Below, piece by piece: positions 1 through 57,551 of a stretch of DNA of 57,551 nucleotides. How positions within the stretch are numbered: the first letter of the stretch is position 1; each line of letters opens with the position of its first letter. The stretch covers positions 1 to 57,551 of IMG/VR virus record IMGVR_UViG_3300020198_000019. The stretch is one strand, 5' to 3'. Source of the DNA: a virus. Both the position numbers and the translations under genes were made by a program. The notes under the pieces are model-generated. The model made no database searches. It worked only from the letters and a program-made list of their open reading frames with translations, and was not told the origin of the DNA.

Positions 1-19
1 TTATTGGGGGGGGGCGGTC

Positions 20-1528
20 ATGGCAGCGTACATTTATGCACGGGTGTCGACAGTGGAGCAGGTTGTTGGGGGGTGCAGCATCGAAGGACAGGTGAGATCC
101 TGTCGACTGTACTGCGAGGCCAACGGGCTTGTGTTGGGTGCGGCTACCAATTGCGACAAAGCCGGCGTGATTCTGGACGGCGGTCGCAGCGCGTTTTCGA
201 AACCGTTTGCCACACGCCCCGGCGCAATGCTCCTCGCGGGAGCCTTGCAGCAGGGAGATACCGTTGTCGTGACCAGTTTGACGCGGCTGTTCCGCCGAGT
301 CGCCGAAGCCGCCACGATAATGGAGCGGTGGGTTCAGATTGGCGTAAGCGTGACGTTTGTCGACTACCCGTCGCTTAGTTTCGATTCGGCGAACGGGCGG
401 TGTTTGGTGTACTGCATGGCCGCCGTGGCTCAGCTCAAGAGCGAGTTGATCGCAGCGAGGGTCCGCGAAGGACGCGCGCGCAAGAAAGGTCTTCCAGCAG
501 AACCGAACAGACCGGCTAAGCCGGCCAAGGTTTTGCTTCCGGCAGCGCAGCAGCCTATTGCCGAAGTGATTCGGCGTATGGCTGAAAAGCGGCCCTCTTC
601 CCGATCCGGGCGGGTGTGCGTTTACGCCAGAGTTTCGACCGACGAGCAGTCTGTAGACACACAACTTGCCATTTTGAGGCAGGCGTACCCGGGCGCTGTT
701 GAGTATGTTGACCACGGGGTCAGTGCGTGGAAGACCTCTTTGCCGGACAGGCCCGAGGGTGGGCGAATGCTGAGAGAGCTGCAACCCGGAGACACGATTG
801 TTGTTCTGCGACCAGACCGGGTATTCCGGTCCCTGAAGGACGCTGCGACCCAGATCGACGCGATTCAAAAAGTTGGGGCGTTTTTGCACATTCACGAGGG
901 TGGAATAAAATCCGACGAGCTGTTTGGTCGGCTGCTGCTGGGTATGTTGTCGGCGTTTGCTCAGCTTGAAAGCGAGGAGACCAGCAGGGCGACAAAGCAC
1001 GCGATGGCGATCGCCTGCGGAACAAACGACGCCGCGTTGCAGGCCCGTCTTCCGAAACCGCTGCTTCGAGACGTGCCGCCGAAAACAAAACACTACGTTT
1101 TTGACGATGTGTTTGATTCAGGAGAGCGACAGCAAATGTGGCTGACAGTTCACCTGACCAAAGCAAACTATTGCAGTTTGGGTGTTTGTATTTTGGATGC
1201 CACAAACAGGAGTTTGTACGAGAAAGGGCTCCCGCCACTGACATCGCAATCGATGGACATGCGGGACTACCGGCAGGCTTTGCGGGAGGTCGGTACAAAA
1301 AAAGCAAAGGCGTTGATACCCAAGATCGAAAACTACGCCCGCGTAGCCTCACCTGTCGGGTCTTCGCAAAACTTCCCGAAGGCGGAAAAACGGTACGAGC
1401 ATTTCATGCGGGTGTTTGGTGAACTCCCTCGAGAGCAACGGGACCTGCGGCTACTCACAATGATGCAGAGCCCGAAAGCTGTCGCCGCGTTCGCGGATGC
1501 AACCAAGCGAGCAGTCGAGACAGTTTGA
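20..1528 (+). CDS. Tandem-domain serine recombinase
   Basis: A 502-aa protein carrying two resolvase/invertase catalytic domains in one chain. Domain 1 (about residues 3-155) has YARVSTVEQ with the presumptive nucleophile Ser, then GDTVVV followed by LTRLFR, and the long helix LVYCMAAVAQLKSE. Domain 2 (about 198-335) has YARVSTDEQ, GDTIVVLRPDRVFR and LLLGMLSAFAQLESEE. Domain 2 keeps the full Arg/Ser/Asp-Arg..Arg set; domain 1 has Thr where the Asp of the D-R-x-x-R motif normally lies. The last ~165 residues match no DNA-binding domain I recognise. Known members carry one catalytic domain and act as dimers and tetramers, so this chain could be a built-in dimer (inference). The start is ATG behind a G-rich tract. 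The 3' end overlaps an antisense small gene by 74 nt. Likely roles are integration, resolution or inversion. Confidence 0.85.
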   Translation: MAAYIYARVSTVEQVVGGCSIEGQVRSCRLYCEANGLVLGAATNCDKAGVILDGGRSAFSKPFATRPGAMLLAGALQQGDTVVVTSLTRLFRRVAEAATIMERWVQIGVSVTFVDYPSLSFDSANGRCLVYCMAAVAQLKSELIAARVREGRARKKGLPAEPNRPAKPAKVLLPAAQQPIAEVIRRMAEKRPSSRSGRVCVYARVSTDEQSVDTQLAILRQAYPGAVEYVDHGVSAWKTSLPDRPEGGRMLRELQPGDTIVVLRPDRVFRSLKDAATQIDAIQKVGAFLHIHEGGIKSDELFGRLLLGMLSAFAQLESEETSRATKHAMAIACGTNDAALQARLPKPLLRDVPPKTKHYVFDDVFDSGERQQMWLTVHLTKANYCSLGVCILDATNRSLYEKGLPPLTSQSMDMRDYRQALREVGTKKAKALIPKIENYARVASPVGSSQNFPKAEKRYEHFMRVFGELPREQRDLRLLTMMQSPKAVAAFADATKRAVETV

Positions 1529-1688
1529 CGTACTTCCGTCCGCCGATCTCAACTCGCGATAAGCGATCGCCGTTTCTCCCGCGAGTGCTCCACTTTCGGA
1601 CAGTGCTGACGTCCAAAGTCAAGCCGTAACGGGTCTGGACAAACGCCACGATTTCTTTGGCGCTGAGGAGTTGCTCCGGAGTTTGCAT
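1455..1688 (-). CDS. Small helix-turn-helix protein, DUF1580/excisionase-like
   Basis: A 77-aa protein whose core (STVRKWSTRGRNGDRL, then VEIGGRKYVKLSRLLAWL) resembles DUF1580 and MerR/excisionase-type winged helices: a recognition helix, a basic wing, then a helix that reads the inserted residue. DUF1580 is known to me mainly from Planctomycetota. I chose the ATG at 1688; an upstream TTG at 1712 would add eight residues. It lies tail-to-tail with the recombinase and overlaps its last 74 nt, the position expected of a recombination directionality factor or a local repressor. That role is inferred from position and fold only. Confidence 0.6.
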   Translation of the reverse strand: MQTPEQLLSAKEIVAFVQTRYGLTLDVSTVRKWSTRGRNGDRLSRVEIGGRKYVKLSRLLAWLHPRTRRQLSGSASL

Positions 1689-1720
1689 CGAGGGGGGCCT
1701 TATAGAGGACAAACGGGAAT

Positions 1721-1731
1721 GTTGGTAGAAT
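1721..1731 (+). promoter_or_regulatory. Weak candidate -10 element for the structural operon
   Basis: GTTGGTAGAAT ends at 1731 and resembles GGTTGGTACACT, the -10 region of the better candidate at 21950-21978. No convincing -35 hexamer lies 16-18 bp upstream. The proposal rests on position (83 nt before the scaffold start) and on the shared TTGGTA core. Confidence 0.25.
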
Positions 1732-1768
1732 AGCGATTTGCCGGTATTGCTGTCCAGCCGAGGGTAAT

Positions 1769-1809
1769 GGAGGATTATGAAAATCCTCCCCCCTATTCTG
1801 GAGCAGTAA
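1769..1809 (+). promoter_or_regulatory. Hairpin and ten-codon leader ORF before the capsid operon
   Basis: Positions 1769-1776 and 1782-1789 form a perfect 8-bp inverted repeat (GGAGGATT / AATCCTCC) around a five-base loop. The left arm holds a GGAGG, and an ATG at 1777 opens a ten-codon frame (MKILPPILEQ) that stops at 1807-1809, four bases before the scaffold gene. The scaffold's own ribosome-binding site (GGAG, 1800-1803) lies inside this frame, so translation of the leader could affect it. The GGAGG-to-ATG gap is only 3 nt, which argues for weak translation. There is no T-run, so this is not an ordinary terminator. Confidence 0.4.
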
Positions 1810-1813
1810 AACC

Positions 1814-2860
1814 ATGTCTACATCATCAGCCTTCCCAACCTTTACCGACCTCGCGGCTGCTCAGAGCGCTCCGGGGGGAGCAACGCCATCGGCACAGCCG
1901 GCTGCTTCGGTTGTGCCGGTGGCTGCCCCGGCGGTGACCGCAACACCCGTCGCTGCCGTAGCCCCTCCGCAGATACCCCCGCCAGCAGCGGTGTCGACAA
2001 ACGCAATGATTCGACGCCTCGAAGCAAGCGGTACTCTTAACCCCGGTCACGGTTTTACTGACGACATGCAGGTCTTGGAGTACTTGGCAGTTCAGCAGCA
2101 GCCTGCGCAAGAACCGACTTCTCCTGCCGCACAGCCGCCGCAGCCGGCCACTGGCGGTATGCCAGCCCCGTCCCACAGTGAACTTGCTGCGGCGGCGGCG
2201 GCTTTGCAACAGTCCGGGATGCTGACCTTTGAAGCCGGAACAGGGGTGTGGAAAGCTGTCAGCCCGTTGGCCGCCACCGTCGCCAACGCTATGAACGAAA
2301 ACGTTGCCCGTCAGCGGGCAGTGATGACCGAGCTTTCGGACCCGCAGGCATTTATCCGTAACTACGGCGCGGATGCTTTTTCTGAGTTTATCGCTCCGTT
2401 GCAAACGCAGATTCAACAGCTTACGGATGCTCTGCAGCAACAGCGTCAGATGCTTGCGGCTAATGCTCCGGACCCCGGAAAAGAATTTGTTGCCGCAAAC
2501 TCTGCGGCCTTAAAAAACCCTGACGGCAGCCTTACTGCGGCAGGCCAGGCCTATTCGCAAGCGTGGGACGCGGCAGCACGAGCCGGCGTACGCAATCGAG
2601 AGGCAGCCCACGATCTGGCGTTTATGGCCGCTCGCCCGTTGATGCCTACGCCAGCAGCCCAAACCGTCCCGGCGGCACCGTCAAAACAGACGTTGCCGTG
2701 GTCCTCCACAATACCGACAACCGCAGTCAACCCTACGTTCTCAGCTCCCGGCCCCCTTACGACGTCCGGTCCGGCTCCACTCGGCGTACCGGTCAACAAC
2801 GCTGGATTTCCCGATTTTACCGCAATGGCGGCACAACGTGCTGCCGGCACCACTTCGTGA
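1814..2860 (+). CDS. Putative capsid scaffolding protein
   Basis: 348 aa, very rich in Ala, Pro and Gln, with a disordered N-terminal ~60 residues and a helical, Gln-rich segment near residues 195-215 (LQTQIQQLTDALQQQRQMLA) that could form a coiled coil. Composition, length and placement 14 nt before the major capsid gene fit a scaffold that nucleates procapsid assembly and is then lost. No sequence motif proves this. The start has GGAG ten bases upstream, inside the preceding leader ORF. An internal virion protein is the main alternative. Confidence 0.6.
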   Translation: MSTSSAFPTFTDLAAAQSAPGGATPSAQPAASVVPVAAPAVTATPVAAVAPPQIPPPAAVSTNAMIRRLEASGTLNPGHGFTDDMQVLEYLAVQQQPAQEPTSPAAQPPQPATGGMPAPSHSELAAAAAALQQSGMLTFEAGTGVWKAVSPLAATVANAMNENVARQRAVMTELSDPQAFIRNYGADAFSEFIAPLQTQIQQLTDALQQQRQMLAANAPDPGKEFVAANSAALKNPDGSLTAAGQAYSQAWDAAARAGVRNREAAHDLAFMAARPLMPTPAAQTVPAAPSKQTLPWSSTIPTTAVNPTFSAPGPLTTSGPAPLGVPVNNAGFPDFTAMAAQRAAGTTS

Positions 2861-2874
2861 CGAGGATTTAGACC

Positions 2875-4020
2875 ATGGTAGCTCTTGTTCCGCAAAACGT
2901 CGCAGGACACGTCAATCTTGTCAGAGACCTCGCGCCGAGTTACTGGAAAGGTGTTTCGGACCTGACAGTTCGAAACTTTCTGACCATGTACAACTTGCGG
3001 CGGTTTGGGCGGTTGACGTTTAACGCCCGGGGCCATACTCAGGTATGGAATGCGAGGATCAAACAGCCGAGCGTTTCTCCGGCAGTTGAGGGGCAACCGC
3101 TGCAGTTCGTGAATTTTGATACCGATATTCAGTATTTCATCGGGATCAAGGGCTATCGCGGTTCGGACTTCATGGGTGAACTCGAATACCTGCAGCGTGA
3201 CGGTGCGGGCGACATCGCCATTACTGATCGGTATCAGAGAAAAAGCCAAGAGCTGGCGCAGGCTATGACAGAGCGCATCCAAAAGGCGTTCTGGTGCAAC
3301 GGCAACGACGCAGCATTCGCCAACGACCTTGCTGGGATCAATACCGCCCTGGCCTATGACGACGCGACTCTCACCTCAGCAGACAAGGTCGCAAAGCCAA
3401 CGGGTACGTACTGCGGGCAGACGACCACCCTCGGCGGGCTCGGCGGAACTTGGTCCGCCACGGCGGGAGAAACCAAACCGAATGCCTCTCTTGCCAACGA
3501 CTGGCCATTCGGGCAGGGCTCTCCGGAGTACGACGGGACGTCCCCCTTGATCGTGAACTACGGGCCAAATATCTGGGGCAACGGCGGCACAGGTTTCAGC
3601 AAGAATATCATCTCTGCTGCCTCCTTCGCTATGACGGCTATGCTGCACCGCGGCGGGCAGTCAATGGTCGGTGCGCCTCCGCAGGTCGCGATTGCGTCCA
3701 ACCTGTTCCCGTCCTTCAAGGACAGTTTCCGAGCCAACAACCGCCAGATCATGCCGTGGAAGGACGGAGACTTGGGGTATCCCGGCGAAACGCTGATGGT
3801 CGACGGCGCCGTGTATTCCATGGATTACGCGATCCCGCAGTCTCAGGCTTACATGTACCTGCCCCAGTTCCTTGAAGCGTTCTTCCTGCACAACGACATC
3901 TACGGCCCAATTGGGCCAGAATGGTCAACCAGCCACACTGGATACTTGTACTACATCAGCACCTACGGAAACTTCAAGTTCCTGCCGAAGTACCTGTGTC
4001 GGTTCGTTAGCAAGACCTGA
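2875..4020 (+). CDS. Major capsid protein
   Basis: 381 aa. Size, position directly after the scaffold and before a decoration-like gene, and content fit an HK97-fold capsid subunit: a helical, basic N-terminus (VRNFLTMYNLRRFGRL), a helical spine with QELAQAMTERIQKAFW near residue 130, and an aromatic- and Gly-rich C-terminal half. GAGG lies nine bases before the ATG. It should be the most abundant virion protein. I saw no separate prohead protease nearby; the zincin at 5403-7505 is the only peptidase candidate among the head genes. Confidence 0.75.
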   Translation: MVALVPQNVAGHVNLVRDLAPSYWKGVSDLTVRNFLTMYNLRRFGRLTFNARGHTQVWNARIKQPSVSPAVEGQPLQFVNFDTDIQYFIGIKGYRGSDFMGELEYLQRDGAGDIAITDRYQRKSQELAQAMTERIQKAFWCNGNDAAFANDLAGINTALAYDDATLTSADKVAKPTGTYCGQTTTLGGLGGTWSATAGETKPNASLANDWPFGQGSPEYDGTSPLIVNYGPNIWGNGGTGFSKNIISAASFAMTAMLHRGGQSMVGAPPQVAIASNLFPSFKDSFRANNRQIMPWKDGDLGYPGETLMVDGAVYSMDYAIPQSQAYMYLPQFLEAFFLHNDIYGPIGPEWSTSHTGYLYYISTYGNFKFLPKYLCRFVSKT

Positions 4021-4079
4021 TTTGTTTCCGGTTTTTACCCTCCGATATTCGTCTGATCACATTTTTGAGGATGTAGTGT

Positions 4080-4610
4080 ATGGCCGGAAATACTATTTCG
4101 ATGCGGTTGGGTGGGGTCAATGTTGTTGACGACCCGGCATTCCTCGGGCAAGGTGCCAAATTTCAGGATATTGACTACACGAATCCGGAAAACCCGGTGC
4201 TCCTGTCGCAGCAGGAGGTGTGTGCGGTCCTCGTGAAGAACGACTCGGGGGCCACGTTGGCCGCGGGTGCCGGGCTTCGCATGAAGGCTGCGGATACCAC
4301 CATGACATTGGTTGGCGGACTGTGCGGGGCCAATCAAGCCCTGCACGGAGTTGTTGACCCGTGGATCTCTGCGCCCGTACCCGTTGGCGGGTTTTTCTGG
4401 ATGATCGTGGAAGGCCCCACCTTGGTTCTTGCCGGGGTCGGCGGGTTGACTCCAGGTGCTTTGTTGCAGACGGCGGTGAACGGGACGTTTATCGCAGGTA
4501 CGGAAGGCACCAACCCTGTCGGCCACAGCGGATATTCGTCGGCAACGACTGCGGCAACGGCCCGTGGACGTGCGTACGTCCGAACGCCGCTCAGCCCGCT
4601 CGATTGTTGA
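4080..4610 (+). CDS. Capsid decoration / head-stabilising protein (putative)
   Basis: 176 aa, Gly- and Val-rich beta protein. The stretch VKNDSGATLAAGAGLRMK followed by GGFFWMIVEGP resembles small phage head proteins that sit on the capsid surface (DUF2190-type layout, judged from memory). It follows the major capsid gene and has GAGG nine bases before its ATG. Decoration or head completion is inferred from position and fold; no catalytic residues are evident. Confidence 0.5.
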   Translation: MAGNTISMRLGGVNVVDDPAFLGQGAKFQDIDYTNPENPVLLSQQEVCAVLVKNDSGATLAAGAGLRMKAADTTMTLVGGLCGANQALHGVVDPWISAPVPVGGFFWMIVEGPTLVLAGVGGLTPGALLQTAVNGTFIAGTEGTNPVGHSGYSSATTAATARGRAYVRTPLSPLDC

Positions 4611-4655
4611 TTGCGGGCCGCAGGTTTTTCCTTTCTTGTTTTTGGAGATCAAATC

Positions 4656-4766
4656 GTGGGAGACACACCGGTACCGCCGACAGGGATTCACGGCGGCAAC
4701 AAGCTGGCAAACGTGAAGCCTGGTAATCCGATCCAAAACCCAATCACACCGATCAGCACAAAGTGA
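4656..4766 (+). CDS. 36-aa microprotein in the head operon
   Basis: A GTG-started frame with a good ribosome-binding site (TTTGGAG ending ten bases upstream). The product is Pro-, Gly- and Asn-rich (begins MGDTPVPPTGIHGG) and has no membrane segment. Its stop overlaps the next start as GTGA, so translation of the two is probably coupled. Function unknown; extended Pro/Gly-rich peptides of this size sometimes act as capsid or connector clamps, which is speculation here. Confidence 0.5.
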   Translation: MGDTPVPPTGIHGGNKLANVKPGNPIQNPITPISTK

Positions 4767-5428
4767 CCCGCGAGGGTGACGTTGCTGTTCGGTTGGCGGG
4801 CGCAAGCCCGCCATCTTTTTTGGCCGACGCAGAGTTTCCCGGGAAACGGGTATGCTGTGTTTGCGGACTGCCTTTCACCCCGCACGCTGGCGAGAGGGTA
4901 TGTATGGCATGTAGCGACGAAGTCGTCCGGACGGCTCAGCAGGTTTTGACGGGCGAAGGCTCGTGGCGACGGGCGCTCCGTGATGTCCGTCAAAAAGGCC
5001 GACCGTTCGTACTGGACGTTGCTGAGACGGTGATGGAAAAACTTGGTGGTCCGGAGAAACTGGCCGAGCGGTTGGCTACCGACTTTATGCGGGCTCGCGG
5101 AGAGGGCCTTAGCCCGGAGCAAGCGGTATTCCACCAGCCTGACGTAAAGGTCCTGAAGGGGTTGTACGAACTTCTCAAGGGCTTGATGGACTCTCGAGAT
5201 GAGCTGGTTGATGACTCGGATCCGTTTGACGGGATGTCCGAGGAGCAGTTGATGCAGGTCGCGTCAAATGCGGCTATGCTGCGTATTGAAAACGACGCCG
5301 GTTTTCGAGACGATGTTTTAGCTACAATCGCACGAGTAGATGCGACTGCTATCACCCGAGCCGCGATTAAGGTGTTGTCCGCCCCAACCGTCGAGGTGAT
5401 ATATGCCCCTCCGCGACCTTTTGTCTAA
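4763..5428 (+). CDS. Zinc-ribbon protein, possible small terminase or head accessory factor
   Basis: 221 aa. A four-cysteine cluster near residues 31-50 (CCVCGLPF, then CMAC) looks like a zinc ribbon. The rest is helical and charged, with an acidic central stretch (RDELVDDSDPFDGMSEEQL). It starts at GTG overlapping the preceding stop and ends 26 nt inside the next gene. No other small-terminase candidate lies upstream of the large terminase, so a DNA-recognition role in packaging is possible, but the sequence does not show a typical TerS helix-turn-helix. Confidence 0.4.
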   Translation: MTREGDVAVRLAGASPPSFLADAEFPGKRVCCVCGLPFTPHAGERVCMACSDEVVRTAQQVLTGEGSWRRALRDVRQKGRPFVLDVAETVMEKLGGPEKLAERLATDFMRARGEGLSPEQAVFHQPDVKVLKGLYELLKGLMDSRDELVDDSDPFDGMSEEQLMQVASNAAMLRIENDAGFRDDVLATIARVDATAITRAAIKVLSAPTVEVIYAPPRPFV

Positions 5429-7505
5429 AGCCCGACCGTACGCGCCGTACGGGGTGTACGGATTGACCGCAGGCACTGTAGCCGGCGCTCCCGGAAGCGA
5501 GTACTACGGGCCGATCTTGGGGGCTGTTGGGAACCTGTTTGACCTGCCGGGCAGCTCAGTACGCGATCTGTTGGCCGGAGAAAACCCTTTTGATCAATGG
5601 GCTTCGCCGTTGTCCGGAGACAACCGGGCTACGGGTCGCGACGTACTTGAACGGTTCGGGATGCGGGCTAACCGAGAGACAGGGATGGCGGGGTGGCTGG
5701 ATGACCCGATGGAAGGCCTGAGAGACTTGGCCGGATTCGGGGTCGAGCTGGCGACCGACCCGTTAAATTTCGCGTCGATGTTCAAGCTCGGAAAGCTGTT
5801 TCGAACAGGTAAGTCCGCCGCGGCGCATAACGCAGCGCTGGACGCCCTGCAGCGAAACCCGGAACGCCAGCGCCTTGGTCAGCAAATGTCTGAGGCGTTC
5901 GGTGAGTCTGGCGACCACACAATGGCCTTGATCGACGCGGCTACGATTCGCCAGGGTCGTGATCCCGGTTTGGTGTACGGCAGTCTTACGGTAAAAAACC
6001 TGGAGCGAGCGGCAACGGGCGTTGCTGCAGCTACGGCGGCGGCTGAGATGATGATGCCAGACTCTCCGGGACCAAACCCGTTGACGCTGAACCAGCCGTC
6101 ACTACCGGACCTATCGCGACCGCTATTCCCGAGACTAATGGAAGACGAGGCTATCGACCTTTTTTCGGGAAATATAACCCATGACCAGTACAACGCGTTG
6201 ATAGACACTCCGGGATATGACAGTTCAATCCCCAGAACCCCCCGGTTAAAAACCCCAAAGTACGTAGATTTTATTGAAAACCTCTGGTCAAAGCGCAGGT
6301 ATGACAGAGAAGAGCTTCCGAACGAAAACTATCGGAGCGCGCATAAGGAGGTTGAAAAAGAAGTCGAGGCTATGGGCTTGGTGCCAGGTAGTGCACAGGC
6401 AGCTCACGCCTATCATGAAAAAATGCAGCCGAAAATAGAAGCTTTGGGTCGTTTGGGTAAAAACCCAACTGACGACGTAACTTCTTTTGTTGGTACCAAT
6501 GTCGGTTCCAGAATTGACATTAAAGAGTTTGCAAGGGGTAACCCGATAGGAACGTTGCATTTTAAGGATGGCCCTGTGCAGTATGTTAGGGCTGTACAGT
6601 TGCTGCCACAACGCGGCAAAGCGCTTGTAGAGTTCGGGCTTGCAAGCAATAATAAGACGCAAATCGCAAACCCTTTAGTCGAACACAAGATTGCGGAAAA
6701 GAATGTCTCTCTGGTAGCTTCTGGAGAAGGGAGCAAAAATTCGTGGGCTGTGATGTCCGGGCAGGTTGGGCCGACCGCCACCCGTGAGCAGGTGCGTGAA
6801 GCGGTCATGCAGGCAATGCAGGATCCTCAGTGGCAGCAGGTTGGGTTCAACCCCGAACGGCACAGCTACTTCTATTTGCAAGGCGACCACCGCACACGTG
6901 TTACCGGTGCCGACGAAGTGCTTCAATACGGCGATTTGGTCTTAGCCAAAAACCCACGTACGGAGATGATGGGTTCGGAAGGTATTCGCCAGAGGCTGCA
7001 AGCGGTGGGGCTGATCCCGGACGACGTCTCCCCGCGGGCTTTGTATCAGCAAGCCGCCGTTGACGGCGACCCCCGCGCTCAGATTCAATTCACTCCGGAG
7101 GGGGCGGTCATCACGCCGTTTGCTCCCGACGCGTCGACAGCTCCGCACGAGGTCGGGCATTACCTCGACAGGCTGTTACGCCCGCGCAGCCAGCGAACCC
7201 GTAATGCTGAAGAGGCTTTTGCCGGAGGCCTCGAAAACTATTTGGCCACTACCCAGACAAGTAGCCCGGGGATGGCCAATGCGATGGGGTATTTCAATCG
7301 CGAGATACCGCGCGTCTACGACCCGCAGTATGGGTTCCGGAATTTACCCGCTCGAGGTGGCGAGGACTACGGCGACTTGTTCGGGATCACCGACACGACG
7401 TCGCCGCTTGACAGGCAGCAAGTGCCTGACTTGGCTACGCCGGCGGGGCAGATGTTGTTGAGGAACATACTTGCCCGGTTCAACCCGTACGGGGGCGTGC
7501 AGTGA
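5403..7505 (+). CDS. Polyvalent virion protein with HEXXH metallopeptidase motif
   Basis: 700 aa. Residues ~41-121 (FDLPGSSVRDLLAGENP ... GMRANRETG ... GLRDLAGF) are about three-quarters identical to residues 44-124 of the 1842-aa protein at 24955. The middle has the phage polyvalent-protein signature GFNPERHSYFY, then GADEVLQYGDLVLAKNP. Near the C-terminus HEVGH (residues 582-586) fits the zincin HEXXH motif, with EEAF some 20 residues later as a possible third ligand. Known zincins use the two His and the Glu to cleave peptides; here the target could be scaffold, host envelope or a co-injected protein. Codons around 6160-6720 look AT-richer than the flanks, suggesting a spliced-in segment. 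GAGGTGAT precedes the ATG. Confidence 0.6.
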   Translation: MPLRDLLSKARPYAPYGVYGLTAGTVAGAPGSEYYGPILGAVGNLFDLPGSSVRDLLAGENPFDQWASPLSGDNRATGRDVLERFGMRANRETGMAGWLDDPMEGLRDLAGFGVELATDPLNFASMFKLGKLFRTGKSAAAHNAALDALQRNPERQRLGQQMSEAFGESGDHTMALIDAATIRQGRDPGLVYGSLTVKNLERAATGVAAATAAAEMMMPDSPGPNPLTLNQPSLPDLSRPLFPRLMEDEAIDLFSGNITHDQYNALIDTPGYDSSIPRTPRLKTPKYVDFIENLWSKRRYDREELPNENYRSAHKEVEKEVEAMGLVPGSAQAAHAYHEKMQPKIEALGRLGKNPTDDVTSFVGTNVGSRIDIKEFARGNPIGTLHFKDGPVQYVRAVQLLPQRGKALVEFGLASNNKTQIANPLVEHKIAEKNVSLVASGEGSKNSWAVMSGQVGPTATREQVREAVMQAMQDPQWQQVGFNPERHSYFYLQGDHRTRVTGADEVLQYGDLVLAKNPRTEMMGSEGIRQRLQAVGLIPDDVSPRALYQQAAVDGDPRAQIQFTPEGAVITPFAPDASTAPHEVGHYLDRLLRPRSQRTRNAEEAFAGGLENYLATTQTSSPGMANAMGYFNREIPRVYDPQYGFRNLPARGGEDYGDLFGITDTTSPLDRQQVPDLATPAGQMLLRNILARFNPYGGVQ

Positions 7506-9235
7506 GCCTTTCTGATGCCCTGAAAGCGGCAGCCCGCCTTGTACGCCTGAACAACGACGCGTTGGAGTTGTTTCGACCGACAAAATACCAAGAGCCTGTT
7601 GCGATGACCAAGGCGTCGGAATGCTTGGTGCAGGGAGGCACCAGATCAGGCAAGTCCACGATTGTTGCTGCTATGGTGGCGGCATACGCCAGAAACAAGC
7701 CGATCATATTTGCTGACGGAACGAAACACGATATCCGGGAAAAGGCTTGGGCGAGCCGGTCAACAACTGTCTGGCTGATCGGCCTGCAACTCAACCACAT
7801 CGGGCAGACTCTTTACCGTTTGCTTCGCAAACCGGGAGCGTTTGACTGCGTACGGGATCCGCTTACGGGTAATCTACGTGCGTGGCAGCCGGGGGTTGTT
7901 CCCGGGGACGACCAGATTGGGCCGGAGGGTCGGGAGCCTGCGCCAGCGTTTATTCCCGACGAGGACGTGGTGCAAGAGACTTGGGAGTCCAAAAGCGAAC
8001 ATAAACTGACTAGCATGACGCTGCGGAACGGCACGGTCATATATGCTTACGCAAGCACGGCAGAGGTGAAACGCGGCGACCCCGTGAATTTGATTTGGAT
8101 TGACGAAGAGATTCGATTCTCTGATCACTACGCAGAATGGCAAAGCCGATTGAGTGACCGCAAGGGCCGACTGTTTTGGACAAGCTGGCCTGACCTGCAG
8201 ACAGAGGCTCTGCTGAGACTACATGACCGAGCGAATACGCAGGCCTCCGAAATCGCTAGAGGCAAGCGTAAGACTGCGGACGTTGCCCGGTTTGTATTTG
8301 TCGGTAGCAACTCCCCGTTTATCGATTCGGAGGAGCTGCGCAAGCGTGCTGAGGGGTGGAGTGAGGCCGAGAGGCTGGCTCGAGACTTCGGGGAGTTTCC
8401 TGTTGGTACGATTTTGGCGTATCCTGAGTTTTCCGAGGAGCGTCATGTGGTTGACTACGGAGAAGGTAACCCTTTGAATGACCGCATCACGGCGGTCATG
8501 GATGAGCTGAACGGGGGTGTTCCGGATAACTGGCCTGTGGACTTGATCCTCGACCCGGGAACTACCAGCCCAGCAGTTTTGTGGTGTGCCATACCGACGC
8601 CGGATTACTGGGACGGAGGTGTTCCGTACTACGTAGTGTATCGCGAAATGAACGTAGCTCGCATAGATGCGCAAGATATGGCTGTTCGAATTCGAGCCAT
8701 CGAACCTGATCGGACGTACTCGAGGTTCATAATCGACAAAAAAGCCGGCGCTCAAACGCCGATGGGGTTCGCGTGGAAAGTGGCCGAGCAGTACTCCCAA
8801 AAATTCAAAGCTGTTGGTGTCAGAAACCTGACAACCGGGTTTGAGTTCCTTCCGGGCGAGCACGTTTGGGCTGTTCGGACCTTGAAACTGCGTGCGTGGA
8901 TGCGTGGCCGGCAAGACTGCCCCCGTCCACAACTGCGGATTTACGCAAGGAATTGCCCTATCCTGATACAACAGATGAAGTCTGTTCGGAAGACGATCCG
9001 CAGGTCCGAAGTGCAGGATAAAATTGCTGACGGGCAGGTCCACGACGTACTGGACACGCTGGAGTACTGGGCCGGCAGCGACCCCACATTTCGCGTGGTA
9101 ACGACTAAGGGCACAAGCCCGGGCTTGCGAATGTTCGAGCAAGACGTTAAATTTTGGGCTGACCTCCGAGCCTCTTCCCCCGGACAAGGCCCGGGCAAAC
9201 CGATGATTATTTTAGGTGCGCCAGGTGCAATATGA
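7502..9235 (+). CDS. terL: Terminase large subunit
   Basis: 577 aa. Walker A is GGTRSGKST (residues 45-53), Walker B is LIWIDEE (near 197-203), and WTSWPD shortly after fits the coupling motif. The C-terminal half carries RNase H-like nuclease features: DLILDPGTTSPAVLW, a central IIDKKAG, and a late acidic HDVLDTLEYW. It pumps DNA through the portal into the procapsid and makes headful or site-specific cuts. The GTG start overlaps the preceding TGA, so it is probably coupled to the gene before it. Confidence 0.92.
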   Translation: MSLSDALKAAARLVRLNNDALELFRPTKYQEPVAMTKASECLVQGGTRSGKSTIVAAMVAAYARNKPIIFADGTKHDIREKAWASRSTTVWLIGLQLNHIGQTLYRLLRKPGAFDCVRDPLTGNLRAWQPGVVPGDDQIGPEGREPAPAFIPDEDVVQETWESKSEHKLTSMTLRNGTVIYAYASTAEVKRGDPVNLIWIDEEIRFSDHYAEWQSRLSDRKGRLFWTSWPDLQTEALLRLHDRANTQASEIARGKRKTADVARFVFVGSNSPFIDSEELRKRAEGWSEAERLARDFGEFPVGTILAYPEFSEERHVVDYGEGNPLNDRITAVMDELNGGVPDNWPVDLILDPGTTSPAVLWCAIPTPDYWDGGVPYYVVYREMNVARIDAQDMAVRIRAIEPDRTYSRFIIDKKAGAQTPMGFAWKVAEQYSQKFKAVGVRNLTTGFEFLPGEHVWAVRTLKLRAWMRGRQDCPRPQLRIYARNCPILIQQMKSVRKTIRRSEVQDKIADGQVHDVLDTLEYWAGSDPTFRVVTTKGTSPGLRMFEQDVKFWADLRASSPGQGPGKPMIILGAPGAI

Positions 9236-9588
9236 CAAACAGAAAACAAGACTCGATCGTTTCCGCCACACAACCTGCGTTTAAGCCGGCACTTGTGCGG
9301 CAGTACACGGTGCCGGGGTTTGGGGGGCCGCAGGCAGTTACGGTAGCCCTCGGAGATGCCGTGTGGTTTTTCCACCGCGGAGATATGTCGGCCACACCGG
9401 CTCCAGCCTTTGTGGTGGAGTTATGTGACCAAGGTCAAGCGCATTTGGCGGTGTACGACTTGTCGTCTAACGGCTGGCAGCCACGCCGCGGCGCGTGCAT
9501 CACCGGCGACAGCCGTCTGGAAAACGAGCACGTGAAGGCCCGTGGTGTCTGGGTTCCGCGAGTGTTGACCCCGGTTACGGCAGAGTAG
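9232..9588 (+). CDS. Hypothetical 118-aa protein between terminase and portal
   Basis: ATG overlaps the terminase stop (ATGA). The sequence is mainly beta and slightly basic, with aromatic patches (GDAVWFFHRGD) that could form a small barrel. No family recognised. Its fixed place between terL and portal suggests a packaging or structural accessory. Confidence 0.6.
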   Translation: MTNRKQDSIVSATQPAFKPALVRQYTVPGFGGPQAVTVALGDAVWFFHRGDMSATPAPAFVVELCDQGQAHLAVYDLSSNGWQPRRGACITGDSRLENEHVKARGVWVPRVLTPVTAE

Positions 9589-9592
9589 CGGT

Positions 9593-11752
9593 ATGGCTGT
9601 GACGTACGAACAAGTCCAACGTTATCTTCTGGGGCCTTTGGTCAGCCAGTGGATAGCGCGCCTCGAGGCGGCTAAGACCGCCAAGAAGCGGTTCACCGCG
9701 TGTGCCAGGCTGTGTCGACAGTTTTACGGCACAGACCCCGGTGCTCAGTGGGGCGACGACGTACGTAACGAGTTCTATCCGCAAGTGCCGAAACCACAGT
9801 TTGCCGTCTCCATCAACAAAGCCTTCGAACTGGTCTCCGTGATCGGCCCGTCGCTGCTGTGGAGATACCCGCGACGGCAAGTGCGGTCGATCCAGCCACC
9901 TTCGCAGGTGGAGATACTGCAAACTGTTTTTGGTGTTCAGGATGAGGCGTTTCTGCAGCAGATGTCCGCCATGGAGCAGACCCAAGCGGCGACCGTAGGT
10001 GTTCGCAACAGATTGCTGGAGCGCGTGCTGAACCACCTCGCCGACAAGCACCCCACAGGCACCTGTTTGGGCGAGGCGCAACTGGTTGTGCAGGACGCCA
10101 TGGTCGCCGGGCTCGGCTTGTTGTGGACTGAAACCTACGTCGACAAGGCGTCTGGCCAACCGATGGTGACCTCGTTTGCTGGGCGTCAGGATGAACTGCT
10201 GGTGGATCCGGATTGCCGGGACGCCACGCGGGCCACGGCTAAATGGATCTCTCGTACGCACGTTGAGCCTGTTTGGGTTGTTGAGCGGAGGTTTGGGTAC
10301 CCACCGGGGTATCTGTCCGGTAAGGGCACGGGAACCAGTAGCGAGTGGGCGTGGCAGGCCAGCCAAACACAGACCGCCCATAAGTATTATCAGGATATGA
10401 TTGAATGGACTGAGATATGGAGCTGTGGCGGAATTGGCGCAAGGGTGCAGGGGATTGACCCTGCGATGGGTGAGGCCCTTGACGCTGTGGCGGGCGAATA
10501 TTGCTACCTCGCGATCTCGAAAAACGTCCCCCACCCGCTGAACCTGCCGCCAACAGTGGTCGAGGAGGCTCCTCCCGACTTGATACGACAGGCTTTGCTG
10601 TGGCGCACGTCACGCTTCGGGGCGGTGTGCGAGTTCTGGAAAGACCGTCGATGGCCGTGCGAGTTCCTGGAATTTTACCCGCTGTCGGGAAGCCCGTGGC
10701 CAATCGCACCTCTGGCCCCGGGGCTGCCGTTTCTGCTCTCTATGAACATTCTGCTGGTCTCGCAACTGCAGATGTCGTACGACCGCCGACGAGACATCAT
10801 CGGCGTTTACGAGCACATGGCGCAGCAGGTTAACGAGGCCTTGAATTCTGAGAGCACCCCGTGCGTCGTAAAACTAACAAGCGCGGCTCAGCAATCAATC
10901 GGCGAGGTGATGCAGTTCCTGCAAAGGCCTCCGGTTCAGGGCGATCTGCTGATGTGGATTCAGTATCTGGACCAACAGTTTCAGAAAGCGACTGGGCTGG
11001 ACGACCTGTCGTACGGGATCAGTCAACGGCAAAGCCGGGTTGTTGCTGATGTGCAGATGCGTCAGCAGAAATCGGCTGTCAGACCGGAGAAGATGTCGTT
11101 AGACGTTGCTGACTTTCTGCGGCGGTCTGCCCAGAAGGAGCTATGGTTGACGGCAATGTATTTACCCGGGGACGCCTTGGTCCCGCTGTTAGGTATGTAC
11201 GGTGCTCAGATCTGGGAGCAACAAATCCGCACGATTCCGTTTGAGGTGATGGTCCGGCAGTTTGACACCGTCGTCGAAGTCACGGAGATGCACCGCCCCG
11301 ACAACGATAAAGAGATCCAAGACCATGAGCGGATCTTGCCGTTCCTGTTGCCGGTGCTGCAGGGATACGCACAATCCACCGGGGACACCGCCCCACTAAA
11401 CGCGCTGTTGCAGCGGTATTTCACCGCAATGCAGCTCACCAACCCGTCAGCGTTTGCGATGCAGGGCTGGTCTCAGCGGCCCGACCCTGCGGCTACGCAA
11501 ATGCAGCAGGCCATGACGCAAGCCCAGCTAGACAGGCTGGCCGCCGAAACCGAAGACACGCGAGCCAAGGCGGTAGCGCGTTTGACAGACGCGCAGTACA
11601 AATCTCAAGGCTCAACCGCTTCGGGTTTGCAACGTTTGCGGTTTGCTGAGCTTGACCACCAACAGCGGATGCGGCAGGCCGACGAGGCCCACCTGCAGAA
11701 CATGCTGATTACCCAAGAACGTTCTGATTTGGAGCAGCAGTATGTCCGGTAA
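9593..11752 (+). CDS. Portal protein
   Basis: 719 aa, close to the size of large P22-type portals (about 725 aa). A helical N-terminal wing is followed by an aromatic core (WPCEFLEFYPLSGSPWP). A long helical stem follows near residues 395-480, then a C-terminal Gln/Ala-rich barrel-like helix (QAMTQAQLDRLAAETEDTRA). It forms the ring at the capsid vertex on which TerL docks. Assigned from length, layout and position after terL. The 3' end overlaps the next gene by 11 nt. Confidence 0.75.
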   Translation: MAVTYEQVQRYLLGPLVSQWIARLEAAKTAKKRFTACARLCRQFYGTDPGAQWGDDVRNEFYPQVPKPQFAVSINKAFELVSVIGPSLLWRYPRRQVRSIQPPSQVEILQTVFGVQDEAFLQQMSAMEQTQAATVGVRNRLLERVLNHLADKHPTGTCLGEAQLVVQDAMVAGLGLLWTETYVDKASGQPMVTSFAGRQDELLVDPDCRDATRATAKWISRTHVEPVWVVERRFGYPPGYLSGKGTGTSSEWAWQASQTQTAHKYYQDMIEWTEIWSCGGIGARVQGIDPAMGEALDAVAGEYCYLAISKNVPHPLNLPPTVVEEAPPDLIRQALLWRTSRFGAVCEFWKDRRWPCEFLEFYPLSGSPWPIAPLAPGLPFLLSMNILLVSQLQMSYDRRRDIIGVYEHMAQQVNEALNSESTPCVVKLTSAAQQSIGEVMQFLQRPPVQGDLLMWIQYLDQQFQKATGLDDLSYGISQRQSRVVADVQMRQQKSAVRPEKMSLDVADFLRRSAQKELWLTAMYLPGDALVPLLGMYGAQIWEQQIRTIPFEVMVRQFDTVVEVTEMHRPDNDKEIQDHERILPFLLPVLQGYAQSTGDTAPLNALLQRYFTAMQLTNPSAFAMQGWSQRPDPAATQMQQAMTQAQLDRLAAETEDTRAKAVARLTDAQYKSQGSTASGLQRLRFAELDHQQRMRQADEAHLQNMLITQERSDLEQQYVR

Positions 11753-12389
11753 ACCTCCCGAACGGTACCCCAACCGCAGAGACCAAAGCGACTTTGAGGC
11801 TGTTTGGCACAAAGGCCCCACCGCTGTGGCGTTTTTTGAGCAGATTGTCGGCGCAGAAGGCGTGCGTATGGCGGCAATGCTGGCGTCTCGGTCTGCCCCT
11901 ACGTCCGGTGTCGATGACCGCATGGTGATGGCTAACAGCGGCAGTGTTGAGGAAACGTTCCGGGGAAGCCCGGAGATGTTGAACCTGTATCGAGCCCAGT
12001 ATCGACGGGAGACCGGTGAGGATCTGCCGGCAGACGCGGTGGTGTACCGCGGAATCGTGTCTTACCCTGGAGAGAGCGGGGCGATCGTGACGCACAAGCG
12101 GAGTCTGCAGGAAGTCAAAGAGTATTTGAAAGCCCGTGGCCGGGACGTGCATGGGGATTGGGACGTGACTGGGGATCAAGTTGCTGCAACTCCGCAGGTT
12201 GTGCGAATGGGTCCCGACATTATGAGTAGGTACAAGGCGGAGTACCGGGCCGAGGGTGGGTGGGAGAATGCGACTGACAGAGACCTTGAGGAAGAGATCT
12301 TGCACAAGCACGCCCCGGTTGTGACTGCGGATGACGTACATAACGCACCTGCCACGCTGGACGAATGTGCTAACTTGATGATGCGATGA
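11742..12389 (+). CDS. Hypothetical protein after portal
   Basis: 215 aa, charged and mostly helical. GGAG lies seven bases before the ATG. No domain recognised. Co-translation with portal suggests a head-completion, protease-like or scaffold-cofactor role, but nothing in the sequence decides between these. Confidence 0.6.
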   Translation: MSGKPPERYPNRRDQSDFEAVWHKGPTAVAFFEQIVGAEGVRMAAMLASRSAPTSGVDDRMVMANSGSVEETFRGSPEMLNLYRAQYRRETGEDLPADAVVYRGIVSYPGESGAIVTHKRSLQEVKEYLKARGRDVHGDWDVTGDQVAATPQVVRMGPDIMSRYKAEYRAEGGWENATDRDLEEEILHKHAPVVTADDVHNAPATLDECANLMMR

Positions 12390-12396
12390 GGTCTTG

Positions 12397-13557
12397 ATGT
12401 TTACGTACGCCGACGCCATGAGCTTTCTTGCCACGCAACTGGATACAGTGTTGTCCGGTTCGCTCGAACAGCGCGTACGCAACGCGGTTAATTCCGGGTG
12501 GAACAGGCTGCACTCGTTGGCGACGTGGGTGTACTTCCAGCGGTCCGGTGTTTTGCGGGTATCTCCGGGGCAGCGGACAGGCACGGCATCCTTCTCAGCC
12601 TCCACAGGTATTGTGACGCTGACGGGCTCTGTGTTTCCCGCTACGGTGACGGAACAACACCTGCTGATCGATCGGACATGGTATCCTGTTTTCCGGCGGG
12701 TCAGTGACACCCAAGTCGAATTGTTTCCTGAGACAAGGCCGACGCTGGACCTGACAGACGTCGCCTATGTGCTGCAGAAAGTGCTGCACCCGCTGCCCGC
12801 AGAAGTTAGTGACGTGTTGGTGGTGTATGAGAGTCAGCAAAACATCCGGATGTGGCGAGTCAACCCGATGACGGCCTACCAGATTCAAGAAGGTTTTTCT
12901 TGGTCGCCGGCACTGCCGACACAGTATAGCATTTTTGTAGACCCTCGCAGCCCGGGGCGGTGGTGTCTGTGGCTACCGTTCGAGGTAATGCTAGCTACAG
13001 AGCTGGCGTACATGTACCAAAGCCGTCGCCCGGCCAACACCCTCGTGCGGGAGGCGAGGGGTACCGTCACTGTAGTAAACGGGGTGGCGACATTCAGCGA
13101 GCCCGTTGTGACTCCCGCCTTTGTCGGGGCCGTACTCCGTTTGTCGGCCAGCGAAACAGTTCCTCCTGTTGGGCCGTACGGGGATTTTGCGCAGGACCCG
13201 AGTGTTGCGGAGACGGTCGTAGAGGAGACTTTGGTTACCGCGTACATCAGCGCGACGCAGGTGCGGGTTGCAAACGTTTCTGCGGCGGCAACATCGGTTT
13301 CGTTTTGTGCGTCCACCCATATAGACGTAGGTGGGGGCGCAATGCTGAACCTGTTCTTGCGACTGGTCGAGGATGAGTATGGCACAAGACCGGTCGGGAA
13401 CCACAATGAAAAGTTGGTGACTAAATCGGCGTTGGCAGACGCGGTTCGGGAGGCTATGGCCGCGGATGGCCGAGCAGTGGTCAACATGCGGGACGAATTG
13501 AAATACTGGTATGGACTGCGTCTCAAGGACATAGGCTATGTCAGCTCCGGAAGCTAA
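12397..13557 (+). CDS. Head-tail connector / tail accessory protein (putative)
   Basis: 386 aa. The N-terminal helix (LEQRVRNAVNSGWNRLHSLA) resembles the gp4/gp10-like adaptor proteins found after portals in many phages. The remainder is beta-rich with repeated short strands (TGIVTLTG, GTVTVVNGVATF). I take the ATG at 12397, with GAGG five bases upstream, over the TTG three bases earlier. Position between portal and a tail-tube-like gene supports a neck role. Confidence 0.5.
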   Translation: MFTYADAMSFLATQLDTVLSGSLEQRVRNAVNSGWNRLHSLATWVYFQRSGVLRVSPGQRTGTASFSASTGIVTLTGSVFPATVTEQHLLIDRTWYPVFRRVSDTQVELFPETRPTLDLTDVAYVLQKVLHPLPAEVSDVLVVYESQQNIRMWRVNPMTAYQIQEGFSWSPALPTQYSIFVDPRSPGRWCLWLPFEVMLATELAYMYQSRRPANTLVREARGTVTVVNGVATFSEPVVTPAFVGAVLRLSASETVPPVGPYGDFAQDPSVAETVVEETLVTAYISATQVRVANVSAAATSVSFCASTHIDVGGGAMLNLFLRLVEDEYGTRPVGNHNEKLVTKSALADAVREAMAADGRAVVNMRDELKYWYGLRLKDIGYVSSGS

Positions 13558-14074
13558 AATAGCAAAGCGCACCGTAACGCTTTTGCAGGAGCTTGCTGCT
13601 CAGAACGTGTTTACTCCGCAGGCCGGGGAGAGATGCCGGCGTGTTCTCCCGTCCGCGATTCGGCAGATCCGGGTGCTCGAAGGATCGGAAAACATCCGTA
13701 CTGCAGTGGGTTTTGCAAACCTCCCGCTGCCGGCCATGCTTGTTTGTGCCATGCCTGTTGAGACCGCCTCCCCTATGGGGGTCAGTTTAGCGGACGACGA
13801 AGTCGTCCGGATAGCAATACAGGTTGTCGAGAACACCCCGCAAGATGCGAGCACCGGAATCGCCACGTACGCGTATTGGATGTCAGAAATACGCAAGAGA
13901 CTGCTCGCGGTACCAAACCCTTTCTTGCAAGACACCACGGCGTCAGAGTATGATCCGTACGTTGTCTACGTAGTCAAGCGGTTGTCTGCCGACGCAGCGG
14001 CAAAACTACGACACAATCAATCTGTGGGGCTGCTGGTGTTTCAGGTAATGGTTCGACACCCGCGAGGAGTGTAA
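13538..14074 (+). CDS. Putative tail-completion / neck protein
   Basis: 178 aa, overlapping the previous gene by 20 nt. A helical start, then a beta-alpha pattern with VVRIAIQVVENT and VGLLVFQVMVRHPRG near the end. This layout, a small alpha/beta protein just before the tail tube, fits tail terminators of long-tailed phages. No diagnostic residues. Confidence 0.4.
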   Translation: MSAPEAKIAKRTVTLLQELAAQNVFTPQAGERCRRVLPSAIRQIRVLEGSENIRTAVGFANLPLPAMLVCAMPVETASPMGVSLADDEVVRIAIQVVENTPQDASTGIATYAYWMSEIRKRLLAVPNPFLQDTTASEYDPYVVYVVKRLSADAAAKLRHNQSVGLLVFQVMVRHPRGV

Positions 14075-14076
14075 CA

Positions 14077-14958
14077 ATGGCAGTATCTACAGGCGTCAGC
14101 TCACAGGTTTCAATCGGCGGCAGCGCGTTTTGCTTTGCATCTTTCCAAGACGGCAGCACGGTCGAGCGGGTATTCAACCCAAACGCTATTTGCGGTAGCC
14201 GCGACCCGATAATCCAGCGAGTAGTCGCAGGCCGCAAGACCATACAGTTCCAGTTGACCCACGACGCGACGCGACCGATTCTGGATATTTTACTCGGGCT
14301 GTGCGGTGCGACCCGTACCGGCAGTGGGACCACGCAGGCTCCATGGGTGTACACGGCAAACGAGGCGGTCAGCACAACAGAGATAATCGTAAACAAGGTC
14401 GGCCAAAAACACCGGTACACGTTGTGCCGCCTCGCTCGGTTGGTGCTGCGAGGACAAGTCGGGACGCAACCGATTCAAGCGGAGAGCACGTGGGTCGCAG
14501 CCGACGAGATTGAGTCCCCAGCGTCGGAGTTTACCGCAGGGACGGTGGACAATCTGATTGCCTTCAACGGCAGTTCTGTGACTATCGGCGGCGTTGCGGT
14601 TGACCACGATAGGTACGCGATCGTGATCGACAACAAACTGGTGCCTAGTTGGAACGCCAGCGCCACTGTGACTGACGTTGGTCCTGGGCCGCGGCAGGTC
14701 CTGCTCGCCTTTGCCTGCCCATACATTGCGGCGAACAAGGATCAGTATTGGACAAACTTGGCAGTAACTCCTCGTGCGCTGGTACATACGATTTCAAACG
14801 GAAACGACACGCTCACGTTCGACATGGGTTATGGCGTCCTTGTACCGAAAAGCCCGGACATCCTAGGTGCGTCCGAAGAGATTCGATTGCAGCAGACGTG
14901 GGAGGCATACCGTGATGGTGCCAACCCCGCATTTACATTTTCTCTGAGTGGAACCTGA
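14077..14958 (+). CDS. Putative major tail tube protein
   Basis: 293 aa, almost entirely beta. The stretch CGSRDPIIQRVVAGRKTIQF resembles the R-x-x-x-G-x-x-x-x-x-G strand pattern of siphovirus tube proteins (Phage_tube_2 type, from memory). GAGGAG lies seven bases before ATG, the strongest ribosome-binding site in this stretch, which fits a product needed in many copies. If confirmed it implies a long tail. Confidence 0.45.
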   Translation: MAVSTGVSSQVSIGGSAFCFASFQDGSTVERVFNPNAICGSRDPIIQRVVAGRKTIQFQLTHDATRPILDILLGLCGATRTGSGTTQAPWVYTANEAVSTTEIIVNKVGQKHRYTLCRLARLVLRGQVGTQPIQAESTWVAADEIESPASEFTAGTVDNLIAFNGSSVTIGGVAVDHDRYAIVIDNKLVPSWNASATVTDVGPGPRQVLLAFACPYIAANKDQYWTNLAVTPRALVHTISNGNDTLTFDMGYGVLVPKSPDILGASEEIRLQQTWEAYRDGANPAFTFSLSGT

Positions 14959-14960
14959 CA

Positions 14961-15884
14961 ATGTTAATCCCCCCGGATTTGGATGACGGTTTAACTGTGG
15001 CGGTGAGCATACCACCACAGGCCCCCACGTACTGCTCCGTCCTGTACGTCAGGTCTGCGATAGGCCTCGCTGAACCGACCGAAGCGTCTAGGCTGTACCT
15101 ACAACAGCGCGGTTTGGGAGGAGGGGGAGACGATGATTTTCCACTACTGTCCCGGCTGTTTCGACCACCGTTCGTGTTTGCGGATATATCTGGGAGTAGC
15201 CAGATGAAGCAGTATACGCCGGCGATCTCGCAGCCCGGGTACTTGCATAAAGTGCTGACAGGGTTGTTGGCTGCTTTTGGTACCCAGCCGCTGCGGAACG
15301 TGCTTCAAGCATTAGCAGGCCCAACGATCTCGCCGGAGGTTGTGCAAAGCCACGCACGGCTCCAGGTCTTATACCCGAAGGCCAGCACGTTCGACTGTGC
15401 CTTGTGCATGAAATACTCCGTCAACGTGGAGCCGGAGGTCTTCGAACTCGAGCGAGATCACTCAGGACAGCTTCGGCTGCTGGCTGAAAACGCCAAGCCT
15501 CTCTGTGATTTGCGCCATGGGCGGTGCGTGAAAGGACACCACACCAATCCGTTAGGCGTATTGCACCGCGTTTTCGGCAAGATCTGGCAACACTACTGGA
15601 CGTACCGAACGTCAGGCAGTAGACTGAGCGACATCACCGGCCCTTGTCCCCGGCACGCCCTTCACCGCGCTGTTATTGACCATGTGGTGACTTATGGACC
15701 CCACGATCGACGATTTGATCCGCTTGCTGGCCGAGGCACCCCCGGAAGAGAGAGTGTTGCCGGACCCGGTGGGCCTGATGCAGGCGTCGCAATTTCTTCG
15801 GAGCACACAGCCCGATCAAAATGCGTCTTCTGCGGGTCCAGCCAGTGCCGAGAGGCTGAGTGCCGAGCCGTCGCAACGGGGTGA
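14961..15884 (+). CDS. Tail gene with uncertain C-terminus (possible assembly chaperone)
   Basis: The frame is 307 aa but only the first ~180 residues look natural. The part after about 15500 is Cys/His/Arg-rich and resembles a wrong-frame translation, and the last 190 nt overlap the next gene, whose frame is clearly coding. The -1 frame contains an unbroken stretch ending at TAG 15618-15620 with protein-like content (RIAPRFRQDLATLLDVPN). Long-tailed phages often express a chaperone pair here through a programmed frameshift; no canonical slippery heptamer was found. Confidence 0.45.
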   Translation: MLIPPDLDDGLTVAVSIPPQAPTYCSVLYVRSAIGLAEPTEASRLYLQQRGLGGGGDDDFPLLSRLFRPPFVFADISGSSQMKQYTPAISQPGYLHKVLTGLLAAFGTQPLRNVLQALAGPTISPEVVQSHARLQVLYPKASTFDCALCMKYSVNVEPEVFELERDHSGQLRLLAENAKPLCDLRHGRCVKGHHTNPLGVLHRVFGKIWQHYWTYRTSGSRLSDITGPCPRHALHRAVIDHVVTYGPHDRRFDPLAGRGTPGRESVAGPGGPDAGVAISSEHTARSKCVFCGSSQCREAECRAVATG

Positions 15885-16650
15885 GACGGCTTCTGCCCCC
15901 GCGGCGGTGGCAGAGAGGCAGACATCTACATCGAGTGCAGCAACGCCCGCCCCTGCCGGGGAACTCCTTGGGACGTCGGCGTCTGTAATACCCGGCACCC
16001 GCGTGGTGGGTGCGGCTGCCGGGCCGAGCGAACGTGGCGGTGTGTCTGGTGAGCCTGCTGTACCGACACCGCCACGCTTTGCCTCAGCACAACAGGCCGG
16101 GTTTAGCAGGCACGACTGGTTTTCGGAAGAGCCCGCCAACCCCCGCCCGAGATCACAGGAAATTGGCTCCGCGGCGGATCCCGCCGCTAACCGTTTGGTG
16201 GATGCGGTGCCGGCCAACCCAGTGTGGCGTGAAGACTTTGCAGGTACGGCAGCCGAGGCTTTGCGGCGGGCGGAGTCGCAATACCCCGGCGCGCAGGTGG
16301 TGTCTCCAGAGTACATGGCGGGGCAGCAAGCTGTTGCGGAGTTAGCCCGGCAGCAAACGGGGCGGCCAGCGGACCTTACGGACAACCCCGTGTTTGTGAG
16401 CGCGCAGGTGACACCGACCCACCGCGTCGAGTTTGTGGTGCCCGCAGCAATGCCGGTTGATCCGGTCCAGTTATTTGCTGCCGCGGATAGGTATACCATG
16501 CAGACCGCCCCGGCAGCGGCACCGTCTCCACCCTACCGGGATTTGTTTACCGGCACCATTAACGCTCGGGTGCAGCCCACCGCAGAGACGGCGGTTCAGC
16601 ATTTTTCGAATCAACAGCCTCCGGAGTATGTGGATCGGAGGAGCCTGTGA
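15694..16650 (+). CDS. Disordered Ala/Pro/Ser-rich virion-region protein
   Basis: 318 aa. An N-terminal helix (DDLIRLLAEAPPEERV) leads into ~150 residues of low-complexity Ala/Pro/Ser/Thr/Glu. A second folded part follows (residues ~170-290) with ALRRAESQYPGAQVVSPEYM and a beta-like segment. The ATG is four codons after a same-frame stop. It overlaps the previous frame by 191 nt and the next gene by the GTGA at 16647. Function unknown. Confidence 0.6.
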   Translation: MDPTIDDLIRLLAEAPPEERVLPDPVGLMQASQFLRSTQPDQNASSAGPASAERLSAEPSQRGETASAPAAVAERQTSTSSAATPAPAGELLGTSASVIPGTRVVGAAAGPSERGGVSGEPAVPTPPRFASAQQAGFSRHDWFSEEPANPRPRSQEIGSAADPAANRLVDAVPANPVWREDFAGTAAEALRRAESQYPGAQVVSPEYMAGQQAVAELARQQTGRPADLTDNPVFVSAQVTPTHRVEFVVPAAMPVDPVQLFAAADRYTMQTAPAAAPSPPYRDLFTGTINARVQPTAETAVQHFSNQQPPEYVDRRSL

Positions 16651-17399
16651 TATTCAAATACGGTAACTACGCGCACGATAACTGCGAGTGCGGGTTGCGG
16701 GTTGCGGCTTCCGCGATTATGGACCAGTACCGTCGTCGGATCGGCACGGTATTTGAGTACACCGTGGTTGGCGTAAAGATCGTGCCCGACAACCCGAACC
16801 CGGTAACGACAAAGGCTGCTCTCACTGCAGCCTTGCAGGCTATGGAGTCCGCCTATTCGGCGGACAACCTAAACTGCGGGCTGTACCTTCCGGACGGAAC
16901 AACCCCGACAGCCCACACGCTGGTGTCGGCAAACACTTTCGGCGGCGTGAAGGTGATGCAACCACCAACCTACATTGATGGGCCTTGGACGGGGCAGATC
17001 GAGTACCTGAATCGACGAACGTACTCGATCGTGCTTCGTGCCGAGGTGCGTACAGGGTCCGGGTACTACGGGTACAAAGAGCGGCTTACGGTACGCGGGA
17101 ACGGCGGTGTCAAGTGGCGGTACTCTCCTCGCGAAATCGGCGACGCGCAAAAGCAGGATCTGCAAAGCACCACCACAATCATGTACGTGCAGGAGGGTCA
17201 GGCGATTGGACGCCAAGCCTATCCGGCAGTGCCTGCCCCTGTGTTTCCGCTGTACGAGCACGGTGAGATGCGGGAGTTAGCGTATGATTCTCCGCAGGAC
17301 CTGAACGCCAGCGGTAACCCCGAAATGTACCCCATCAGTTGGCGGTACGTGATGGAGGCTACCGCCAGTCAATCCTTCTTGGGTTTCACCCCTCCGTGA
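16647..17399 (+). CDS. Tail tip / distal tail-like protein (putative)
   Basis: 250 aa, Tyr- and Gly-rich beta protein. GGAGGAG precedes the GTG start, which overlaps the previous stop. NRRTYSIVLRAEVRTGSGYYGY and YPISWRYVMEATASQSFLGF suggest beta-sandwich strands like those of distal tail proteins. Its place directly before a hub-like gene supports this. No firm family match. Confidence 0.4.
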   Translation: MIFKYGNYAHDNCECGLRVAASAIMDQYRRRIGTVFEYTVVGVKIVPDNPNPVTTKAALTAALQAMESAYSADNLNCGLYLPDGTTPTAHTLVSANTFGGVKVMQPPTYIDGPWTGQIEYLNRRTYSIVLRAEVRTGSGYYGYKERLTVRGNGGVKWRYSPREIGDAQKQDLQSTTTIMYVQEGQAIGRQAYPAVPAPVFPLYEHGEMRELAYDSPQDLNASGNPEMYPISWRYVMEATASQSFLGFTPP

Positions 17400-17406
17400 G
17401 GTACAC

Positions 17407-19047
17407 ATGCCCTGGTCGTTCCCCGGCATCTCGTACCCTGCACAGATGCTGTACACACAACATGCAGGATTCGACGCGGACAAGGTTCAACTCCGCGCGT
17501 TGCCGCAGCCGACAAATTTCCCCACGTCAGGCACCTTAACCTTGGTGTGGGGTGCCACCACAATCACGCTACCGAATTGCGTTGTTGACGCCGGTACTTT
17601 CCGACTCACCGCCGATGGTAAGTTCTTGGACGTGATCTTGCTGGACAGGCGGGACCATTGGACACGCACGGCGACTATCAGTGCCGATTACAACCTGATG
17701 TTCGGCGGAACACGCGTAGCAGCTACGCAAAAGAATTTGCGACAGATCGCCCAAATACTTTTCGCGGCCATGGGTGAACCCTCCGCCAACGTGTCTGTTT
17801 TACCGACGAATGTTTACCCACGGGTTACGTTGAAGCAGGAGCAGCCTGTTGTCCACTTGCGAAAACTGTTGGAGGACCGAGGGTACACGGTCGTTCTTGG
17901 TTTTGATAACGAGCCGGTCAAAGTCGTTCGGCTTGGTCAGGGTGCGTCTTTGCCGACAACCGATGCGTTTTTGCGGACCGAGGGTTTGGACCCGAAGGTC
18001 GCCCCGAGATACGTGAGAACATTTTTTAAGGAGACGGTGCTGCAGTGCCGCTTGGCGCTGGAGGCGGTTGGGTTGGACACGGACGGGACGTGGAAACCAA
18101 TAGACAGCCTGTCGTACGCACCCGCCGGCGGGTGGGGTGGGGTGCAACCTTACTCGCTACAAGATGACGACAACACTATGTCGCGACCGGAGGAGGCTGG
18201 TTTTGTACGCCGCGCGTACAGAATCAAGGGGTTTGTCAACGACACCGCGGAACCCGCAAGTTGGTTGCTGCCGTACTTTGGCACTACCGTTCCCGGATTG
18301 GACTACATCCTGCCAATTGAGCAAGGGTTGTTGGAGAAGCAGACAATCCGCACATGGGACAACCGCGGGTGGCCCCGGGTATATGGTAAGTACACAAAAC
18401 GTTTGTGGACGCAGGACAGTACGCTTGACCCAAACCAAACCGTAAACACGGCGGTGACAGATAAGTATTCAGATTTCTTCCGGCTTGAGCATGAGTACGG
18501 CTTAGTGATATTCAACGAGCCGGTGTACTTATTCGAGGCGAACTACTACAAGCAGGCAGAACTGTATTTGGAGGCGACCGTACTGATAAGAGACCCGACG
18601 ACTTTTGCGAGGTACCAACACACAATCGACGTGGATGTCTACCCGCAGGGGAGTGGGTACGTGAACATCCCGGGCGACAACCGTCTGGAAGTCATAACTA
18701 CGTACTCTGGAAACCACGCAATCTCCGGAAACACCACAAACATTGCGGATTTGCAAACAGCGGCAGACACCAACGCAACATCCGCAGCAGGATTGTATAA
18801 CACAGACGCCACGCAAATGATCGTGTATAGCCAACCACAACTCGACCTCCGGTGCGACGGCTCTATACTGCAGGTGCAGCACGTGCTCACGTGCGGAGAG
18901 TTCGAGCATCAGCTCGACCGAACAGTGGCGTCAAAAAATTGGGAATTCGACCGGGGCATACCGACCAGACGAGAACGTCGTGTGGCGGCAAGGGCGGATT
19001 TCTCCAACACTGCTATCGCGTCAGAGAGGGTTGTTGTCGATGGATAA
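17407..19047 (+). CDS. Tail hub / baseplate hub-like protein
   Basis: 546 aa. DRRDHWTRTATISADYN, followed by NLRQIAQILFAAMGE and then VVHLRKLLEDRGYTVVLG, is the order seen in hub proteins of siphophages and T4 gp27-like barrels: a domain closing a barrel, a short helix, then a second barrel domain. The C-terminal third is beta-rich with an Asn/Thr run. It ends inside the next start. Called from pattern and position, not from catalytic motifs. Confidence 0.5.
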   Translation: MPWSFPGISYPAQMLYTQHAGFDADKVQLRALPQPTNFPTSGTLTLVWGATTITLPNCVVDAGTFRLTADGKFLDVILLDRRDHWTRTATISADYNLMFGGTRVAATQKNLRQIAQILFAAMGEPSANVSVLPTNVYPRVTLKQEQPVVHLRKLLEDRGYTVVLGFDNEPVKVVRLGQGASLPTTDAFLRTEGLDPKVAPRYVRTFFKETVLQCRLALEAVGLDTDGTWKPIDSLSYAPAGGWGGVQPYSLQDDDNTMSRPEEAGFVRRAYRIKGFVNDTAEPASWLLPYFGTTVPGLDYILPIEQGLLEKQTIRTWDNRGWPRVYGKYTKRLWTQDSTLDPNQTVNTAVTDKYSDFFRLEHEYGLVIFNEPVYLFEANYYKQAELYLEATVLIRDPTTFARYQHTIDVDVYPQGSGYVNIPGDNRLEVITTYSGNHAISGNTTNIADLQTAADTNATSAAGLYNTDATQMIVYSQPQLDLRCDGSILQVQHVLTCGEFEHQLDRTVASKNWEFDRGIPTRRERRVAARADFSNTAIASERVVVDG

Positions 19048-19672
19048 CACCGTTTCCACATCACGCCCTCGCGCTGCTACGGAGTACGCCATTCGGTTCT
19101 GGAACCGATCGGGTGAAACAATACCTCCGCACGGGGTTGTTAGCCTGCGAGAGAACGGCACAAACGGAATCTCTCGCGGTAGAAAACCGATCGCGGGGTC
19201 TTCCTTACACTTGGTGAACGGCCCGCGAGAAGTGGCCGCCAACAAGTACGGGGAGCTGTTTTTGTGGAACACCCCGAGGCGGGTAAAAATTATCGGAGCC
19301 CCTGACGTAGGCTCGCTTGTTGGCCCTATTCCGGGGTCTTGGGGGGTGGGCCGGGGCGGTGGCGGATTCCGTGTTTTGTTCCAGCCGGCAGCGGCGAACA
19401 CTACCGCGGTTGTCATATTCACCGGCGAAGCGACCCCGCGTTTTTTGGCAAAATTGGATGGCAACCTGCCGGCAGCGGCAAATCCGGCAACGACGCCCGG
19501 GACAGCAGTGGCTTCCGTGTGGCGAAGAACGCCGGGAGGCATCTTCGAAGACAGTGGAGATAACGTCAACGTCGTCAACCGGATGAGAAACATATCTGTT
19601 ATCTCCGGCGCGTGGGTCGAAGTCCACGAGGTTGACGGGGAGTTTCGATTGTACGTAGCGGATTGTGGGTGA
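19040..19672 (+). CDS. Tail-associated hypothetical protein
   Basis: 210 aa, small beta-rich protein. The chosen ATG has GAGAGGG nine bases upstream and overlaps the hub stop by eight bases. Earlier in-frame starts would lie deep inside the hub gene. A Gly-rich loop (GVGRGGGGFRVLFQP) separates two beta halves. Probably a tail-tip or fibre-anchoring component, by position. Confidence 0.55.
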   Translation: MDNTVSTSRPRAATEYAIRFWNRSGETIPPHGVVSLRENGTNGISRGRKPIAGSSLHLVNGPREVAANKYGELFLWNTPRRVKIIGAPDVGSLVGPIPGSWGVGRGGGGFRVLFQPAAANTTAVVIFTGEATPRFLAKLDGNLPAAANPATTPGTAVASVWRRTPGGIFEDSGDNVNVVNRMRNISVISGAWVEVHEVDGEFRLYVADCG

Positions 19673-19675
19673 GCC

Positions 19676-21100
19676 ATGCAACTCGGTCGGTGCTGTAAGT
19701 GCAACAGCAACCCACTCACCGCGTGCATGTATCGACACTTACGTGCTGTCGGACCGTTGCCGCCGGAGTTGGGGTACGACACCGGGTTGTACGGGTGGGG
19801 TACTTTCACCTTGCGCCGTCCGGTCCAGCAGTACGGGGAGTTGGAGAAATACGCCAACCGCGTCGGGTATTACCTAACAATACCTCCAACCGCCGTACCG
19901 TTGGCAGGGGTCATATATGTCACGGCACAACCGTTCAGGTACGCCCTGCATTCTTGGGGTGAAGGTTTTTACGGCTCTTTGCAAAGGCAAGATAGCCCTG
20001 ACTTTTTTCCTGGGTACACTACTGTAGCAAGCAGGCACCCTCAGCCTTTTAACCACATAAGAGCACTAAGCAGTATGGGTAGCGGCTTGCTCCCGGACGC
20101 TGCCGACGTATCTCCTTTTCAAGTAGTCCCGCCGACAAATAAGTTTTTGGACTCTCAAGCAAACCACATCTTGAGTTTTCAGTCGGAAGGGCTGGCTTTT
20201 TCCCCGTTCTACAACAATTGGCTGGCTGCAGGTTTGTCGTTCCCGCAACTAGGCCAAGTGTATATTAACATAAAGGGCGTACAACAACTGCAGGCAACTA
20301 TACAAAACGGTATGACGAAAGGTAGGGTTTGGGTAAACGGTGTCGATGTAACCGGGGTAGTGGATTTAACATCTCCTCCGTTTGGTGGCACCGGATGGAC
20401 TGGCGTTCCGGTAAATCTATCAAGCGTTAGGGATGCAGAGGTATGGTTAGATTTGTGGCATACTGCTACAATCAAGCTGGCTGCCGGCGGCGGAGGGCCA
20501 ATAGACCAAATCGGATACATCGGGTCGTGGCCGGGCGAAAACATAGTATCGATCGGTAAACACAACCTGACAAATTCTTTTCAGGGTCTCCGCTTGACAA
20601 CAAGCGGCAACACTGTCGGGGGGTCCACAGAGTTTGTTGTCGGCGTGTCCGGGTTTGGGCCTTCAGGCTATTACCAAAACACGGGCCGTTCGGAAACGTT
20701 TGGCAACCCGGGCTTTTCAAGCCTTACGTACAACCAAGGTGAAGGATTTCTGCTTACAGCAAACGCCGAGATACCGTGCATTCGGGTAGTAAAGCCGATA
20801 CCCGGTGCCGTGAACGGGTCCTTGGCAAAAAGGGTTGTGTGGTACATGCCGCAGAACAACGACAAGTACGATCCTGTCGTTATGCCAAACGGTGTTTCCC
20901 ACAAACCCGGGCTGTGGAGCCAAAACGCCCCTACAACGTTCGTGCCTTACGGGTACGGTTTTCGGTACCAACAGTCATTAAATTCGTCTCCGACACAGTG
21001 GCTCGACTTCAAAAGCTCTGGCGATACTCCGCCGCAGTGGTCACCAGGTGACGCCGTTTACTCTGATTTTCCAACGTCCATTTTAGTGAGCCCCCCGTAA
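19676..21100 (+). CDS. Structural hypothetical protein, cysteine-containing N-terminus
   Basis: 474 aa. CCKCNSNPLTAC near the start could bind a metal or form disulfides. The rest is a Gly/Ser/Tyr-rich beta protein with jelly-roll-like spacing, as in tail-tip adhesins. The AT content from about 19980 to 20700 looks slightly higher than in its neighbours. Its stop shares one base with the next ATG. Confidence 0.55.
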   Translation: MQLGRCCKCNSNPLTACMYRHLRAVGPLPPELGYDTGLYGWGTFTLRRPVQQYGELEKYANRVGYYLTIPPTAVPLAGVIYVTAQPFRYALHSWGEGFYGSLQRQDSPDFFPGYTTVASRHPQPFNHIRALSSMGSGLLPDAADVSPFQVVPPTNKFLDSQANHILSFQSEGLAFSPFYNNWLAAGLSFPQLGQVYINIKGVQQLQATIQNGMTKGRVWVNGVDVTGVVDLTSPPFGGTGWTGVPVNLSSVRDAEVWLDLWHTATIKLAAGGGGPIDQIGYIGSWPGENIVSIGKHNLTNSFQGLRLTTSGNTVGGSTEFVVGVSGFGPSGYYQNTGRSETFGNPGFSSLTYNQGEGFLLTANAEIPCIRVVKPIPGAVNGSLAKRVVWYMPQNNDKYDPVVMPNGVSHKPGLWSQNAPTTFVPYGYGFRYQQSLNSSPTQWLDFKSSGDTPPQWSPGDAVYSDFPTSILVSPP

Positions 21101-21942
21101 TGGCAATCTCCGCAGGACTGTCTTCGTCTTGGTGGACAGCATCGGACTGGCTTAACCCTGCCAGCCCAACGTTTTCTTTGGCAGGCTCTGGCTCCGTCGA
21201 GTACGCGTGGTCCGCAGGGACCCCACCATCGACGTTTCCCGGAAGCCCTCTTGTATCTCCAAACGCGTACGGTATGTACGCACCGATCGCCGGAGTCACG
21301 CTCTACCTGCGAGTTGTCTCGGGAACAGCGACCATCTACTACGACAAGGCGGACGGCCCGACGTTCTCCGCGTCGTTGTCAGGTAACGCGTTTTCCGGAG
21401 GGGCGGGTAGCGATACTGGGTGGGTGCAGACGCCGACGCCGTCTGTCGGCTACGATAACGTTACTACGAGAGCGGCGGCAAACCCGTACGAGTTTGTGAC
21501 ATACGCGCATATACCGGCGACGGGTTTATCGGCTTCCGACACGATCGCGTTCGCGATCGCTGTTCTAAACGCCAGTTGGTTTGTGCCGGGCAGGACGATC
21601 CGTATACGGGCACTGAAGTACGCAGCGGACCAATCAGGGTCTATCAGTAGCTGGTCGTCTTTGATGGCAAAGACGCTGACCACGGCGTACGCTGACTGTG
21701 TGACAAACACCACCCCCTTTATGACTTTTGACATTAAATCGATCCTGAATGAGCTGCAAGCTGTATCGGGGTGGTCGACATCGTCGCCGGTGCAGCTCCT
21801 TATTCGCGACATCGGGTCTGCGGCTGCGGGATTAGACACTCGGGCGGTTCTTGACTTGTCTGCTGTTGGTGCCCGGATGGCGATAACGTTGTCCTCCGGC
21901 GGTGGGCCGACACCACCAGACCCGGGTTTAGGCGGACCCTGA
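21100..21942 (+). CDS. Putative carbohydrate-binding-like tail protein
   Basis: 280 aa. The motif order (YEFVTYAHIPATGLSASDTI, then RTIRIRALKYAA, and FDIKSILNELQAVSGW) resembles beta-sandwich modules of the DNRLRE/carbohydrate-binding kind found in virion and secreted proteins. The C-terminus is a Gly/Pro tail. Adhesion or structural support in the tail is likely; no enzyme motif is present. Confidence 0.45.
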   Translation: MAISAGLSSSWWTASDWLNPASPTFSLAGSGSVEYAWSAGTPPSTFPGSPLVSPNAYGMYAPIAGVTLYLRVVSGTATIYYDKADGPTFSASLSGNAFSGGAGSDTGWVQTPTPSVGYDNVTTRAAANPYEFVTYAHIPATGLSASDTIAFAIAVLNASWFVPGRTIRIRALKYAADQSGSISSWSSLMAKTLTTAYADCVTNTTPFMTFDIKSILNELQAVSGWSTSSPVQLLIRDIGSAAAGLDTRAVLDLSAVGARMAITLSSGGGPTPPDPGLGGP

Positions 21943-21949
21943 CAGCCTC

Positions 21950-21978
21950 TGGACACTGCCTGTTTCGGTTGGTACACT
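21950..21978 (+). promoter_or_regulatory. Sigma70-type promoter candidate
   Basis: TGGACA (21950-21955), a 17-bp spacer, then TACACT (21973-21978), 33 nt before the next start. It lies in the 69-nt gap after the tail genes and would drive the two giant internal proteins. Confidence 0.5.
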
Positions 21979-22011
21979 GCGAAAAACCGTTTCCCTTATT
22001 TGGAGTTTGGC

Positions 22012-24930
22012 ATGCCTCCGCGACCGATCACTATGCTTCTGCCTGTTCCCGGAGGCGCCAGTCCGCCTAGACCACCGGTCAATGCTGCAGGTAAAGCCGT
22101 AAGCAAGGCTGCAGGTAAAGCCGCAAGCGGGGCCCCGCCAGCACCCAAAACCGGCACACCAAAGAAGGCGGCGAAGTCTGCCAGTACTCCCGCCTCAACA
22201 CCGGCGCCAAAACCCGCCACACCAAAGAAGGCGGCGAAGAAAACCCCGCGATCGCAGACAGCCTCGAAGGAACTGACCGAGGCCCAAATCCAAGACAAAT
22301 ATGCGATCAACATGCCCGGGAACCCAAGTCTCGATTTGAGCAATCCGGTCCAGCCGCCGACATCTGTCGCTCCGGTACCGCCTAGGACAACACCGGCACC
22401 AACGCCTGCGCCGGTATCTCGTCAAACTAATAGCCGCATGCTGGATTTCTTCAAAAACGCGCAGGGTTCATCCCGCAGTACTTCCGTCGACATGAGCAGC
22501 CCTGTTGATTCGGCAGCACCAGCACTGGCCGGTCAAACCCAAGGACAAGACGTTTTTGGCTTTGGTCGTTCCGTGCAAAACTACTTACAAAGACCGCAGA
22601 GTAACCCTGTCGCACCAGCACCAGCACCAGCACCAATGCCTGCGCCGGCAATGGCACCAGCACCAGCACCACCGCTAGTACCGCGTTTTGGGGGGCGGGG
22701 TGCTGCTTCGTCGCCCCCGGCAATGGCCCAAACGTACGGTCCGCCAGCACCACCGCCACGAAGCTACGCCCCTGGGATTCCGCTGCCGAGCGGGGCGAGA
22801 ACGTCCTCAGCGGGTTTCGTATCGCCGTATGGCGGTCCGGCAGGGGATTTCAACATGGACTTTAACCCTCTGCGGGATCTTGCTGACCTTGCAAGGTCGA
22901 GCAACGTAGGGGAAAGGGCCGCTTTGCTTGGCACAGGCGCAGCCGTTGCCGCCGGGGCGTACGGTTTATCGGGCGGTTCTCGTAACCCGGCGCAAACCGC
23001 CGAAACGCCTGGGCAGACATCCGCAAGGTTGCAGAAACTGGTGGAGTTTGGCAACACGTTGAGCGGCCAACCGCGTCAGGTATTATCTTCGGTGCCTTCG
23101 ATGCCTATGGTACCGCAACAGGGGTCGCTTCAGGGTTTGAGCCAAAACCCCGGGCCTCGTGAACAGTCTATTGCTTCCGGTAGCAACCCTTTGACGGGTA
23201 CCTCTCCCGCACCTGTATCGCAGTCTTTGTCTGGCGAAGATTATCGACCGAGGTTCTTGGGCTCATTCGAATCCAATACGCAGGCAGTACCCGGAGCCGA
23301 GCGGGTCTCCTTTTCTTACACCCCTCCCGAGCGGCGGGCTCCGCACCTTTTATCTTTGGGTGCGTTTGGGGGTCCGGCTGCAGGTCTAGCCAGTGCCGTC
23401 CAGACAGGTCAAAACCTGGCAGGGTTTGCTGAGGAGGACTTGCGTAGGGGGGTGTATAGAAGCACAAGAGCAACCCCGGTCGGACAACGCCCGCAAGTTA
23501 CGCCACCCCTCGGACAAGCCCCATACCCGCCGGCGGACACCATCGACGCCCTGGTTTCCCAGTCTCGCTTAGCCAATCCAATACCTCAACAGGGTGGAGT
23601 ATATCCGCTCGCTCCTCCGCAAGGGGAGTATCCCGCCGTTGCGGGAGCGAGAGCAGAAGCAAGCAATCGGTACGACACCCGAACACGCCTGGGCGGAGAG
23701 TTTACCCCCGGCACAGACGCCGTCGGGGCTGACCAGATGGCACGCATCCGGGCAAACGAACAGTATCGCCAAGGCTCTATGACCACACCGGGCGGGCTCG
23801 TTAGCCGGTTTGGGCGTGGCGGTCCAATGGGGTTGGATGCTCTGGCAATGGCTGATGCCGAGAGGCAATATGAACAGCAAGCCCGTCTGCAGGCCCGAGT
23901 ACGGGCGGATCAGGACTTGATCAACGCGTCTAACCCGCTGACTGAACAAGGTGCGGCAAACGTTTCGCAGGGGTTCATACCCGCTGCGACGGATGACCCG
24001 TTCCAACGTCAGAGCCGAACGTTTGCTTTTCAGCGGGAAGCCAACAGGTCAGCGGCCAACCCTCTCGGCACAACCGGCACAAACCAGCTCGGCATGCTGC
24101 GCATGATGCAGGCTCAAGCCGCAGCGCAGGGTGGATCGTTGAGTGAGGGGGACGAGGCAACACTCAAAGCTCTGAAGAGTCAACAGGAAGCACGGGATAG
24201 GATTAAACAAAGCTCGGAACGGCGTGAGCTGGTGCGCGATGCCTTACGAGAGCGGGGTAACCGAAGAGAGGACCAGGCCTTTTCGCGATACCTCAAGCAG
24301 GGGTACAGCCCGACAGATCCGTTCCTACAGCAGAGGTTCCCGGGCGCTGTGCAGCGGTGGGCGGATAGGTTGCCTCCGGGCCAGCGAAAACTGTACGGGT
24401 ACGACGATCAGGCCGGTGCTTCGCAGGACATGACGAGCCCGCTGAACGAGGTCACAGTCGGGGGCCAAGTATCTCCCGATCAGGTGTTGGAGGCAAACAC
24501 GTTTATTCAGGCGGTACACGACCCGACACAGTCTTTGGACAGCATCCCCGGCGGCGCAGTGTTTGACGCCATAGCGACCCGCTCTCGTGTTGGACGTGAA
24601 TACCTTGATGTAAGCACCATAAACGCTCAGTTGGAGCAGGGTTTAGCGGACGACTTGATGCGTACGCCCGGGTCTTTGGTTTTGGGGGTGGATGAACTGA
24701 AGGCGTTAAAAACGTACGCCCAAGCTAACTATGCTGCCGGAGGACTTCAGCAAGAGGCAATCGATTCGTCGCCGGCTCTAGTCGCTTTGCTGGGGGTTGA
24801 TTTAGACGGGCTTTCTCTTCCAGAGGTTATGCAGAAAATGCGAGAGACCGCGGCGAAATACAAGCAGAGAACAAAAGGTATCCCATCTGACGGTATGAGC
24901 TACGAAGGCACCGGCGCAACGCTTTTCTGA
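22012..24930 (+). CDS. Large disordered internal virion protein (putative)
   Basis: 972 aa. I choose the ATG at 22012 (GGAG six bases upstream) over a TTG 12 nt earlier. Residues ~20-85 are Lys/Ala/Pro repeats (TPKKAAKSAS, TPKKAAKKTP) strikingly like the tail of histone H1. Residues ~200-225 are an Ala-Pro run (PAPAPAPAPMPAPAMAPAPAP). The C-terminal 250 residues are charged and helical, with RDRIKQSSERRELVRDALRE. Low complexity plus size suggest an unfolded protein packed with the DNA or ejected into the host. A tape-measure role cannot be excluded. Confidence 0.55.
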   Translation: MPPRPITMLLPVPGGASPPRPPVNAAGKAVSKAAGKAASGAPPAPKTGTPKKAAKSASTPASTPAPKPATPKKAAKKTPRSQTASKELTEAQIQDKYAINMPGNPSLDLSNPVQPPTSVAPVPPRTTPAPTPAPVSRQTNSRMLDFFKNAQGSSRSTSVDMSSPVDSAAPALAGQTQGQDVFGFGRSVQNYLQRPQSNPVAPAPAPAPMPAPAMAPAPAPPLVPRFGGRGAASSPPAMAQTYGPPAPPPRSYAPGIPLPSGARTSSAGFVSPYGGPAGDFNMDFNPLRDLADLARSSNVGERAALLGTGAAVAAGAYGLSGGSRNPAQTAETPGQTSARLQKLVEFGNTLSGQPRQVLSSVPSMPMVPQQGSLQGLSQNPGPREQSIASGSNPLTGTSPAPVSQSLSGEDYRPRFLGSFESNTQAVPGAERVSFSYTPPERRAPHLLSLGAFGGPAAGLASAVQTGQNLAGFAEEDLRRGVYRSTRATPVGQRPQVTPPLGQAPYPPADTIDALVSQSRLANPIPQQGGVYPLAPPQGEYPAVAGARAEASNRYDTRTRLGGEFTPGTDAVGADQMARIRANEQYRQGSMTTPGGLVSRFGRGGPMGLDALAMADAERQYEQQARLQARVRADQDLINASNPLTEQGAANVSQGFIPAATDDPFQRQSRTFAFQREANRSAANPLGTTGTNQLGMLRMMQAQAAAQGGSLSEGDEATLKALKSQQEARDRIKQSSERRELVRDALRERGNRREDQAFSRYLKQGYSPTDPFLQQRFPGAVQRWADRLPPGQRKLYGYDDQAGASQDMTSPLNEVTVGGQVSPDQVLEANTFIQAVHDPTQSLDSIPGGAVFDAIATRSRVGREYLDVSTINAQLEQGLADDLMRTPGSLVLGVDELKALKTYAQANYAAGGLQQEAIDSSPALVALLGVDLDGLSLPEVMQKMRETAAKYKQRTKGIPSDGMSYEGTGATLF

Positions 24931-24943
24931 TAGCCTTTATCAG
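24927..24943 (+). other. Small hairpin at the stop/start junction
   Basis: CTGATA, GCCTT loop, TATCAG: a perfect 6-bp stem that includes the stop codon of the 972-aa gene and ends 11 nt before the 1842-aa gene. No T-run follows. It might reduce read-through or tune translation. Confidence 0.3.
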
Positions 24944-24954
24944 GCAGTAACGTA

Positions 24955-27900
24955 ATGGCCACGATTCGCGAACTGTTATCTCGGGCGCCTGCGGCTGGCG
25001 TAAGCCAGCCGCAAACCTCGGCAGACGATACAGTACCGGGACTGCTCTCGCAGATTGGGTCCACCGGCCTCGGGGCCGTCGCGACTGTTGGCAATTTCCT
25101 GGACCTGCCCGGCAGCTCTGTGCGCGACCTGCTTGCCGGCGAAAACCCGGTCGATCAATGGCTCACGCCTTTCAGCGCAGAGAACCGCGTCAGCGGTCGC
25201 GACCTGCTCGAGCGGTACGGGATGCGGGCTAACCGGGAAACCGGTATCCTCGGTTGGCTGAAAGACCCCGGCGAAGGCCTGCGGGATTTGGCGGGGTTTG
25301 CTGCCGAAGTCCTGACAGACCCGTTCGGGCCGGTGGGGGGAGCCCTTGCGAAAGTCACTGGCTTAACCCGTGCCATGCAGACCGCACGTACTGCTGCAAC
25401 CGCGGCGCAGCGAGCACAAGTGCCGCTGATCCTGCAGCGTATGCCGAAGATGTCTCGACCCGAACAGACACTGCACCCGTTGGTGTACGGTCTCGGCGCC
25501 GCGGCTAAGGCGGCGTTCGACCCCCTGTCGCCAACGGGGCGGGATGCTCTGGCGACGGCGTTCAAAAGCGTGAAGGGTAGAGCACGGGCTGTGTTCGACA
25601 AATACGGCTGGGGCGTCACCGATCCGTTGATACAAGATGTTGCGGCAATGACCCGCGAAAGTTTCCGGGCGATATCAGATAAAGAGACCGCAGACATTGC
25701 GGGCTTTTTCTTGCAGACCGAACGGCAGTACGGACTGAAGTTCCGCACAGACGACGCCGTGGACTTCCGGGTTCCCGGAAACGAATTTGTTGAGGGATCT
25801 CCTGCGAGGGTTGAGGCAAACAAGCGAGCTGTCCGAAACTATCTGGAAAACCCAGAGTACAGAGATGCGGTGAACGCTGCCTTGGGGCCAACACCGGCGT
25901 CTGGAAAATCCCTGCCGTTCGTGCCGTTTGATAACCGGTCCACGTTTGACACTGGCGACTATGTGACGTTTGTTGGGTCCTCGGATTTGCGGCAGGTGGA
26001 GTCCAGCCTCCGACTACCTGATGGCCGTTGGCGTGTTCGGCTGCGGGGCTCTGCGGATGAGGTTGACCCGGAAAGATTGGTCGCCAAGTTTCGTGCAATG
26101 GATGTTCTGCTTCCCGCAGAAGCGTATCGATTCCTCGACAGGGTGATAGCGAAGAACGCGGCGGCGCGGGCCGAAGCGGTAGACGCCGGATGGAACGTCC
26201 CCGACCTGTACGACCCGTACATAGAGCACATGCCGCGACAAAAGTCGGACGTAACGCGAACCGGTGAGGTACTGACAGGGCAGTCCCCGCAAAGTTTTGC
26301 CAAACCCCGGCAAGGCGTTGCCCAGGCTTTGCAGGTATCGGGCGGGCGGGAACAACTGTTGTCCGGGTTTCGAGAAGGCACGCCGGGGGTTGAAAAACTT
26401 TTTCGCGATCCCGAGTTTGAGCAAATCGTCCGGGAGTACTTGCCTCCGAGCCAAGGCGGGACCGGCACGCTGGTGTCAGACCCGACACTGGATTCGCCTT
26501 CCCGCGTAAACGACATCGGCGGTATGCCCGTGGTCGGTCGCAAGCACGTCGAGGATATTGCCGACCTGTTGGGCAAAGACCCCGATGAGTTGTGGGCAGA
26601 GCTGTGGGAGTTGGCCGGCGACCGACGCCCGGACCGGTTTGTCGGGCAGCCCTACTCCGGCCCCCTCGGGCCAATGTTCTCCGTGTCTGACAAAGGTTTG
26701 TGGGACGGGGTCAGCTCGTCATACCCAACAACTGCGGCGTTTGTACCTCCGTCGATATTGCCGACAAGCACCGAGGTTGTACTCAACCCGGGCGAGATGT
26801 TTTCCATCTCCGCGTCAGGGGCATTTCCTCTGTACCGAGCGATCACTCCCGACTCTTCCGACGTTGTTGACGCCTACCTTGCAGCACTGCGAAAATCTCC
26901 CAGCTACTTCAGCGCTAAGGGGATATCCTCTGTACGTGCGGTTGACGTGCCCGCAGGTGTCGGCGACGTCATATACCGCAGGCTGGGCTTTGACCCGCTG
27001 CCGGCCCGCTCCGGTTTAGCCGGGCATGAGGACTGGGTCAAGTCAGTACATAACAACCCGGTTGGTCAAATCACCTCGACGGTCGACAAACGCTTTGTGT
27101 TTCCGATGGCGTTGGAGCGGGGTCTGTACGACAAAGTCATCGCCCGATACCTCGACCGGTTGCATACTCAAGGCGTGCCGGTGCTGCCGCACTCGGCTAT
27201 GACGCAATTTGTGTTTGGCCGGACGGCAATGTTCAATCATATCAACAGCCCCCGCCTGACGGGTGCAGCGTCAACGCCGGTTTTACCGAGCGTGTACCTG
27301 GACCACTACATCCCAGACCCGGCAACAGGTCTCGCAGCACCGGTCGCCATAAGCCACACGCTGACGCCGGGTGCAAGTACCACAACGCCTTGGAACACTA
27401 TCCCGTCCAGCACGGACCCCGCGTTTTTGAGCTGGGCTACCGTGAACGGAGTGAACCTGTCTTCTCCGGACATGGTCACTTTACTGGCTAAAATAGACCG
27501 CAAAGTGGACCCCGACGCTATCGGGTACTACGGGATGCACAAAGGGCGACCGTACGTTGTGCAGCCCGCGCTTCGCCCGCGGATTACGCACCCTGCGATA
27601 ATGGGGCACCTCAACGCCAGGATGGATACTCTGACAAAAGAGAACCCTTTACTGCAGACGGATATTGTGCAGGATAGGTTCGAGTCGCTCATCGGCAGTA
27701 AGTACGGATCTGCGGGATTGGTTGATGAGTGGATGGCGGTGCCGGATAATACCACGAAGGGTTTTATCGCCCGCAACGCGGACGGTACGCCGCTGAAAAA
27801 CCAATCTGACGCCCTGCTATCGATGTCGCGACCGCATTGGGGGCGTGCCGTAACCTCCGTCATTGACTTGTGGGATAAGACACAGCGCACTATCGCCGGC

Positions 27901-30483
27901 GGGCTCGACGTGCAGGTCAGTCACTTCCTTGACGAACTCCGACGAAGCCCGTCACTGCACTCCGCCTTTCGGTTTGACACTAAAGCCATGCAAGGCCTTG
28001 GGGTTCCGCAAGTGACGCTGGGGCTTCTTGACACCGTGCGGTCTGATATCAACAGCGCGATATCGGCGGGGATTGTCCCGGGGATTGTAGATGAAATACC
28101 CTTTGATCACACAATCGAGGTGGTGTCTCGGTACAAGGGGTTAGCTTATGAGTTGGCGGAGCTTCCGTTACGCCGGCTGACCGGGCTGTTCGGCAACGAT
28201 CCGCTGGTTGACGCAGCGGATGGTATTTCAAAACTGCGGATGCAGACGTCGTACATTAACGGTGCTGTTGGGGCGCTGACAAACCTGTTCAAGGCACAGG
28301 CTCCTACAGTGTACTCGACAAGGACGGACATTCCCGGGGCGGTACGCCTCAGAGACTGGCTGTACCCGCCGGAAGACGCGCTGGGGCAAACACGCCGGCA
28401 GGGGTTGTGGCCCTCGAATCTTGTCGCCGGTACGTTCCTTGACAACCTACTGCGAAGTATCCTCGAGAGCCGTGTTTTTGGTGGCACGATGGATATCACC
28501 CCCGCGGATGCGACCAAACTCTTTGTCGATACGAAGCCCCCGTACAAGTACTCTTTAGACAGCTCGGCGATGTTTGTCGACGCCGCAGGCAAACCCTTAG
28601 ACGGGGGAGCCTTGGAAGAGGCGAGAAAGTTCGCGCATGAAAAACTTCTGGAGATGGAGTTACCTGCGGATCAGGCCGAACAGTTGCGTACCTTCACGGA
28701 GACCCCAATGGCGGCACAGTTGCCGGAGCTTGGGGCTTTCCTGCAATCAACAGCTAACTTGACGGGCGCGCTGAAGTCCGGCTATTTGTTGTCTGTTAGC
28801 ACGGCTGTACGAGACGCGCTGGGGTCAGCAATCAACGCGTATCTGATGGGCGGGGCAAACCTCGGGGTCGTGGCTAAGTACGCCAAGGACGGGCTGAACT
28901 TCGCTCGTGGAGCCCCGATCGATCCGACGACTATCACAGGTCTTCGAATACCGGAGATAGACCAGTACCTTGCCAGAAACGGTATGCAGGACACGGCCAC
29001 AGACAGGGGCCGGGCTTTTCAGGCTCTGTTCGCAGCACATCACCGAGCCCCGTACCGACACGCCAGCACGATGAACGCGGACGTTGACGCGCAGGCGATA
29101 TCAGGGTCCGCCGAAGCTGTTATGACCGCTGTGCCCGGGCAAGGTGCCGGACAAGTGCGAGGTGGAGCAGGTGCTTTGGCAGAGGCCGTTGTTGGTGGGA
29201 CGGCAGCGACCGTTGCCGATATCGGGGCCCGCCTGCGACGTGCTCGACAGACGCCTACCGGCGCCTCTCGCGGGGTCGTCGGCACAACGACAGGGGTTCT
29301 GCATGAGTTCTTCAATCCGATGAACGTAAGCGGTAGGTACGTTAATGAGCCGGCGGTAAAATCGTGGGAGGAAGCTGCAGCCAGCACCGGCAATTTAGCC
29401 GTGGCCCCGAAAGTGTTGCAGGGTACAGAGACGCGGACGGTAAGGTCGTCCCGGTCAAACTTCTTTGCCGAGTCCCTCAACGCGTTCCGCGGCACTCTCG
29501 ACACGACGACGCGGACGGCGGTGATCCTCGACTACCTGCGCCGGCAAGGCTCAAAGGCTAACCTGCAAGACGCATTCGCCTTCGCCGATCGAGTACTAAC
29601 GAACAACGACCCGCGGAACTTTTCACGGTTCGAGAACCAGTGGATGCGTACGCTTGTCCCGTTCTACTCGTTCCTCCGGCAGTCAATGCCGATGTTCCTG
29701 AAAGAGTTGACGTTCAACCCTGGTGGGCGGTTGGGCATGACTGTTCGAGCCACACGGTTAGCGCAGGGGGACGAGGAGGCTTACGTACCGTTCCACCTCC
29801 AAGACTCCGCGGCAATCCCGCTCGGCGTTTACGAAGACGGTCGGGCTAAATACCTGTCTAGTCTCGGGCTCATGCACGAGGATGCGGTCCGGTACGCCGG
29901 GAACATTTTGCAGGGTGACATTCAAGGCCTGTTGCAGAAAGTGATCAGCTCGACAAACCCGGCGATCAAACTGGCCGTTGAACTGTCCACTAACACCAGC
30001 CTGTTTGCGGCCACCCCCATGGGCGGCAGACGTCTGGATGAGCTGGACCCAAACATTGGGCGACTGCTGGTCAACCTGGGTGTTCAGGACCAGACCCCGG
30101 GAGGTAAAGCTCCGCCGTTCTTCTCCCCAACCTTGGAAGCCGTTGCCGCGGCCTCACCTCTCAGCCGCGTGCTTAGTACGGCCAAGATTGTGACAAACCC
30201 AGAGGATCGAACAACTGCTTTGGAAAAGGTCATGCGTACATTGATCGGGACTAAAATCGACACAATCACCCCCGAACAGACACTCCGGGAAATTCGGGAC
30301 AGACTCAACGCGGTCGAGATTGCCGCCGGCGCGAGACCGCTTACACTGGCCACCGGAACAAAGAACCTACGCGAGCGGCTCAAAGAAATCGGATCAACCG
30401 AAGAACTTCGTCGCCTCGAAAAGATCGATAAGCTGCTGAAGATCTTGCGCAAGCAAGAGCGGGCTCGGCAACAGTCACCTTGA
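24955..30483 (+). CDS. Giant polyvalent / ejection protein (1842 aa)
   Basis: 1842 aa. Residues 44-124 duplicate the N-terminal module of the 700-aa protein at 5403. Near 330-370 lies a KOW/SH3-like strand set (DRSTFDTGDYVTF-type, then GRWRVRLRG). The C-terminal part (about 1505-1620) has NFFAESLNAFRGTLDTTTRT, then ENQWMRTLVPFYSFLRQSMP, matching the LPD38 domain of large polyvalent phage proteins as I remember it. The last ~90 residues are a charged helix (RERLKEIGSTEELRRLEK). Such proteins travel in the capsid and enter the cell with the DNA. It has no obvious transglycosylase or peptidase motif. A tape-measure role is the alternative. Confidence 0.6.
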   Translation: MATIRELLSRAPAAGVSQPQTSADDTVPGLLSQIGSTGLGAVATVGNFLDLPGSSVRDLLAGENPVDQWLTPFSAENRVSGRDLLERYGMRANRETGILGWLKDPGEGLRDLAGFAAEVLTDPFGPVGGALAKVTGLTRAMQTARTAATAAQRAQVPLILQRMPKMSRPEQTLHPLVYGLGAAAKAAFDPLSPTGRDALATAFKSVKGRARAVFDKYGWGVTDPLIQDVAAMTRESFRAISDKETADIAGFFLQTERQYGLKFRTDDAVDFRVPGNEFVEGSPARVEANKRAVRNYLENPEYRDAVNAALGPTPASGKSLPFVPFDNRSTFDTGDYVTFVGSSDLRQVESSLRLPDGRWRVRLRGSADEVDPERLVAKFRAMDVLLPAEAYRFLDRVIAKNAAARAEAVDAGWNVPDLYDPYIEHMPRQKSDVTRTGEVLTGQSPQSFAKPRQGVAQALQVSGGREQLLSGFREGTPGVEKLFRDPEFEQIVREYLPPSQGGTGTLVSDPTLDSPSRVNDIGGMPVVGRKHVEDIADLLGKDPDELWAELWELAGDRRPDRFVGQPYSGPLGPMFSVSDKGLWDGVSSSYPTTAAFVPPSILPTSTEVVLNPGEMFSISASGAFPLYRAITPDSSDVVDAYLAALRKSPSYFSAKGISSVRAVDVPAGVGDVIYRRLGFDPLPARSGLAGHEDWVKSVHNNPVGQITSTVDKRFVFPMALERGLYDKVIARYLDRLHTQGVPVLPHSAMTQFVFGRTAMFNHINSPRLTGAASTPVLPSVYLDHYIPDPATGLAAPVAISHTLTPGASTTTPWNTIPSSTDPAFLSWATVNGVNLSSPDMVTLLAKIDRKVDPDAIGYYGMHKGRPYVVQPALRPRITHPAIMGHLNARMDTLTKENPLLQTDIVQDRFESLIGSKYGSAGLVDEWMAVPDNTTKGFIARNADGTPLKNQSDALLSMSRPHWGRAVTSVIDLWDKTQRTIAGGLDVQVSHFLDELRRSPSLHSAFRFDTKAMQGLGVPQVTLGLLDTVRSDINSAISAGIVPGIVDEIPFDHTIEVVSRYKGLAYELAELPLRRLTGLFGNDPLVDAADGISKLRMQTSYINGAVGALTNLFKAQAPTVYSTRTDIPGAVRLRDWLYPPEDALGQTRRQGLWPSNLVAGTFLDNLLRSILESRVFGGTMDITPADATKLFVDTKPPYKYSLDSSAMFVDAAGKPLDGGALEEARKFAHEKLLEMELPADQAEQLRTFTETPMAAQLPELGAFLQSTANLTGALKSGYLLSVSTAVRDALGSAINAYLMGGANLGVVAKYAKDGLNFARGAPIDPTTITGLRIPEIDQYLARNGMQDTATDRGRAFQALFAAHHRAPYRHASTMNADVDAQAISGSAEAVMTAVPGQGAGQVRGGAGALAEAVVGGTAATVADIGARLRRARQTPTGASRGVVGTTTGVLHEFFNPMNVSGRYVNEPAVKSWEEAAASTGNLAVAPKVLQGTETRTVRSSRSNFFAESLNAFRGTLDTTTRTAVILDYLRRQGSKANLQDAFAFADRVLTNNDPRNFSRFENQWMRTLVPFYSFLRQSMPMFLKELTFNPGGRLGMTVRATRLAQGDEEAYVPFHLQDSAAIPLGVYEDGRAKYLSSLGLMHEDAVRYAGNILQGDIQGLLQKVISSTNPAIKLAVELSTNTSLFAATPMGGRRLDELDPNIGRLLVNLGVQDQTPGGKAPPFFSPTLEAVAAASPLSRVLSTAKIVTNPEDRTTALEKVMRTLIGTKIDTITPEQTLREIRDRLNAVEIAAGARPLTLATGTKNLRERLKEIGSTEELRRLEKIDKLLKILRKQERARQQSP

Positions 30484-30509
30484 AAATGGTTAGTCTTTTC
30501 AGATAAAAT
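30480..30509 (+). promoter_or_regulatory. Promoter candidate for the lysis/fibre operon
   Basis: TTGAAA (30480-30485), overlapping the stop codon of the giant gene, 18 bp, then TAAAAT (30504-30509). It is followed by a ~135-nt leader, long for this compact genome. Confidence 0.5.
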
Positions 30510-30564
30510 AGCAACGAATGGATGGAACTGCTGTCTTCTAAGCCATTTCAAACAACCTTGGCTT

Positions 30565-30636
30565 CCTGCAGCCCGCATTACTGCCACAATCCCCCGTGGC
30601 GGTCGCCTGGTGCGGTGCTGCAGGGTTTTACTGGGA
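30565..30636 (+). promoter_or_regulatory. Folded leader before the nuclease/lysis operon
   Basis: Arms 30565-30577 and 30611-30624 pair over 13 bp with one bulged T (CCTGCAGC/GCTGCAGG plus CCGCA/TGCGG). Inside, 30583-30587 and 30596-30600 (GCCAC/GTGGC) form a second hairpin. The structure is followed by TTTTA and CTGGGAG, the same order (hairpin, T-run, CTGGGAG site) as the repeated minus-strand junctions at 48-51 kb. It could be an attenuator or a protein-binding leader. The sequence matches no riboswitch class I know. Confidence 0.45.
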
Positions 30637-30646
30637 GTGAATTAGA

Positions 30647-30994
30647 ATGGCATGGAATTACGAGCATGTTGACGTGATCAGAGTGATCGACGGTGACACT
30701 GTTCAGTTGAGGATCGATTTAGGGAATCGGTGCTCATGGTGCGAGCATTTTCGGCTGTATGGCTACAACGCACCAGAGCCTCGCGGTGAATCGAGAGTCG
30801 AGGGAATGTCTGCAACTCAGCGTTTGCGCGAACTGTTAGCCAATGGCGTTGTGGCGGTGGAAACGCTGCGCCCAGACAAATACGGACGCACTCTCGCAAA
30901 GGTTTGTATTATGCAAGACGGTTTGCTGGCTGATGTCGCTGACATTATGGTTACCGAGGGTCACGGCGTGGCGTATGTAGGGGCCAAACAGTGA
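30647..30994 (+). CDS. Thermonuclease (SNase-like)
   Basis: 115 aa, about the size of a bare staphylococcal-nuclease fold. VIRVIDGDTVQLRIDLG, then FRLYGYNAPEPRGE and DKYGRTLAKV match the family order; the Arg of FRL, the Glu of the PEPRGE stretch and the Arg of YGR fit the catalytic Arg-Glu-Arg. No signal peptide is visible, so it may act in the cytoplasm, for example on host DNA. The SD is GGGAG. First gene of the operon. Confidence 0.8.
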   Translation: MAWNYEHVDVIRVIDGDTVQLRIDLGNRCSWCEHFRLYGYNAPEPRGESRVEGMSATQRLRELLANGVVAVETLRPDKYGRTLAKVCIMQDGLLADVADIMVTEGHGVAYVGAKQ

Positions 30995-31395
30995 AAGAAC
31001 CCTTGCGTGCGACTAACGACAGATTGCCTGTTTGCCTAATTGGTAACAGGCTGACTTTTGTTACGCGGCATACGCTGCAGATTGAGACGGGCGGCACAGT
31101 GCTGACTATCGAAATCCCAGAAGGCTACAGTTGGGACGGTGCGAGTATTCCGCGACTATGTTGGCCGATTGTCGGACATCCGCTCGAAGCGGATTTGCGG
31201 CTGGCCAGTCTGGTGCATGATTGGCGGTGCGAGAACGCAACCACACCAGCAGAAAGAATGGTGGGGGATGCGTTGTTTTTAGAGTTGCTGCATGGTGCAG
31301 GATTGCCGCGATGGCGGCGAGTTGCAATGTGGATTGCAGTGCGGTTGTATTCACTTTTATGTTGGAAGGCTAAGGGCAATGGCGAAACCGATTGA
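30991..31395 (+). CDS. DUF1353 family protein
   Basis: 134 aa. IEIPEGYSWDGASIPRLCW, then LASLVHDW match the DUF1353 core (I-P-x-G-Y-x-x-D-G-A-S-I-P-R ... HD) common in phage lysis and tail regions. The GTG start overlaps the thermonuclease stop (GTGA). A hydrophobic C-terminal stretch (VAMWIAVRLYSLLCW) may be membrane-associated. Molecular role unknown for the family. Confidence 0.75.
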   Translation: MKEPLRATNDRLPVCLIGNRLTFVTRHTLQIETGGTVLTIEIPEGYSWDGASIPRLCWPIVGHPLEADLRLASLVHDWRCENATTPAERMVGDALFLELLHGAGLPRWRRVAMWIAVRLYSLLCWKAKGNGETD

Positions 31396-31849
31396 CAAGT
31401 TTGCAAATGCTGTCGCAAATAATTGCGGCGGGCTGACGGGAACGTCAGACAGCGGAAAACGGGTTAGCTTTGATCCGATTACCATCGCGACATTGATCAC
31501 CACAATTTTGCCGATGATTACTGGTTTTTTTAAGGCGTGCAGAGAACGTCGCCAGCAGCGTCAGCAAGACCAAGACACACCGCAGCAGCAGATTGCTGCT
31601 GCACATGCCAGCCCGGCAGCGCGTGCAAAAAACGTCGCGCAGCTAAAGGTGCAGGTACTGAAGGCGTGCAAGGACGGCAAGGCCGCAGAAATCCGCCGAG
31701 CAAAGCAAACTGGGTTGCCAGCCGACATCGGGCGTTTTGCAATTGATGACCAGTCTGCCGAGCGAGTGGCAGACCGGCTGCACACTCAGTTTGCGACGAT
31801 GCCCGCAAAGGACGCTGATTCTCTTTGCCAGTCTTGTGGGGTGCGATAA
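31379..31849 (+). CDS. Small membrane-anchored protein
   Basis: 156 aa from the ATG at 31379, overlapping the DUF1353 gene by 17 nt. One hydrophobic helix (PITIATLITTILPMITGFF) near residues 33-51 is followed by a basic, Gln-rich cytoplasmic-type stretch and a helical C-terminus. Possibly a holin-like or spanin-like part of the lysis set; not recognisable by family. Confidence 0.55.
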   Translation: MAKPIDKFANAVANNCGGLTGTSDSGKRVSFDPITIATLITTILPMITGFFKACRERRQQRQQDQDTPQQQIAAAHASPAARAKNVAQLKVQVLKACKDGKAAEIRRAKQTGLPADIGRFAIDDQSAERVADRLHTQFATMPAKDADSLCQSCGVR

Positions 31850-32544
31850 TGAGCCTGCTGCTGGCGGTGATGTTGGCACTGCAGGAGGGCACGCCAGCAA
31901 TTGTATTTCCGGTGGGGCCGGCAGCGCAGGATGCGCAGCCGGTCCCACCAGCAGTGGACTCAATCAGCACTGACGAGTGGTATCTGATCGAGTCGGACGT
32001 TGCTCTTGTTGTGCTGGATTCGCCGGCGGGTTTGGTGCAGGTCAGGCAGACCAAACAAGGGGCAGTGCTGCTGGGCAAATTCGCCGGCGTCAAGGGGATT
32101 ACCGAACGCACAATTGAACGCCAATTCGGCTATTTGGTCAGGGGCATGGCTGAAGGGCAAGTAGAGTTGCTGGTGTTTCCGTCTGGGGGATTAGATCCGT
32201 CAGACCTGCAACGGCGACGGCTGACCGTGCGGGCAGTCGTCGATCCGGACTTGCCGGGGCCGGTGCGACCGTTGCCGACCGATCCGGTGTCCGTGGCGTT
32301 TCGCCAGTATGAGCAGGAATGGAGGACGGCACAGGGCGAAATGGCTGACAGGTTGGATAGCGGGTTGTTGGCAAGTGAGGCAGCAGCGGCAGAGTGGTTC
32401 GCAACTGCAAATCTTGAGGCCCGAAAACGGGCATTCACTCCGGTGCTAAAGCTGGAGGCCGAGGCATTCGGTGGGGATTTGTGGACGGCAAAGAAACACG
32501 CTGATTTCGTGCGACGGTATGCAGCAAGGCAGGTGACCCCATGA
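31849..32544 (+). CDS. Exported hypothetical protein
   Basis: 231 aa. A short hydrophobic start (MSLLLAVMLAL) may be a signal peptide. The middle is beta-rich (ALVVLDSPAGLVQVRQTKQG) and the C-terminus helical. It shares one base with the previous stop and overlaps the peptidase gene by ATGA, so the three are co-translated. It might be a partner or inhibitor of the peptidase, judged only from adjacency. Confidence 0.5.
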   Translation: MSLLLAVMLALQEGTPAIVFPVGPAAQDAQPVPPAVDSISTDEWYLIESDVALVVLDSPAGLVQVRQTKQGAVLLGKFAGVKGITERTIERQFGYLVRGMAEGQVELLVFPSGGLDPSDLQRRRLTVRAVVDPDLPGPVRPLPTDPVSVAFRQYEQEWRTAQGEMADRLDSGLLASEAAAAEWFATANLEARKRAFTPVLKLEAEAFGGDLWTAKKHADFVRRYAARQVTP

Positions 32545-33398
32545 GTGCTGGCGAAAACTTACACCCACCCACAGATGCCGAGCGTGAGGCCGTGGCACGA
32601 CTATGCAGCGTGACCGTCAATGCTGATGAGTTTAGCGGATACGTCGATGTATTACGCGATCCGAAAAACAGTCCGATCCCGCACATGCAGGTTGAGCGGC
32701 AGCAACGCAGCGACTGCCAAGGCAACGCCTTAGCGAACGGTGAAGAGTATCGGACGTGGTACTGTTCAGGCCGTCGTGTGATGCCGCAGTTGAGCGAAAT
32801 GTACGCCTACAACTGCAGCGAGTATCTGATGCAACCGAGCCAAGTTGGACGCGATCAGGGCACCAGCATCAACAGCGGTGTGCGTGTGCTGCAGAATGGG
32901 GCGGAAGATCTTGGTGTACCCGGTGGACTACCACTGGAGTCGGTCTGGCCGTATTCGCGCTACTGCCGGAATGCCGCGCAGTTTCGTGCAGCGTGCAACG
33001 GTCTGGAAGTTGAGACGCCGCACGTTACCGAGGTTGGCGACATGCCGGAGTCATTCGACGACATGCTGGCAGCAGTCGCCGCAGGTGGCACAGGTCACAT
33101 CGGCACGAAATGGGGCGTTAGTTGGCAGACGGTGCCGGGTTCACCGAAACGGCTCATGGATAAGATGCCTACGTCAGGCGGCGGTCATGCGACCGAGATC
33201 TTATGGGCTATTGAACTCAACGGCGTGTGGTATTTGGTCGTATGGAACAGTCACGGCGATGGGTACTACCTTATGAGTCGGCGGTGTTACGATCAGTTGA
33301 CAAAGGCGAAGTGGGAGCCATTTGGCGGCTACCTGCTGACGCCTGACAGGATGGTCGAACGGTATGACCGCATCACCCAGGGCGGAGGGTATTTCTGA
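32541..33398 (+). CDS. Papain-like cysteine peptidase (C1 fold)
   Basis: 285 aa. RQQRSDCQGNA gives a candidate oxyanion Gln (54/55) and catalytic Cys59; GLPLESVWPYS matches the E-x-x-Y/W-P-Y turn of papains; GGGHATEI supplies His216 and VVWNSHGDGYY supplies Asn236. Cys, His and Asn occur in papain order and spacing. No clear signal peptide. Conventional endolysin genes were not found, so this enzyme may attack cell-envelope protein or peptidoglycan stem peptides (inference). A thioredoxin-like exported protein follows directly. Confidence 0.7.
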   Translation: MSAGENLHPPTDAEREAVARLCSVTVNADEFSGYVDVLRDPKNSPIPHMQVERQQRSDCQGNALANGEEYRTWYCSGRRVMPQLSEMYAYNCSEYLMQPSQVGRDQGTSINSGVRVLQNGAEDLGVPGGLPLESVWPYSRYCRNAAQFRAACNGLEVETPHVTEVGDMPESFDDMLAAVAAGGTGHIGTKWGVSWQTVPGSPKRLMDKMPTSGGGHATEILWAIELNGVWYLVVWNSHGDGYYLMSRRCYDQLTKAKWEPFGGYLLTPDRMVERYDRITQGGGYF

Positions 33399-33829
33399 TG
33401 AAATGGTTGCTTGCTTTTGTTTTGGCGTCGTCATGCATTGTGCCAGCGTGCGCGTTCACGGACGAACCTGCAAACGTAGCCGATTGGCAAACGCTACTGA
33501 AACGAATGGAAACATTGGAGCGACGGGTCGATTCGTTGCAGCAGGCAAATGTGCCGGTTACATCTCAAGCACCCGCTCCCGCTAAAACGAAGCCAGTGCT
33601 TGAGGTGCATTCTGAGACGTGGTGTGGCCCGTGTCAGGTGTTCAAGTCAGATCTGCTGGCTGCCGGTGAAGTGCCAGTTGAAATACGCTACATACGATTC
33701 TCTAATCGCGTTCCGGCATTCCGATGGACTGGGTCGGACGGTCGGAAAGTTGTAAAGACAGGGTATCAGCGCGGTAGCCTGCAGACGTTGCTAACACAGG
33801 TCGTTGCAGCAGCGACACCAAAAGAGTAA
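33398..33829 (+). CDS. Exported thioredoxin-like protein
   Basis: 143 aa. Residues 1-19 form a signal peptide (MKWLLAFVLASSC...), 31-50 a short coiled coil (TLLKRMETLERRVDSLQQ), and from 66 a thioredoxin fold with WCGPC at 75-79. The classical cis-Pro is probably in NRVPAF. It should act in the periplasm or outer compartment as a disulfide reductant or isomerase. Being placed directly after a cysteine peptidase suggests that it keeps Cys59 reduced or opens envelope disulfides. Confidence 0.75.
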   Translation: MKWLLAFVLASSCIVPACAFTDEPANVADWQTLLKRMETLERRVDSLQQANVPVTSQAPAPAKTKPVLEVHSETWCGPCQVFKSDLLAAGEVPVEIRYIRFSNRVPAFRWTGSDGRKVVKTGYQRGSLQTLLTQVVAAATPKE

Positions 33830-33871
33830 AATTTACGGCGACATTTGAAAAAAAACGAGGCCGAGAATGCG

Positions 33872-34072
33872 ATGGCAGACAAAAAACAGCCTGACGACGA
33901 TAATGACGACGTGGTGCATTTTGAAATGCCCGGTCTGTCAGTACGAATCACTGATCGAACACTGGAAACGATTGGCAAATACACTGGCAAATCGTGGATG
34001 GCGGTCGTGTTTGCACTCGCCATTGCAATCATAGTTTACGCGATGACGGCTTTTGCAAGGGGTTCCATGTGA
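33872..34072 (+). CDS. Small C-terminal-anchored membrane protein
   Basis: 66 aa. Acidic N-terminus (KKQPDDDNDDVVHFEM), then one membrane helix near residues 43-61 (VVFALAIAIIVYAMTAF). ATG chosen over a TTG 27 nt upstream. Its stop shares bases with the next ATG (TGATG). Size and topology are compatible with a holin or antiholin. Confidence 0.5.
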   Translation: MADKKQPDDDNDDVVHFEMPGLSVRITDRTLETIGKYTGKSWMAVVFALAIAIIVYAMTAFARGSM

Positions 34073-34350
34073 TGGATATTACGACGGAATTTTACGAGAC
34101 TGCAGCGGTCGCGTGGGCATGTGGATTGATTAGCGTGTTGTGCGCGGTAGAGGCATGGCGACAGCGGCAGATTCGATGGCAGGCAATTGGGTGCATCCTA
34201 GCGGCTTTGAGTGGCGTGCTGTGCCCAGCAACATTGACCCGAGGATATTATGACGCAGTTTGCGCGAATCAGCAGTTGGCGTCATTGATGGTTCAGACAG
34301 AGACCGACGAGCAGCAACCGCGTGTACAAATCGTGCAGTCGGAATACTAA
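34072..34350 (+). CDS. Putative two-helix holin
   Basis: 92 aa with two hydrophobic helices, about residues 11-30 (AAVAWACGLISVLCAVEAW) and 39-55 (AIGCILAALSGVLCP), separated by a basic turn (RQRQIRWQ), plus an acidic soluble tail. This is class II holin geometry. No family match was possible by eye. Confidence 0.5.
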   Translation: MDITTEFYETAAVAWACGLISVLCAVEAWRQRQIRWQAIGCILAALSGVLCPATLTRGYYDAVCANQQLASLMVQTETDEQQPRVQIVQSEY

Positions 34351-34352
34351 CA

Positions 34353-35885
34353 ATGGGCATTTCAGCGTTCCCATATACCGCCGTTCTCGACGTGTCGGCA
34401 AACACTCTGCTTGGCAACAACACCGGCAGCTCCGCAGCGGCAATCGCACTGACGGCAACGCAGGTGCGGACGCTGCTGTCCGTTTACACGTCCGCCGAGG
34501 TTGACACACTGCTGGCGGCATATCAACCGCTGGACGGCGATCTAACAGCAATCGCAGCACTGACGACTACCGCATTTGGCCGATCATTACTGACGCTAGC
34601 AGACGGTGCGGCGACTCGCACAGCAATCGGTGCAGGCACATCCTCGTTTAGCGGATCTTACGGGGATTTGAGCGGGGTTCCTGCGACGTTCACGCCAGCA
34701 AGTCACACGCACGGCAACATCACAAATGCAGGAGCAATTGGCGCAACAGCAAGCCTGCCAATCATTACCGGGGCGTCTGGTGTTTTGACGGCGGGCGCAT
34801 TTGGCACAACGTCTGGCACATTTTGTGAGGGCAACGACAGCAGGCTTGCAGACCAACGCACGCCGACAGCACACAAAACAAATCACGCAACAGGCGGCAG
34901 CGATGCACTGACCGCAGCCGACATCGGAGCAGCAGCCACAAGTCACACGCACGCAGCATCAGACATTACCAGCGGCACGATTGCTACGCCGAGACTCGCT
35001 AGTGGCACGGCTGATGCGACGACGTTTTTGCGTGGTGATCAAACGTGGGCAGTGCCAAGTGGCGGTATTACAAGCTTGAATTCGTTGACCACGGCTACGC
35101 AGACATTTGCCATAGGCACAAGCGGCAGCAATGTTGCGTTTTCGTCGGCGTCTGGAGTTCACACCCTGAACATTCCTGACGCATCGGCTTCGGCAAGAGG
35201 AGTCATCACTACAGGCACACAGACGATTGCAGGCAAGAAAACATTGAGCGAGGTGCATGTTGTTGGTTCGAGCAATCTCACGCAAATCGACATCACACCG
35301 GCAAGCAGCCAATCGGTCAATCAGCAAATTTGGCGCACAAGTGCCGGTGCGGCTATTGGTGTCATTGATTCGGCGGGTCGTCCTGTATTTGGGAGCGGCA
35401 GTTGGACACTGAACAGTGCGTTCCACGCCGTCGCATGGTATGGTGCTACAATTGGCTGGTCATCAGCCGGAATCGTGACCGGAACATCAACTCATGACAC
35501 TGGGCTCGTTCGTGATGGCGGTGCAGGCATTGTTGGTCTGCGAGCGTCTACAACAGCGCATACGCTGCGCATTTACAACACCTATACCAGTGCTACCAGC
35601 TTTGATCGGCTGAACATTGCGTGGGCGAGCATCTCAGGAACACCAGTCTGCACCATTGAAACAGACAACGCAGGCGGCACGCTGAAAGGTCTACGCATCG
35701 GCGGCTCGGCGTCTGCACTGCTCGGCATGTACGGTGCAACACCGATTGTTCAGCCGACTACAGCAGTAGATTCAGCCAGTCATGAACTATATGCTGGCAA
35801 CACACTCAGCGACGCTGACACCTTCGACGGTTATACTATTGCTCAGGTCGTCAAAGCCCTGCGAAATCTAGGAGTTCTTGCATAA
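34353..35885 (+). CDS. Tail fibre protein with HxH repeats
   Basis: 510 aa from the ATG at 34353. Ala/Thr/Ser-rich. It has repeated PASHTHGNI and TSHTHAASDI segments whose HxH can bind a metal along the trimer axis, as in known long fibres. It then has the common fibre phrase GTADATTFLRGDQTWAVP and a terminal helix-like tail (YTIAQVVKALRNLG). Likely a trimeric receptor-binding fibre or its shaft. Stop and next start share one base. Confidence 0.7.
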   Translation: MGISAFPYTAVLDVSANTLLGNNTGSSAAAIALTATQVRTLLSVYTSAEVDTLLAAYQPLDGDLTAIAALTTTAFGRSLLTLADGAATRTAIGAGTSSFSGSYGDLSGVPATFTPASHTHGNITNAGAIGATASLPIITGASGVLTAGAFGTTSGTFCEGNDSRLADQRTPTAHKTNHATGGSDALTAADIGAAATSHTHAASDITSGTIATPRLASGTADATTFLRGDQTWAVPSGGITSLNSLTTATQTFAIGTSGSNVAFSSASGVHTLNIPDASASARGVITTGTQTIAGKKTLSEVHVVGSSNLTQIDITPASSQSVNQQIWRTSAGAAIGVIDSAGRPVFGSGSWTLNSAFHAVAWYGATIGWSSAGIVTGTSTHDTGLVRDGGAGIVGLRASTTAHTLRIYNTYTSATSFDRLNIAWASISGTPVCTIETDNAGGTLKGLRIGGSASALLGMYGATPIVQPTTAVDSASHELYAGNTLSDADTFDGYTIAQVVKALRNLGVLA

Positions 35886-36262
35886 TGCCACTACCAGTAC
35901 CCGAGATCCCCGAAAACCGAGCGGCACAGTATGCCGCGAACATTATCCTTCGAGCCAATCAGGCCGAGGAAAACGTAGGGCGTGAGTACATCGCCACCTA
36001 CCAGCATACCTGGGGCGTGAGTCAGCTTGGCGGCGGCAGTATACACACTCAGCAACAGATGCAGGACATTATCGATGCTATGCCGCCAACTACAGTGTTA
36101 CTGTTGCTCGGTATGGGGCGGCAGTTTGTATCAACATACGGTACTTTGCTGCCTGTAGAGTATCACAAAGCAGCATGGGCATTTGAGGTCGGTGCAAACA
36201 ACAGAGTCGTGATCGGTGAACTACTGCCCGTTTGGCAATCGGCATCAACAGAGGCGACGTAA
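35885..36262 (+). CDS. Small fibre-associated protein
   Basis: 125 aa, no signal peptide. A helical middle (TQQQMQDIIDAMPPTTVLLL) and a Trp/Tyr-containing end. It sits between two fibre genes, a place where fibre chaperones or attachment proteins occur. Function not recognised. Confidence 0.55.
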   Translation: MPLPVPEIPENRAAQYAANIILRANQAEENVGREYIATYQHTWGVSQLGGGSIHTQQQMQDIIDAMPPTTVLLLLGMGRQFVSTYGTLLPVEYHKAAWAFEVGANNRVVIGELLPVWQSASTEAT

Positions 36263-39200
36263 ATGGCTACGCAGACCATTGAATTTGCAGCCCCATCCGG
36301 CCAGACAATCACAGCGAAACTATTCGATGCAGGGTCTGACACGATCGAGGCGACAGCCAGCAGCGTCACGGCCAGAACAAATGCCGCAGGCGTGTACGTC
36401 GCAACGGTGACAAGCACGCTTTCAGGCGTGTATCGATTGGTGGCGACAAACCCAGCCGGCACGCTGCTTGCACAGTGGTGGGTCAGATTAGCGAATGCCG
36501 ATGGCACATACATAGCATATGAAAGCCCGAACGCCGACTATCTTGATGCAACAGTGAGCAGCAGGCTCGCAACCTCGGGCTACACAACACCACCGACAGC
36601 GGCAACGAATGCAACGGCAGTCAGAACGGAATTGGCAACCGAATTGGGTCGCATCGATGTTGCAGTCTCTACGCGATCAACATTTGCCGGAGGTGCTGTA
36701 GCGTCGGTGACTGCAGGCGTCACAGTCACCACAAACAACGACAAAACCGGCTACGCACTGACTGCAGTCACTGGATTAGGCAATCAGACGGCAAACATTA
36801 CAGGCAACGTGAGCGGCTCCGTGGGCAGCGTGACGGGGGCCGTAGGAAGCGTGACGGGGGCTGTAGGCAGCGTGACGGGGGCTGTAGGCAGCGTGACAAA
36901 CAGAGTCACGGCAAATACGGATCAATGGAACGGCGTGACTGTAACAGGAATGCCGATGCCTACCTATGTGCAGCCGACTGGTTTTCTCGCCGCGACATTT
37001 CCTGCGACTGTCAGCAGCTTTGCGGGCGGTGCGGTGTCAAGCGTGACCGGCAACGTCGGCGGGAACGTCGTCGGGTCGGTTGGCAGCATTTCCGGAGTGA
37101 CGTTCCCGGCTAACTTCGCAACCCTCGGCATCAACGCCAGCGGTCACGTCTCGCGTGTTGTGCTGGTCGATACCACAACAACAAACAGCGACATGCGAGG
37201 CACCGACAACGCACTGCTGGCATCGGGTTACACAGTTCCGCCGACAGCAGCAGCTAATGCAACAGCGGTACGCACAGAGTTGGCAACCGAGCTAGGGCGT
37301 GTCGATGTTGCAGTGTCAACGCGATCAACATTTGCGGGCGGTGCTGTAGCAAGCGTGACCGGCAACGTGGGCGGGAATGTTGTTGGTAGTGTAGGAAGCG
37401 TCACAGGGGCTGTCGGTTCGGTTACTGCACAAGTTACGGCGAACGTAAATGAATGGGGTGGAGCGGCAGTAACAGGAATGCCAATGCCTACATATGTGCA
37501 GCCTACTGGATTTCTCGCGACGACATTTCCTGCGACTGTTAGCAGCTTTGCTGGTGGTGCTGTAGCAAGCGTGAGCGGATCAGTGGGGAGTGTTACCGGC
37601 AATGTTGGCGGCAACGTCGTCGGATCAGTTGGCAGTATCAGCGGGGTGACGTTCCCGGCGAACTTTGCGGCCCTCGGCATCAATGCCAGTGGTCACGTCT
37701 CGCGTGTTGTGCTGGTCGATACCACAACAACAAACAGCGATATGCGAGGCACCGACAACGCACTGCTGGCATCGGGTTACACAGAACCGCCGACAGCGGC
37801 AGTCAATGCGACAGCAGTCAGAACGGAATTGGCAACCGAATTAGATCGCATAGACGTTGCTGTCTCTACGCGATCAACATTCGCCGGTGGTGCTGTAGCA
37901 AGCGTGACTGCAGGCGTAACAGTCACTACGAACAACGACAAAACCGGCTACGCACTGACTGCAGTAACCGGATTAGGCAATCAGACGGCAAACATCACAG
38001 GCAACGTGAGCGGGTCCGTGGGCAGCATCAGCGGTGTGACGTTTCCCACCAATTTCGCGGCACTCGGAATTAATGCTAGTGGTCATGTTTCGCGTGTTGT
38101 GTTGGTAGATACAACGACAACAAACGAAGATAAAACTGGCTACAGTTTGCAAGCAGCAACAGGACTCGGCAATCAGACGGCAAACATCACAGGCAATATA
38201 ATAGGTTCAGTCGCTAGCGTAACTGGATCAGTGGGTTCTGTTACTGGAAATGTTGGCGGCAACGTCGTAGGGTCAGTGGGCAGTATTTCCGGGGTGACGT
38301 TCCCGGCGAACTTTGCGGCCCTCGGCATCAATGCCAGCGGTCACGTTTCGCGTGTTGTGCTGGTCGATACAACAACCGTGAACAGTGACATGCGAGGCAC
38401 TGACAACGCACTGCTGGCGGCAAGCTACACGGCACCACTGACCACCGCAGGAACAGCGGCGGCGGTTTGGAATGCACTGCTGGCGACATACACGACTGCA
38501 GGCAGTTTCGGGGCAAGGGTCGTGCGTTCAACGAACAGCAACAACGAACTGCAGTTGACGGGCAGCCATCATGCGGCGGCTGTATTGCACGATGCCGAGC
38601 CTGACAGCATACCGGCGGATGCACTGACCGCAGCGACCATCACTGCAATACAGGCAGGGCTGGCAACGGCAGCGAATCAGACAACGATAATTCAGTACAT
38701 CGATACTGAGATTGCAGCAATCAAACTTGTGACCGATAAGATCAACACCGGACTGGTACAGGACGGTGCGGTCTATCAGTTTACTGTCAACATGCTGGAG
38801 AATGGTCCTGCAGGTGCTGGCGGCGGATCTGCAACACTCGGCAATCAAGAGACAATCATCCAACATTTGGAAGGGATAAAAGGTGCGGGGTGGGACAGCT
38901 CGGATGCTCTAACTGCAATCTCGAGCCTTGTTGCCGCCGGTATTGGGTCAGCTCTTGCGTCGTTGGGGTTTACGACGGGCACAATCGCCGGGTTTCCCAC
39001 GACGCTACGTGTCGGAGACAGCTACACGCTGGCCGTCAACCGTGCGATTGCCGTGTACGTGCGCGATGCGCAAGGCACGCCTATAACTCAGGTCGGATCC
39101 AAGCTGTTCTCCGACGCACAGTTCAAACCTGCATGCGTGATAACGCAGGACGGGCAATCCGGTCGTGTGGATGCAACCGTGACATGGGTTCCTCCGGTCG

Positions 39201-39352
39201 GACAGGCCGAGGGTTACCTGCGCATTGAGATACCCAGTAGCAGGAGCGCTCTTGCCCGGGCCGGGGTAGCCTCAGTACAGGTCACGCTGCAGTGGCCCGG
39301 AGTGGTGTTTACCCTAGCCACTCAAGCGGTAACGTGGCTGCCAAAAGTCTGA
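36263..39352 (+). CDS. Repeat-rich tail fibre (1029 aa)
   Basis: The N-terminal ~80 residues form a small beta domain. Most of the rest is built from degenerate repeats: units containing NATAVRTELATEL and FAGGAVASV (three times), GVTFPANFAALGINASGH with VVLVDTTTTN (four times), and short GSVTGAVG/GNVGGNVVGS runs that look like a beta-helical or collagen-like shaft. The C-terminal ~330 residues are unique and include a second beta domain, probably the tip. Repeats at DNA level allow length change by recombination. Confidence 0.7.
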   Translation: MATQTIEFAAPSGQTITAKLFDAGSDTIEATASSVTARTNAAGVYVATVTSTLSGVYRLVATNPAGTLLAQWWVRLANADGTYIAYESPNADYLDATVSSRLATSGYTTPPTAATNATAVRTELATELGRIDVAVSTRSTFAGGAVASVTAGVTVTTNNDKTGYALTAVTGLGNQTANITGNVSGSVGSVTGAVGSVTGAVGSVTGAVGSVTNRVTANTDQWNGVTVTGMPMPTYVQPTGFLAATFPATVSSFAGGAVSSVTGNVGGNVVGSVGSISGVTFPANFATLGINASGHVSRVVLVDTTTTNSDMRGTDNALLASGYTVPPTAAANATAVRTELATELGRVDVAVSTRSTFAGGAVASVTGNVGGNVVGSVGSVTGAVGSVTAQVTANVNEWGGAAVTGMPMPTYVQPTGFLATTFPATVSSFAGGAVASVSGSVGSVTGNVGGNVVGSVGSISGVTFPANFAALGINASGHVSRVVLVDTTTTNSDMRGTDNALLASGYTEPPTAAVNATAVRTELATELDRIDVAVSTRSTFAGGAVASVTAGVTVTTNNDKTGYALTAVTGLGNQTANITGNVSGSVGSISGVTFPTNFAALGINASGHVSRVVLVDTTTTNEDKTGYSLQAATGLGNQTANITGNIIGSVASVTGSVGSVTGNVGGNVVGSVGSISGVTFPANFAALGINASGHVSRVVLVDTTTVNSDMRGTDNALLAASYTAPLTTAGTAAAVWNALLATYTTAGSFGARVVRSTNSNNELQLTGSHHAAAVLHDAEPDSIPADALTAATITAIQAGLATAANQTTIIQYIDTEIAAIKLVTDKINTGLVQDGAVYQFTVNMLENGPAGAGGGSATLGNQETIIQHLEGIKGAGWDSSDALTAISSLVAAGIGSALASLGFTTGTIAGFPTTLRVGDSYTLAVNRAIAVYVRDAQGTPITQVGSKLFSDAQFKPACVITQDGQSGRVDATVTWVPPVGQAEGYLRIEIPSSRSALARAGVASVQVTLQWPGVVFTLATQAVTWLPKV
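36821..36897 (+). repeat. 21-bp tandem repeat in the fibre gene
   Basis: Three full 21-nt units (consensus GTAGGCAGCGTGACGGGGG plus CT) and a partial fourth, encoding VGSVTGA. Units differ at few bases, so they are recent or kept alike by slippage. Confidence 0.85.
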
Positions 39353-39372
39353 AAAAAATTCCACAAACTTTG

Positions 39373-39400
39373 TTGACAATCTCCACCGCCCGTGTAGACT
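39373..39400 (+). promoter_or_regulatory. Strong sigma70 promoter for the replication operon
   Basis: A consensus TTGACA (39373-39378), 16-bp spacer, then TAGACT (39395-39400), 33 nt before the ATG at 39434. A consensus-like AAAGGAGG ribosome-binding site follows. It is the closest match to the host consensus in the window, which fits an early or middle promoter read by unmodified host polymerase. Confidence 0.7.
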
Positions 39401-39433
39401 GCCCCCGCCCTTAATTGAAAGGAGGGGCTGTTT

Positions 39434-40186
39434 ATGAGACTGTATTGTCGGATTGTTGATTTGCCCGCGTTGCTTACGCAGGCGGGCATTACCACCATCG
39501 CGTTTGAGTTGGATCTGAACGCCACATTTCACGAGGACGGTCCCGGCGACGGGTCTCTTGGTCCCGCCCACTCCGTAGTTCAGGAGGTACCGGTTACGGT
39601 GTCGCCGGGTTTGCCGGCACCACCAGCGGCGGGGGAACCAAAGAAGCGCGGACGTAAAAAGGCGGCAGCGGACACTGCAGCTCTCGCAGATCCTGCTTCT
39701 GTTGCTGACGCACAGCAGCCGTTGTACGCCCCGATGCCGTTGCCTACCCGCAGCACAACGATTGGTGCAGTGAAAGATCTTGCTGCCCCGCACAGCCTTT
39801 CGCCTACGATCTCTGGAAGCGTCCGCACGTATCCGGCAAACCCGGAGCTGACTCCGGCAACGTCGGCGAACGGGGGTGTTCAGGTGGCCGGGTACCACCC
39901 GGGGACACCTATTGGCACGTCGATTGAACCCCCAACCTTTGGCGGTTTCTCGGGAGCCCCCACCTTTGGGCAGGGCGTTGCTCCGTGGGCAACGCCGGCG
40001 GTAGTACCTGTTGCCACGCAGATGACCCTGCAGCAGATCCACGGCGTAATGCTCAAGGCCCACCAGACCAACCCGGATGGGTTTGCTCAGGCGATGGCGG
40101 CAGCCAGTCTGCAGCCTAACGCGGTCACCGTTGCAGACGGGGCCCGTGTTGTGGCCGCTCTCGCTCCGATTGTGGGGGTAAACTGA
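39434..40186 (+). CDS. AT-hook-like hypothetical protein, first in replication operon
   Basis: 250 aa. The N-terminal ~35 residues form a small beta domain, then KKRGRKKAA (near residues 74-82) looks like an AT-hook or nuclear-tail-type DNA-binding patch. A long disordered Pro/Thr region follows, and a C-terminal helical bundle of ~50 residues (LQQIHGVMLKAHQTNPDGFA) ends it. It may coat or bend DNA, or carry the replication proteins; no enzyme motif. Confidence 0.55.
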   Translation: MRLYCRIVDLPALLTQAGITTIAFELDLNATFHEDGPGDGSLGPAHSVVQEVPVTVSPGLPAPPAAGEPKKRGRKKAAADTAALADPASVADAQQPLYAPMPLPTRSTTIGAVKDLAAPHSLSPTISGSVRTYPANPELTPATSANGGVQVAGYHPGTPIGTSIEPPTFGGFSGAPTFGQGVAPWATPAVVPVATQMTLQQIHGVMLKAHQTNPDGFAQAMAAASLQPNAVTVADGARVVAALAPIVGVN

Positions 40187-40187
40187 G

Positions 40188-41618
40188 ATGCCAAACGGGC
40201 ATTGCACTCTCTCGCCGTCGTCCGCTAAGCGATGGATTTCGTGCCCGGGCAGTTTGTTTGCGCCGCAGGGCGACACTGGCGGCGTGGACGCGCAACGGGG
40301 GACTTTGCAGCACAAGCTGTTTGAGTTCCTGCTGTGGCAGCACATGCAGGGTTGGGCTCCGGGCAAAACCTGCGGGCCTTTATCCCGCATAACACCAGTT
40401 TGGGAGGGCGTACCGTTTGTGCAGTGGGTACATTCACACCCTTTGCACAGCATGTACCAGCACACATGGTCACACACCCCCGACGTGCATCTATGTGATG
40501 ACGACTTCTACTTGGTGGAAGACGCGTTTCGGATGGTGTTGGAGATCGTGCGGTCTCACGAGCTGGAATTTGTGTACGTGTTCTCCGAGTGGCGGATGTC
40601 GCTGAGCGTCGTCGGAATGCGGGACGACCCCGGTCAGTCAGCAGAGCCGTGGTGTGGCGGCACAGCGGACTGCGTACTGGTCGGGTCTCGACAGGGGCGC
40701 AAGGTCGTGATCGTTTGCGATCTCAAAACCGGACGTAACCGTGTGCATCCGGATGATCCGCAACTGTTGTTGTATGCAGCAATGGTACTAGGTCAGCTCC
40801 ACGTAGCAGAAACACCAGCGTCAGACCCTGCCGTTGTGGCGTGGTTGCGGGATGCCCCTTTGGCGGCGAGTGGGGTAATAACCGCAGTGCTTCAGCCAAA
40901 GAGTAACCCGGCGTTGGCGATGCATAACTGCTCGCCGGACGAACTCGCCAACGTTGTGGATGCGGTTAAGCGTGTGAAAGGTCTTATTGTCCCGCACGAT
41001 CTGTCGTCCACGAATCCGCCTGCGGATTTACTGGTCGCCGGACCGCACTGTCAGTACTGCAGGCGGCGTAGTGTGTGCTCCGCATACACGACCATGCACC
41101 AGCATGAGTTTGCCGCTGTTGTTTGGGAAGCCCCGGGCAAACAGGTTCTGCCGTTGCCTGTGGCAGACCTGACTATCGAACAGCTCTTGCAGTTCGAGCG
41201 GCGTATTGATGTGGTCACGCAATTTTGCAGTGACGTAAAGAAGGAGTTACTACGCAGAGCGCACAGGGGCGTAGCAATCCCCGGTAAAAAATTAGTCACC
41301 GTGTTTGGCCACAGGCAGTGGCACGTTGACGAACGGATGACGGGGGAGCAGGTGGTTATTGAGTTGTCGCAGGCGATGGGCGTTCCGTCCGACGTGTGCG
41401 TTGACACGACACCTGCCTCCCCTGCCGAGGTCGAAAGGCGGCTGCGATCTCGGTACGGCTTGAAAAAAGCGGAGGCGGCGGAAGCTGTCAACCGCTTCGC
41501 TCGGGCAAAAATGCAAGCCGTCAAACTTGTTGATCGTGACGCCTCCGGCGACGAGGTTACGCCGGAAGCCATTGTGCATTTCTTAAACGCTATTCAGGAT
41601 GCTGAAAACAATGACTGA
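40188..41618 (+). CDS. PD-(D/E)XK nuclease, DUF2800-like
   Basis: 476 aa. Asp161 (GGTADCVL), DLK at 178-180 (VIVCDLKTGR) and Gln192 (PQLLLYAAM) give the RecB/Cas4-type catalytic set. CQYCRRRSVC near 288-297, with an early Cys (ISCPGS, residue 19), could form the iron-sulfur cluster found in AddB/Cas4-type nucleases. DUF2800 genes commonly sit next to DUF2815 and family A polymerase in phages, as here. It probably trims DNA ends during recombination or replication. Confidence 0.8.
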   Translation: MPNGHCTLSPSSAKRWISCPGSLFAPQGDTGGVDAQRGTLQHKLFEFLLWQHMQGWAPGKTCGPLSRITPVWEGVPFVQWVHSHPLHSMYQHTWSHTPDVHLCDDDFYLVEDAFRMVLEIVRSHELEFVYVFSEWRMSLSVVGMRDDPGQSAEPWCGGTADCVLVGSRQGRKVVIVCDLKTGRNRVHPDDPQLLLYAAMVLGQLHVAETPASDPAVVAWLRDAPLAASGVITAVLQPKSNPALAMHNCSPDELANVVDAVKRVKGLIVPHDLSSTNPPADLLVAGPHCQYCRRRSVCSAYTTMHQHEFAAVVWEAPGKQVLPLPVADLTIEQLLQFERRIDVVTQFCSDVKKELLRRAHRGVAIPGKKLVTVFGHRQWHVDERMTGEQVVIELSQAMGVPSDVCVDTTPASPAEVERRLRSRYGLKKAEAAEAVNRFARAKMQAVKLVDRDASGDEVTPEAIVHFLNAIQDAENND

Positions 41619-42381
41619 GAAAGAAGACCCGTGTCGGGTAACAGTGGGGCCGTTGGTCCTTTCGTACCCAGCACTACATACGCCAAAGGCGTCCCTCAAC
41701 AAGACGCAGGATATGCAGTACTCTGCAGAGTTTTGGTTGCTTGCCGACAACCCCCACGCTGCAGAGATCCACAAATCGCTGGTAACGGCTTCGCAGGCAG
41801 CATGTGCCGAAAAGCAGGTGCCGTTTAACTCTCACACAATGCAGCCGCTGAAAGAAATTGACCCCGCCAAACTACCTGCGGGGAGATCCGGATGGATGTT
41901 TCGCGCCAACTCCAAGAGTCGGCCAGAACTGTTCGTGTGCCGGACCAAAGGGCATTTGGTGCCTGCTATCGAGACCGATCTGTACCCCGGATGTCACGTC
42001 TACGCTACCATCCGAGCGAGTTTTTACTCGTTGCAGGGCGAGAATAATGTTCCGGTCAAGGGCGTCAAGTTCTACCTGAACGGGGTGTGCAAGGTCGGTG
42101 ATGGCCAGCGTATGGGTGGCGGTCCTGTAGACGCCGCAGAAACATTCTCTGCGACGGATATGCAGATCATGGCTTTCGACGCCGCGCCTACCCCGGGATT
42201 CGAGGGCATTCCGAGTACGCCCGCTGCACCGGCCCCGCCGTGGCAGCAGCAGGCACCGGCCCCGCCGTGGCAGCAGCAGGCACCGGCCCCGCCGTGGCAG
42301 CAGCAGGCACCGGCTGCAGCTCCGCCTGCCGGCCCCGGGTACGTTATTCCGGGGTGGCCTTCTAACGCCCCATCCTTTTGA
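41611..42381 (+). CDS. Single-strand DNA-binding protein, DUF2815 (gp2.5-like)
   Basis: 256 aa from the ATG at 41611 (AGGA upstream); an alternative in-frame ATG lies at 41599. The body (LSYPALHTPKAS ... YSAEFWLLA ... KGVKFYLNGV) follows the DUF2815/T7 gp2.5-like OB-fold pattern. The C-terminus carries three copies of APAPPWQQQ and ends with an aromatic (Phe) after a flexible tail, as in SSBs that recruit partners through their tail. Its tail is not acidic, unlike gp2.5. It overlaps the preceding gene by 8 nt. Confidence 0.8.
   Translation: MTEKEDPCRVTVGPLVLSYPALHTPKASLNKTQDMQYSAEFWLLADNPHAAEIHKSLVTASQAACAEKQVPFNSHTMQPLKEIDPAKLPAGRSGWMFRANSKSRPELFVCRTKGHLVPAIETDLYPGCHVYATIRASFYSLQGENNVPVKGVKFYLNGVCKVGDGQRMGGGPVDAAETFSATDMQIMAFDAAPTPGFEGIPSTPAAPAPPWQQQAPAPPWQQQAPAPPWQQQAPAAAPPAGPGYVIPGWPSNAPSF
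42226..42306 (+). repeat. Three perfect 27-bp tandem repeats in the SSB tail
   Basis: Units 42226-42252, 42253-42279 and 42280-42306 are identical and encode APAPPWQQQ. Exact identity, including third positions, indicates recent slippage expansion. Confidence 0.9.
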
Positions 42382-42395
42382 TTGAGGAGTCCGCA

Positions 42396-42623
42396 GTGCG
42401 CCGTATACCGATGAAACGTACGGATGCTGTGGATCACAAGAAGTGCGGTGCTGTGATTCGTAAGGCCCGCCGTGAGGCGGGCCTTACTCTCCGAGCAGTG
42501 TCCAATAACAGCGGTCTGTCCGTGCAGTACCTCTCTGCTCTCGAGCTGGGGAGGCGGCAGTGGAGCCGCAAGTTGTTTGAGGCCGTAATCAATGCCATCG
42601 ACTCCGCGATATCTGATGATTGA
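42396..42623 (+). CDS. XRE-family helix-turn-helix regulator
   Basis: 75 aa from a GTG with GAGGAG six bases upstream. IRKARREAGLTLRAVSNNSG then LSVQYLSALELGRRQWS is a Cro/CI-type HTH: helix 2, recognition helix, then the conserved E-x-G-R turn. It lacks a dimerisation domain. Embedded between SSB and polymerase genes (32-nt overlap with the latter), it may autoregulate the operon or set its timing. Confidence 0.75.
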   Translation: MRRIPMKRTDAVDHKKCGAVIRKARREAGLTLRAVSNNSGLSVQYLSALELGRRQWSRKLFEAVINAIDSAISDD

Positions 42624-44715
42624 CTTCGAGACCCGGTCGCCTCTCGACCTCAAGGAGGTGAGTTACGACCGATATGCGAGTCATCATCATACGGATGTGC
42701 TGTGTCTTGGCATCGCATTGGATGGCCAACAACCGAGGTGCGTGATCCCCGAACAGGGTCCGGTCTTGAGGCGCAGTCGAACTCCCCCCGAAATTGACTA
42801 CGCTATTCGAGCCCGGATCCCTGTTTATGCGCACAACGTCGCGTTCGACAAACGCGTGTATCAACATCAGGCCGTGGATAAACTGGGGTGGACCCCCATC
42901 CCCGAGGAATTGTGGCGGTGCTCCATGGCCATCGCTGCGTACTATGCGTTGCCTCGTTCTCTCAAGGCGCTGGCCAAAGCACGTAACCAAGAATCACAAA
43001 AGGACGCTGTCGGTAGCCGCATACTGGCTCAAGTGAGTAAGCCGAAGAAGCCGACAAAGATTCAAGCGTTGGCCTTCGCCAAAACGTTTGGGTCAGACCC
43101 TCGTGCGTGGCCTCTGTTGTGGTACGATCAGACTAGCAAACTGGATTTGGTCTATGCCTACTGCGTAACAGACATCACCACGCAGTGTGAGTTCCTGAAC
43201 AGCATGGGTCCGCTCCCTCCGGACCGACAAGCAGACTGGCTGATGGACAGACGCATAAACGAGCGAGGGGTTCGCGTCGACATCCCCACTCTGCTGGCGT
43301 TGAGCCGGCGACGGGCACAGGCGGTTGACGACTACAACGCCAAGGTGCGGGCGATTACCACGTCGCATGCGTACCCGGGAGGGTTTGTGTCCTCCGTCGA
43401 CCAAGTTGCCGCAATCCGGGAATACCTGTCGATGCGTGGCGTAGTAGTGCTCGACGTGACTAAAAGCACAGTAACGACTCTGCTCAAACGCACTGACGTT
43501 CCCGACGATTGCCGGAGGTTGCTGGAGTGCCGCCAACAAGCGGGCAAATCTAGTCTGGCAAAGCTCGACAGCTTCTCCACCTTTACGGACGTTGACTGTC
43601 TGTTGCGCGACTCGCTGGTGTGGCACGGGGCTACGACAGGCCGGTACACTGGACGAGGTGTGCAGCTCCACAACATAGTACGCGATACGTTGAGCGCACG
43701 GGATTATGACACACTGGTTGATTGCCTGACCAATGGGTCGGACTTTGAATCACGAACGTGGGATCACCCTCGCCCGGACCTTGTTCCGGAGATTATTTCG
43801 CAGGCTTTGCGTGGCCTGATTATACCTCGGGAAGGTAACCAGTTATTGATCAGCGACTTCAGCTCGATCGAGTGCCGGGTGCTGGCGTGGCTGGCGGATT
43901 GCCGGCTGTTGCTGCAGGCGTTTGCTAAGGGGGAGTGCGTGTACCGCCAATTCGCTGAACGAGCAACAGGCAAGCCGGCATCTGAGATCGGAAAGAAGAG
44001 TCAAGAGAGACAGCTCGGAAAGGTCGCCGTGTTGGGCCTCGGCTACGGTATGGGCGGCACGCCCCGCCCGGGGACCGCCACGTACCCGCTCAGCACCTTT
44101 CAAGCCGCAGCAGCCGGCAGCCCGTACTTCCTAACGCTGGATGATGACACCAGCAAAAGGATCGTGCGCTTGTTCCGTGAAACATACGCAGAGATACCGA
44201 CTATGTGGAAGAATTTGGAAGCTGCTTTTATTGCGGCGATATCGCAACACAGAGTCGTGCAATGCGGTCGGCTGCTGGTTGGAGTAACGCCGCCGGGTGC
44301 TGAACGGTTTGCGTGGATCCGCCTTCCGAGCGGCAGACAGATATGGTACCCGGACCCCCAAGTATCCACGGTGGAAAAACGTATCGGCAACCGCACATCA
44401 CAGGTTTTACAGGCCTCTTTTATGACGGAGCACCCAACCACTCGGCAGTGGGTGCGGATGCCTACGTGGGGTGGAACACTGGTCGAGAACGTGGTGCAGG
44501 CTGCGGCGTGCGATCTGCTGGTGGAGTCCATCCGGCGGGTGGAAGATCACGGGTACCCAGTGATCCTGTCAGTCCACGACGAAGTGGTCGCCGAAGGCCC
44601 GTGCGGGGAGGATCACGTACACACGTTTCATGGTCTGATGAGAGCAACCCCCGAATGGGCGGATGGACTGCCGATGGATTGCGAAAGCGAGGGCAAACCG
44701 CGGTATGGAAAATGA
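42592..44715 (+). CDS. DNA polymerase, family A
   Basis: 707 aa. The proofreading exonuclease motifs are MIDFETRS (Asp11, Glu13), YAHNVAFDKR and a late YCVTDI. The polymerase core has HGATTGRYTGRGVQLHNI, motif A DFSSIECRVLAWLA, motif B region KVAVLGLGYGMG, and motif C SVHDEVV. It replicates the phage genome. The ATG has GAGG nine bases upstream and lies inside the HTH gene. No 5'-nuclease domain, as usual for phage enzymes. Length and order match the DUF2800-DUF2815-polA-VRR-helicase module of many phages. Confidence 0.93.
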   Translation: MPSTPRYLMIDFETRSPLDLKEVSYDRYASHHHTDVLCLGIALDGQQPRCVIPEQGPVLRRSRTPPEIDYAIRARIPVYAHNVAFDKRVYQHQAVDKLGWTPIPEELWRCSMAIAAYYALPRSLKALAKARNQESQKDAVGSRILAQVSKPKKPTKIQALAFAKTFGSDPRAWPLLWYDQTSKLDLVYAYCVTDITTQCEFLNSMGPLPPDRQADWLMDRRINERGVRVDIPTLLALSRRRAQAVDDYNAKVRAITTSHAYPGGFVSSVDQVAAIREYLSMRGVVVLDVTKSTVTTLLKRTDVPDDCRRLLECRQQAGKSSLAKLDSFSTFTDVDCLLRDSLVWHGATTGRYTGRGVQLHNIVRDTLSARDYDTLVDCLTNGSDFESRTWDHPRPDLVPEIISQALRGLIIPREGNQLLISDFSSIECRVLAWLADCRLLLQAFAKGECVYRQFAERATGKPASEIGKKSQERQLGKVAVLGLGYGMGGTPRPGTATYPLSTFQAAAAGSPYFLTLDDDTSKRIVRLFRETYAEIPTMWKNLEAAFIAAISQHRVVQCGRLLVGVTPPGAERFAWIRLPSGRQIWYPDPQVSTVEKRIGNRTSQVLQASFMTEHPTTRQWVRMPTWGGTLVENVVQAAACDLLVESIRRVEDHGYPVILSVHDEVVAEGPCGEDHVHTFHGLMRATPEWADGLPMDCESEGKPRYGK

Positions 44716-45154
44716 TTTCTTTAGCAAGCCGGCGTCACCTCGGCGGGTGCGAGAGCGGAGCGTCGAAGATGCGTTCCGTCGCTACTGCAAAAACCGTGGG
44801 TGGGAGTGCATTAAATGTACCCCGATGGGTACCACTTCGTACCCCGACAGGTTGGTTTTATTCGGGGGTGGTCGGGTAGCCTGGCTCGAGCTGAAAGCAC
44901 CCGGCAAGAAGCCGACCCCGTTACAGTATCAAATGATTCAAAAGCTGCTGGCCTTGGGGTACTTGGCCGGTTGGGCAGACACGACTCGATCCGCAATCCT
45001 ATGGGCTGAACTCGCGCATGCAATTCTTACCTCACCCGACGTGGATCCCGCACGAATATCAAAAGACCACCATCAATTTTGTTCACAGCCGCACAACGTT
45101 CAGCGAGCACTCGCAGGACGGGGCCGCAGTGCTGCTCGACCCCGGCATGGGTAA
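44705..45154 (+). CDS. VRR-NUC domain nuclease
   Basis: 149 aa. RSVEDAFRRYCKNRGW, then GTTSYPDRLVLFGGGRVAWL with ELKAPGKKPTPLQ is the VRR-NUC fold; the Asp of YPDR, the Glu and Lys of ELK, and the Gln of LQ are the expected active-site residues. Related enzymes act on branched DNA. The frame runs 137 nt into the helicase gene, and the last ~45 residues (after AELAHAIL) look non-natural, so the true end may be earlier or the stop has been lost. Confidence 0.8.
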   Translation: MENDFFSKPASPRRVRERSVEDAFRRYCKNRGWECIKCTPMGTTSYPDRLVLFGGGRVAWLELKAPGKKPTPLQYQMIQKLLALGYLAGWADTTRSAILWAELAHAILTSPDVDPARISKDHHQFCSQPHNVQRALAGRGRSAARPRHG

Positions 45155-46478
45155 GACCGCTTGTATGCTGCAGTGGATCAGTGACTGCGTGATGTTGGGC
45201 CGAGGCTCCCGCTTTCTGGTCGTAGCGCCGAAAGCGGTATGCCACATGGTCTGGCCGCAAGAGATCGCTAAGTGGGCGAACTTTCGGCACCTGACGTACG
45301 CCGTTTGTATGGGTCAGGACCAAAAGCGGCGGCAGCAGCTCAGCCTGCCCACAAACATCTCTATCATAAACCACGACGCGTTAGACTGGCTGGACCGCGT
45401 CACCAAAACCCACGCCCGGCTGCCATGGCACGCCATAATAATAGACGAAAGCACCAACTTTCGGAGCTGGGACAGCCGGCGCACTAAAGCCTTGGCAAAC
45501 CTAGTCAAGAAAATACCCCGGCGCGTGATCCTGACAGGCACACCGTCACCAAAAAACTTGGCTGACCTGTACCCGCAATTGTACATGCTCGACAACGGGG
45601 CGGCACTGGGCCAGACTATCGAGCAGTTCCGGTCGGCCTTTTGTTTCCAGGCGACTGGGCGGGGGTCCAGCTTCCACGTGAGAGACGACCGGAAGCGTCT
45701 GCTGTACTCTCGCATCCAGCCCTTGTGCCTGCGACTGGAGGCTAAGGACTACCTCAGCATGCCAGAGCTGATCACAAACGACGTGCCGGTACACCTCGAC
45801 GGCGGAGCCATGGACGTGTACGACCAGATGGAGCAGGAGATGTTCCTCGAACTAAACAGCGGGGACATTCGAGCAGCGGCCAACGCGAGCGCGCGATACA
45901 ATTTGTGTAAGCAGATTGCGACGGGGTTTGTGTACGACGAAAACAAGCAGGGCCATCCAGTACACGAGCAGGTAACAGACACCGTCGTCAGGATTGTGGC
46001 CGAGCTTGGCGGCAAGCCGGCATTGATTGCGTACCAGTTCACCTACGAACTGGAGATGTTGCGTAAGCGGATCCCGAAACTGCACGTGATACGTGGCGGG
46101 ATGAAGGCGGCAGACGTGCAACGCTTGGTGAAACTGTGGAACGAGGACAAACTGGACCCGCCGTATCTGGCGGTTCATCCGGCGGCACTATCGTTCGGTG
46201 TGAACATGCAGTTAGGATCCGGTCGGGATATCATTTGGAGTGCGCCGACGGATAACCTGATCGATTACCTGCAGTTAAACGCACGTATTCACCGGCAGGG
46301 CGTCGGCAGTTCGGTCAGGGTACACCGCCCCCGTGTAATGGGGACGGTGTGCGACCTGATTTGGGACAGGACCGACGCGAAGGAGGACGTGCAGGAAAGC
46401 CTGCTGAAGATCCTCAAAGAGTACGCAGCAGCCAAGATGCGTCTTTCTTCACTCCCCTCCGTGGTCCGGAAGACGTGA
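45018..46478 (+). CDS. SNF2-type DEAD/DEAH helicase
   Basis: 486 aa. Motif I DPGMGKT (41-47), motif II IIIDEST, motif III LTGTPSPKNL, and motif VI LNARIHRQG are all present; this is the short phage SNF2-like translocase. It probably remodels replication or recombination intermediates together with the VRR nuclease just upstream. The start codon begins a natural-looking N-terminus (MQFLPHPTWIPHEYQK). Last gene of the plus-strand replication block. Confidence 0.9.
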   Translation: MQFLPHPTWIPHEYQKTTINFVHSRTTFSEHSQDGAAVLLDPGMGKTACMLQWISDCVMLGRGSRFLVVAPKAVCHMVWPQEIAKWANFRHLTYAVCMGQDQKRRQQLSLPTNISIINHDALDWLDRVTKTHARLPWHAIIIDESTNFRSWDSRRTKALANLVKKIPRRVILTGTPSPKNLADLYPQLYMLDNGAALGQTIEQFRSAFCFQATGRGSSFHVRDDRKRLLYSRIQPLCLRLEAKDYLSMPELITNDVPVHLDGGAMDVYDQMEQEMFLELNSGDIRAAANASARYNLCKQIATGFVYDENKQGHPVHEQVTDTVVRIVAELGGKPALIAYQFTYELEMLRKRIPKLHVIRGGMKAADVQRLVKLWNEDKLDPPYLAVHPAALSFGVNMQLGSGRDIIWSAPTDNLIDYLQLNARIHRQGVGSSVRVHRPRVMGTVCDLIWDRTDAKEDVQESLLKILKEYAAAKMRLSSLPSVVRKT

Positions 46479-46481
46479 GTA

Positions 46482-46500
46482 CTACGGGCAGTGCTCGTAG
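46482..46500. terminator. Possible weak bidirectional terminator at convergent genes
   Basis: CTACG at 46482-46486 pairs with CGTAG at 46496-46500, with two more pairs inside after a mismatch. It lies in the 60-nt gap between the rightward helicase and the first leftward gene. No clear T-run on either side, so termination is uncertain. Confidence 0.25.
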
Positions 46501-46538
46501 GCCGCCCATAACCAGACCAAAACGTGAACTTGACACGG

Positions 46539-46823
46539 CTACTCCTCCCGCAAAAACTCGTGGATGTTTGGTATCACGCCTATCTCCGGAGTGATCTTGT
46601 GCCACTCCCAATTCTGCTCCTCTGTGTTACCGCCCGGGTTGAGCAGCAGGAAGTTTCCTTCAGGCAAGGGTTTCACGCCGTGTATCGTGTACGCGACACC
46701 GTCTAAGAATATCCCAACGTTTTTACTGCACTTGCGTAACTGACTGCAGATGCTCGCCAGCCGGGTTATTTGGCTCCGAGCTATTTGGCTATAATCTACA
46801 TCATCTTCGTTTGGATCCGACAC
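46539..46823 (-). CDS. Hypothetical protein, 94 aa
   Basis: Starts at GTG with AGGAG upstream that overlaps the end of the preceding gene. The sequence is mixed helix and strand, with Asn/Gly/Trp-rich GNFLLLNPGGNTEEQNWEW. No family recognised. It is last in the leftward array and converges with the helicase gene. Confidence 0.6.
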   Translation of the reverse strand: MSDPNEDDVDYSQIARSQITRLASICSQLRKCSKNVGIFLDGVAYTIHGVKPLPEGNFLLLNPGGNTEEQNWEWHKITPEIGVIPNIHEFLREE

Positions 46824-46824
46824 G

Positions 46825-47286
46825 TCAATCTCCTAAAGCCTGAAACAAAAACTCTTCCGAATCTCCGGCCATCCCACTGTCCGGGAATAACGCCCGCACT
46901 CTGTTCTTGCGGCAGTACGCCATCAGAGCCTGCCGCAGGCCGGGCTGTGCCGGCATCTGCCAGACACGCCCGTCAAGCCATTCCTGTCTCACTGTGATCG
47001 TGGGCTCCGGCTGCTTGTTAGGCGTAGGAGGTCCGCCGTTGAACAGCGTCGGGTATTGCCCCTCTCCGCTTTCCGGCGAGACTGTAGCCTCGTAACAGGC
47101 ACGCCCTAACGACGGATGGACCGGAACTTTCGCTCCTTTAAGTGGCCCCCAAGGCAGCGACTGCACCGACCGCACGTGCCAGACCCGGTTGCGGCGGTTG
47201 AGGATCACCTCCCACACAACGGGCTGCCCGTTAAAGACTCCGTAGGCAAACGGCTGCCAACTGCAGGGGTATGGTTTACGTCTCAC
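46825..47286 (-). CDS. Hypothetical protein, 153 aa
   Basis: The GTG at 47286 is chosen because AAAGGAGG lies six bases upstream; a longer frame would start in the preceding microgene. It is basic and Trp/Pro-rich (RRKPYPCSWQPFAYG, VQSLPWGPLKG). The start overlaps the previous stop (GTGA). Function unknown. Confidence 0.65.
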   Translation of the reverse strand: MRRKPYPCSWQPFAYGVFNGQPVVWEVILNRRNRVWHVRSVQSLPWGPLKGAKVPVHPSLGRACYEATVSPESGEGQYPTLFNGGPPTPNKQPEPTITVRQEWLDGRVWQMPAQPGLRQALMAYCRKNRVRALFPDSGMAGDSEEFLFQALGD

Positions 47287-47390
47287 GAGAAGCCTCCTTT
47301 CCGAGGTGGCGGCGTCGGTGTGACCCACCACAAAAACAAGATAATCACCAGCACTAGCGACATGTCAGCCAAACCTTTTGCGAGTATCAC
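47283..47390 (-). CDS. 35-aa membrane microprotein
   Basis: GTG start with an AAGGTG-type site; alternative ATG at 47363. One membrane helix (LVLVIILFLWWV) is followed by a Pro-rich, basic tail. It is joined by GTGA to the gene after it and lies 12 nt after the one before, so it is clearly within a translated chain. Function unknown. Confidence 0.5.
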   Translation of the reverse strand: MILAKGLADMSLVLVIILFLWWVTPTPPPRKGGFS

Positions 47391-47402
47391 GGCAACACCT
47401 TA

Positions 47403-47588
47403 TCAGCACAAAGTGTCAGAATCACCACCAGAAACAAAGTCAACACGCTCGCCACAATCGCTGTTGCGGCGTGGGTCCAGTCTAGGTTTTGGATAATCCC
47501 CATTTGTCTTTACCTCCCACCTTGTGTAAAAAACAAGAAACATCAACGCAGAAACGCCGGTAACCACCGGCCACACATACTGCCACAT
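47403..47588 (-). CDS. 61-aa membrane protein
   Basis: ATG with GAGG six bases upstream. An N-terminal membrane helix (VWPVVTGVSALMFLVFY, residues 5-21) then a polar, charged C-terminus. Topology resembles small phage membrane effectors. No homologue recognised. Confidence 0.55.
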   Translation of the reverse strand: MWQYVWPVVTGVSALMFLVFYTRWEVKTNGDYPKPRLDPRRNSDCGERVDFVSGGDSDTLC

Positions 47589-47617
47589 GACGCACCTCTG
47601 TGTTTGGTACCAAGCAA

Positions 47618-47752
47618 TCAGTACCCACGCTCAACAAAACCACCGATCTCCGTCGCAATCCGCCGAGCCGTTTCGTAATCACGATACCGATCGTGGAACA
47701 AACCGCCCCGCGAGTAGACCGCCCACGTGTGAAAACCATAAGTGCCGGTCAC
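47618..47752 (-). CDS. 44-aa soluble microprotein
   Basis: GTG start with GGGAGG eight bases upstream, overlapping the stop of the preceding 24-aa frame. The product is rich in Tyr, Arg and Gly (YSRGGLFHDRYRDYETARRI) and has a helix that looks stable. The good site and 4-nt overlap make it a credible gene. Confidence 0.5.
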   Translation of the reverse strand: MTGTYGFHTWAVYSRGGLFHDRYRDYETARRIATEIGGFVERGY

Positions 47753-47823
47753 TGTTCAGCCCTCCCGATGAACCAGCCAACAGTCCATACAAACGCCAAC
47801 AACCACGCACACAAAACTTCCAT
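47749..47823 (-). CDS. 24-aa membrane microprotein
   Basis: ATG follows GGGAG (the site of the repeated junction at 47836-47864). One helix (CAWLLAFVWTVGWFIG) and a short charged end. Its stop overlaps the next GTG. First of a run of five tightly joined frames, three with membrane helices. Confidence 0.45.
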   Translation of the reverse strand: MEVLCAWLLAFVWTVGWFIGRAEQ

Positions 47824-47834
47824 TTGAAACTCCC

Positions 47835-47864
47835 AAAAAAAAACGCCCCGGATTGCTCCGGGGC
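47835..47864 (-). terminator. Junction hairpin A1 (variant)
   Basis: Stem 47845-47851 / 47858-47864 (GCCCCGG with CCGGGGC), followed in the transcript by nine T and then GGGAG. A textbook intrinsic terminator, the most divergent member of family A. Confidence 0.8.
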
Positions 47865-47874
47865 TGCGTTGTTG

Positions 47875-48132
47875 TCACTTGTTGCGGCTGCGGTCGGCGA
47901 ACCACTCGCCACCACGGAGCACGAACCACCGGGGCATCATATCGCGACCGATCACCGCATAGGCGTTTGCCCCGTCGTAGTATCGTGTTTCACCGCCAAC
48001 CGTCCGGCATTCGTATTGACCGAGCAGCATTTGACCCGCTTGCTCACGATCCTTGCGGTCGCGTGCCGCATATTCGTTATCGGCTCGCAGGCTGTCAGCA
48101 TTCGGCAGAACTGTTCCAATCATTCGCGGCAT
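47875..48132 (-). CDS. Hypothetical protein, 85 aa
   Basis: ATG eight bases after GGGAG. Charged N-terminus, then a strand-rich centre (CRTVGGETRYYDGANAYAV) and RWFVLRGGEWFADR. No Cys pair or membrane segment. Unknown family. Confidence 0.65.
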   Translation of the reverse strand: MPRMIGTVLPNADSLRADNEYAARDRKDREQAGQMLLGQYECRTVGGETRYYDGANAYAVIGRDMMPRWFVLRGGEWFADRSRNK

Positions 48133-48139
48133 CGTCTCA

Positions 48140-48183
48140 ACTCCCAGCCTAAAGAAAAATCCCCGCCGCCCTATGCTGCGGGG
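48140..48183 (-). terminator. Junction module A2
   Basis: Hairpin 48161-48183 (CCCCGC / GCGGGG arms), A-rich strand 48151-48159 (T-run in RNA) and the site read as GGGAG at 48142-48146. The following gene's stop TGA sits inside the repeated CACAACACAACAG stretch. Confidence 0.8.
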
Positions 48184-48198
48184 CTGTTGTGTTGTGCC

Positions 48199-48411
48199 TC
48201 AGTCCCGATACACGGCACCGTATTGCTCGTCCTGCCAGATGGTGTACGCAACATTGTCAGCCTCCACGATTTCGCCAGTCAGCATTCCGTCGGCATCGAC
48301 TTCCAAATACCAGCCCGAGCAGCACCATTCCTGCGGGATGTCCTCGACGCTGTTGCCCTGATATTTGACCGCCACAAGTGCCAGTTCTCGCTGCGTAATT
48401 TCCCGTGCCAT
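48199..48411 (-). CDS. Hypothetical protein, 70 aa
   Basis: The ATG at 48411 follows GGGAG; a longer frame exists only by reading back through hairpin A3, so I reject it. Acidic, with EWCCSGWYLEVDADGML and AYTIWQDEQYGAVY suggesting a small beta fold. The Cys pair may matter. Unknown. Confidence 0.65.
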   Translation of the reverse strand: MAREITQRELALVAVKYQGNSVEDIPQEWCCSGWYLEVDADGMLTGEIVEADNVAYTIWQDEQYGAVYRD

Positions 48412-48419
48412 TGCCCTAA

Positions 48420-48462
48420 CTCCCAGCCTAAAGAAAAATCCCCGCCGCCCTATGCTGCGGGG
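48420..48462 (-). terminator. Junction module A3
   Basis: Hairpin 48440-48462, identical in sequence to A2, with the same T-run and GGGAG (48421-48425 on this strand). Flanked upstream by CACACACACACAACAG. Confidence 0.8.
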
Positions 48463-48478
48463 CTGTTGTGTGTGTGTG

Positions 48479-48730
48479 TCAGTCCAGTTTGTGCGTGAAT
48501 CCGTGAAAATGCCGCCTCGCACACGCACGGCCAACCGGGAAAAATCCCATATACCCGGGATCGCTTTCGTCGGTGTTCAGCCCTGGGGCAGCCACCTGTC
48601 TGCCGCCGTCAATCACCTCGACGAACAGCGGCTCGCTCGTCAGCTTGCGACCACAGCACGCACAGTGTTCCGTGCTGCCTTGCGTGCTGTGGTCTGCCCA
48701 CTTCATCGGAATCATCGCTGCTGTGCTCAT
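48479..48730 (-). CDS. Zinc-ribbon-like hypothetical protein, 83 aa
   Basis: HCACCGRKL near residues 22-30 and a later GRACARRH look like two halves of a zinc site. FVEVIDGGRQVAAPG lies between. Small zinc-ribbon proteins of this form are frequent in phage early regions; target unknown. The ATG follows GGGAG by eight bases. Confidence 0.65.
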   Translation of the reverse strand: MSTAAMIPMKWADHSTQGSTEHCACCGRKLTSEPLFVEVIDGGRQVAAPGLNTDESDPGYMGFFPVGRACARRHFHGFTHKLD

Positions 48731-48737
48731 CGTCGTA

Positions 48738-48782
48738 ACTCCCAGTCAGAAGTAAAATGCCCGCCAGCACTGTGCTGCGGGG
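48738..48782 (-). terminator. Junction module A4
   Basis: Hairpin 48760-48782 (GCCCGC..GCAC/GTGC..GCGGGG type), A-tract in 48751-48758 interrupted by T and G, GGGAG at 48739-48743. Confidence 0.75.
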
Positions 48783-48797
48783 CTGTTGTGTTGTGTC

Positions 48798-49040
48798 TCA
48801 GTCTACGATCCGCCGGATTGATCGTCCGTGGAATGTGCCCTTGCGGATACGGTCAGACCAGCCACGACCCTCGCCCCAGTAGTGTGCCCTGTCCAGCAGC
48901 ACTACTGCCTGCCCTCGGGCGTTGTCGCTGAATCCAATCACTCGACCAATCACCAGCATCTCAGTCGCACCGTGATTGTATCGCGCCAGAATGTCGCCGA
49001 CTCGCACGCCGTTCCACTGAATCCGATTTGATACCTGCAT
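48798..49040 (-). CDS. Hypothetical protein, 80 aa, SH3/Tudor-like
   Basis: A short beta-rich protein. WNGVRVGDILARYNHG, then VIGRVIGFSDNARGQAVVLL resembles five-strand barrels of the SH3/KOW kind. The rest is basic with aromatic residues (HYWGEGRGWSDRI). Possible nucleic-acid or protein binding. The ATG follows GGGAGTTGGGCAA. Confidence 0.6.
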   Translation of the reverse strand: MQVSNRIQWNGVRVGDILARYNHGATEMLVIGRVIGFSDNARGQAVVLLDRAHYWGEGRGWSDRIRKGTFHGRSIRRIVD

Positions 49041-49047
49041 TTGCCCA

Positions 49048-49093
49048 ACTCCCAGTCAGAAGAAAAATGCCCCGCCGCACTGTGCAGCGGGGC
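49048..49093 (-). terminator. Junction module A5
   Basis: Hairpin 49069-49093: GCCCCGC, an A/G mismatch flanking a GCAC/GTGC inner stem, and GCGGGGC, then AGAAGAAAAAT (T-run in RNA) and GGGAG. Confidence 0.8.
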
Positions 49094-49103
49094 GGTGTGT
49101 GTG

Positions 49104-49367
49104 TCAGCCGCCGTACTCGACAACACTCAGGCGGAATGACTCGCCGCTGTCAGTCTTGCCCCACACATCATAGGTGCATTCGCCGTCTGCGTCCTCGACA
49201 CTGGCGTTTGCGGCGTAGTCAATTTCATCGACGCCAGTCAGTGCGTCTTCCAGCCATTCCAGATTGTCTCTCACATCGACCCGAACGCGAACCGTTACAG
49301 TGCGGTCTTTGCTAATGCTAGTTGCAATTGCGGCTTCGATCTTCATCGCTCGGGTAACAGTCGTCAT
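49104..49367 (-). CDS. Hypothetical protein, 87 aa
   Basis: The ATG at 49367 follows GGGAG; a TTG 15 nt upstream lies in the junction itself. Alternating strands and acidic loops (TVTVRVRVDVRDN, ASVEDADGECTYDVWG). Probably a small beta domain. Unknown family. Confidence 0.6.
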   Translation of the reverse strand: MTTVTRAMKIEAAIATSISKDRTVTVRVRVDVRDNLEWLEDALTGVDEIDYAANASVEDADGECTYDVWGKTDSGESFRLSVVEYGG

Positions 49368-49374
49368 CGTCTGA

Positions 49375-49421
49375 ACTCCCAAAAACTAAATGGATACGCC
49401 CCGCCGCACTGTGCAGCGGGG
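49375..49421 (-). terminator. Junction module A6 (degraded T-run)
   Basis: Hairpin 49399-49421 is intact (CCCCGC..GCAC/GTGC..GCGGGG), but the stretch after it reads GTATCCATTTAG before TTTTT, so the T-run no longer follows the stem directly. GGGAG is retained. Useful evidence that the ribosome-binding site is under more constraint than termination. Confidence 0.7.
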
Positions 49422-49459
49422 TGGTGTGTTGTTGTTTTGCTTCATTCCGCTTCAGCGTC

Positions 49460-49678
49460 TTAGCTCTTCTTCAGCAGCACGTAATCGATGTACTTGAACT
49501 GACATTCCGCAAGCTGATCGGACAATTGCCACATGATTTCTGTCGCATCAAAATCCGCTTCTTTTTGTGCTGCGTGCCCTGCCTTGCGAAGCAGCTTCCA
49601 TGTGTCCAGCATATGCGCCATCGCCACTTGCTGCAGTGCAGCACTGTCCTGTTGTTTTTGTGATTTACGTTTTGCCAT
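49460..49678 (-). CDS. Hypothetical helical protein, 72 aa
   Basis: Lys/Gln/Ala-rich, predicted all-helix (QQDSAALQQVAMAHMLDTWK ... YIDYVLLKKS). No membrane span. Could be a small coiled-coil interaction partner. The ATG follows the GGGAGTTGGGCAA site. Confidence 0.65.
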   Translation of the reverse strand: MAKRKSQKQQDSAALQQVAMAHMLDTWKLLRKAGHAAQKEADFDATEIMWQLSDQLAECQFKYIDYVLLKKS

Positions 49679-49684
49679 TTGCCC

Positions 49685-49728
49685 AACTCCCAGTCAGAAG
49701 AAAGCCCCGCCGCACCATGCGACGGGGG
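49685..49728 (-). terminator. Junction module A7
   Basis: Hairpin 49705-49727 with a shortened T-run (AAAG on the plus strand before it) and GGGAG at 49687-49691. The inner stem is changed (CACCATG), the outer CCCCG/CGGGG kept. Confidence 0.7.
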
Positions 49729-49740
49729 AACACGTCCATC

Positions 49741-49983
49741 TCACCGTGACTGTCGGTCAATCGACTGCCAATGAGCCAGCGTGTCGGCGTCCAAATCAAA
49801 CGACTCACCGACCTCAGAGTGCCAGCCATTGGTGTTGACCCTGCGCCCACGCAATCCATCAGCCGTCTGGCGTGCCTGCAGGTGGCAAACGCCACCGTGC
49901 GCGGCTCTATTTTCGTCTCGGCTCACGGAGCCGGTATACCCCACAGTTGCCACTGTGGTCCATGTTCGAGTGATCCTACTCAT
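49741..49983 (-). CDS. Hypothetical protein, 80 aa
   Basis: The ATG at 49983 lies nine bases after GGGAG; the longer frame upstream crosses hairpin A8. TWTTVATVGYTGSVSRDENR, then GGVCHLQARQ suggests a strand-rich start and a basic middle. Unknown. Confidence 0.6.
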   Translation of the reverse strand: MSRITRTWTTVATVGYTGSVSRDENRAAHGGVCHLQARQTADGLRGRRVNTNGWHSEVGESFDLDADTLAHWQSIDRQSR

Positions 49984-49991
49984 CGTCTGCA

Positions 49992-50035
49992 ACTCCCAGT
50001 CAGAAGAAAAATCCCCGCCAGCACTGTGCAGCGGG
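49992..50035 (-). terminator. Junction module A8
   Basis: Hairpin 50013-50035, T-run from AGAAGAAAAAT, GGGAG at 49994-49998. Preceded in the RNA by TGACACACACAACAG. Confidence 0.8.
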
Positions 50036-50050
50036 CTGTTGTGTGTGTCA

Positions 50051-50227
50051 TCACCACGCCGCCTGAATGTCCGCGTGTGCCACGGTGATAATGCGGCCAC
50101 TCCCTGTCAGCAGCCGCACAGCCGTTCGTCCTACCGCCACGATCCGCAGTGTTTTGCCGTCCACAGTTGCCCAGCGGCTTGTGTTTTTGCAGTCGCCAGC
50201 GATGTTCTTGAGTTCGTTAGTGTTCAT
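50051..50227 (-). CDS. Hypothetical protein, 58 aa
   Basis: The ATG at 50227 is chosen (nine bases after GGGAG), though an ATG at 50233 is also possible. DGKTLRIVAVGRTAVRLLTG and RIITVAHADIQAAW form short strands and a helix, as in small barrel proteins. Unknown. Confidence 0.6.
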   Translation of the reverse strand: MNTNELKNIAGDCKNTSRWATVDGKTLRIVAVGRTAVRLLTGSGRIITVAHADIQAAW

Positions 50228-50234
50228 CTTCATC

Positions 50235-50277
50235 AACTCCCAGTCAGAAAAGAACCCCGCCGCACTGTGCTGCGGGG
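50235..50277 (-). terminator. Junction module A9
   Basis: Hairpin 50255-50277, an A-rich stretch AGAAAAGAA and GGGAG, nearly identical over 50 bases to A10. Confidence 0.8.
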
Positions 50278-50313
50278 CTGTTGTGTTTCACTCGTCCGCC
50301 TGCATGATCTTAA

Positions 50314-50625
50314 TTAACAGACCTCCGCTGCGAGGTCGTCGATGGCCGCGTCGACCCATTGCGGAAAATCAGTAACGACCATTTCCCGCATCTTCGACTC
50401 ACCAATCGCACACGCTGCCATCTTCAGGCTGTCTTCCTCGTCCTCGCCGTCATACCGGTGGCGGTGTGCGGCCAGTTCCGCTTCGGCCTCAGTCCGCGCC
50501 ACGCGCACCGTGTAACCACCGAAAAAACCGCGATCTTCTTTTGGCAGTTTACTGTCGCCACCGCTCATGTGCTCAAAACCAATCTGAAAGGTGTGTGCGT
50601 CTGCTTTGCGTGTTTCAAGTTTCAT
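50314..50625 (-). CDS. Hypothetical protein, 103 aa
   Basis: The ATG at 50625 lies nine bases after GGGAG. A strand, an acidic-helical centre (EAEAELAAHRHRYDGEDEED) and a helical end (FPQWVDAAIDDLAAEVC). GYTVRVARTEAEAE suggests an alpha-beta fold. No family recognised. Confidence 0.65.
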   Translation of the reverse strand: MKLETRKADAHTFQIGFEHMSGGDSKLPKEDRGFFGGYTVRVARTEAEAELAAHRHRYDGEDEEDSLKMAACAIGESKMREMVVTDFPQWVDAAIDDLAAEVC

Positions 50626-50632
50626 GTTCATC

Positions 50633-50675
50633 AACTCCCAGTCAGAAAAGAACCCCGCCGCACTGTGCTGCGGGG
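50633..50675 (-). terminator. Junction module A10
   Basis: Hairpin 50653-50675 with the same flanks as A9. Confidence 0.8.
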
Positions 50676-50690
50676 CTGTTGTGTGTGTCA

Positions 50691-50912
50691 TCACTCCGGC
50701 GGATGCTCGTAGCCGAGTGTTTCGACGTAGTATCGTTCGCCATCCTCAACATCAAACAATCCAACGCCAATTGTGATCTTGTCTTCCTTGGCGATTCGTT
50801 CCGCAGCACCCCAGGCGAGGGTTTCACTGCTGTATCCGCTGTCGTCGCCTACGCGACATTCTCCGCCGTCAGTGTCGAGTTCCCACAGGAAATAGCGCCG
50901 TGTCATCGTCAT
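50691..50912 (-). CDS. Hypothetical protein, 73 aa
   Basis: ATG after GGGGTTGAGCA, a diverged site. Acidic, with RRYFLWELDTDGGECRVG and VGLFDVEDGERYYVETLG. Looks like a compact beta protein. Unknown. Confidence 0.6.
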   Translation of the reverse strand: MTMTRRYFLWELDTDGGECRVGDDSGYSSETLAWGAAERIAKEDKITIGVGLFDVEDGERYYVETLGYEHPPE

Positions 50913-50919
50913 TGCTCAA

Positions 50920-50967
50920 CCCCAGTTGTGTTCCGCTAAAAAATCCCCGCCGCACTGTGCAGCGGGG
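50920..50967 (-). terminator. Junction module A11
   Basis: Hairpin 50945-50967 with TTTTTTAGC and then a changed spacer before the GGGG-type site (GGGAG lost). Shows decay of the 3' half of the module. Confidence 0.7.
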
Positions 50968-50975
50968 CTGTTGTT

Positions 50976-51203
50976 CTACCTGTCGTAATTGATACTGCTC
51001 CGGTCAACCTGCCAGATATCTGCTGTAATCAGCCGGACTGCAACAGGTTGAGTGGACATAGGCAGACGCACCGTACCTGTTGTCTCGCTCGTCATCGTCA
51101 CAGTGCGTCTATAGCTGGCTTGGTGCCATGGATCTCGACCACCACAGCCACATCCACACGGCACCAGTCTGTACCATACGATTTGATTCGCCAACTTTGC
51201 CAT
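50976..51203 (-). CDS. Hypothetical protein, 75 aa, Cys-rich loop
   Basis: The ATG at 51203 follows GGGGGTTGATGAAG. CGCGCGGRDPWH (Cys three times in five positions) could bind metal. Followed by a strand-rich end (VAVRLITADIWQVD). Unknown. Confidence 0.6.
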   Translation of the reverse strand: MAKLANQIVWYRLVPCGCGCGGRDPWHQASYRRTVTMTSETTGTVRLPMSTQPVAVRLITADIWQVDRSSINYDR

Positions 51204-51210
51204 CTTCATC

Positions 51211-51255
51211 AACCCCCGTCAAAAGAAAATAAAACCCGCTGCCCATTGCAGCGGG
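51211..51255 (-). terminator. Junction module A12
   Basis: Perfect 8-bp stem CCCGCTGC / GCAGCGGG (51235-51242, 51248-51255), then a T-rich stretch and GGGGG. The last copy of family A toward the right. Confidence 0.8.
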
Positions 51256-51269
51256 GTGTGGCGTCAGCC

Positions 51270-51458
51270 TCAGACTGCCTTACGAATGCGTCGCAGTGCT
51301 GACTGGCTCAGGCTGTGCATTGTGGTGTAGTGACCGGCTGCCGCATCGTACACCCGGACGGTGCCGTCTGCACTGATTGACACGCGATTCAGTCGGACGC
51401 CTTCGCCGCTGAAAGCCTTGCATCGGATAACGCGGATGGTTGTGTTTGCTGTGCTCAT
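51270..51458 (-). CDS. Hypothetical protein, 62 aa
   Basis: Starts at ATG overlapping the stop of the preceding gene (ATGA), with GGAG upstream, so it is coupled and lacks its own hairpin. Strand-rich and basic (VSISADGTVRVYDAAAGHYT). Unknown. Confidence 0.6.
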   Translation of the reverse strand: MSTANTTIRVIRCKAFSGEGVRLNRVSISADGTVRVYDAAAGHYTTMHSLSQSALRRIRKAV

Positions 51459-52057
51459 CGGGCCCAACTCCACAAAGTAGAATCCTGCGACACATTAACA
51501 GACATCGGTATAAAGCGTACCCCGCAGTACCGCACAAACTTGTGCATCAGAGCCCGGCAGACCGAGTACTCGAAAGTGTTCAGCTCAATAGGCGGGATGC
51601 TCTCAGCCAGCATCAAGTTGGAGAAGTTCATAGGGGGTATTGTCGCACCGCCAGAAGTTCTCAGGTACGTTGCGTACGCAATCAACCAATTCATGGCGGC
51701 GGAAGCGAGAAACATCATCGCCTCCCGCTCCCGTTCCATCTCCTTCTTCTCGTCCTCGCTCAGTTTATTACCGGCCTGGGGCAAAAACAGATCGGGTTTA
51801 CATGCGTCCGTTACCCACAGCTTTTCAGGACGCCCGTTCTTACGGGTAGACAGGACCTCAAACCAAACGTTAAACCACGTCTGATCTCCTATCAGTTCCC
51901 CGGTCGCGGCATCCTCGGAAGTGTCGTGGTCAGCAACCTGCTCGACGATCAGCGTCCGGATCATACGGGGCCGGAGGCCTTGTGTCCGGGTGTAAAGCAG
52001 ATTCAACTTGCCGGCAAGAGCGGCGTCTACGGGAACCTCAAGAGTAACACGAGCCAT
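51455..52057 (-). CDS. Hypothetical protein, 200 aa
   Basis: ATG at 52057, GGAAAATATC before it. N-terminus strand-like (RVTLEVPVDAALAGKLN), middle helical with an acidic/basic run (LSEDEKKEMEREREAMMFLA), C-terminus aromatic. One of the longer proteins of the array; no family recognised. Codes jointly with the 62-aa gene after it. Confidence 0.65.
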   Translation of the reverse strand: MARVTLEVPVDAALAGKLNLLYTRTQGLRPRMIRTLIVEQVADHDTSEDAATGELIGDQTWFNVWFEVLSTRKNGRPEKLWVTDACKPDLFLPQAGNKLSEDEKKEMEREREAMMFLASAAMNWLIAYATYLRTSGGATIPPMNFSNLMLAESIPPIELNTFEYSVCRALMHKFVRYCGVRFIPMSVNVSQDSTLWSWAR

Positions 52058-52069
52058 GATATTTTCCAA

Positions 52070-52105
52070 AGGAAAAACCTCAAAGAGGCGGGGGCTTTCG
52101 CCCCC
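52070..52105 (-). terminator. Double hairpin terminator
   Basis: In the leftward transcript: GGGGGC-GAAA-GCCCCC (52090-52105, a GNRA-type loop) then CCTC-TTT-GAGG followed by five T. It differs from families A and B, and separates the 259-aa gene from the 200-aa gene. Confidence 0.7.
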
Positions 52106-52141
52106 GGCCATACAAACCAGCAGCCACGATAGCCGCCGGCA

Positions 52142-52921
52142 TCACAGAATACGCAACAAACTGGGCAGGACAGCATTGCGGCTGCCGTGCCCTACAATCG
52201 CCACGTGCTTACGCTGGTCAGCCATGTCCCGGCGACCGTCGCAGGCTCCGCAAGTAGCACAGGTGCGGGTATTGCCCGCTTCGGGTGACGCCGGACACAG
52301 GATCTCGTTAGACGCAAGATCGTCGACGGTCCGCATGACACGGAACGTACGCCAGCCAGCATCCTGAGCGATCACCGCCTCAGCTTGTGACTGCACGCTC
52401 GCCATAACCAGCGGCTGCCACCCCGCCGCAGCAGACTCACGCCACTGATGCGTGTATCCGGGGTACTTGCCGGGTTTAAGCAACGCTTCAAGAGCAGCCC
52501 ACGCCTCACGCGGCACGGCGACCGGGTCCCCGTAAGACCCGCGACGCAATGCGTACTTGCCGAGCTTACGCAGCATTGACTTGCCGAGCTTTGTCACGTG
52601 CTGATAAGACCCTCGACGAAAGGCTTTCCACACTTGCTCTGGGGCGTTTCGTATCGTCACATAACACGCACGGTAACGGTTCCTCGTGCGGTGCTTACTG
52701 CCCTTCGGCATGCGCTCCACAACGCCACGCAACGGGCAGGAACCGCAGATACTCGAGTCCTTGCCGCTATTGATCGCGGCGAGGGGGCTAACATCCCGTC
52801 GCAAGATCCATGTCTGGATCAGCGGGCCTGTTTTTTCGTTGCGTGTGCCTATTGTGGCGATAGCAACAATCGGCTTGCCGTCCAGCATGGACGGACCGGA
52901 GTAAAAGATAACGCCAGCCAT
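52142..52921 (-). CDS. Cysteine-cluster phage protein, 259 aa
   Basis: The ATG at 52921 lies six bases after GGGAG (CCCACTATGGGAG). Near the start GPSMLDGKPIVAIATIG, TGPLIQTWILRRDVSP, then CGSCPLRG and RACYV; near the end LCPASPE and CATCGACDG. The four- and three-Cys groups suggest a metal or Fe-S site. I recall this pattern from conserved hypothetical phage proteins but cannot name the family. KLGKSMLRKLGKYALRRGSYG is a basic, possibly nucleic-acid-facing stretch. Confidence 0.65.
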   Translation of the reverse strand: MAGVIFYSGPSMLDGKPIVAIATIGTRNEKTGPLIQTWILRRDVSPLAAINSGKDSSICGSCPLRGVVERMPKGSKHRTRNRYRACYVTIRNAPEQVWKAFRRGSYQHVTKLGKSMLRKLGKYALRRGSYGDPVAVPREAWAALEALLKPGKYPGYTHQWRESAAAGWQPLVMASVQSQAEAVIAQDAGWRTFRVMRTVDDLASNEILCPASPEAGNTRTCATCGACDGRRDMADQRKHVAIVGHGSRNAVLPSLLRIL

Positions 52922-52926
52922 GATCA

Positions 52927-52979
52927 ACTCCCATAGTGGGCCAGAAAAAGAAAACCCCGACGACACGGTGTCGCCGGGG
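52927..52979 (-). terminator. Junction module B1
   Basis: Hairpin 52955-52979 (CCCCG, CGACAC, GTGTCG, CGGGG arms), T-rich stretch, and CCCACTATGGGAG before the ATG. Begins in the RNA with TAACGCAGAAAGCAGGTC, whose TAA is the CsrA stop. Confidence 0.8.
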
Positions 52980-53006
52980 AGTACTGCAATCGACCTGCTT
53001 TCTGCG

Positions 53007-53183
53007 TTATGGGGCGATCTCTTCTCGCACCACGGAAACCGTATCACGCGGGCTGTCAAACGCCAGACTGCATGACCCTGTCGCAGTGCTGTTGATTTTT
53101 ATGGTGATCACAACCGGGTCGGACCCGGGAGGCGTCACCGTAATGACAACACGCTGGCCTCTTCGACGTTTCAATACCAACAT
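53007..53183 (-). CDS. csrA: CsrA-family translational regulator
   Basis: 58 aa: MLVLKRRRGQRVVI, strands VVITIKIN, then SLAFDSPRDTVSVVREEI. This is the CsrA core: basic strand 1 with the L-x-R start and the late V-x-R-E-E with the RNA-binding Arg. Known CsrA dimers bind GGA motifs near ribosome-binding sites. The ATG at 53183 has GGAG six bases upstream. It sits in the array whose genes share GGGAG leaders, so phage self-regulation or hijack of host translation is likely. The family call is firm, the target is inference. Confidence 0.85.
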   Translation of the reverse strand: MLVLKRRRGQRVVITVTPPGSDPVVITIKINSTATGSCSLAFDSPRDTVSVVREEIAP

Positions 53184-53190
53184 TCGAAAC

Positions 53191-53228
53191 TCCTTAATGG
53201 AAAAGCGTGCCGGCAAACACGCCGGCAC
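53191..53228 (-). terminator. Junction hairpin B2 (variant)
   Basis: Perfect 8-bp stem GTGCCGGC / GCCGGCAC (53207-53214, 53221-53228) with four T and GGAG ahead of csrA. Sequence unlike the other B hairpins, same layout. Confidence 0.75.
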
Positions 53229-53262
53229 ATCTGGAAAACTCTACAACATCTGTGGAATCGTG

Positions 53263-53610
53263 TCAACGGGAAAACCGGATCAGCCGGCAATGCCGCAGTT
53301 TGATCACGCCCGCTTCATCGACCCGGGCGTGAGCGGTATTCGTGTCATCGAGGGACACCCAGTTACCGGGCGTCGGATCTCCGGGCTGCGGTGATGCGAA
53401 CCACCGCACATCGATCGCAAGGTACACGGTAGTCTTACGTGCTCGGGCATTATACGGGGCCTGACTACGCCACAATTTCGTGGCTTCCACGATATTGGGG
53501 CCACTGCCCCAACTACAATCCCCGACCACCAGAAACCACACCCATCCTGACGGGGCGTCCGTCACGTCCAACAACACGCTGTGATTACGAAACAGAACTT
53601 CACTCGCCAT
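53263..53610 (-). CDS. Hypothetical protein, 115 aa
   Basis: ATG at 53610 after CCCATTATGGGAGAGAGTG. Strand-rich with a Trp/Val core (SGWVWFLVVGDCSWG) and TTVYLAIDVRWFASP. The C-terminus is basic (LRHCRLIRFSR). Unknown. Confidence 0.65.
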   Translation of the reverse strand: MASEVLFRNHSVLLDVTDAPSGWVWFLVVGDCSWGSGPNIVEATKLWRSQAPYNARARKTTVYLAIDVRWFASPQPGDPTPGNWVSLDDTNTAHARVDEAGVIKLRHCRLIRFSR

Positions 53611-53616
53611 CACTCT

Positions 53617-53665
53617 CTCCCATAATGGGACCAAAGAAAAGCCCGGCGACACGGTGCCGCCGGGC
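53617..53665 (-). terminator. Junction module B3
   Basis: Hairpin 53641-53665, GCCCGGCG / CGCCGGGC arms around CACGGTG, then T-rich and CCCATTATGGGAG. The TCCCAT-T-ATGGGA portion is itself a perfect palindrome that includes the ribosome-binding site. Confidence 0.8.
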
Positions 53666-53674
53666 ATGTAACAC

Positions 53675-54259
53675 TCAGCGGGTTTCGACAAAGGCCCTGA
53701 TATTATCCCACTTTTCTTCCGCAACACGATGAGCTGCATCCCTTGCAGCAAGCGCGTCGTTGAACTCAACTACTAAGCGGTTCACTGCGCTCGTCAGTAA
53801 CGTAGTATCCGCATCGCCAGCGACTTCGGTGAGCGGGTAGGGTGGCCTCACTGGGCCGTCAACGACAGTGATCTTGCCGTCCGTGTCAAACGAACACAGG
53901 CGTACAACGATCTCGTTGTACTCACACATGTGCGTTTCCTTGCCGTTGGTGACGAAGGCGCACCCCTTAACCAGCAGGTAGATGCTGTGCTTGCTTTGCT
54001 GCGTCGTCAAGTACCCCAAGGCCAGGTACCGCTCGGGGTACGCACGTCGGTGTGTTTCTGCCTCCCACACAGCCGGGGCTACAGCGTTACGAAACGCTGT
54101 GGTCAACGTAAGGTCAGTCTTCACAGCTTTCTTGCCAACGTACGCTGTAATGGCGGACCGCAGTAACGGCAGCAACAACAAGGCAAACCGCAGCGCCCTG
54201 CAGTGAGCCTCGAGGCGGGCCTGATACTGCGGCGTCATAGTGACTGGGTACTCTCGCAT
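53675..54259 (-). CDS. Hypothetical protein, 194 aa
   Basis: ATG at 54259 with GGAG six bases upstream. Helical N-terminus with a hydrophobic stretch (LRFALLLLPLLRSAITAYVG), then strands with IYLLVKGCAFVTNGKE. Might associate with membrane or form a helical core. No family recognised. Confidence 0.65.
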   Translation of the reverse strand: MREYPVTMTPQYQARLEAHCRALRFALLLLPLLRSAITAYVGKKAVKTDLTLTTAFRNAVAPAVWEAETHRRAYPERYLALGYLTTQQSKHSIYLLVKGCAFVTNGKETHMCEYNEIVVRLCSFDTDGKITVVDGPVRPPYPLTEVAGDADTTLLTSAVNRLVVEFNDALAARDAAHRVAEEKWDNIRAFVETR

Positions 54260-54262
54260 AAC

Positions 54263-54316
54263 ACACTCCAAACAAAAACCAACAGGAAAAACCCCGACGA
54301 CACGGTGTCGCCGGGA
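54263..54316 (-). terminator. Junction module B4
   Basis: Hairpin 54292-54316 close to B1, T5, and a diverged site TTTGGAG with no palindrome. Confidence 0.7.
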
Positions 54317-54344
54317 AGGTACTGCTCAGGACCTGCTTTCTGCG

Positions 54345-54572
54345 TTAAGACCCCCGCTTGCAGTAGTTACACGCAGCGTTCAAGGCCTTTAGAAAAGCAC
54401 TATTCGACTCGATGACGTTTCGAACTTGAGATTGCCGGCTGTTCGTATCCGAGTAACACTCGGGCTCGGCAAGCGTTTCGAGTTCCTCCACCAACAACCG
54501 GGCTACGGCGAGCGCGTCCTCAATCAGGGGCTCGGCGTCGCTTTCATCAAACTTTCTCATCTTATGCGTCAT
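54345..54572 (-). CDS. Hypothetical helical protein, 75 aa
   Basis: ATG after CCCATTACGGGAG. Acidic helix-rich (DESDAEPLIEDALAVARLL, VEELETLAEPE) with two Cys near each other at the end (CNYCKRGS). Its TAA is the first base triplet of the B-type repeat TAACGCAGAAAGCAGG. Confidence 0.65.
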   Translation of the reverse strand: MTHKMRKFDESDAEPLIEDALAVARLLVEELETLAEPECYSDTNSRQSQVRNVIESNSAFLKALNAACNYCKRGS

Positions 54573-54578
54573 GGTAAC

Positions 54579-54626
54579 ACTCCCGTAATGGGCCGCAAAA
54601 GGCCCGGCGACACGGTGCCGCCGGGC
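54579..54626 (-). terminator. Junction module B5
   Basis: Hairpin 54602-54626 (same arms as B3), TTTTGCGGCCCATTACGGGAG. Confidence 0.8.
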
Positions 54627-54644
54627 ATAGAAAACACTAAAGCC

Positions 54645-55283
54645 TCACGGCTTGTGCTCAAGCTCAGACATTGCATCCCGAAAAGCCTTGATAACTTGGT
54701 ACTCGTAAGCAGACTCGGGATCAATCGCCCACGTATCGTCCTGATCCAACTGTTCCCGGGCAGAGGTCACCATGTCTTGAATCAAATACTCCACGTCGGA
54801 ATCGTAATAGCCGCCGCAACTGTCAAGTTGGGTTTCGTCGTCGTCGTCGCCAACCCCGGACCACGAAAGCCCGTGGCCGTTACACCAGTCCGTGTAGCAC
54901 TGGAGGAACCGATCAGCGTCCTTTGCCCGATCCTCGTACGTCTTAGCCCCGATGGCGGAAGGCCCATGTTCCCAGAGCAATACGCCTGCGTGTCCGACGC
55001 CGTCGAAACGGCAGTCAGTACCTGGGCCACCGTGCCCCTTACGAAACCACACACACTCCCCGTGCTCGTAATAGCTGAGCATGAACGCCAGCCCGACATC
55101 GAGTCGGCGGCGAAGGCTGATGTCCCGAGCGGTGAACACGAGCGATCCGTGTTTACGGGTGACACGAAACAACTTGTCGGGGTGCTGAAACCCGACGTGT
55201 TTGCGGCTAAACGACACGAGTTTCCAGTTCATGTCGTTTTCGGCTGGATCTGGACAGCAATCAGGCTCGATCTTAAACGTCAT
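54645..55283 (-). CDS. Hypothetical protein, 212 aa
   Basis: ATG after CCCATTACGGGAGTGTT. N-terminus with CCPDPAEND, middle beta-rich (SLVFTARDISLRRR, AGVLLWEHGP), C-terminus acidic (GVGDDDDETQLD). The largest unknown of family B. No motif decides its role. Confidence 0.65.
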   Translation of the reverse strand: MTFKIEPDCCPDPAENDMNWKLVSFSRKHVGFQHPDKLFRVTRKHGSLVFTARDISLRRRLDVGLAFMLSYYEHGECVWFRKGHGGPGTDCRFDGVGHAGVLLWEHGPSAIGAKTYEDRAKDADRFLQCYTDWCNGHGLSWSGVGDDDDETQLDSCGGYYDSDVEYLIQDMVTSAREQLDQDDTWAIDPESAYEYQVIKAFRDAMSELEHKP

Positions 55284-55289
55284 AACACT

Positions 55290-55373
55290 CCCGTAATGGG
55301 AACAACAAAGAAAAACCCGGCGACACCACGTCGCCGGGAACCTACTGCTCTGGACCTGCTTTCTGCGTTAGCC
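55290..55373 (-). repeat. Junction module B6, left copy of a 62-nt exact direct repeat
   Basis: Hairpin 55316-55338: perfect 9-bp stem CCCGGCGAC / GTCGCCGGG. From about 55311 to 55372 it is identical to 56298-56359. The TAA in its distal end follows a short open stretch without a start (55374-55394), apparently the leftover 3' end of a gene. Confidence 0.85.
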
Positions 55374-55415
55374 GATAAAACGTTTCGCTGCTCACAAAAA
55401 CGGTGTTGGCATCAG

Positions 55416-55760
55416 CTATCCTACAACCTTGGATAATTTCATTGGCTTGTTCATCCAAGGTTGTGGCTGGATATGAATGAACCAATCTTGAATTGAAGGA
55501 ATAAAGCCCATGTCTTCGGTAACGTGTTGTTCACCTATCCATCGAGTAGGAATAACCCTGCCCGTTGATAGCGTGATTGTATTGCCGAACACGCGTTCAC
55601 ACTCAAAGATACCTTGAGCATGATGTCGTAAAGCACGATGCCGAAAATCAGCAAACATTTCCTTGCTGGCATCAAACCATTCGTGAATTTTTTGATAATC
55701 CTCTGGGTTTCCGCCCCATTTTTGGGTTGAGGAAAGGGAATGATGATATGGATTAGCCAT
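55416..55760 (-). CDS. DUF6915-like protein, 114 aa
   Basis: ATG with GGAGG five bases upstream. NPYHHSLSSTQKWGGNPEDY, IHEWFDASKEMFADFRHRAL and RWIGEQHVTEDMGFIPS agree with DUF6915 as I remember it (HHA/S..S...GG..EDY, IHDWFD, FRHRALRHH). Function of the family unknown. Codons and intergenic DNA here are clearly AT-richer than in the neighbours and no junction hairpin follows it directly, supporting recent acquisition with the gene beside it. Confidence 0.75.
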   Translation of the reverse strand: MANPYHHSLSSTQKWGGNPEDYQKIHEWFDASKEMFADFRHRALRHHAQGIFECERVFGNTITLSTGRVIPTRWIGEQHVTEDMGFIPSIQDWFIHIQPQPWMNKPMKLSKVVG

Positions 55761-55910
55761 TGTGTCCTCCATAAAAAAAGGTAGGTGTGAGGCCAATCCT
55801 CACACCTAACTCCAAAGAATGCGAACAAAGCGGTCAACCGGAGCCGCCGTTCGCGCGGGTTTTGAAATCAAAGTCTTTCGGCGGCGGCCCGGTTACCGCC
55901 GTCGTTAGTA
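55761..55910. other. 150-nt gap inside the inserted segment
   Basis: Contains CCGGTTGACCG and GCCGGCGG-type stretches (CGGAGCCGCC, GGCGGCGGCCCGGTTACCGCC) but no frame with a credible start and no junction-family hairpin. In the leftward direction a short inverted repeat AGGTGTGAGG / CCTCACACCT (55781-55806) precedes the DUF6915 gene and may act as its terminator. Confidence 0.35.
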
Positions 55911-56264
55911 TTAACAATTTTCCTCAAAATCTTCGTAATTTAAAACTTCCTCGCACCCTTTCATCGTGACAGTTTTCGTCGTGGTATCCCAAATAACCTC
56001 ACCCGTTACGCTGTATTCACCAGCGAACGTATAGTATTTGTCATAAACTGGTCGGCACAGCCCGCGAACAAGCGCGTTTTCGGGCGTTTGCTCTCTGCCC
56101 GAATCCTCTGGCCAATAATCTTCATGTAATTGGCAGATGACTGTGTCATCTTTCTGGATGACAATGTCATGGCATCCGCCTTCATCATTGCCACCACTGA
56201 AACGGATAACGCATTTGTTTCCGCCTTTGCTTTTGATGAAAGCAAACAGTTTTTCACGTGTCAT
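55911..56264 (-). CDS. DUF6878-like protein, 117 aa
   Basis: ATG after ATGGAGAAAAGCT. CVIRFSGGNDEGGCHDIVIQ, then YYTFAGEYSVTGEVIWD and TVTMKGCEEV match DUF6878-type plasmid/phage proteins from memory (F-x-G-x-x-D-x-G, then AGEYSVxGEV). Function unknown. Shares the low GC of the gene after it. Confidence 0.65.
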   Translation of the reverse strand: MTREKLFAFIKSKGGNKCVIRFSGGNDEGGCHDIVIQKDDTVICQLHEDYWPEDSGREQTPENALVRGLCRPVYDKYYTFAGEYSVTGEVIWDTTTKTVTMKGCEEVLNYEDFEENC

Positions 56265-56270
56265 AGCTTT

Positions 56271-56359
56271 TCTCCATTTCGTCCTTAACGTAAAAACAAA
56301 AACCCGGCGACACCACGTCGCCGGGAACCTACTGCTCTGGACCTGCTTTCTGCGTTAGC
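56271..56359 (-). repeat. Junction module B7, right copy of the 62-nt direct repeat
   Basis: Hairpin 56303-56325 and distal part identical to B6. The TAA of the 198-aa gene lies in it. The low-GC segment lies exactly between the two copies. Confidence 0.85.
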
Positions 56360-56951
56360 GTACCTCGGAACGCACGTTGATGAGACCCTCCCGCATTTCC
56401 TCGCTGGTGATCTCGAACTGTTTATCTGTAGACCGCACGTACCACGTCCACGTAATATCCTCGCGGTCACCCTCGCACTCCTCGATCCAGAAATGCATCC
56501 GCTTGATTATCGCTCGCGTTACCCGCCACGATTCGATTGACGGGTAGCTCCCCTTAACCACGACTCGGTGCCAGCCCCAGTGCTGCATCGCATACAGCCT
56601 AACGTCCTCCGTGTTAGGCTCAGACTGCAGGGCGAACTGGGCCACCAGTTCCGGTAGCCCCGTCCAAAGCGCGAGTAGATCATCGCATGATAGATCTTGA
56701 CTTGGGTTTACGTCGGCCAGCCTGCACCGTAATTCGATGCAGTCTAAGCCGTACTCGTTAGACGCGATCAAGTCGAACACCGATAAAAATTCATCGTAAA
56801 CGGGGTCGTCGGGGTTTGCGGCACTAAGCGCTGCGTAAACAAGCCCGAAAGCGTGTTGGCGAGCCACCATCTCGTGGTTCGCCACGTCAACCCCTGCGTC
56901 ACCGTCACAGTACGTAACGTGACCGTGATTATCGATCCAGTACTCAGACAT
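56355..56951 (-). CDS. Hypothetical protein, 198 aa
   Basis: ATG with GGAGG, preceded by TCCATTACGGAGG, a B-type site. Mostly helical, acidic (VDVANHEMVARQHAFGLVYA, CDDLLALWTGLPELVAQFAL). Trp-rich near the end (WTWYVRS). No family recognised. Confidence 0.65.
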   Translation of the reverse strand: MSEYWIDNHGHVTYCDGDAGVDVANHEMVARQHAFGLVYAALSAANPDDPVYDEFLSVFDLIASNEYGLDCIELRCRLADVNPSQDLSCDDLLALWTGLPELVAQFALQSEPNTEDVRLYAMQHWGWHRVVVKGSYPSIESWRVTRAIIKRMHFWIEECEGDREDITWTWYVRSTDKQFEITSEEMREGLINVRSEVR

Positions 56952-56990
56952 GACTTACCTCCGTAATGGAAACAAGAAAGGAACACGAAC

Positions 56991-57012
56991 GATGGCCGCC
57001 GCAGCGGCCATC
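56991..57012 (-). other. Strong hairpin without T-run
   Basis: Nine-bp perfect stem GATGGCCGC / GCGGCCATC with a four-base loop, between the 198-aa gene and the 74-aa gene. The transcript after it reads GTTCGTGTTCC, so it is not a standard terminator; it may be a processing or stability element. Confidence 0.5.
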
Positions 57013-57015
57013 TAT

Positions 57016-57035
57016 CCTGCACCCGTCTAAGGCCT
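57016..57035 (-). repeat. 20-nt direct repeat, left copy
   Basis: The 20 bases 57016-57035 recur exactly at 57331-57350. Read leftward each encodes ALDGCR in the same phase relative to the repeat. Confidence 0.85.
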
Positions 57036-57038
57036 GTG

Positions 57039-57263
57039 TCACAACTCGTCGGTATCTTCGATCTCGTCCTCATCCGATTCAAAAGGTTCAAGCTCAATAC
57101 CTAGCAGTTTAGCCAGCTCTTCGCAATCATCTGCCATTGGTTCAAAGCTTTCGCGACCTTCGTCGGTTGAGCAATCCCAAACTTGTGCGAGACCCTCTAA
57201 ACACGAATTACGCAATCGTGTTAGGATGTCTTTCATTTTTTCTTTTTCTTCCGCGGTTGCCAT
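57039..57263 (-). CDS. Hypothetical acidic protein, 74 aa
   Basis: ATG at 57263 with AAGGTG seven bases before. Helical and acidic (TAEEKEKMKDILTRLRNSCL, LEPFESDEDEIEDTDEL). AT-rich codons. It lies between the two 20-nt repeats. Confidence 0.6.
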   Translation of the reverse strand: MATAEEKEKMKDILTRLRNSCLEGLAQVWDCSTDEGRESFEPMADDCEELAKLLGIELEPFESDEDEIEDTDEL

Positions 57264-57330
57264 TGCTAACACCTTAATCGTAAAGTTTTGCTTGTTTCAA
57301 AAGCCCAACAATAGTTTCTTCTGGAACGTC
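57264..57330 (-). pseudogene. Start-less 3' gene remnant
   Basis: Reading leftward from the 57331 repeat, a frame with natural protein character (DVPEETIVGLLKQAKLYD) ends at a TAA near 57270 but has no start after the stop that closes the region behind it. It looks like the tail of a gene cut by the event that made the direct repeats. Confidence 0.4.
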
Positions 57331-57350
57331 CCTGCACCCGTCTAAGGCCT
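57331..57350 (-). repeat. 20-nt direct repeat, right copy
   Basis: Identical to 57016-57035; see that entry. It overlaps the region right after the 24-aa gene. Confidence 0.85.
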
Positions 57351-57353
57351 ACC

Positions 57354-57428
57354 CTACAGCTCGATCCGGATCACACTCCGCAGCTTGTTGTAACGCAGGC
57401 GGATTGATCCGATTAAGTTCCCGTTCAA
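57354..57428 (-). CDS. 24-aa microprotein with TTG start
   Basis: TTG at 57428 overlaps the stop of the previous frame, and GGAGG lies seven bases upstream. Basic peptide (NGNLIGSIRLRYNKLRSVIR). The good site argues for reality, the rare start and length against. Confidence 0.35.
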   Translation of the reverse strand: MNGNLIGSIRLRYNKLRSVIRIEL

Positions 57429-57538
57429 GACTTTTCCTCCGGAATGTCGTATGTGTCGCAAATTCCAAAAGCTTCTGAGGCTTCATTTGGTTCTTCAACC
57501 AAAAATGCTATGCGTTTTAGTACCGCAGCAAGAACCAT
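57425..57538 (-). CDS. 37-aa microprotein at the window edge
   Basis: ATG with AAGG seven bases upstream. Helical, then acidic (VLAAVLKRIAFLVEEPNEAS). The last complete frame at the right edge; its promoter lies beyond the window. Confidence 0.45.
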   Translation of the reverse strand: MVLAAVLKRIAFLVEEPNEASEAFGICDTYDIPEEKS

Positions 57539-57551
57539 TTGACGACCTTGC

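Follow-up and report, generated by a model that had tools for sequence, protein, structure and literature searches.

What kind of element is repeated between a dozen short genes that do not resemble one another? The window, the whole 57,551-nucleotide stretch of phage DNA analysed here, carries 12 short orphan genes on the minus strand at 47875-51458, spaced by gaps of about 60-90 nt, and each gap holds a GC-rich hairpin of 21-25 nt and a ribosome-site leader. We consider it probable, at roughly 0.7, that these junctions delimit the exchangeable genes of an array, in which a leaky hairpin and a leader recur at each boundary within one operon and the genes between them are swapped by recombination.

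Conservation and covariation of the junctions

The original prediction described eleven related junctions and one variant linking genes without visible similarity. Both points held: the junctions lie at 51269-47823 on the minus strand (family A, Table 1), and the 12 ORFs are mutually dissimilar in an all-against-all BLASTP comparison (best E about 0.04, no convincing similarity), which rules out tandem duplication of a single ORF as the origin of the array. No array ORF matched a Pfam, PHROG or PADLOC family above cut-off, A11 and A12 being scanned against Pfam only. The predicted fold of A6 is fairly good (pLDDT 84) and matched no solved structure at E<=0.001. Automatic single-linkage clustering joined A9 and A11, which stricter clustering separated, and their joint family supports no claim.

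The junctions proved less uniform than expected. A TGA stop upstream of every junction had been proposed; it occurs at nine of the 12, and the remaining stops are TAA (two) and TAG (one). The hairpin recurs at all 12 but is not the same throughout: some copies have an A.G mismatch, two are bulged, and those of A1/A2, A6/A7 and the array end have differing stems. Conservation of the whole gap was not borne out, as the full TTCTGACTGGGAGTT leader is found at only six of the 12 junctions and GGGAGTT at ten. T-rich tails follow the hairpin at most of the 12, and the distance from stop to hairpin has a median of 15 nt (mostly 11-19; 70 junctions). Family B, at 52.9-56.4 kb, has the same layout with a sequence of its own.

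Table 1. Coordinates of the array, its junctions and associated features in the window
Feature	Position	Strand	Remarks
Phage exonuclease	40188-41618	+	Possible recombination machinery
ssDNA-binding/annealing protein	41599-42381	+	Possible recombination machinery
Array end	47823..47874	-	Strong intrinsic terminator GCCCCGGA GCAA TCCGGGGC + T9, then GGGAGTTTCAA-ATG
A12, 85 aa	47875..48132	-	
Junction A11/A12	48133..48198	-	
A11, 70 aa	48199..48411	-	Partial homologs in many array phages
Junction A10/A11	48412..48478	-	Leader TTTAGGCTGGGAGTT
A10, 83 aa	48479..48730	-	71% homolog in L021/L022, adjoining A6 homolog there
Junction A9/A10	48731..48797	-	Hairpin bulged
A9, 80 aa	48798..49040	-	
Junction A8/A9	49041..49103	-	
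A8, 87 aa	49104..49367	-	Homolog in L119, 80% identical, first gene behind promoter
Junction A7/A8	49368..49459	-	Leader shortened
A7, 72 aa	49460..49678	-	
Junction A6/A7	49679..49740	-	Variant stem CCCCGTCGCA/TGCGGCGGGG; leader near-match to unrelated phage G008
A6, 80 aa	49741..49983	-	Homologs (57-68%) in L021, L067, L070, L072, L083, L086
Junction A5/A6	49984..50050	-	Hairpin bulged
A5, 60 aa	50051..50233	-	
Junction A4/A5	50234..50313	-	3' part identical to that of A3/A4
A4, 105 aa	50314..50631	-	
Junction A3/A4	50632..50690	-	Typical: CA-rich spacer, hairpin, TTCTTTTCTGACTGGGAGTTG
A3, 73 aa	50691..50912	-	
Junction A2/A3	50913..50975	-	Hairpin CCCCGCTGCACAGTGCGGCGGGG, leader of other type
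A2, 77 aa	50976..51209	-	
Junction A1/A2	51210..51269	-	Divergent copy: hairpin CCCGCTGC AATGG GCAGCGGG + TTTTATTTT
A1, 62 aa	51270..51458	-	Orphan; distant homologs in L091/L096/L110
Family-B junctions between upstream genes	52922..56354	-	CCCGGCGAC..GTCGCCGGG hairpin, long T-run, CCATTA-type leader
csrA-like gene, upstream of array	53007..53183	-	PF02599, 33.5 bits (cut-off 27)
Candidate promoter before csrA	53238..53266	-	TTGACA-17-TAGAGT; TTGACC-17-TAGAAT in L021/L022

Terminator-like sites at 46.5-57.5 kb number 32, against 10.5 +/- 3.3 in shuffles. Since the individual junctions gave z values of only +0.33 to -2.97 against dinucleotide shuffles, the evidence lies in repetition and covariation and not in any single fold. 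In the hairpin alignment 95% of the cells are paired and four of ten pairs are altered on both sides; 15 double-change cells were observed versus 4.1 after shuffling, and sliding the partners abolishes the covariation. Compensatory change, on which the original prediction depended, is thus present, with both sides of the stem changing and pairing kept. Layout, conservation and covariation of the units are all evident in the sequence.

A covariance model, also proposed at the outset, was built from 16 distinct A-type hairpins and found copies in 24 of 24 array loci; at E<0.05 the 16 control phage loci gave no match. One further match, a weak one (E 0.045), was to a structural-gene fragment from the same lineage as the window. 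The controls were marine phages with a B9 homolog (L028-L043), in which csrA or covariance-model matches occurred in 0 of 16 and no comparable arrays were seen in the seven inspected. No Rfam family matched positions 46400-57551 at E up to 1, and a known RNA family was rejected as the identity of the hairpin.

Distribution and exchange of the genes

The junctions are widespread and the ORFs between them unrelated, which sets the array apart from a local duplication of one ORF. The hairpin is also found between the genes of other phage contigs in IMG/VR, about 30 of them. All relatives are metagenomic; the terminase worked as a bait for relatives in IMG/VR, and neither the DNA polymerase nor array gene A3 retrieved any. 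It is essentially absent from the reference bacterial genomes of GTDB, where three isolated matches in Streptomyces and Paenibacillus were judged to be coincidental terminators or chance, and where two peptide patterns found no terminase relative. The window terminase had no match in INPHARED. The DNA polymerase matched at about 31-33% identity, mainly to genomes of about 39-60 kb, and most structural proteins remained without assignment. Three IMG/VR matches to the exact leader pattern all fall within coding sequence of unrelated contigs and were dismissed as chance; the family-B string AACGCAGAAAGCAGGTCC gave 0 matches because its last base differs in relatives.

The suggestion that the array is a plug-in locus agrees well with these relatives, in which ORFs turn over but the hairpin and leader persist; across the array phages all three, gene, hairpin and leader, occur in changing combinations. 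The S3 gene is promoter-led in L095 and hairpin-led in L107 at 100% identity, and A8, hairpin-led in the window, has a promoter-led homolog in L119. The order of S1 and S2 in L066 is the reverse of that in L063, a comparison that rests on the 78-aa members of an S1 slot family mixing proteins of 78-154 aa. The array flanks two conserved genes on different sides in the window and in L021. Judged by sequence similarity, leaders track the phage and not the gene: the leader of a window gene scores 0.41-0.53 against that of its homolog (background 0.43) and 0.63-0.66 against other window leaders.

Swapping is also evident at the level of single events, as two closely related contig pairs differ by one gene with the breakpoint within the hairpin or leader. 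G003 and G004 are essentially identical across the compared stretch apart from one ORF, whose left edge falls within the hairpin and is followed by about 200 bp at 76%; L107 and L095 share 100% identity over 6,236 bp, starting within a leader. Individual breakpoints could be artefacts, because these contigs come from metagenomes, whose assembly can produce chimeras at repeats.

Units of an ORF plus an inverted repeat, all in one orientation, could also be integron-like or other site-specific cassettes with the hairpin as a DNA recombination site. We regard this as highly improbable: a tyrosine recombinase scored above the PF00589 cut-off in 0 of 10 array-phage records (several of them fragments), RYYYAAC occurs at 0 of 12 junctions and GTTRRRY at only three, the hairpin sequence varies while its pairing is kept, and, of the exchanges, one crosses over within the leader and another has its right edge in an ORF. 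The preferred reading is homologous recombination at recurrent boundaries of 40-60 nt, which would insert, delete and swap ORFs between related phages, plausibly by means of the exonuclease and annealing protein that the phage itself encodes. It would be possible because these 40-60 nt are repeated from boundary to boundary, and it would leave the expression signals undisturbed.

Promoters and predicted termination in the array

We read the family-A junctions as leaky terminators or 3'-end hairpins that are combined with translation leaders in a single operon and also serve as recombination sites. In each unit the stop would be followed by a short spacer without structure, then, some 15 nt downstream of the stop, by a GC-rich hairpin of about 10 bp, a short run rich in T and a ribosome-site leader, specific to the lineage, that reaches up to the ATG. 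The hairpin would form after the ribosome terminates and give the preceding gene both a leaky intrinsic terminator and a 3'-end element, and the leader would start translation of the following one. A promoter upstream of the array probably drives its transcription as a single operon, and we infer this and its early expression from gene position and missing promoter matches.

A sigma-70-like promoter (TTGACR-17-TA(C/A)TAT) precedes the first gene in 16 marine-type loci, and a related site lies before csrA in the window and both near relatives. The family-A junctions gave no match to a sigma-70-like consensus, which may not be that of the host. The original prediction gave each gene its own partial terminator and an identical translation start, and the sequence agrees: a GC-rich hairpin with a U-tract is found in several A copies and most B copies, and is weak in the other A copies. 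By the d'Aubenton-Carafa formula, scores are mostly near or below zero for family A, which may therefore hardly terminate, and +30 to +43 for most of family B. A single upstream promoter with leaky hairpins would predict a gradient of expression more readily than the uniform expression originally suggested.

Start-associated sequences (SAS/ESAS) of cluster K mycobacteriophages, which the original prediction named as the nearest parallel, likewise recur at the start codons of non-structural genes, in some cases preceded by an inverted repeat (PMC3203893). The 13-bp SAS consensus GGGATAGGAGCCC had 0 matches with up to two mismatches allowed, which rules out SAS identity for the junctions. The same study found little support for mRNA hairpins at SAS/ESAS, whereas the hairpins here covary and adjoin the preceding stop codon.

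The promoter early stem-loop (PeSL) cassettes of T4-type phages are nearer (Arbiol 2010 and Comeau 2014, as cited in PMC4503421). As outlined there, these are repeated intergenic terminator-like stem-loops between rapidly exchanged ORFs, proposed as sites of modular shuffling. The present junctions share the stem-loop (12 of 12, mostly with T-rich tails, and covarying) and, in metagenome contigs, breakpoints at the motif. They differ from that outline in a conserved translation leader within the family-A unit and possibly in phage type; a sigma-70-like search found no early promoter inside it, and relatives have a single promoter before the first slot. True cassettes of this type would give each junction its own promoter, for host or phage-modified polymerase, and its own terminator, making every gene a separate transcription unit. 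Layout and shuffling role do resemble those described for T4-type phages (PMC4503421) and halovirus HGTV-1 (PMC3950731), but separate units seem quite unlikely here: promoter-like hexamers were not found at family-A junctions, the 20-30 nt or so from hairpin to ATG leave little room, and in relatives a good promoter stands before slot 1 only, with the hairpin at later slots instead. In HGTV-1, a conserved inverted-repeat motif lies before most ORFs of one genome arm and is a proposed aid to shuffling; its motifs, unlike ours, hold a TATA-box-like promoter, and it is an archaeal virus (PMC3950731).

A csrA-like gene and the meaning of the arrays

The gene upstream of the array encodes a CsrA-like protein whose sequence had no match in PDB. 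Judged by eye, it has the residues that we take to match L4, R6, R7, V42 and R44 of E. coli CsrA. Of 32 array records, 26 have the gene above cut-off, fragments of 6-13 kb among them, and so does the window, versus 0 of 44 other viral records used as controls; the base rate is 1.2% of phages (PMC7366521). Small CsrA-family proteins are likewise encoded by other phages (PMC7366521; phage JC1, PMC9144972), where the gene is rare and without an established phage target, whereas here it is a near-constant companion of the array.

This association would suit a translational regulon, with all array genes switched together through the common leader, perhaps with the hairpin, as a putative RNA operator; the nearby CsrA-like protein is the most obvious candidate for the phage regulator. 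Leader conservation extends beyond the ribosome site and is common to promoter-led and hairpin-led genes, A-N-GGA occurs in many leaders, and in the window a small hairpin that takes in the ribosome site can form in some leaders. However, csrA may simply be fixed in the lineage, since the phages with arrays are relatives of one another; the family-A leaders of the window (CTGGGAG) lack the A-N-GGA core, and GGA belongs to most ribosome sites. We hold such a regulon to be rather unlikely. Its lineage-wide version is a similarly doubtful proposal: accessory genes would gain the same RNA control by landing between two units, with the hairpin setting transcript dosage by slot and the leader serving as a putative CsrA operator. 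If true, the array would serve evolution as a plug-in board and at the same time be an operon under a post-transcriptional switch.

Under the preferred reading of exchangeable boundary units, the array is an unusually clear natural case of phages gaining and losing small accessory genes without breaking expression: the same ORF is promoter-led in one phage and hairpin-led in another, and relatives can have opposite gene orders. The idea that intergenic terminator motifs drive modular shuffling was already known from T4-type phages and one halovirus; new are its extension to a widespread aquatic lineage and the promoter-less form, which implies that no more than a terminator and a leader may be needed. 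Through its near-constant presence, csrA offers a candidate role for phage-encoded CsrA, for which none has been established so far, and the arrays of these uncultured phages mark where to seek genes for host takeover or counter-defence.

Array genes and junction anatomy

In INPHARED, a close relative of the phage represented by the window, a 57,551-base viral record of IMG/VR, was not found: a nucleotide search with 20-44.9 kb of the window and a search with its terminase each returned no match, and its DNA polymerase reached a best identity of about 33%. Genes on the rightward strand are tightly packed, most of them overlapping or abutting (gaps of 30 nt or less in 28 of 36), and the leftward arm (57-47 kb) carries a hairpin and a leader in most gaps. 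The twelve array ORFs, A1-A12, are unrelated to one another in an all-against-all comparison and gave no family match in Pfam, PHROG, or PADLOC where scanned. From 5' to 3', the gaps of this array (family A) contain the stop, a CA-rich spacer, a hairpin (typically CCCCGCTGCA CAG TGCGGCGGGG), a T-rich stretch, a leader (TTCTGACTGGGAGTT in 6 of 12 gaps), and the ATG. The terminator in the final gap is strong and has nine T. A second junction family (B), between the genes upstream, reads CCCGGCGAC..GTCGCCGGG, often with AACGCAGAAAGCAGGTC in front.

The tiny stem at family-B ribosome sites has its outer pair altered on both sides between copies (C-G to T-A), and the ribosome site of some family-A leaders can also be hidden by the fold CUUCU-GACU-GGGAG. 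The right-end repeat is a possible third junction family, and the DUF6915 gene is possibly a recent acquisition.

Features of the window and of two compared viral contigs (L021, L118)
Feature	Record	Position	Strand	Details
Phage genes	window			serine recombinase, terminase, PolA-type DNA polymerase, helicase, exonuclease, ssDNA-binding/annealing protein
Array ORFs A1-A12	window	51458 to 47875	-	n=12, 60-105 aa
CsrA-like gene	window	53007-53183	-	33.5 bits, cut-off 27
csrA homolog	L021	8490-8672		42.7 bits, cut-off 27
csrA upstream	window	53206-53266	-	promoter-like site, then directly hairpin and short T-run (TGTGCCGGCGTGTTTGCCGGCACG)
csrA upstream	L021	8409-8489		same arrangement
Direct repeats	window	42226-42314	+	three perfect GC-rich 27-bp copies near end of ssDNA-binding protein gene
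DUF6915 protein	window	55416-55760	-	163.5 bits; GC 43%, lower than most neighbours
Conserved 259-aa protein	window	52142-52921	-	homologs in 148 phage records (Mycobacterium, Klebsiella, Gordonia, Roseobacter phages and others)
Family-B ribosome sites	window	52922-57012	-	within tiny stem CCC-ATTAC-GGG or TCC-ATTAT-GGA; also L021/L022 leaders
Right-end repeat	window	57016-57048, 57331-57363		CCTGCACCCGTCTAAGGCCT, n=2
Own repeated leaders	L118 (G008), 48-kb phage	420-560, 1683		CTGGAGAAGA..ATG, GTGGGATTTTTTGGAA; also one window-type junction

The hairpin as a putative RNA element and its distribution

A covariance model of the hairpin matched all 24 array loci scanned and none of 16 control loci, and the sense strand outscored the antisense strand wherever both matched. 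Among 16 distinct A-type hairpins, standard pairing holds in 95% of pair cells, both sides are altered in 4 of 10 pairs, and double-change cells number 15 vs 4.1 after shuffling; this covariation signal was lost when the pairing partner was slid as a control. The stem varies inside one leader context (CCCCGCTGC.., CCCCGTCAG.., or CCCCGCCGG..), and Rfam returned no family match for the junction region. The hairpin starts a median of 15 nt after the stop (70 junctions), a spacing that allows folding at the edge of the terminating ribosome. Scored with a standard terminator formula, most family-B hairpins reach +30 to +43 and most family-A hairpins lie around zero or lower; this difference suggests that the former are strong and the latter leaky elements.

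A hairpin-pattern search returned 61 viral stretches against a rough expectation of about ten; in about 30 of these the hairpin follows a stop codon and precedes a ribosome site. Many hairpin-bearing contigs form one group with the leader GAGTGAGGGAACGA-NN-ATG, named marine for convenience, and others have TTGAGGGATCAG or GCGGGAGG; several have structural genes in common with the window at 50-72%. Contig G008 has a window-like leader, CTTCTGACTGAAAGTTGGGGCAAATGGCA, and its protein similarity to the window is undetectable. The terminase as bait recovered seven contigs, one identical to the window across the terminase and two (G003 and G004) with a homologous arm bearing both junction families.

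Gene exchange across junctions

Of the twelve window array genes, just two, A6 and A10, are matched by homologs in G003/G004, and these adjoin there; two nearby proteins, B9 and the helicase, are 65% and 76% identical. Two conserved genes come after the array in the window and ahead of it in L021. A8 is 80% identical to the promoter-led first gene of contig L119, and the gene families S2 and S3 are promoter-led in some phages and hairpin-led in others (slot table). S1/S2 order is inverted between contigs L066 and L063 (77-79% identity), and slot 1 of L095 is 100% identical to slot 2 of L107. The permutations of A8 and of the S1-S3 families rest on no single breakpoint. Two hairpin types stand in front of each of the families F2, F3, and F8, so hairpin type is not tied to the gene; leaders of window genes with homologs elsewhere go with the phage rather than the gene.

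Two breakpoints were located in metagenome assemblies, and repeats are sites at which assemblies are prone to fail. In such assemblies, G003 has a 150-codon ORF, absent from G004, whose left edge lies within the hairpin and beyond which 200 bp match at about 76%, the two contigs being otherwise essentially identical over the stretch compared; likewise assembled, L107 and L095 are 100% identical across 6,236 bp from an onset in a leader, and upstream they differ except for a promoter stretch that is similar in part and a match of 124 bp.

Promoters, CsrA, and place among known cassettes

A good promoter (TTGACA/G, 17 nt, TACTAT or TAATAT) stands ahead of the first gene in 16 marine-type loci; after it comes the same leader that later slots carry, without a hairpin. 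A promoter-like site is also conserved ahead of csrA in the window, L021, and contig L022; a sigma-70-like site was looked for at the family-A junctions of the window and none was found. From this placement of promoters we infer that the array would be one operon with internal hairpins. The promoter-like site and hairpin ahead of csrA look, by sequence, like an attenuator or autoregulatory leader.

Besides the window, a first search gave CsrA above cut-off for 22 of 24 array records and a second for 4 of 8 (26/32, three of the misses being fragments of about 5 kb); none of 44 control viral records had it (Fisher p 6e-15, a value that takes no account of relatedness). In a published survey, 1.2% of phages carried csrA (PMC7366521). 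The A-N-GGA core is missing from the window leaders and present in other leaders; regulation of the array by CsrA is only a proposal.

The original prediction took the start-associated sequences of cluster K mycobacteriophages as the nearest parallel, and this comparison falls, with their consensus absent from the window. Integron cassettes were rejected: no tyrosine recombinase passed the cut-off in ten array-phage records, several of them fragments, and of the core sites GTTRRRY occurs in 3 of 12 junctions and RYYYAAC in none. As described in citing papers, the promoter early stem-loop (PeSL) cassettes of T4-type phages are, together with the HGTV-1 motif, the closest kind, and family-A junctions likewise act as a shuffling boundary. 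We do not file these junctions as PeSL, because the promoter that defines PeSL in those papers was sought here and not found. CsrA is an unexpected companion of the array junctions, and the junctions themselves are real and widespread; relative to PeSL/HGTV-1 as so described, they are a promoter-less variant of this known kind of shuffling cassette.

Follow-up and report, generated by a model that had tools for sequence, protein, structure and literature searches.

About 1% of sequenced phages carry a csrA gene, and the survey of such genes (RsmM and others; 30 of 2,517 phages) asks for loss-of-function tests (Sobrero and Valverde 2020; PMC7366521). The phage analysed here, a freshwater virus represented by a 57,551-base IMG/VR record that was taken at its full length and is called the window below, places its csrA at 53007..53183 (-), in the midst of an array of genes with repeated, GGA-rich leaders. 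The locus thereby raises the question of which RNAs a phage-encoded CsrA acts upon: the leaders that surround it, its own mRNA, or the RNAs of the host. As a case for study it has several merits. The gene is positionally conserved across its lineage and comes with a testable promoter-like site and leader, and the adjoining array gives CsrA control a clear, falsifiable prediction. The genome also encodes a terminase, a DNA polymerase I, an SNF2-type helicase, and a serine recombinase, the last of which suggests a temperate lifestyle. The resolvase-domain match of this recombinase (20-1525, +) falls in two stretches and is better at residues 200-330.

A divergent CsrA kept in a small phage lineage

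The csrA open reading frame runs on the minus strand from an ATG at 53183 to a stop codon ending at 53007 and specifies 58 amino acids, MLVLKRRRGQRVVITVTPPGSDPVVITIKINSTATGSCSLAFDSPRDTVSVVREEIAP. We take this ATG to be the right start because AAGGAG lies 6 nt upstream of it, and because the orthologue in a related contig, G003, has an ATG and AAGGAG at the equivalent position. A longer reading frame opening with GTG was considered and set aside, as its start falls within the leader hairpin described below. The earlier note, made from the letters of the DNA, had announced a 58-aa CsrA homologue at this place, and position, length, and family are all confirmed: the protein matches the Pfam CsrA family PF02599 (E 4e-8, 33.5 bits, curated cut-off 27) and phrog_9500, a "CsrA-like regulator," and the G003 protein scores 42.7 bits against the same Pfam cut-off of 27.

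In common with CsrA/RsmE of Gammaproteobacteria (PF02599; 2jpp), the phage proteins have an M-L-[IV]-L-x-R N-terminus and an (A/S)P-(K/R)...V...R-x-E-I end, and by prediction they may have its five strands as well. Leu4, Arg6, and the arginine matching E. coli R44, a residue on which RNA binding is said to depend (PMC7366521), are retained in both the window protein and its G003 orthologue. M1-L4, R6, and the R44 equivalent can all be located by alignment with RsmE (2jpp) and do not vary between the two phage proteins; the window arginine in question is residue 53, aligned with R44 through the G003 orthologue. Absence of the essential arginines on alignment, which the earlier note had named as evidence against its proposal, thus did not occur, the R44 equivalent being present. 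The G003 protein aligns with RsmE from end to end, with about ten additional loop residues, but as a match it is weak (E 0.7), and it is the Pfam profile that carries the assignment to the family.

The differences from the Gammaproteobacterial proteins are considerable: about ten extra loop residues, Val or Ile in place of His43, and no C-terminal helix. Helix H1, which follows the R-E-E end in the usual CsrA core, is absent from the phage protein, which ends five residues past the R44-equivalent arginine and has no helix after strand 5 in its AlphaFold2 model. Since the Pfam cut-off does not depend on this helix, membership is argued from score and residues and is worded as "divergent member." Against the NCBIfam csrA equivalogs (TIGR00202 and others), the window and G003 proteins score 19.3 and 33.5 bits, below the cut-off of 70.1. 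The AlphaFold2 model (two sequences, monomer) predicts five strands at a pLDDT of 74, and a Foldseek search with it returned no CsrA, a result to be read in light of CsrA being an intertwined dimer whose fold a monomer model may not reproduce. On sequence grounds, the product is a genuine but divergent member of the CsrA family, and we do not class it as an orthologue of bacterial CsrA.

Such divergence (the missing C-terminal helix, the extra loop residues, and scores far below the NCBIfam csrA cut-offs) could also be read as that of a protein that no longer binds RNA in the manner of CsrA and instead interferes with the CsrA of the host, for example through mixed dimers. We regard this as highly improbable, given that L4, R6, and the R44 equivalent are all kept and that the presence of CsrA in the host is itself an assumption. 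Phage csrA genes as such are already published, and the window gene is a new, divergent example. Those of Pseudomonas aeruginosa phages are 62-63% identical to E. coli CsrA, and many of the surveyed genes are close homologues of the E. coli one (PMC7366521). The window shares with the surveyed phages a CsrA-family gene in which the key arginine is kept; it differs from them in that its protein is C-terminally shorter and its gene sits in an array of hairpin leaders (PMC7366521).

A terminase search recovered related viral contigs, seven in all. Of these, G001 duplicates a portion of the window genome at 99.4% identity, and the terminases of the remainder are 76-77% identical to that of the window phage. 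Two of the relatives, G003 (58.7 kb) and G004 (51.7 kb), cover the array region, and both have a PF02599 gene in the same place; where csrA found no match, the contig is a fragment and the missing match is uninformative. G003 and G004 encode one and the same CsrA sequence, which shares 50% identity with the window protein. The window and G003 share the gene order of homologues of 54572, 54259, 53610, csrA, and 52921. The last of these, the downstream neighbor at 52142..52921 (-), matches phrog_2554 (unknown function; E 1.4e-60), and its G003 orthologue, 64% identical, likewise follows csrA. The recurrence of csrA in the same gene order in G003 and G004 marks it as a kept gene of a small lineage. 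Between the window and G003, csrA has a pN of 0.39 and a pS of 0.75, with dN about 0.56 and dS saturated near 4; the gene is thus likely to be under purifying selection, judging from substitutions whose synonymous sites are saturated. Single- and two-sequence searches with the protein, run against INPHARED phages, PLSDB plasmids, and IMG/VR, gave no relative outside G003 and G004, those with the single sequence giving no match, a tblastn search with the window protein across 50,697 phage records gave no match, and a terminase search of genome contigs found no prophage.

The two-hairpin leader array

Two families of repeated leaders occur in the array. Around csrA, at 52922..57012 (-), most genes have the B type, composed of a GC-rich hairpin, a T-run, and a Shine-Dalgarno hairpin of the form UUCC(C)-ANUAN-GG(G)AG. 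At 48129..51270 (-), the leaders are of the A type, with a hairpin CCCCGCNGCA..TGCGGCGGGG, a T-run, and mostly CTGGGAGTT ahead of the start codon. At a B junction, the order is mostly stop codon, the conserved stretch ACGCAGAAAGCAGGTC, a 10-bp GC-rich hairpin with its T-run, UUCC(C)-ANUAN-GG(G)AG, and start. The array is real: besides these two families, terminator-like hairpins are abundant in the 46.4-57.5 kb region (32 observed, 11.1 expected).

Both B hairpins show signs of maintained pairing. In the first, GC-rich hairpin, 97.7% of cells are paired, with both-sided changes at three pairs. The Shine-Dalgarno hairpin is 82.4% paired; its pair 6/16 is UA in 13 and CG in 4, and its pair 4/18 is variously GC, GU, AU, UA, or UG. 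Its covariation of 0.371 compares with 0.255 after shuffling, with none of 500 shuffles as high and all slid versions lower. Array starts also exceed GGA-bearing structural starts in the strength of the local Shine-Dalgarno hairpin (p 3e-6, or p 0.02 for the window taken by itself), although the leader units are related and these tests, which make no correction for it, serve as a guide only. From this pattern of changes, the Shine-Dalgarno hairpin is likely to be real. The array leaders are standardized gene junctions, in which a terminator-like hairpin is followed by a small Shine-Dalgarno hairpin, and they precede most of the non-structural genes. Between phages, identity reaches about 83-90% in the B unit, as against about 65-69% in their genes.

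This two-hairpin leader array is a stranger feature than csrA itself. An Rfam scan of the window found no known RNA family, the A motif CTGGGAGTT was not found in the relatives, and the exact B pattern, sought in other phages for occurrences without csrA, matched only the two csrA-bearing relatives. We also considered whether the leaders might be cassette sites resembling integron attC and dropped the idea, as the recombinase is of the serine type and no attC boxes were visible by eye. The nearest leader-array analogue known to us comes from cluster K mycobacteriophages, whose SAS/ESAS system, like the window, has short conserved repeats with a ribosome-binding site just before many non-structural genes (PMC3203893). 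About half of these elements have an upstream inverted repeat, and hairpins in their mRNA have little support (PMC3203893); in the window, by contrast, both hairpins covary and the first is terminator-like, and the sequences differ. When the 13-bp SAS repeat GGGATAGGAGCCC was compared with the window leaders, the motifs differed and no match was found. We know of no CsrA in the cluster K phages that carry SAS/ESAS.

A third hairpin type, GAYRGCCGC-TGCG-GCGGCYRTC, lies at 56991-57012 (-) in the window and at 40671 and 41584 in G003; it has two compensatory changes between the phages and no T-run.

GGA at start codons and control of the array

The earlier note had described a GGA-containing leader at every start of this region. 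The array is indeed rich in GGA, which occurs within -20..-4 of 20 of 22 array starts in the window phage, but not every start has it, and it is not specific to the array, being found at 15 of 34 structural starts; GGA likewise favors array over structural starts in a tally of 35/39 against 29/55. The note had further proposed that the phage protein might regulate its own array. On such a model, the protein would bind the GGA that overlaps the Shine-Dalgarno sequence and repress translation, or else melt the hairpin and activate it. Several observations are in keeping with this: csrA sits within the array, and three phages have kept the two together; GGA is commoner at array than at structural starts, and there is a precedent in CsrA opening the Shine-Dalgarno hairpin of E. 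coli ymdA (PMC7492729).

The fuller A-N-GGA motif gives divergent answers in the two phages. In the G003 array, 14 of 15 GGA-bearing starts have it, with A fixed and N free across the leaders, as array control predicts; the difference from structural genes (5/29) has a Fisher p of 1e-6, which overstates it since the G003 array units are partly duplicated. In the window array, the motif occurs at only 4 of 20, no different from the 5 of 29 among structural genes, which bears out the earlier caveat that the sites show the GGA core and not the full consensus. Action of CsrA through the array GGAs would lead one to expect the motif in the window, which carries csrA, no less often than in its relative, and this is not what is seen.

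The predicted structure of the leaders also speaks against array control. At high-affinity CsrA sites the GGA lies in a loop, and affinity falls when it is paired (PMC7652899). The array GGA is predicted to sit in the 3' arm of the covarying hairpin and not in its loop, with a mean loop probability of 0.04 in the window and 0.01 in G003 and a paired probability of 0.92 and 0.91. Values for structural genes are similar (0.97 and 0.82), and over the folding ensemble the GGA is no more paired in the array than in structural genes (p 0.36). Furthermore, what the leaders conserve is the hairpin: the GGGAG of the window arose together with CCC for UCC on the opposite arm, so that the exchange of UCC/GGA for CCC/GGG kept the pairing and lost A-N-GGA. 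The leader of 48730 has GGA, and its G003 orthologue keeps the GC hairpin without a GGA before the start. The ymdA precedent also has its limits. The ymdA leader resembles those of the window in holding its Shine-Dalgarno sequence in a hairpin, but there CsrA does not protect the Shine-Dalgarno GGA, and a pair of CsrA sites elsewhere is required, whereas the phage leaders usually have only the Shine-Dalgarno GGA near the start (PMC7492729).

The array GGA is the ordinary Shine-Dalgarno core of this phage, and CsrA is not needed to explain it; GGA near start codons is by itself poor evidence of CsrA control. In the window, then, the proposal that the phage protein controls its own array is unsupported: the motif is no more frequent than elsewhere, the GGA is paired, the pairing and not A-N-GGA covaries, and an orthologous leader does without GGA. 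Taking both phages together, we consider such control unlikely. A further version of it, in which CsrA is a dedicated trans-acting switch that is made first from a host-type promoter and then opens or blocks the Shine-Dalgarno hairpins before the non-structural genes, is very unlikely. A single phage protein would then govern how an entire operon is translated, with a terminator-like hairpin fencing off each of its genes.

A probable csrA transcription unit and the possible targets of its product

Upstream of csrA, at 53238..53266 (-), lies a sigma70-like promoter, TTGACA-17-TAGAGT, that is a consensus match only, with a score of 13.6; the corresponding G003 site is TTGACC-17-TAGAAT (13.3). 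In a scan of both genomes, the top array-strand site precedes csrA in each, and the next-best site within 130 nt of other array starts scores 7.2 in the window and 8.9 in G003. Local shuffles of the 120 nt before csrA reached the observed scores in 1 of 5,000 cases for the window and 2 of 5,000 for G003. Whole-genome shuffles gave scores of 13.3 or more in 14/60 and 10/60; such scores are thus not rare genome-wide, and the weight of the promoter comes from its position and its recurrence in both phages.

About 8 nt past the -10 element begins a perfect hairpin, TGTGCCGGCG-TGTT-TGCCGGCACG (53206..53229, -), at what would be the 5' end of the csrA mRNA. All 24 of its nucleotides, the loop included, are identical in G003, where the flanks have diverged, and it folds in both leaders. 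It is a single copy in each genome searched; the exact 24-nt sequence was found in none of the genome contigs and, in IMG/VR, only in G003 and G004. That even the loop is identical suggests recognition of its sequence, whether in the RNA or in the DNA, and the hairpin may accordingly be an operator or a protein-binding RNA. It is followed at 53185..53202 (-) by the Shine-Dalgarno sequence AAGGAG in a small predicted hairpin, UUCC-AUUAA-GGAG, whose GGA is predicted to be paired in both leaders and whose A-N-GGA is conserved in both. Directly after csrA, at 52945..52979 (-), a terminator-like hairpin with a T-run, the hairpin itself at 52979-52955, doubles as the leader of the next gene, and it would end a window csrA mRNA of about 280 nt. 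This hairpin is missing in G003, and csrA is therefore predicted to be joined there to the next gene. In the window, csrA looks like a separate unit transcribed by the host polymerase, to judge from these signals.

A local role for the protein deserves consideration at this point, with the csrA mRNA itself as its main target and perhaps the next gene as another. Both csrA leaders keep AAGGA despite differing surroundings, and the leader hairpin is identical in the two phages. Yet AAGGAG is also the best Shine-Dalgarno sequence, its GGA lies in a stem, and the loop of the conserved hairpin, UGUU, has no GGA. Autoregulation as the main function seems quite unlikely to us.

The explanation we favor is that a divergent CsrA, expressed from its own host-polymerase unit, has its main targets among RNAs outside the window leaders, with host mRNAs first. 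The short csrA mRNA would come from unmodified host RNA polymerase, in the early phase of infection or during lysogeny; the stable hairpin at its 5' end would be stabilizing or regulated; and the protein, by its family resemblance, would dimerize and bind GGA sites in RNA. The main targets would most likely be host mRNAs, a conjecture, with feedback on the protein's own AAGGAG leader possible. Host mRNAs or csrA's own mRNA are likelier targets than the array leaders. The direct target is the weakest link in this explanation, which for that reason we hold with about even confidence.

Two minor features of these genomes merit description. In G003, the stretch that separates the divergent structural genes from the array contains, at 38169-38330 (L013:18169-18330), tandemly repeated units some 20 bases long with TACCGGTA palindromes; the same repeats occur near 18498 in G004, and they are possible iterons or operators. 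In the window, a tRNA-Ser gene (anticodon TGA; 30509-30582, -) interrupts a run of plus-strand genes, in a gap just before an isolated leader of the CTGGGAG type at 30633; a promoter-like site lies nearby at 30480 (+).
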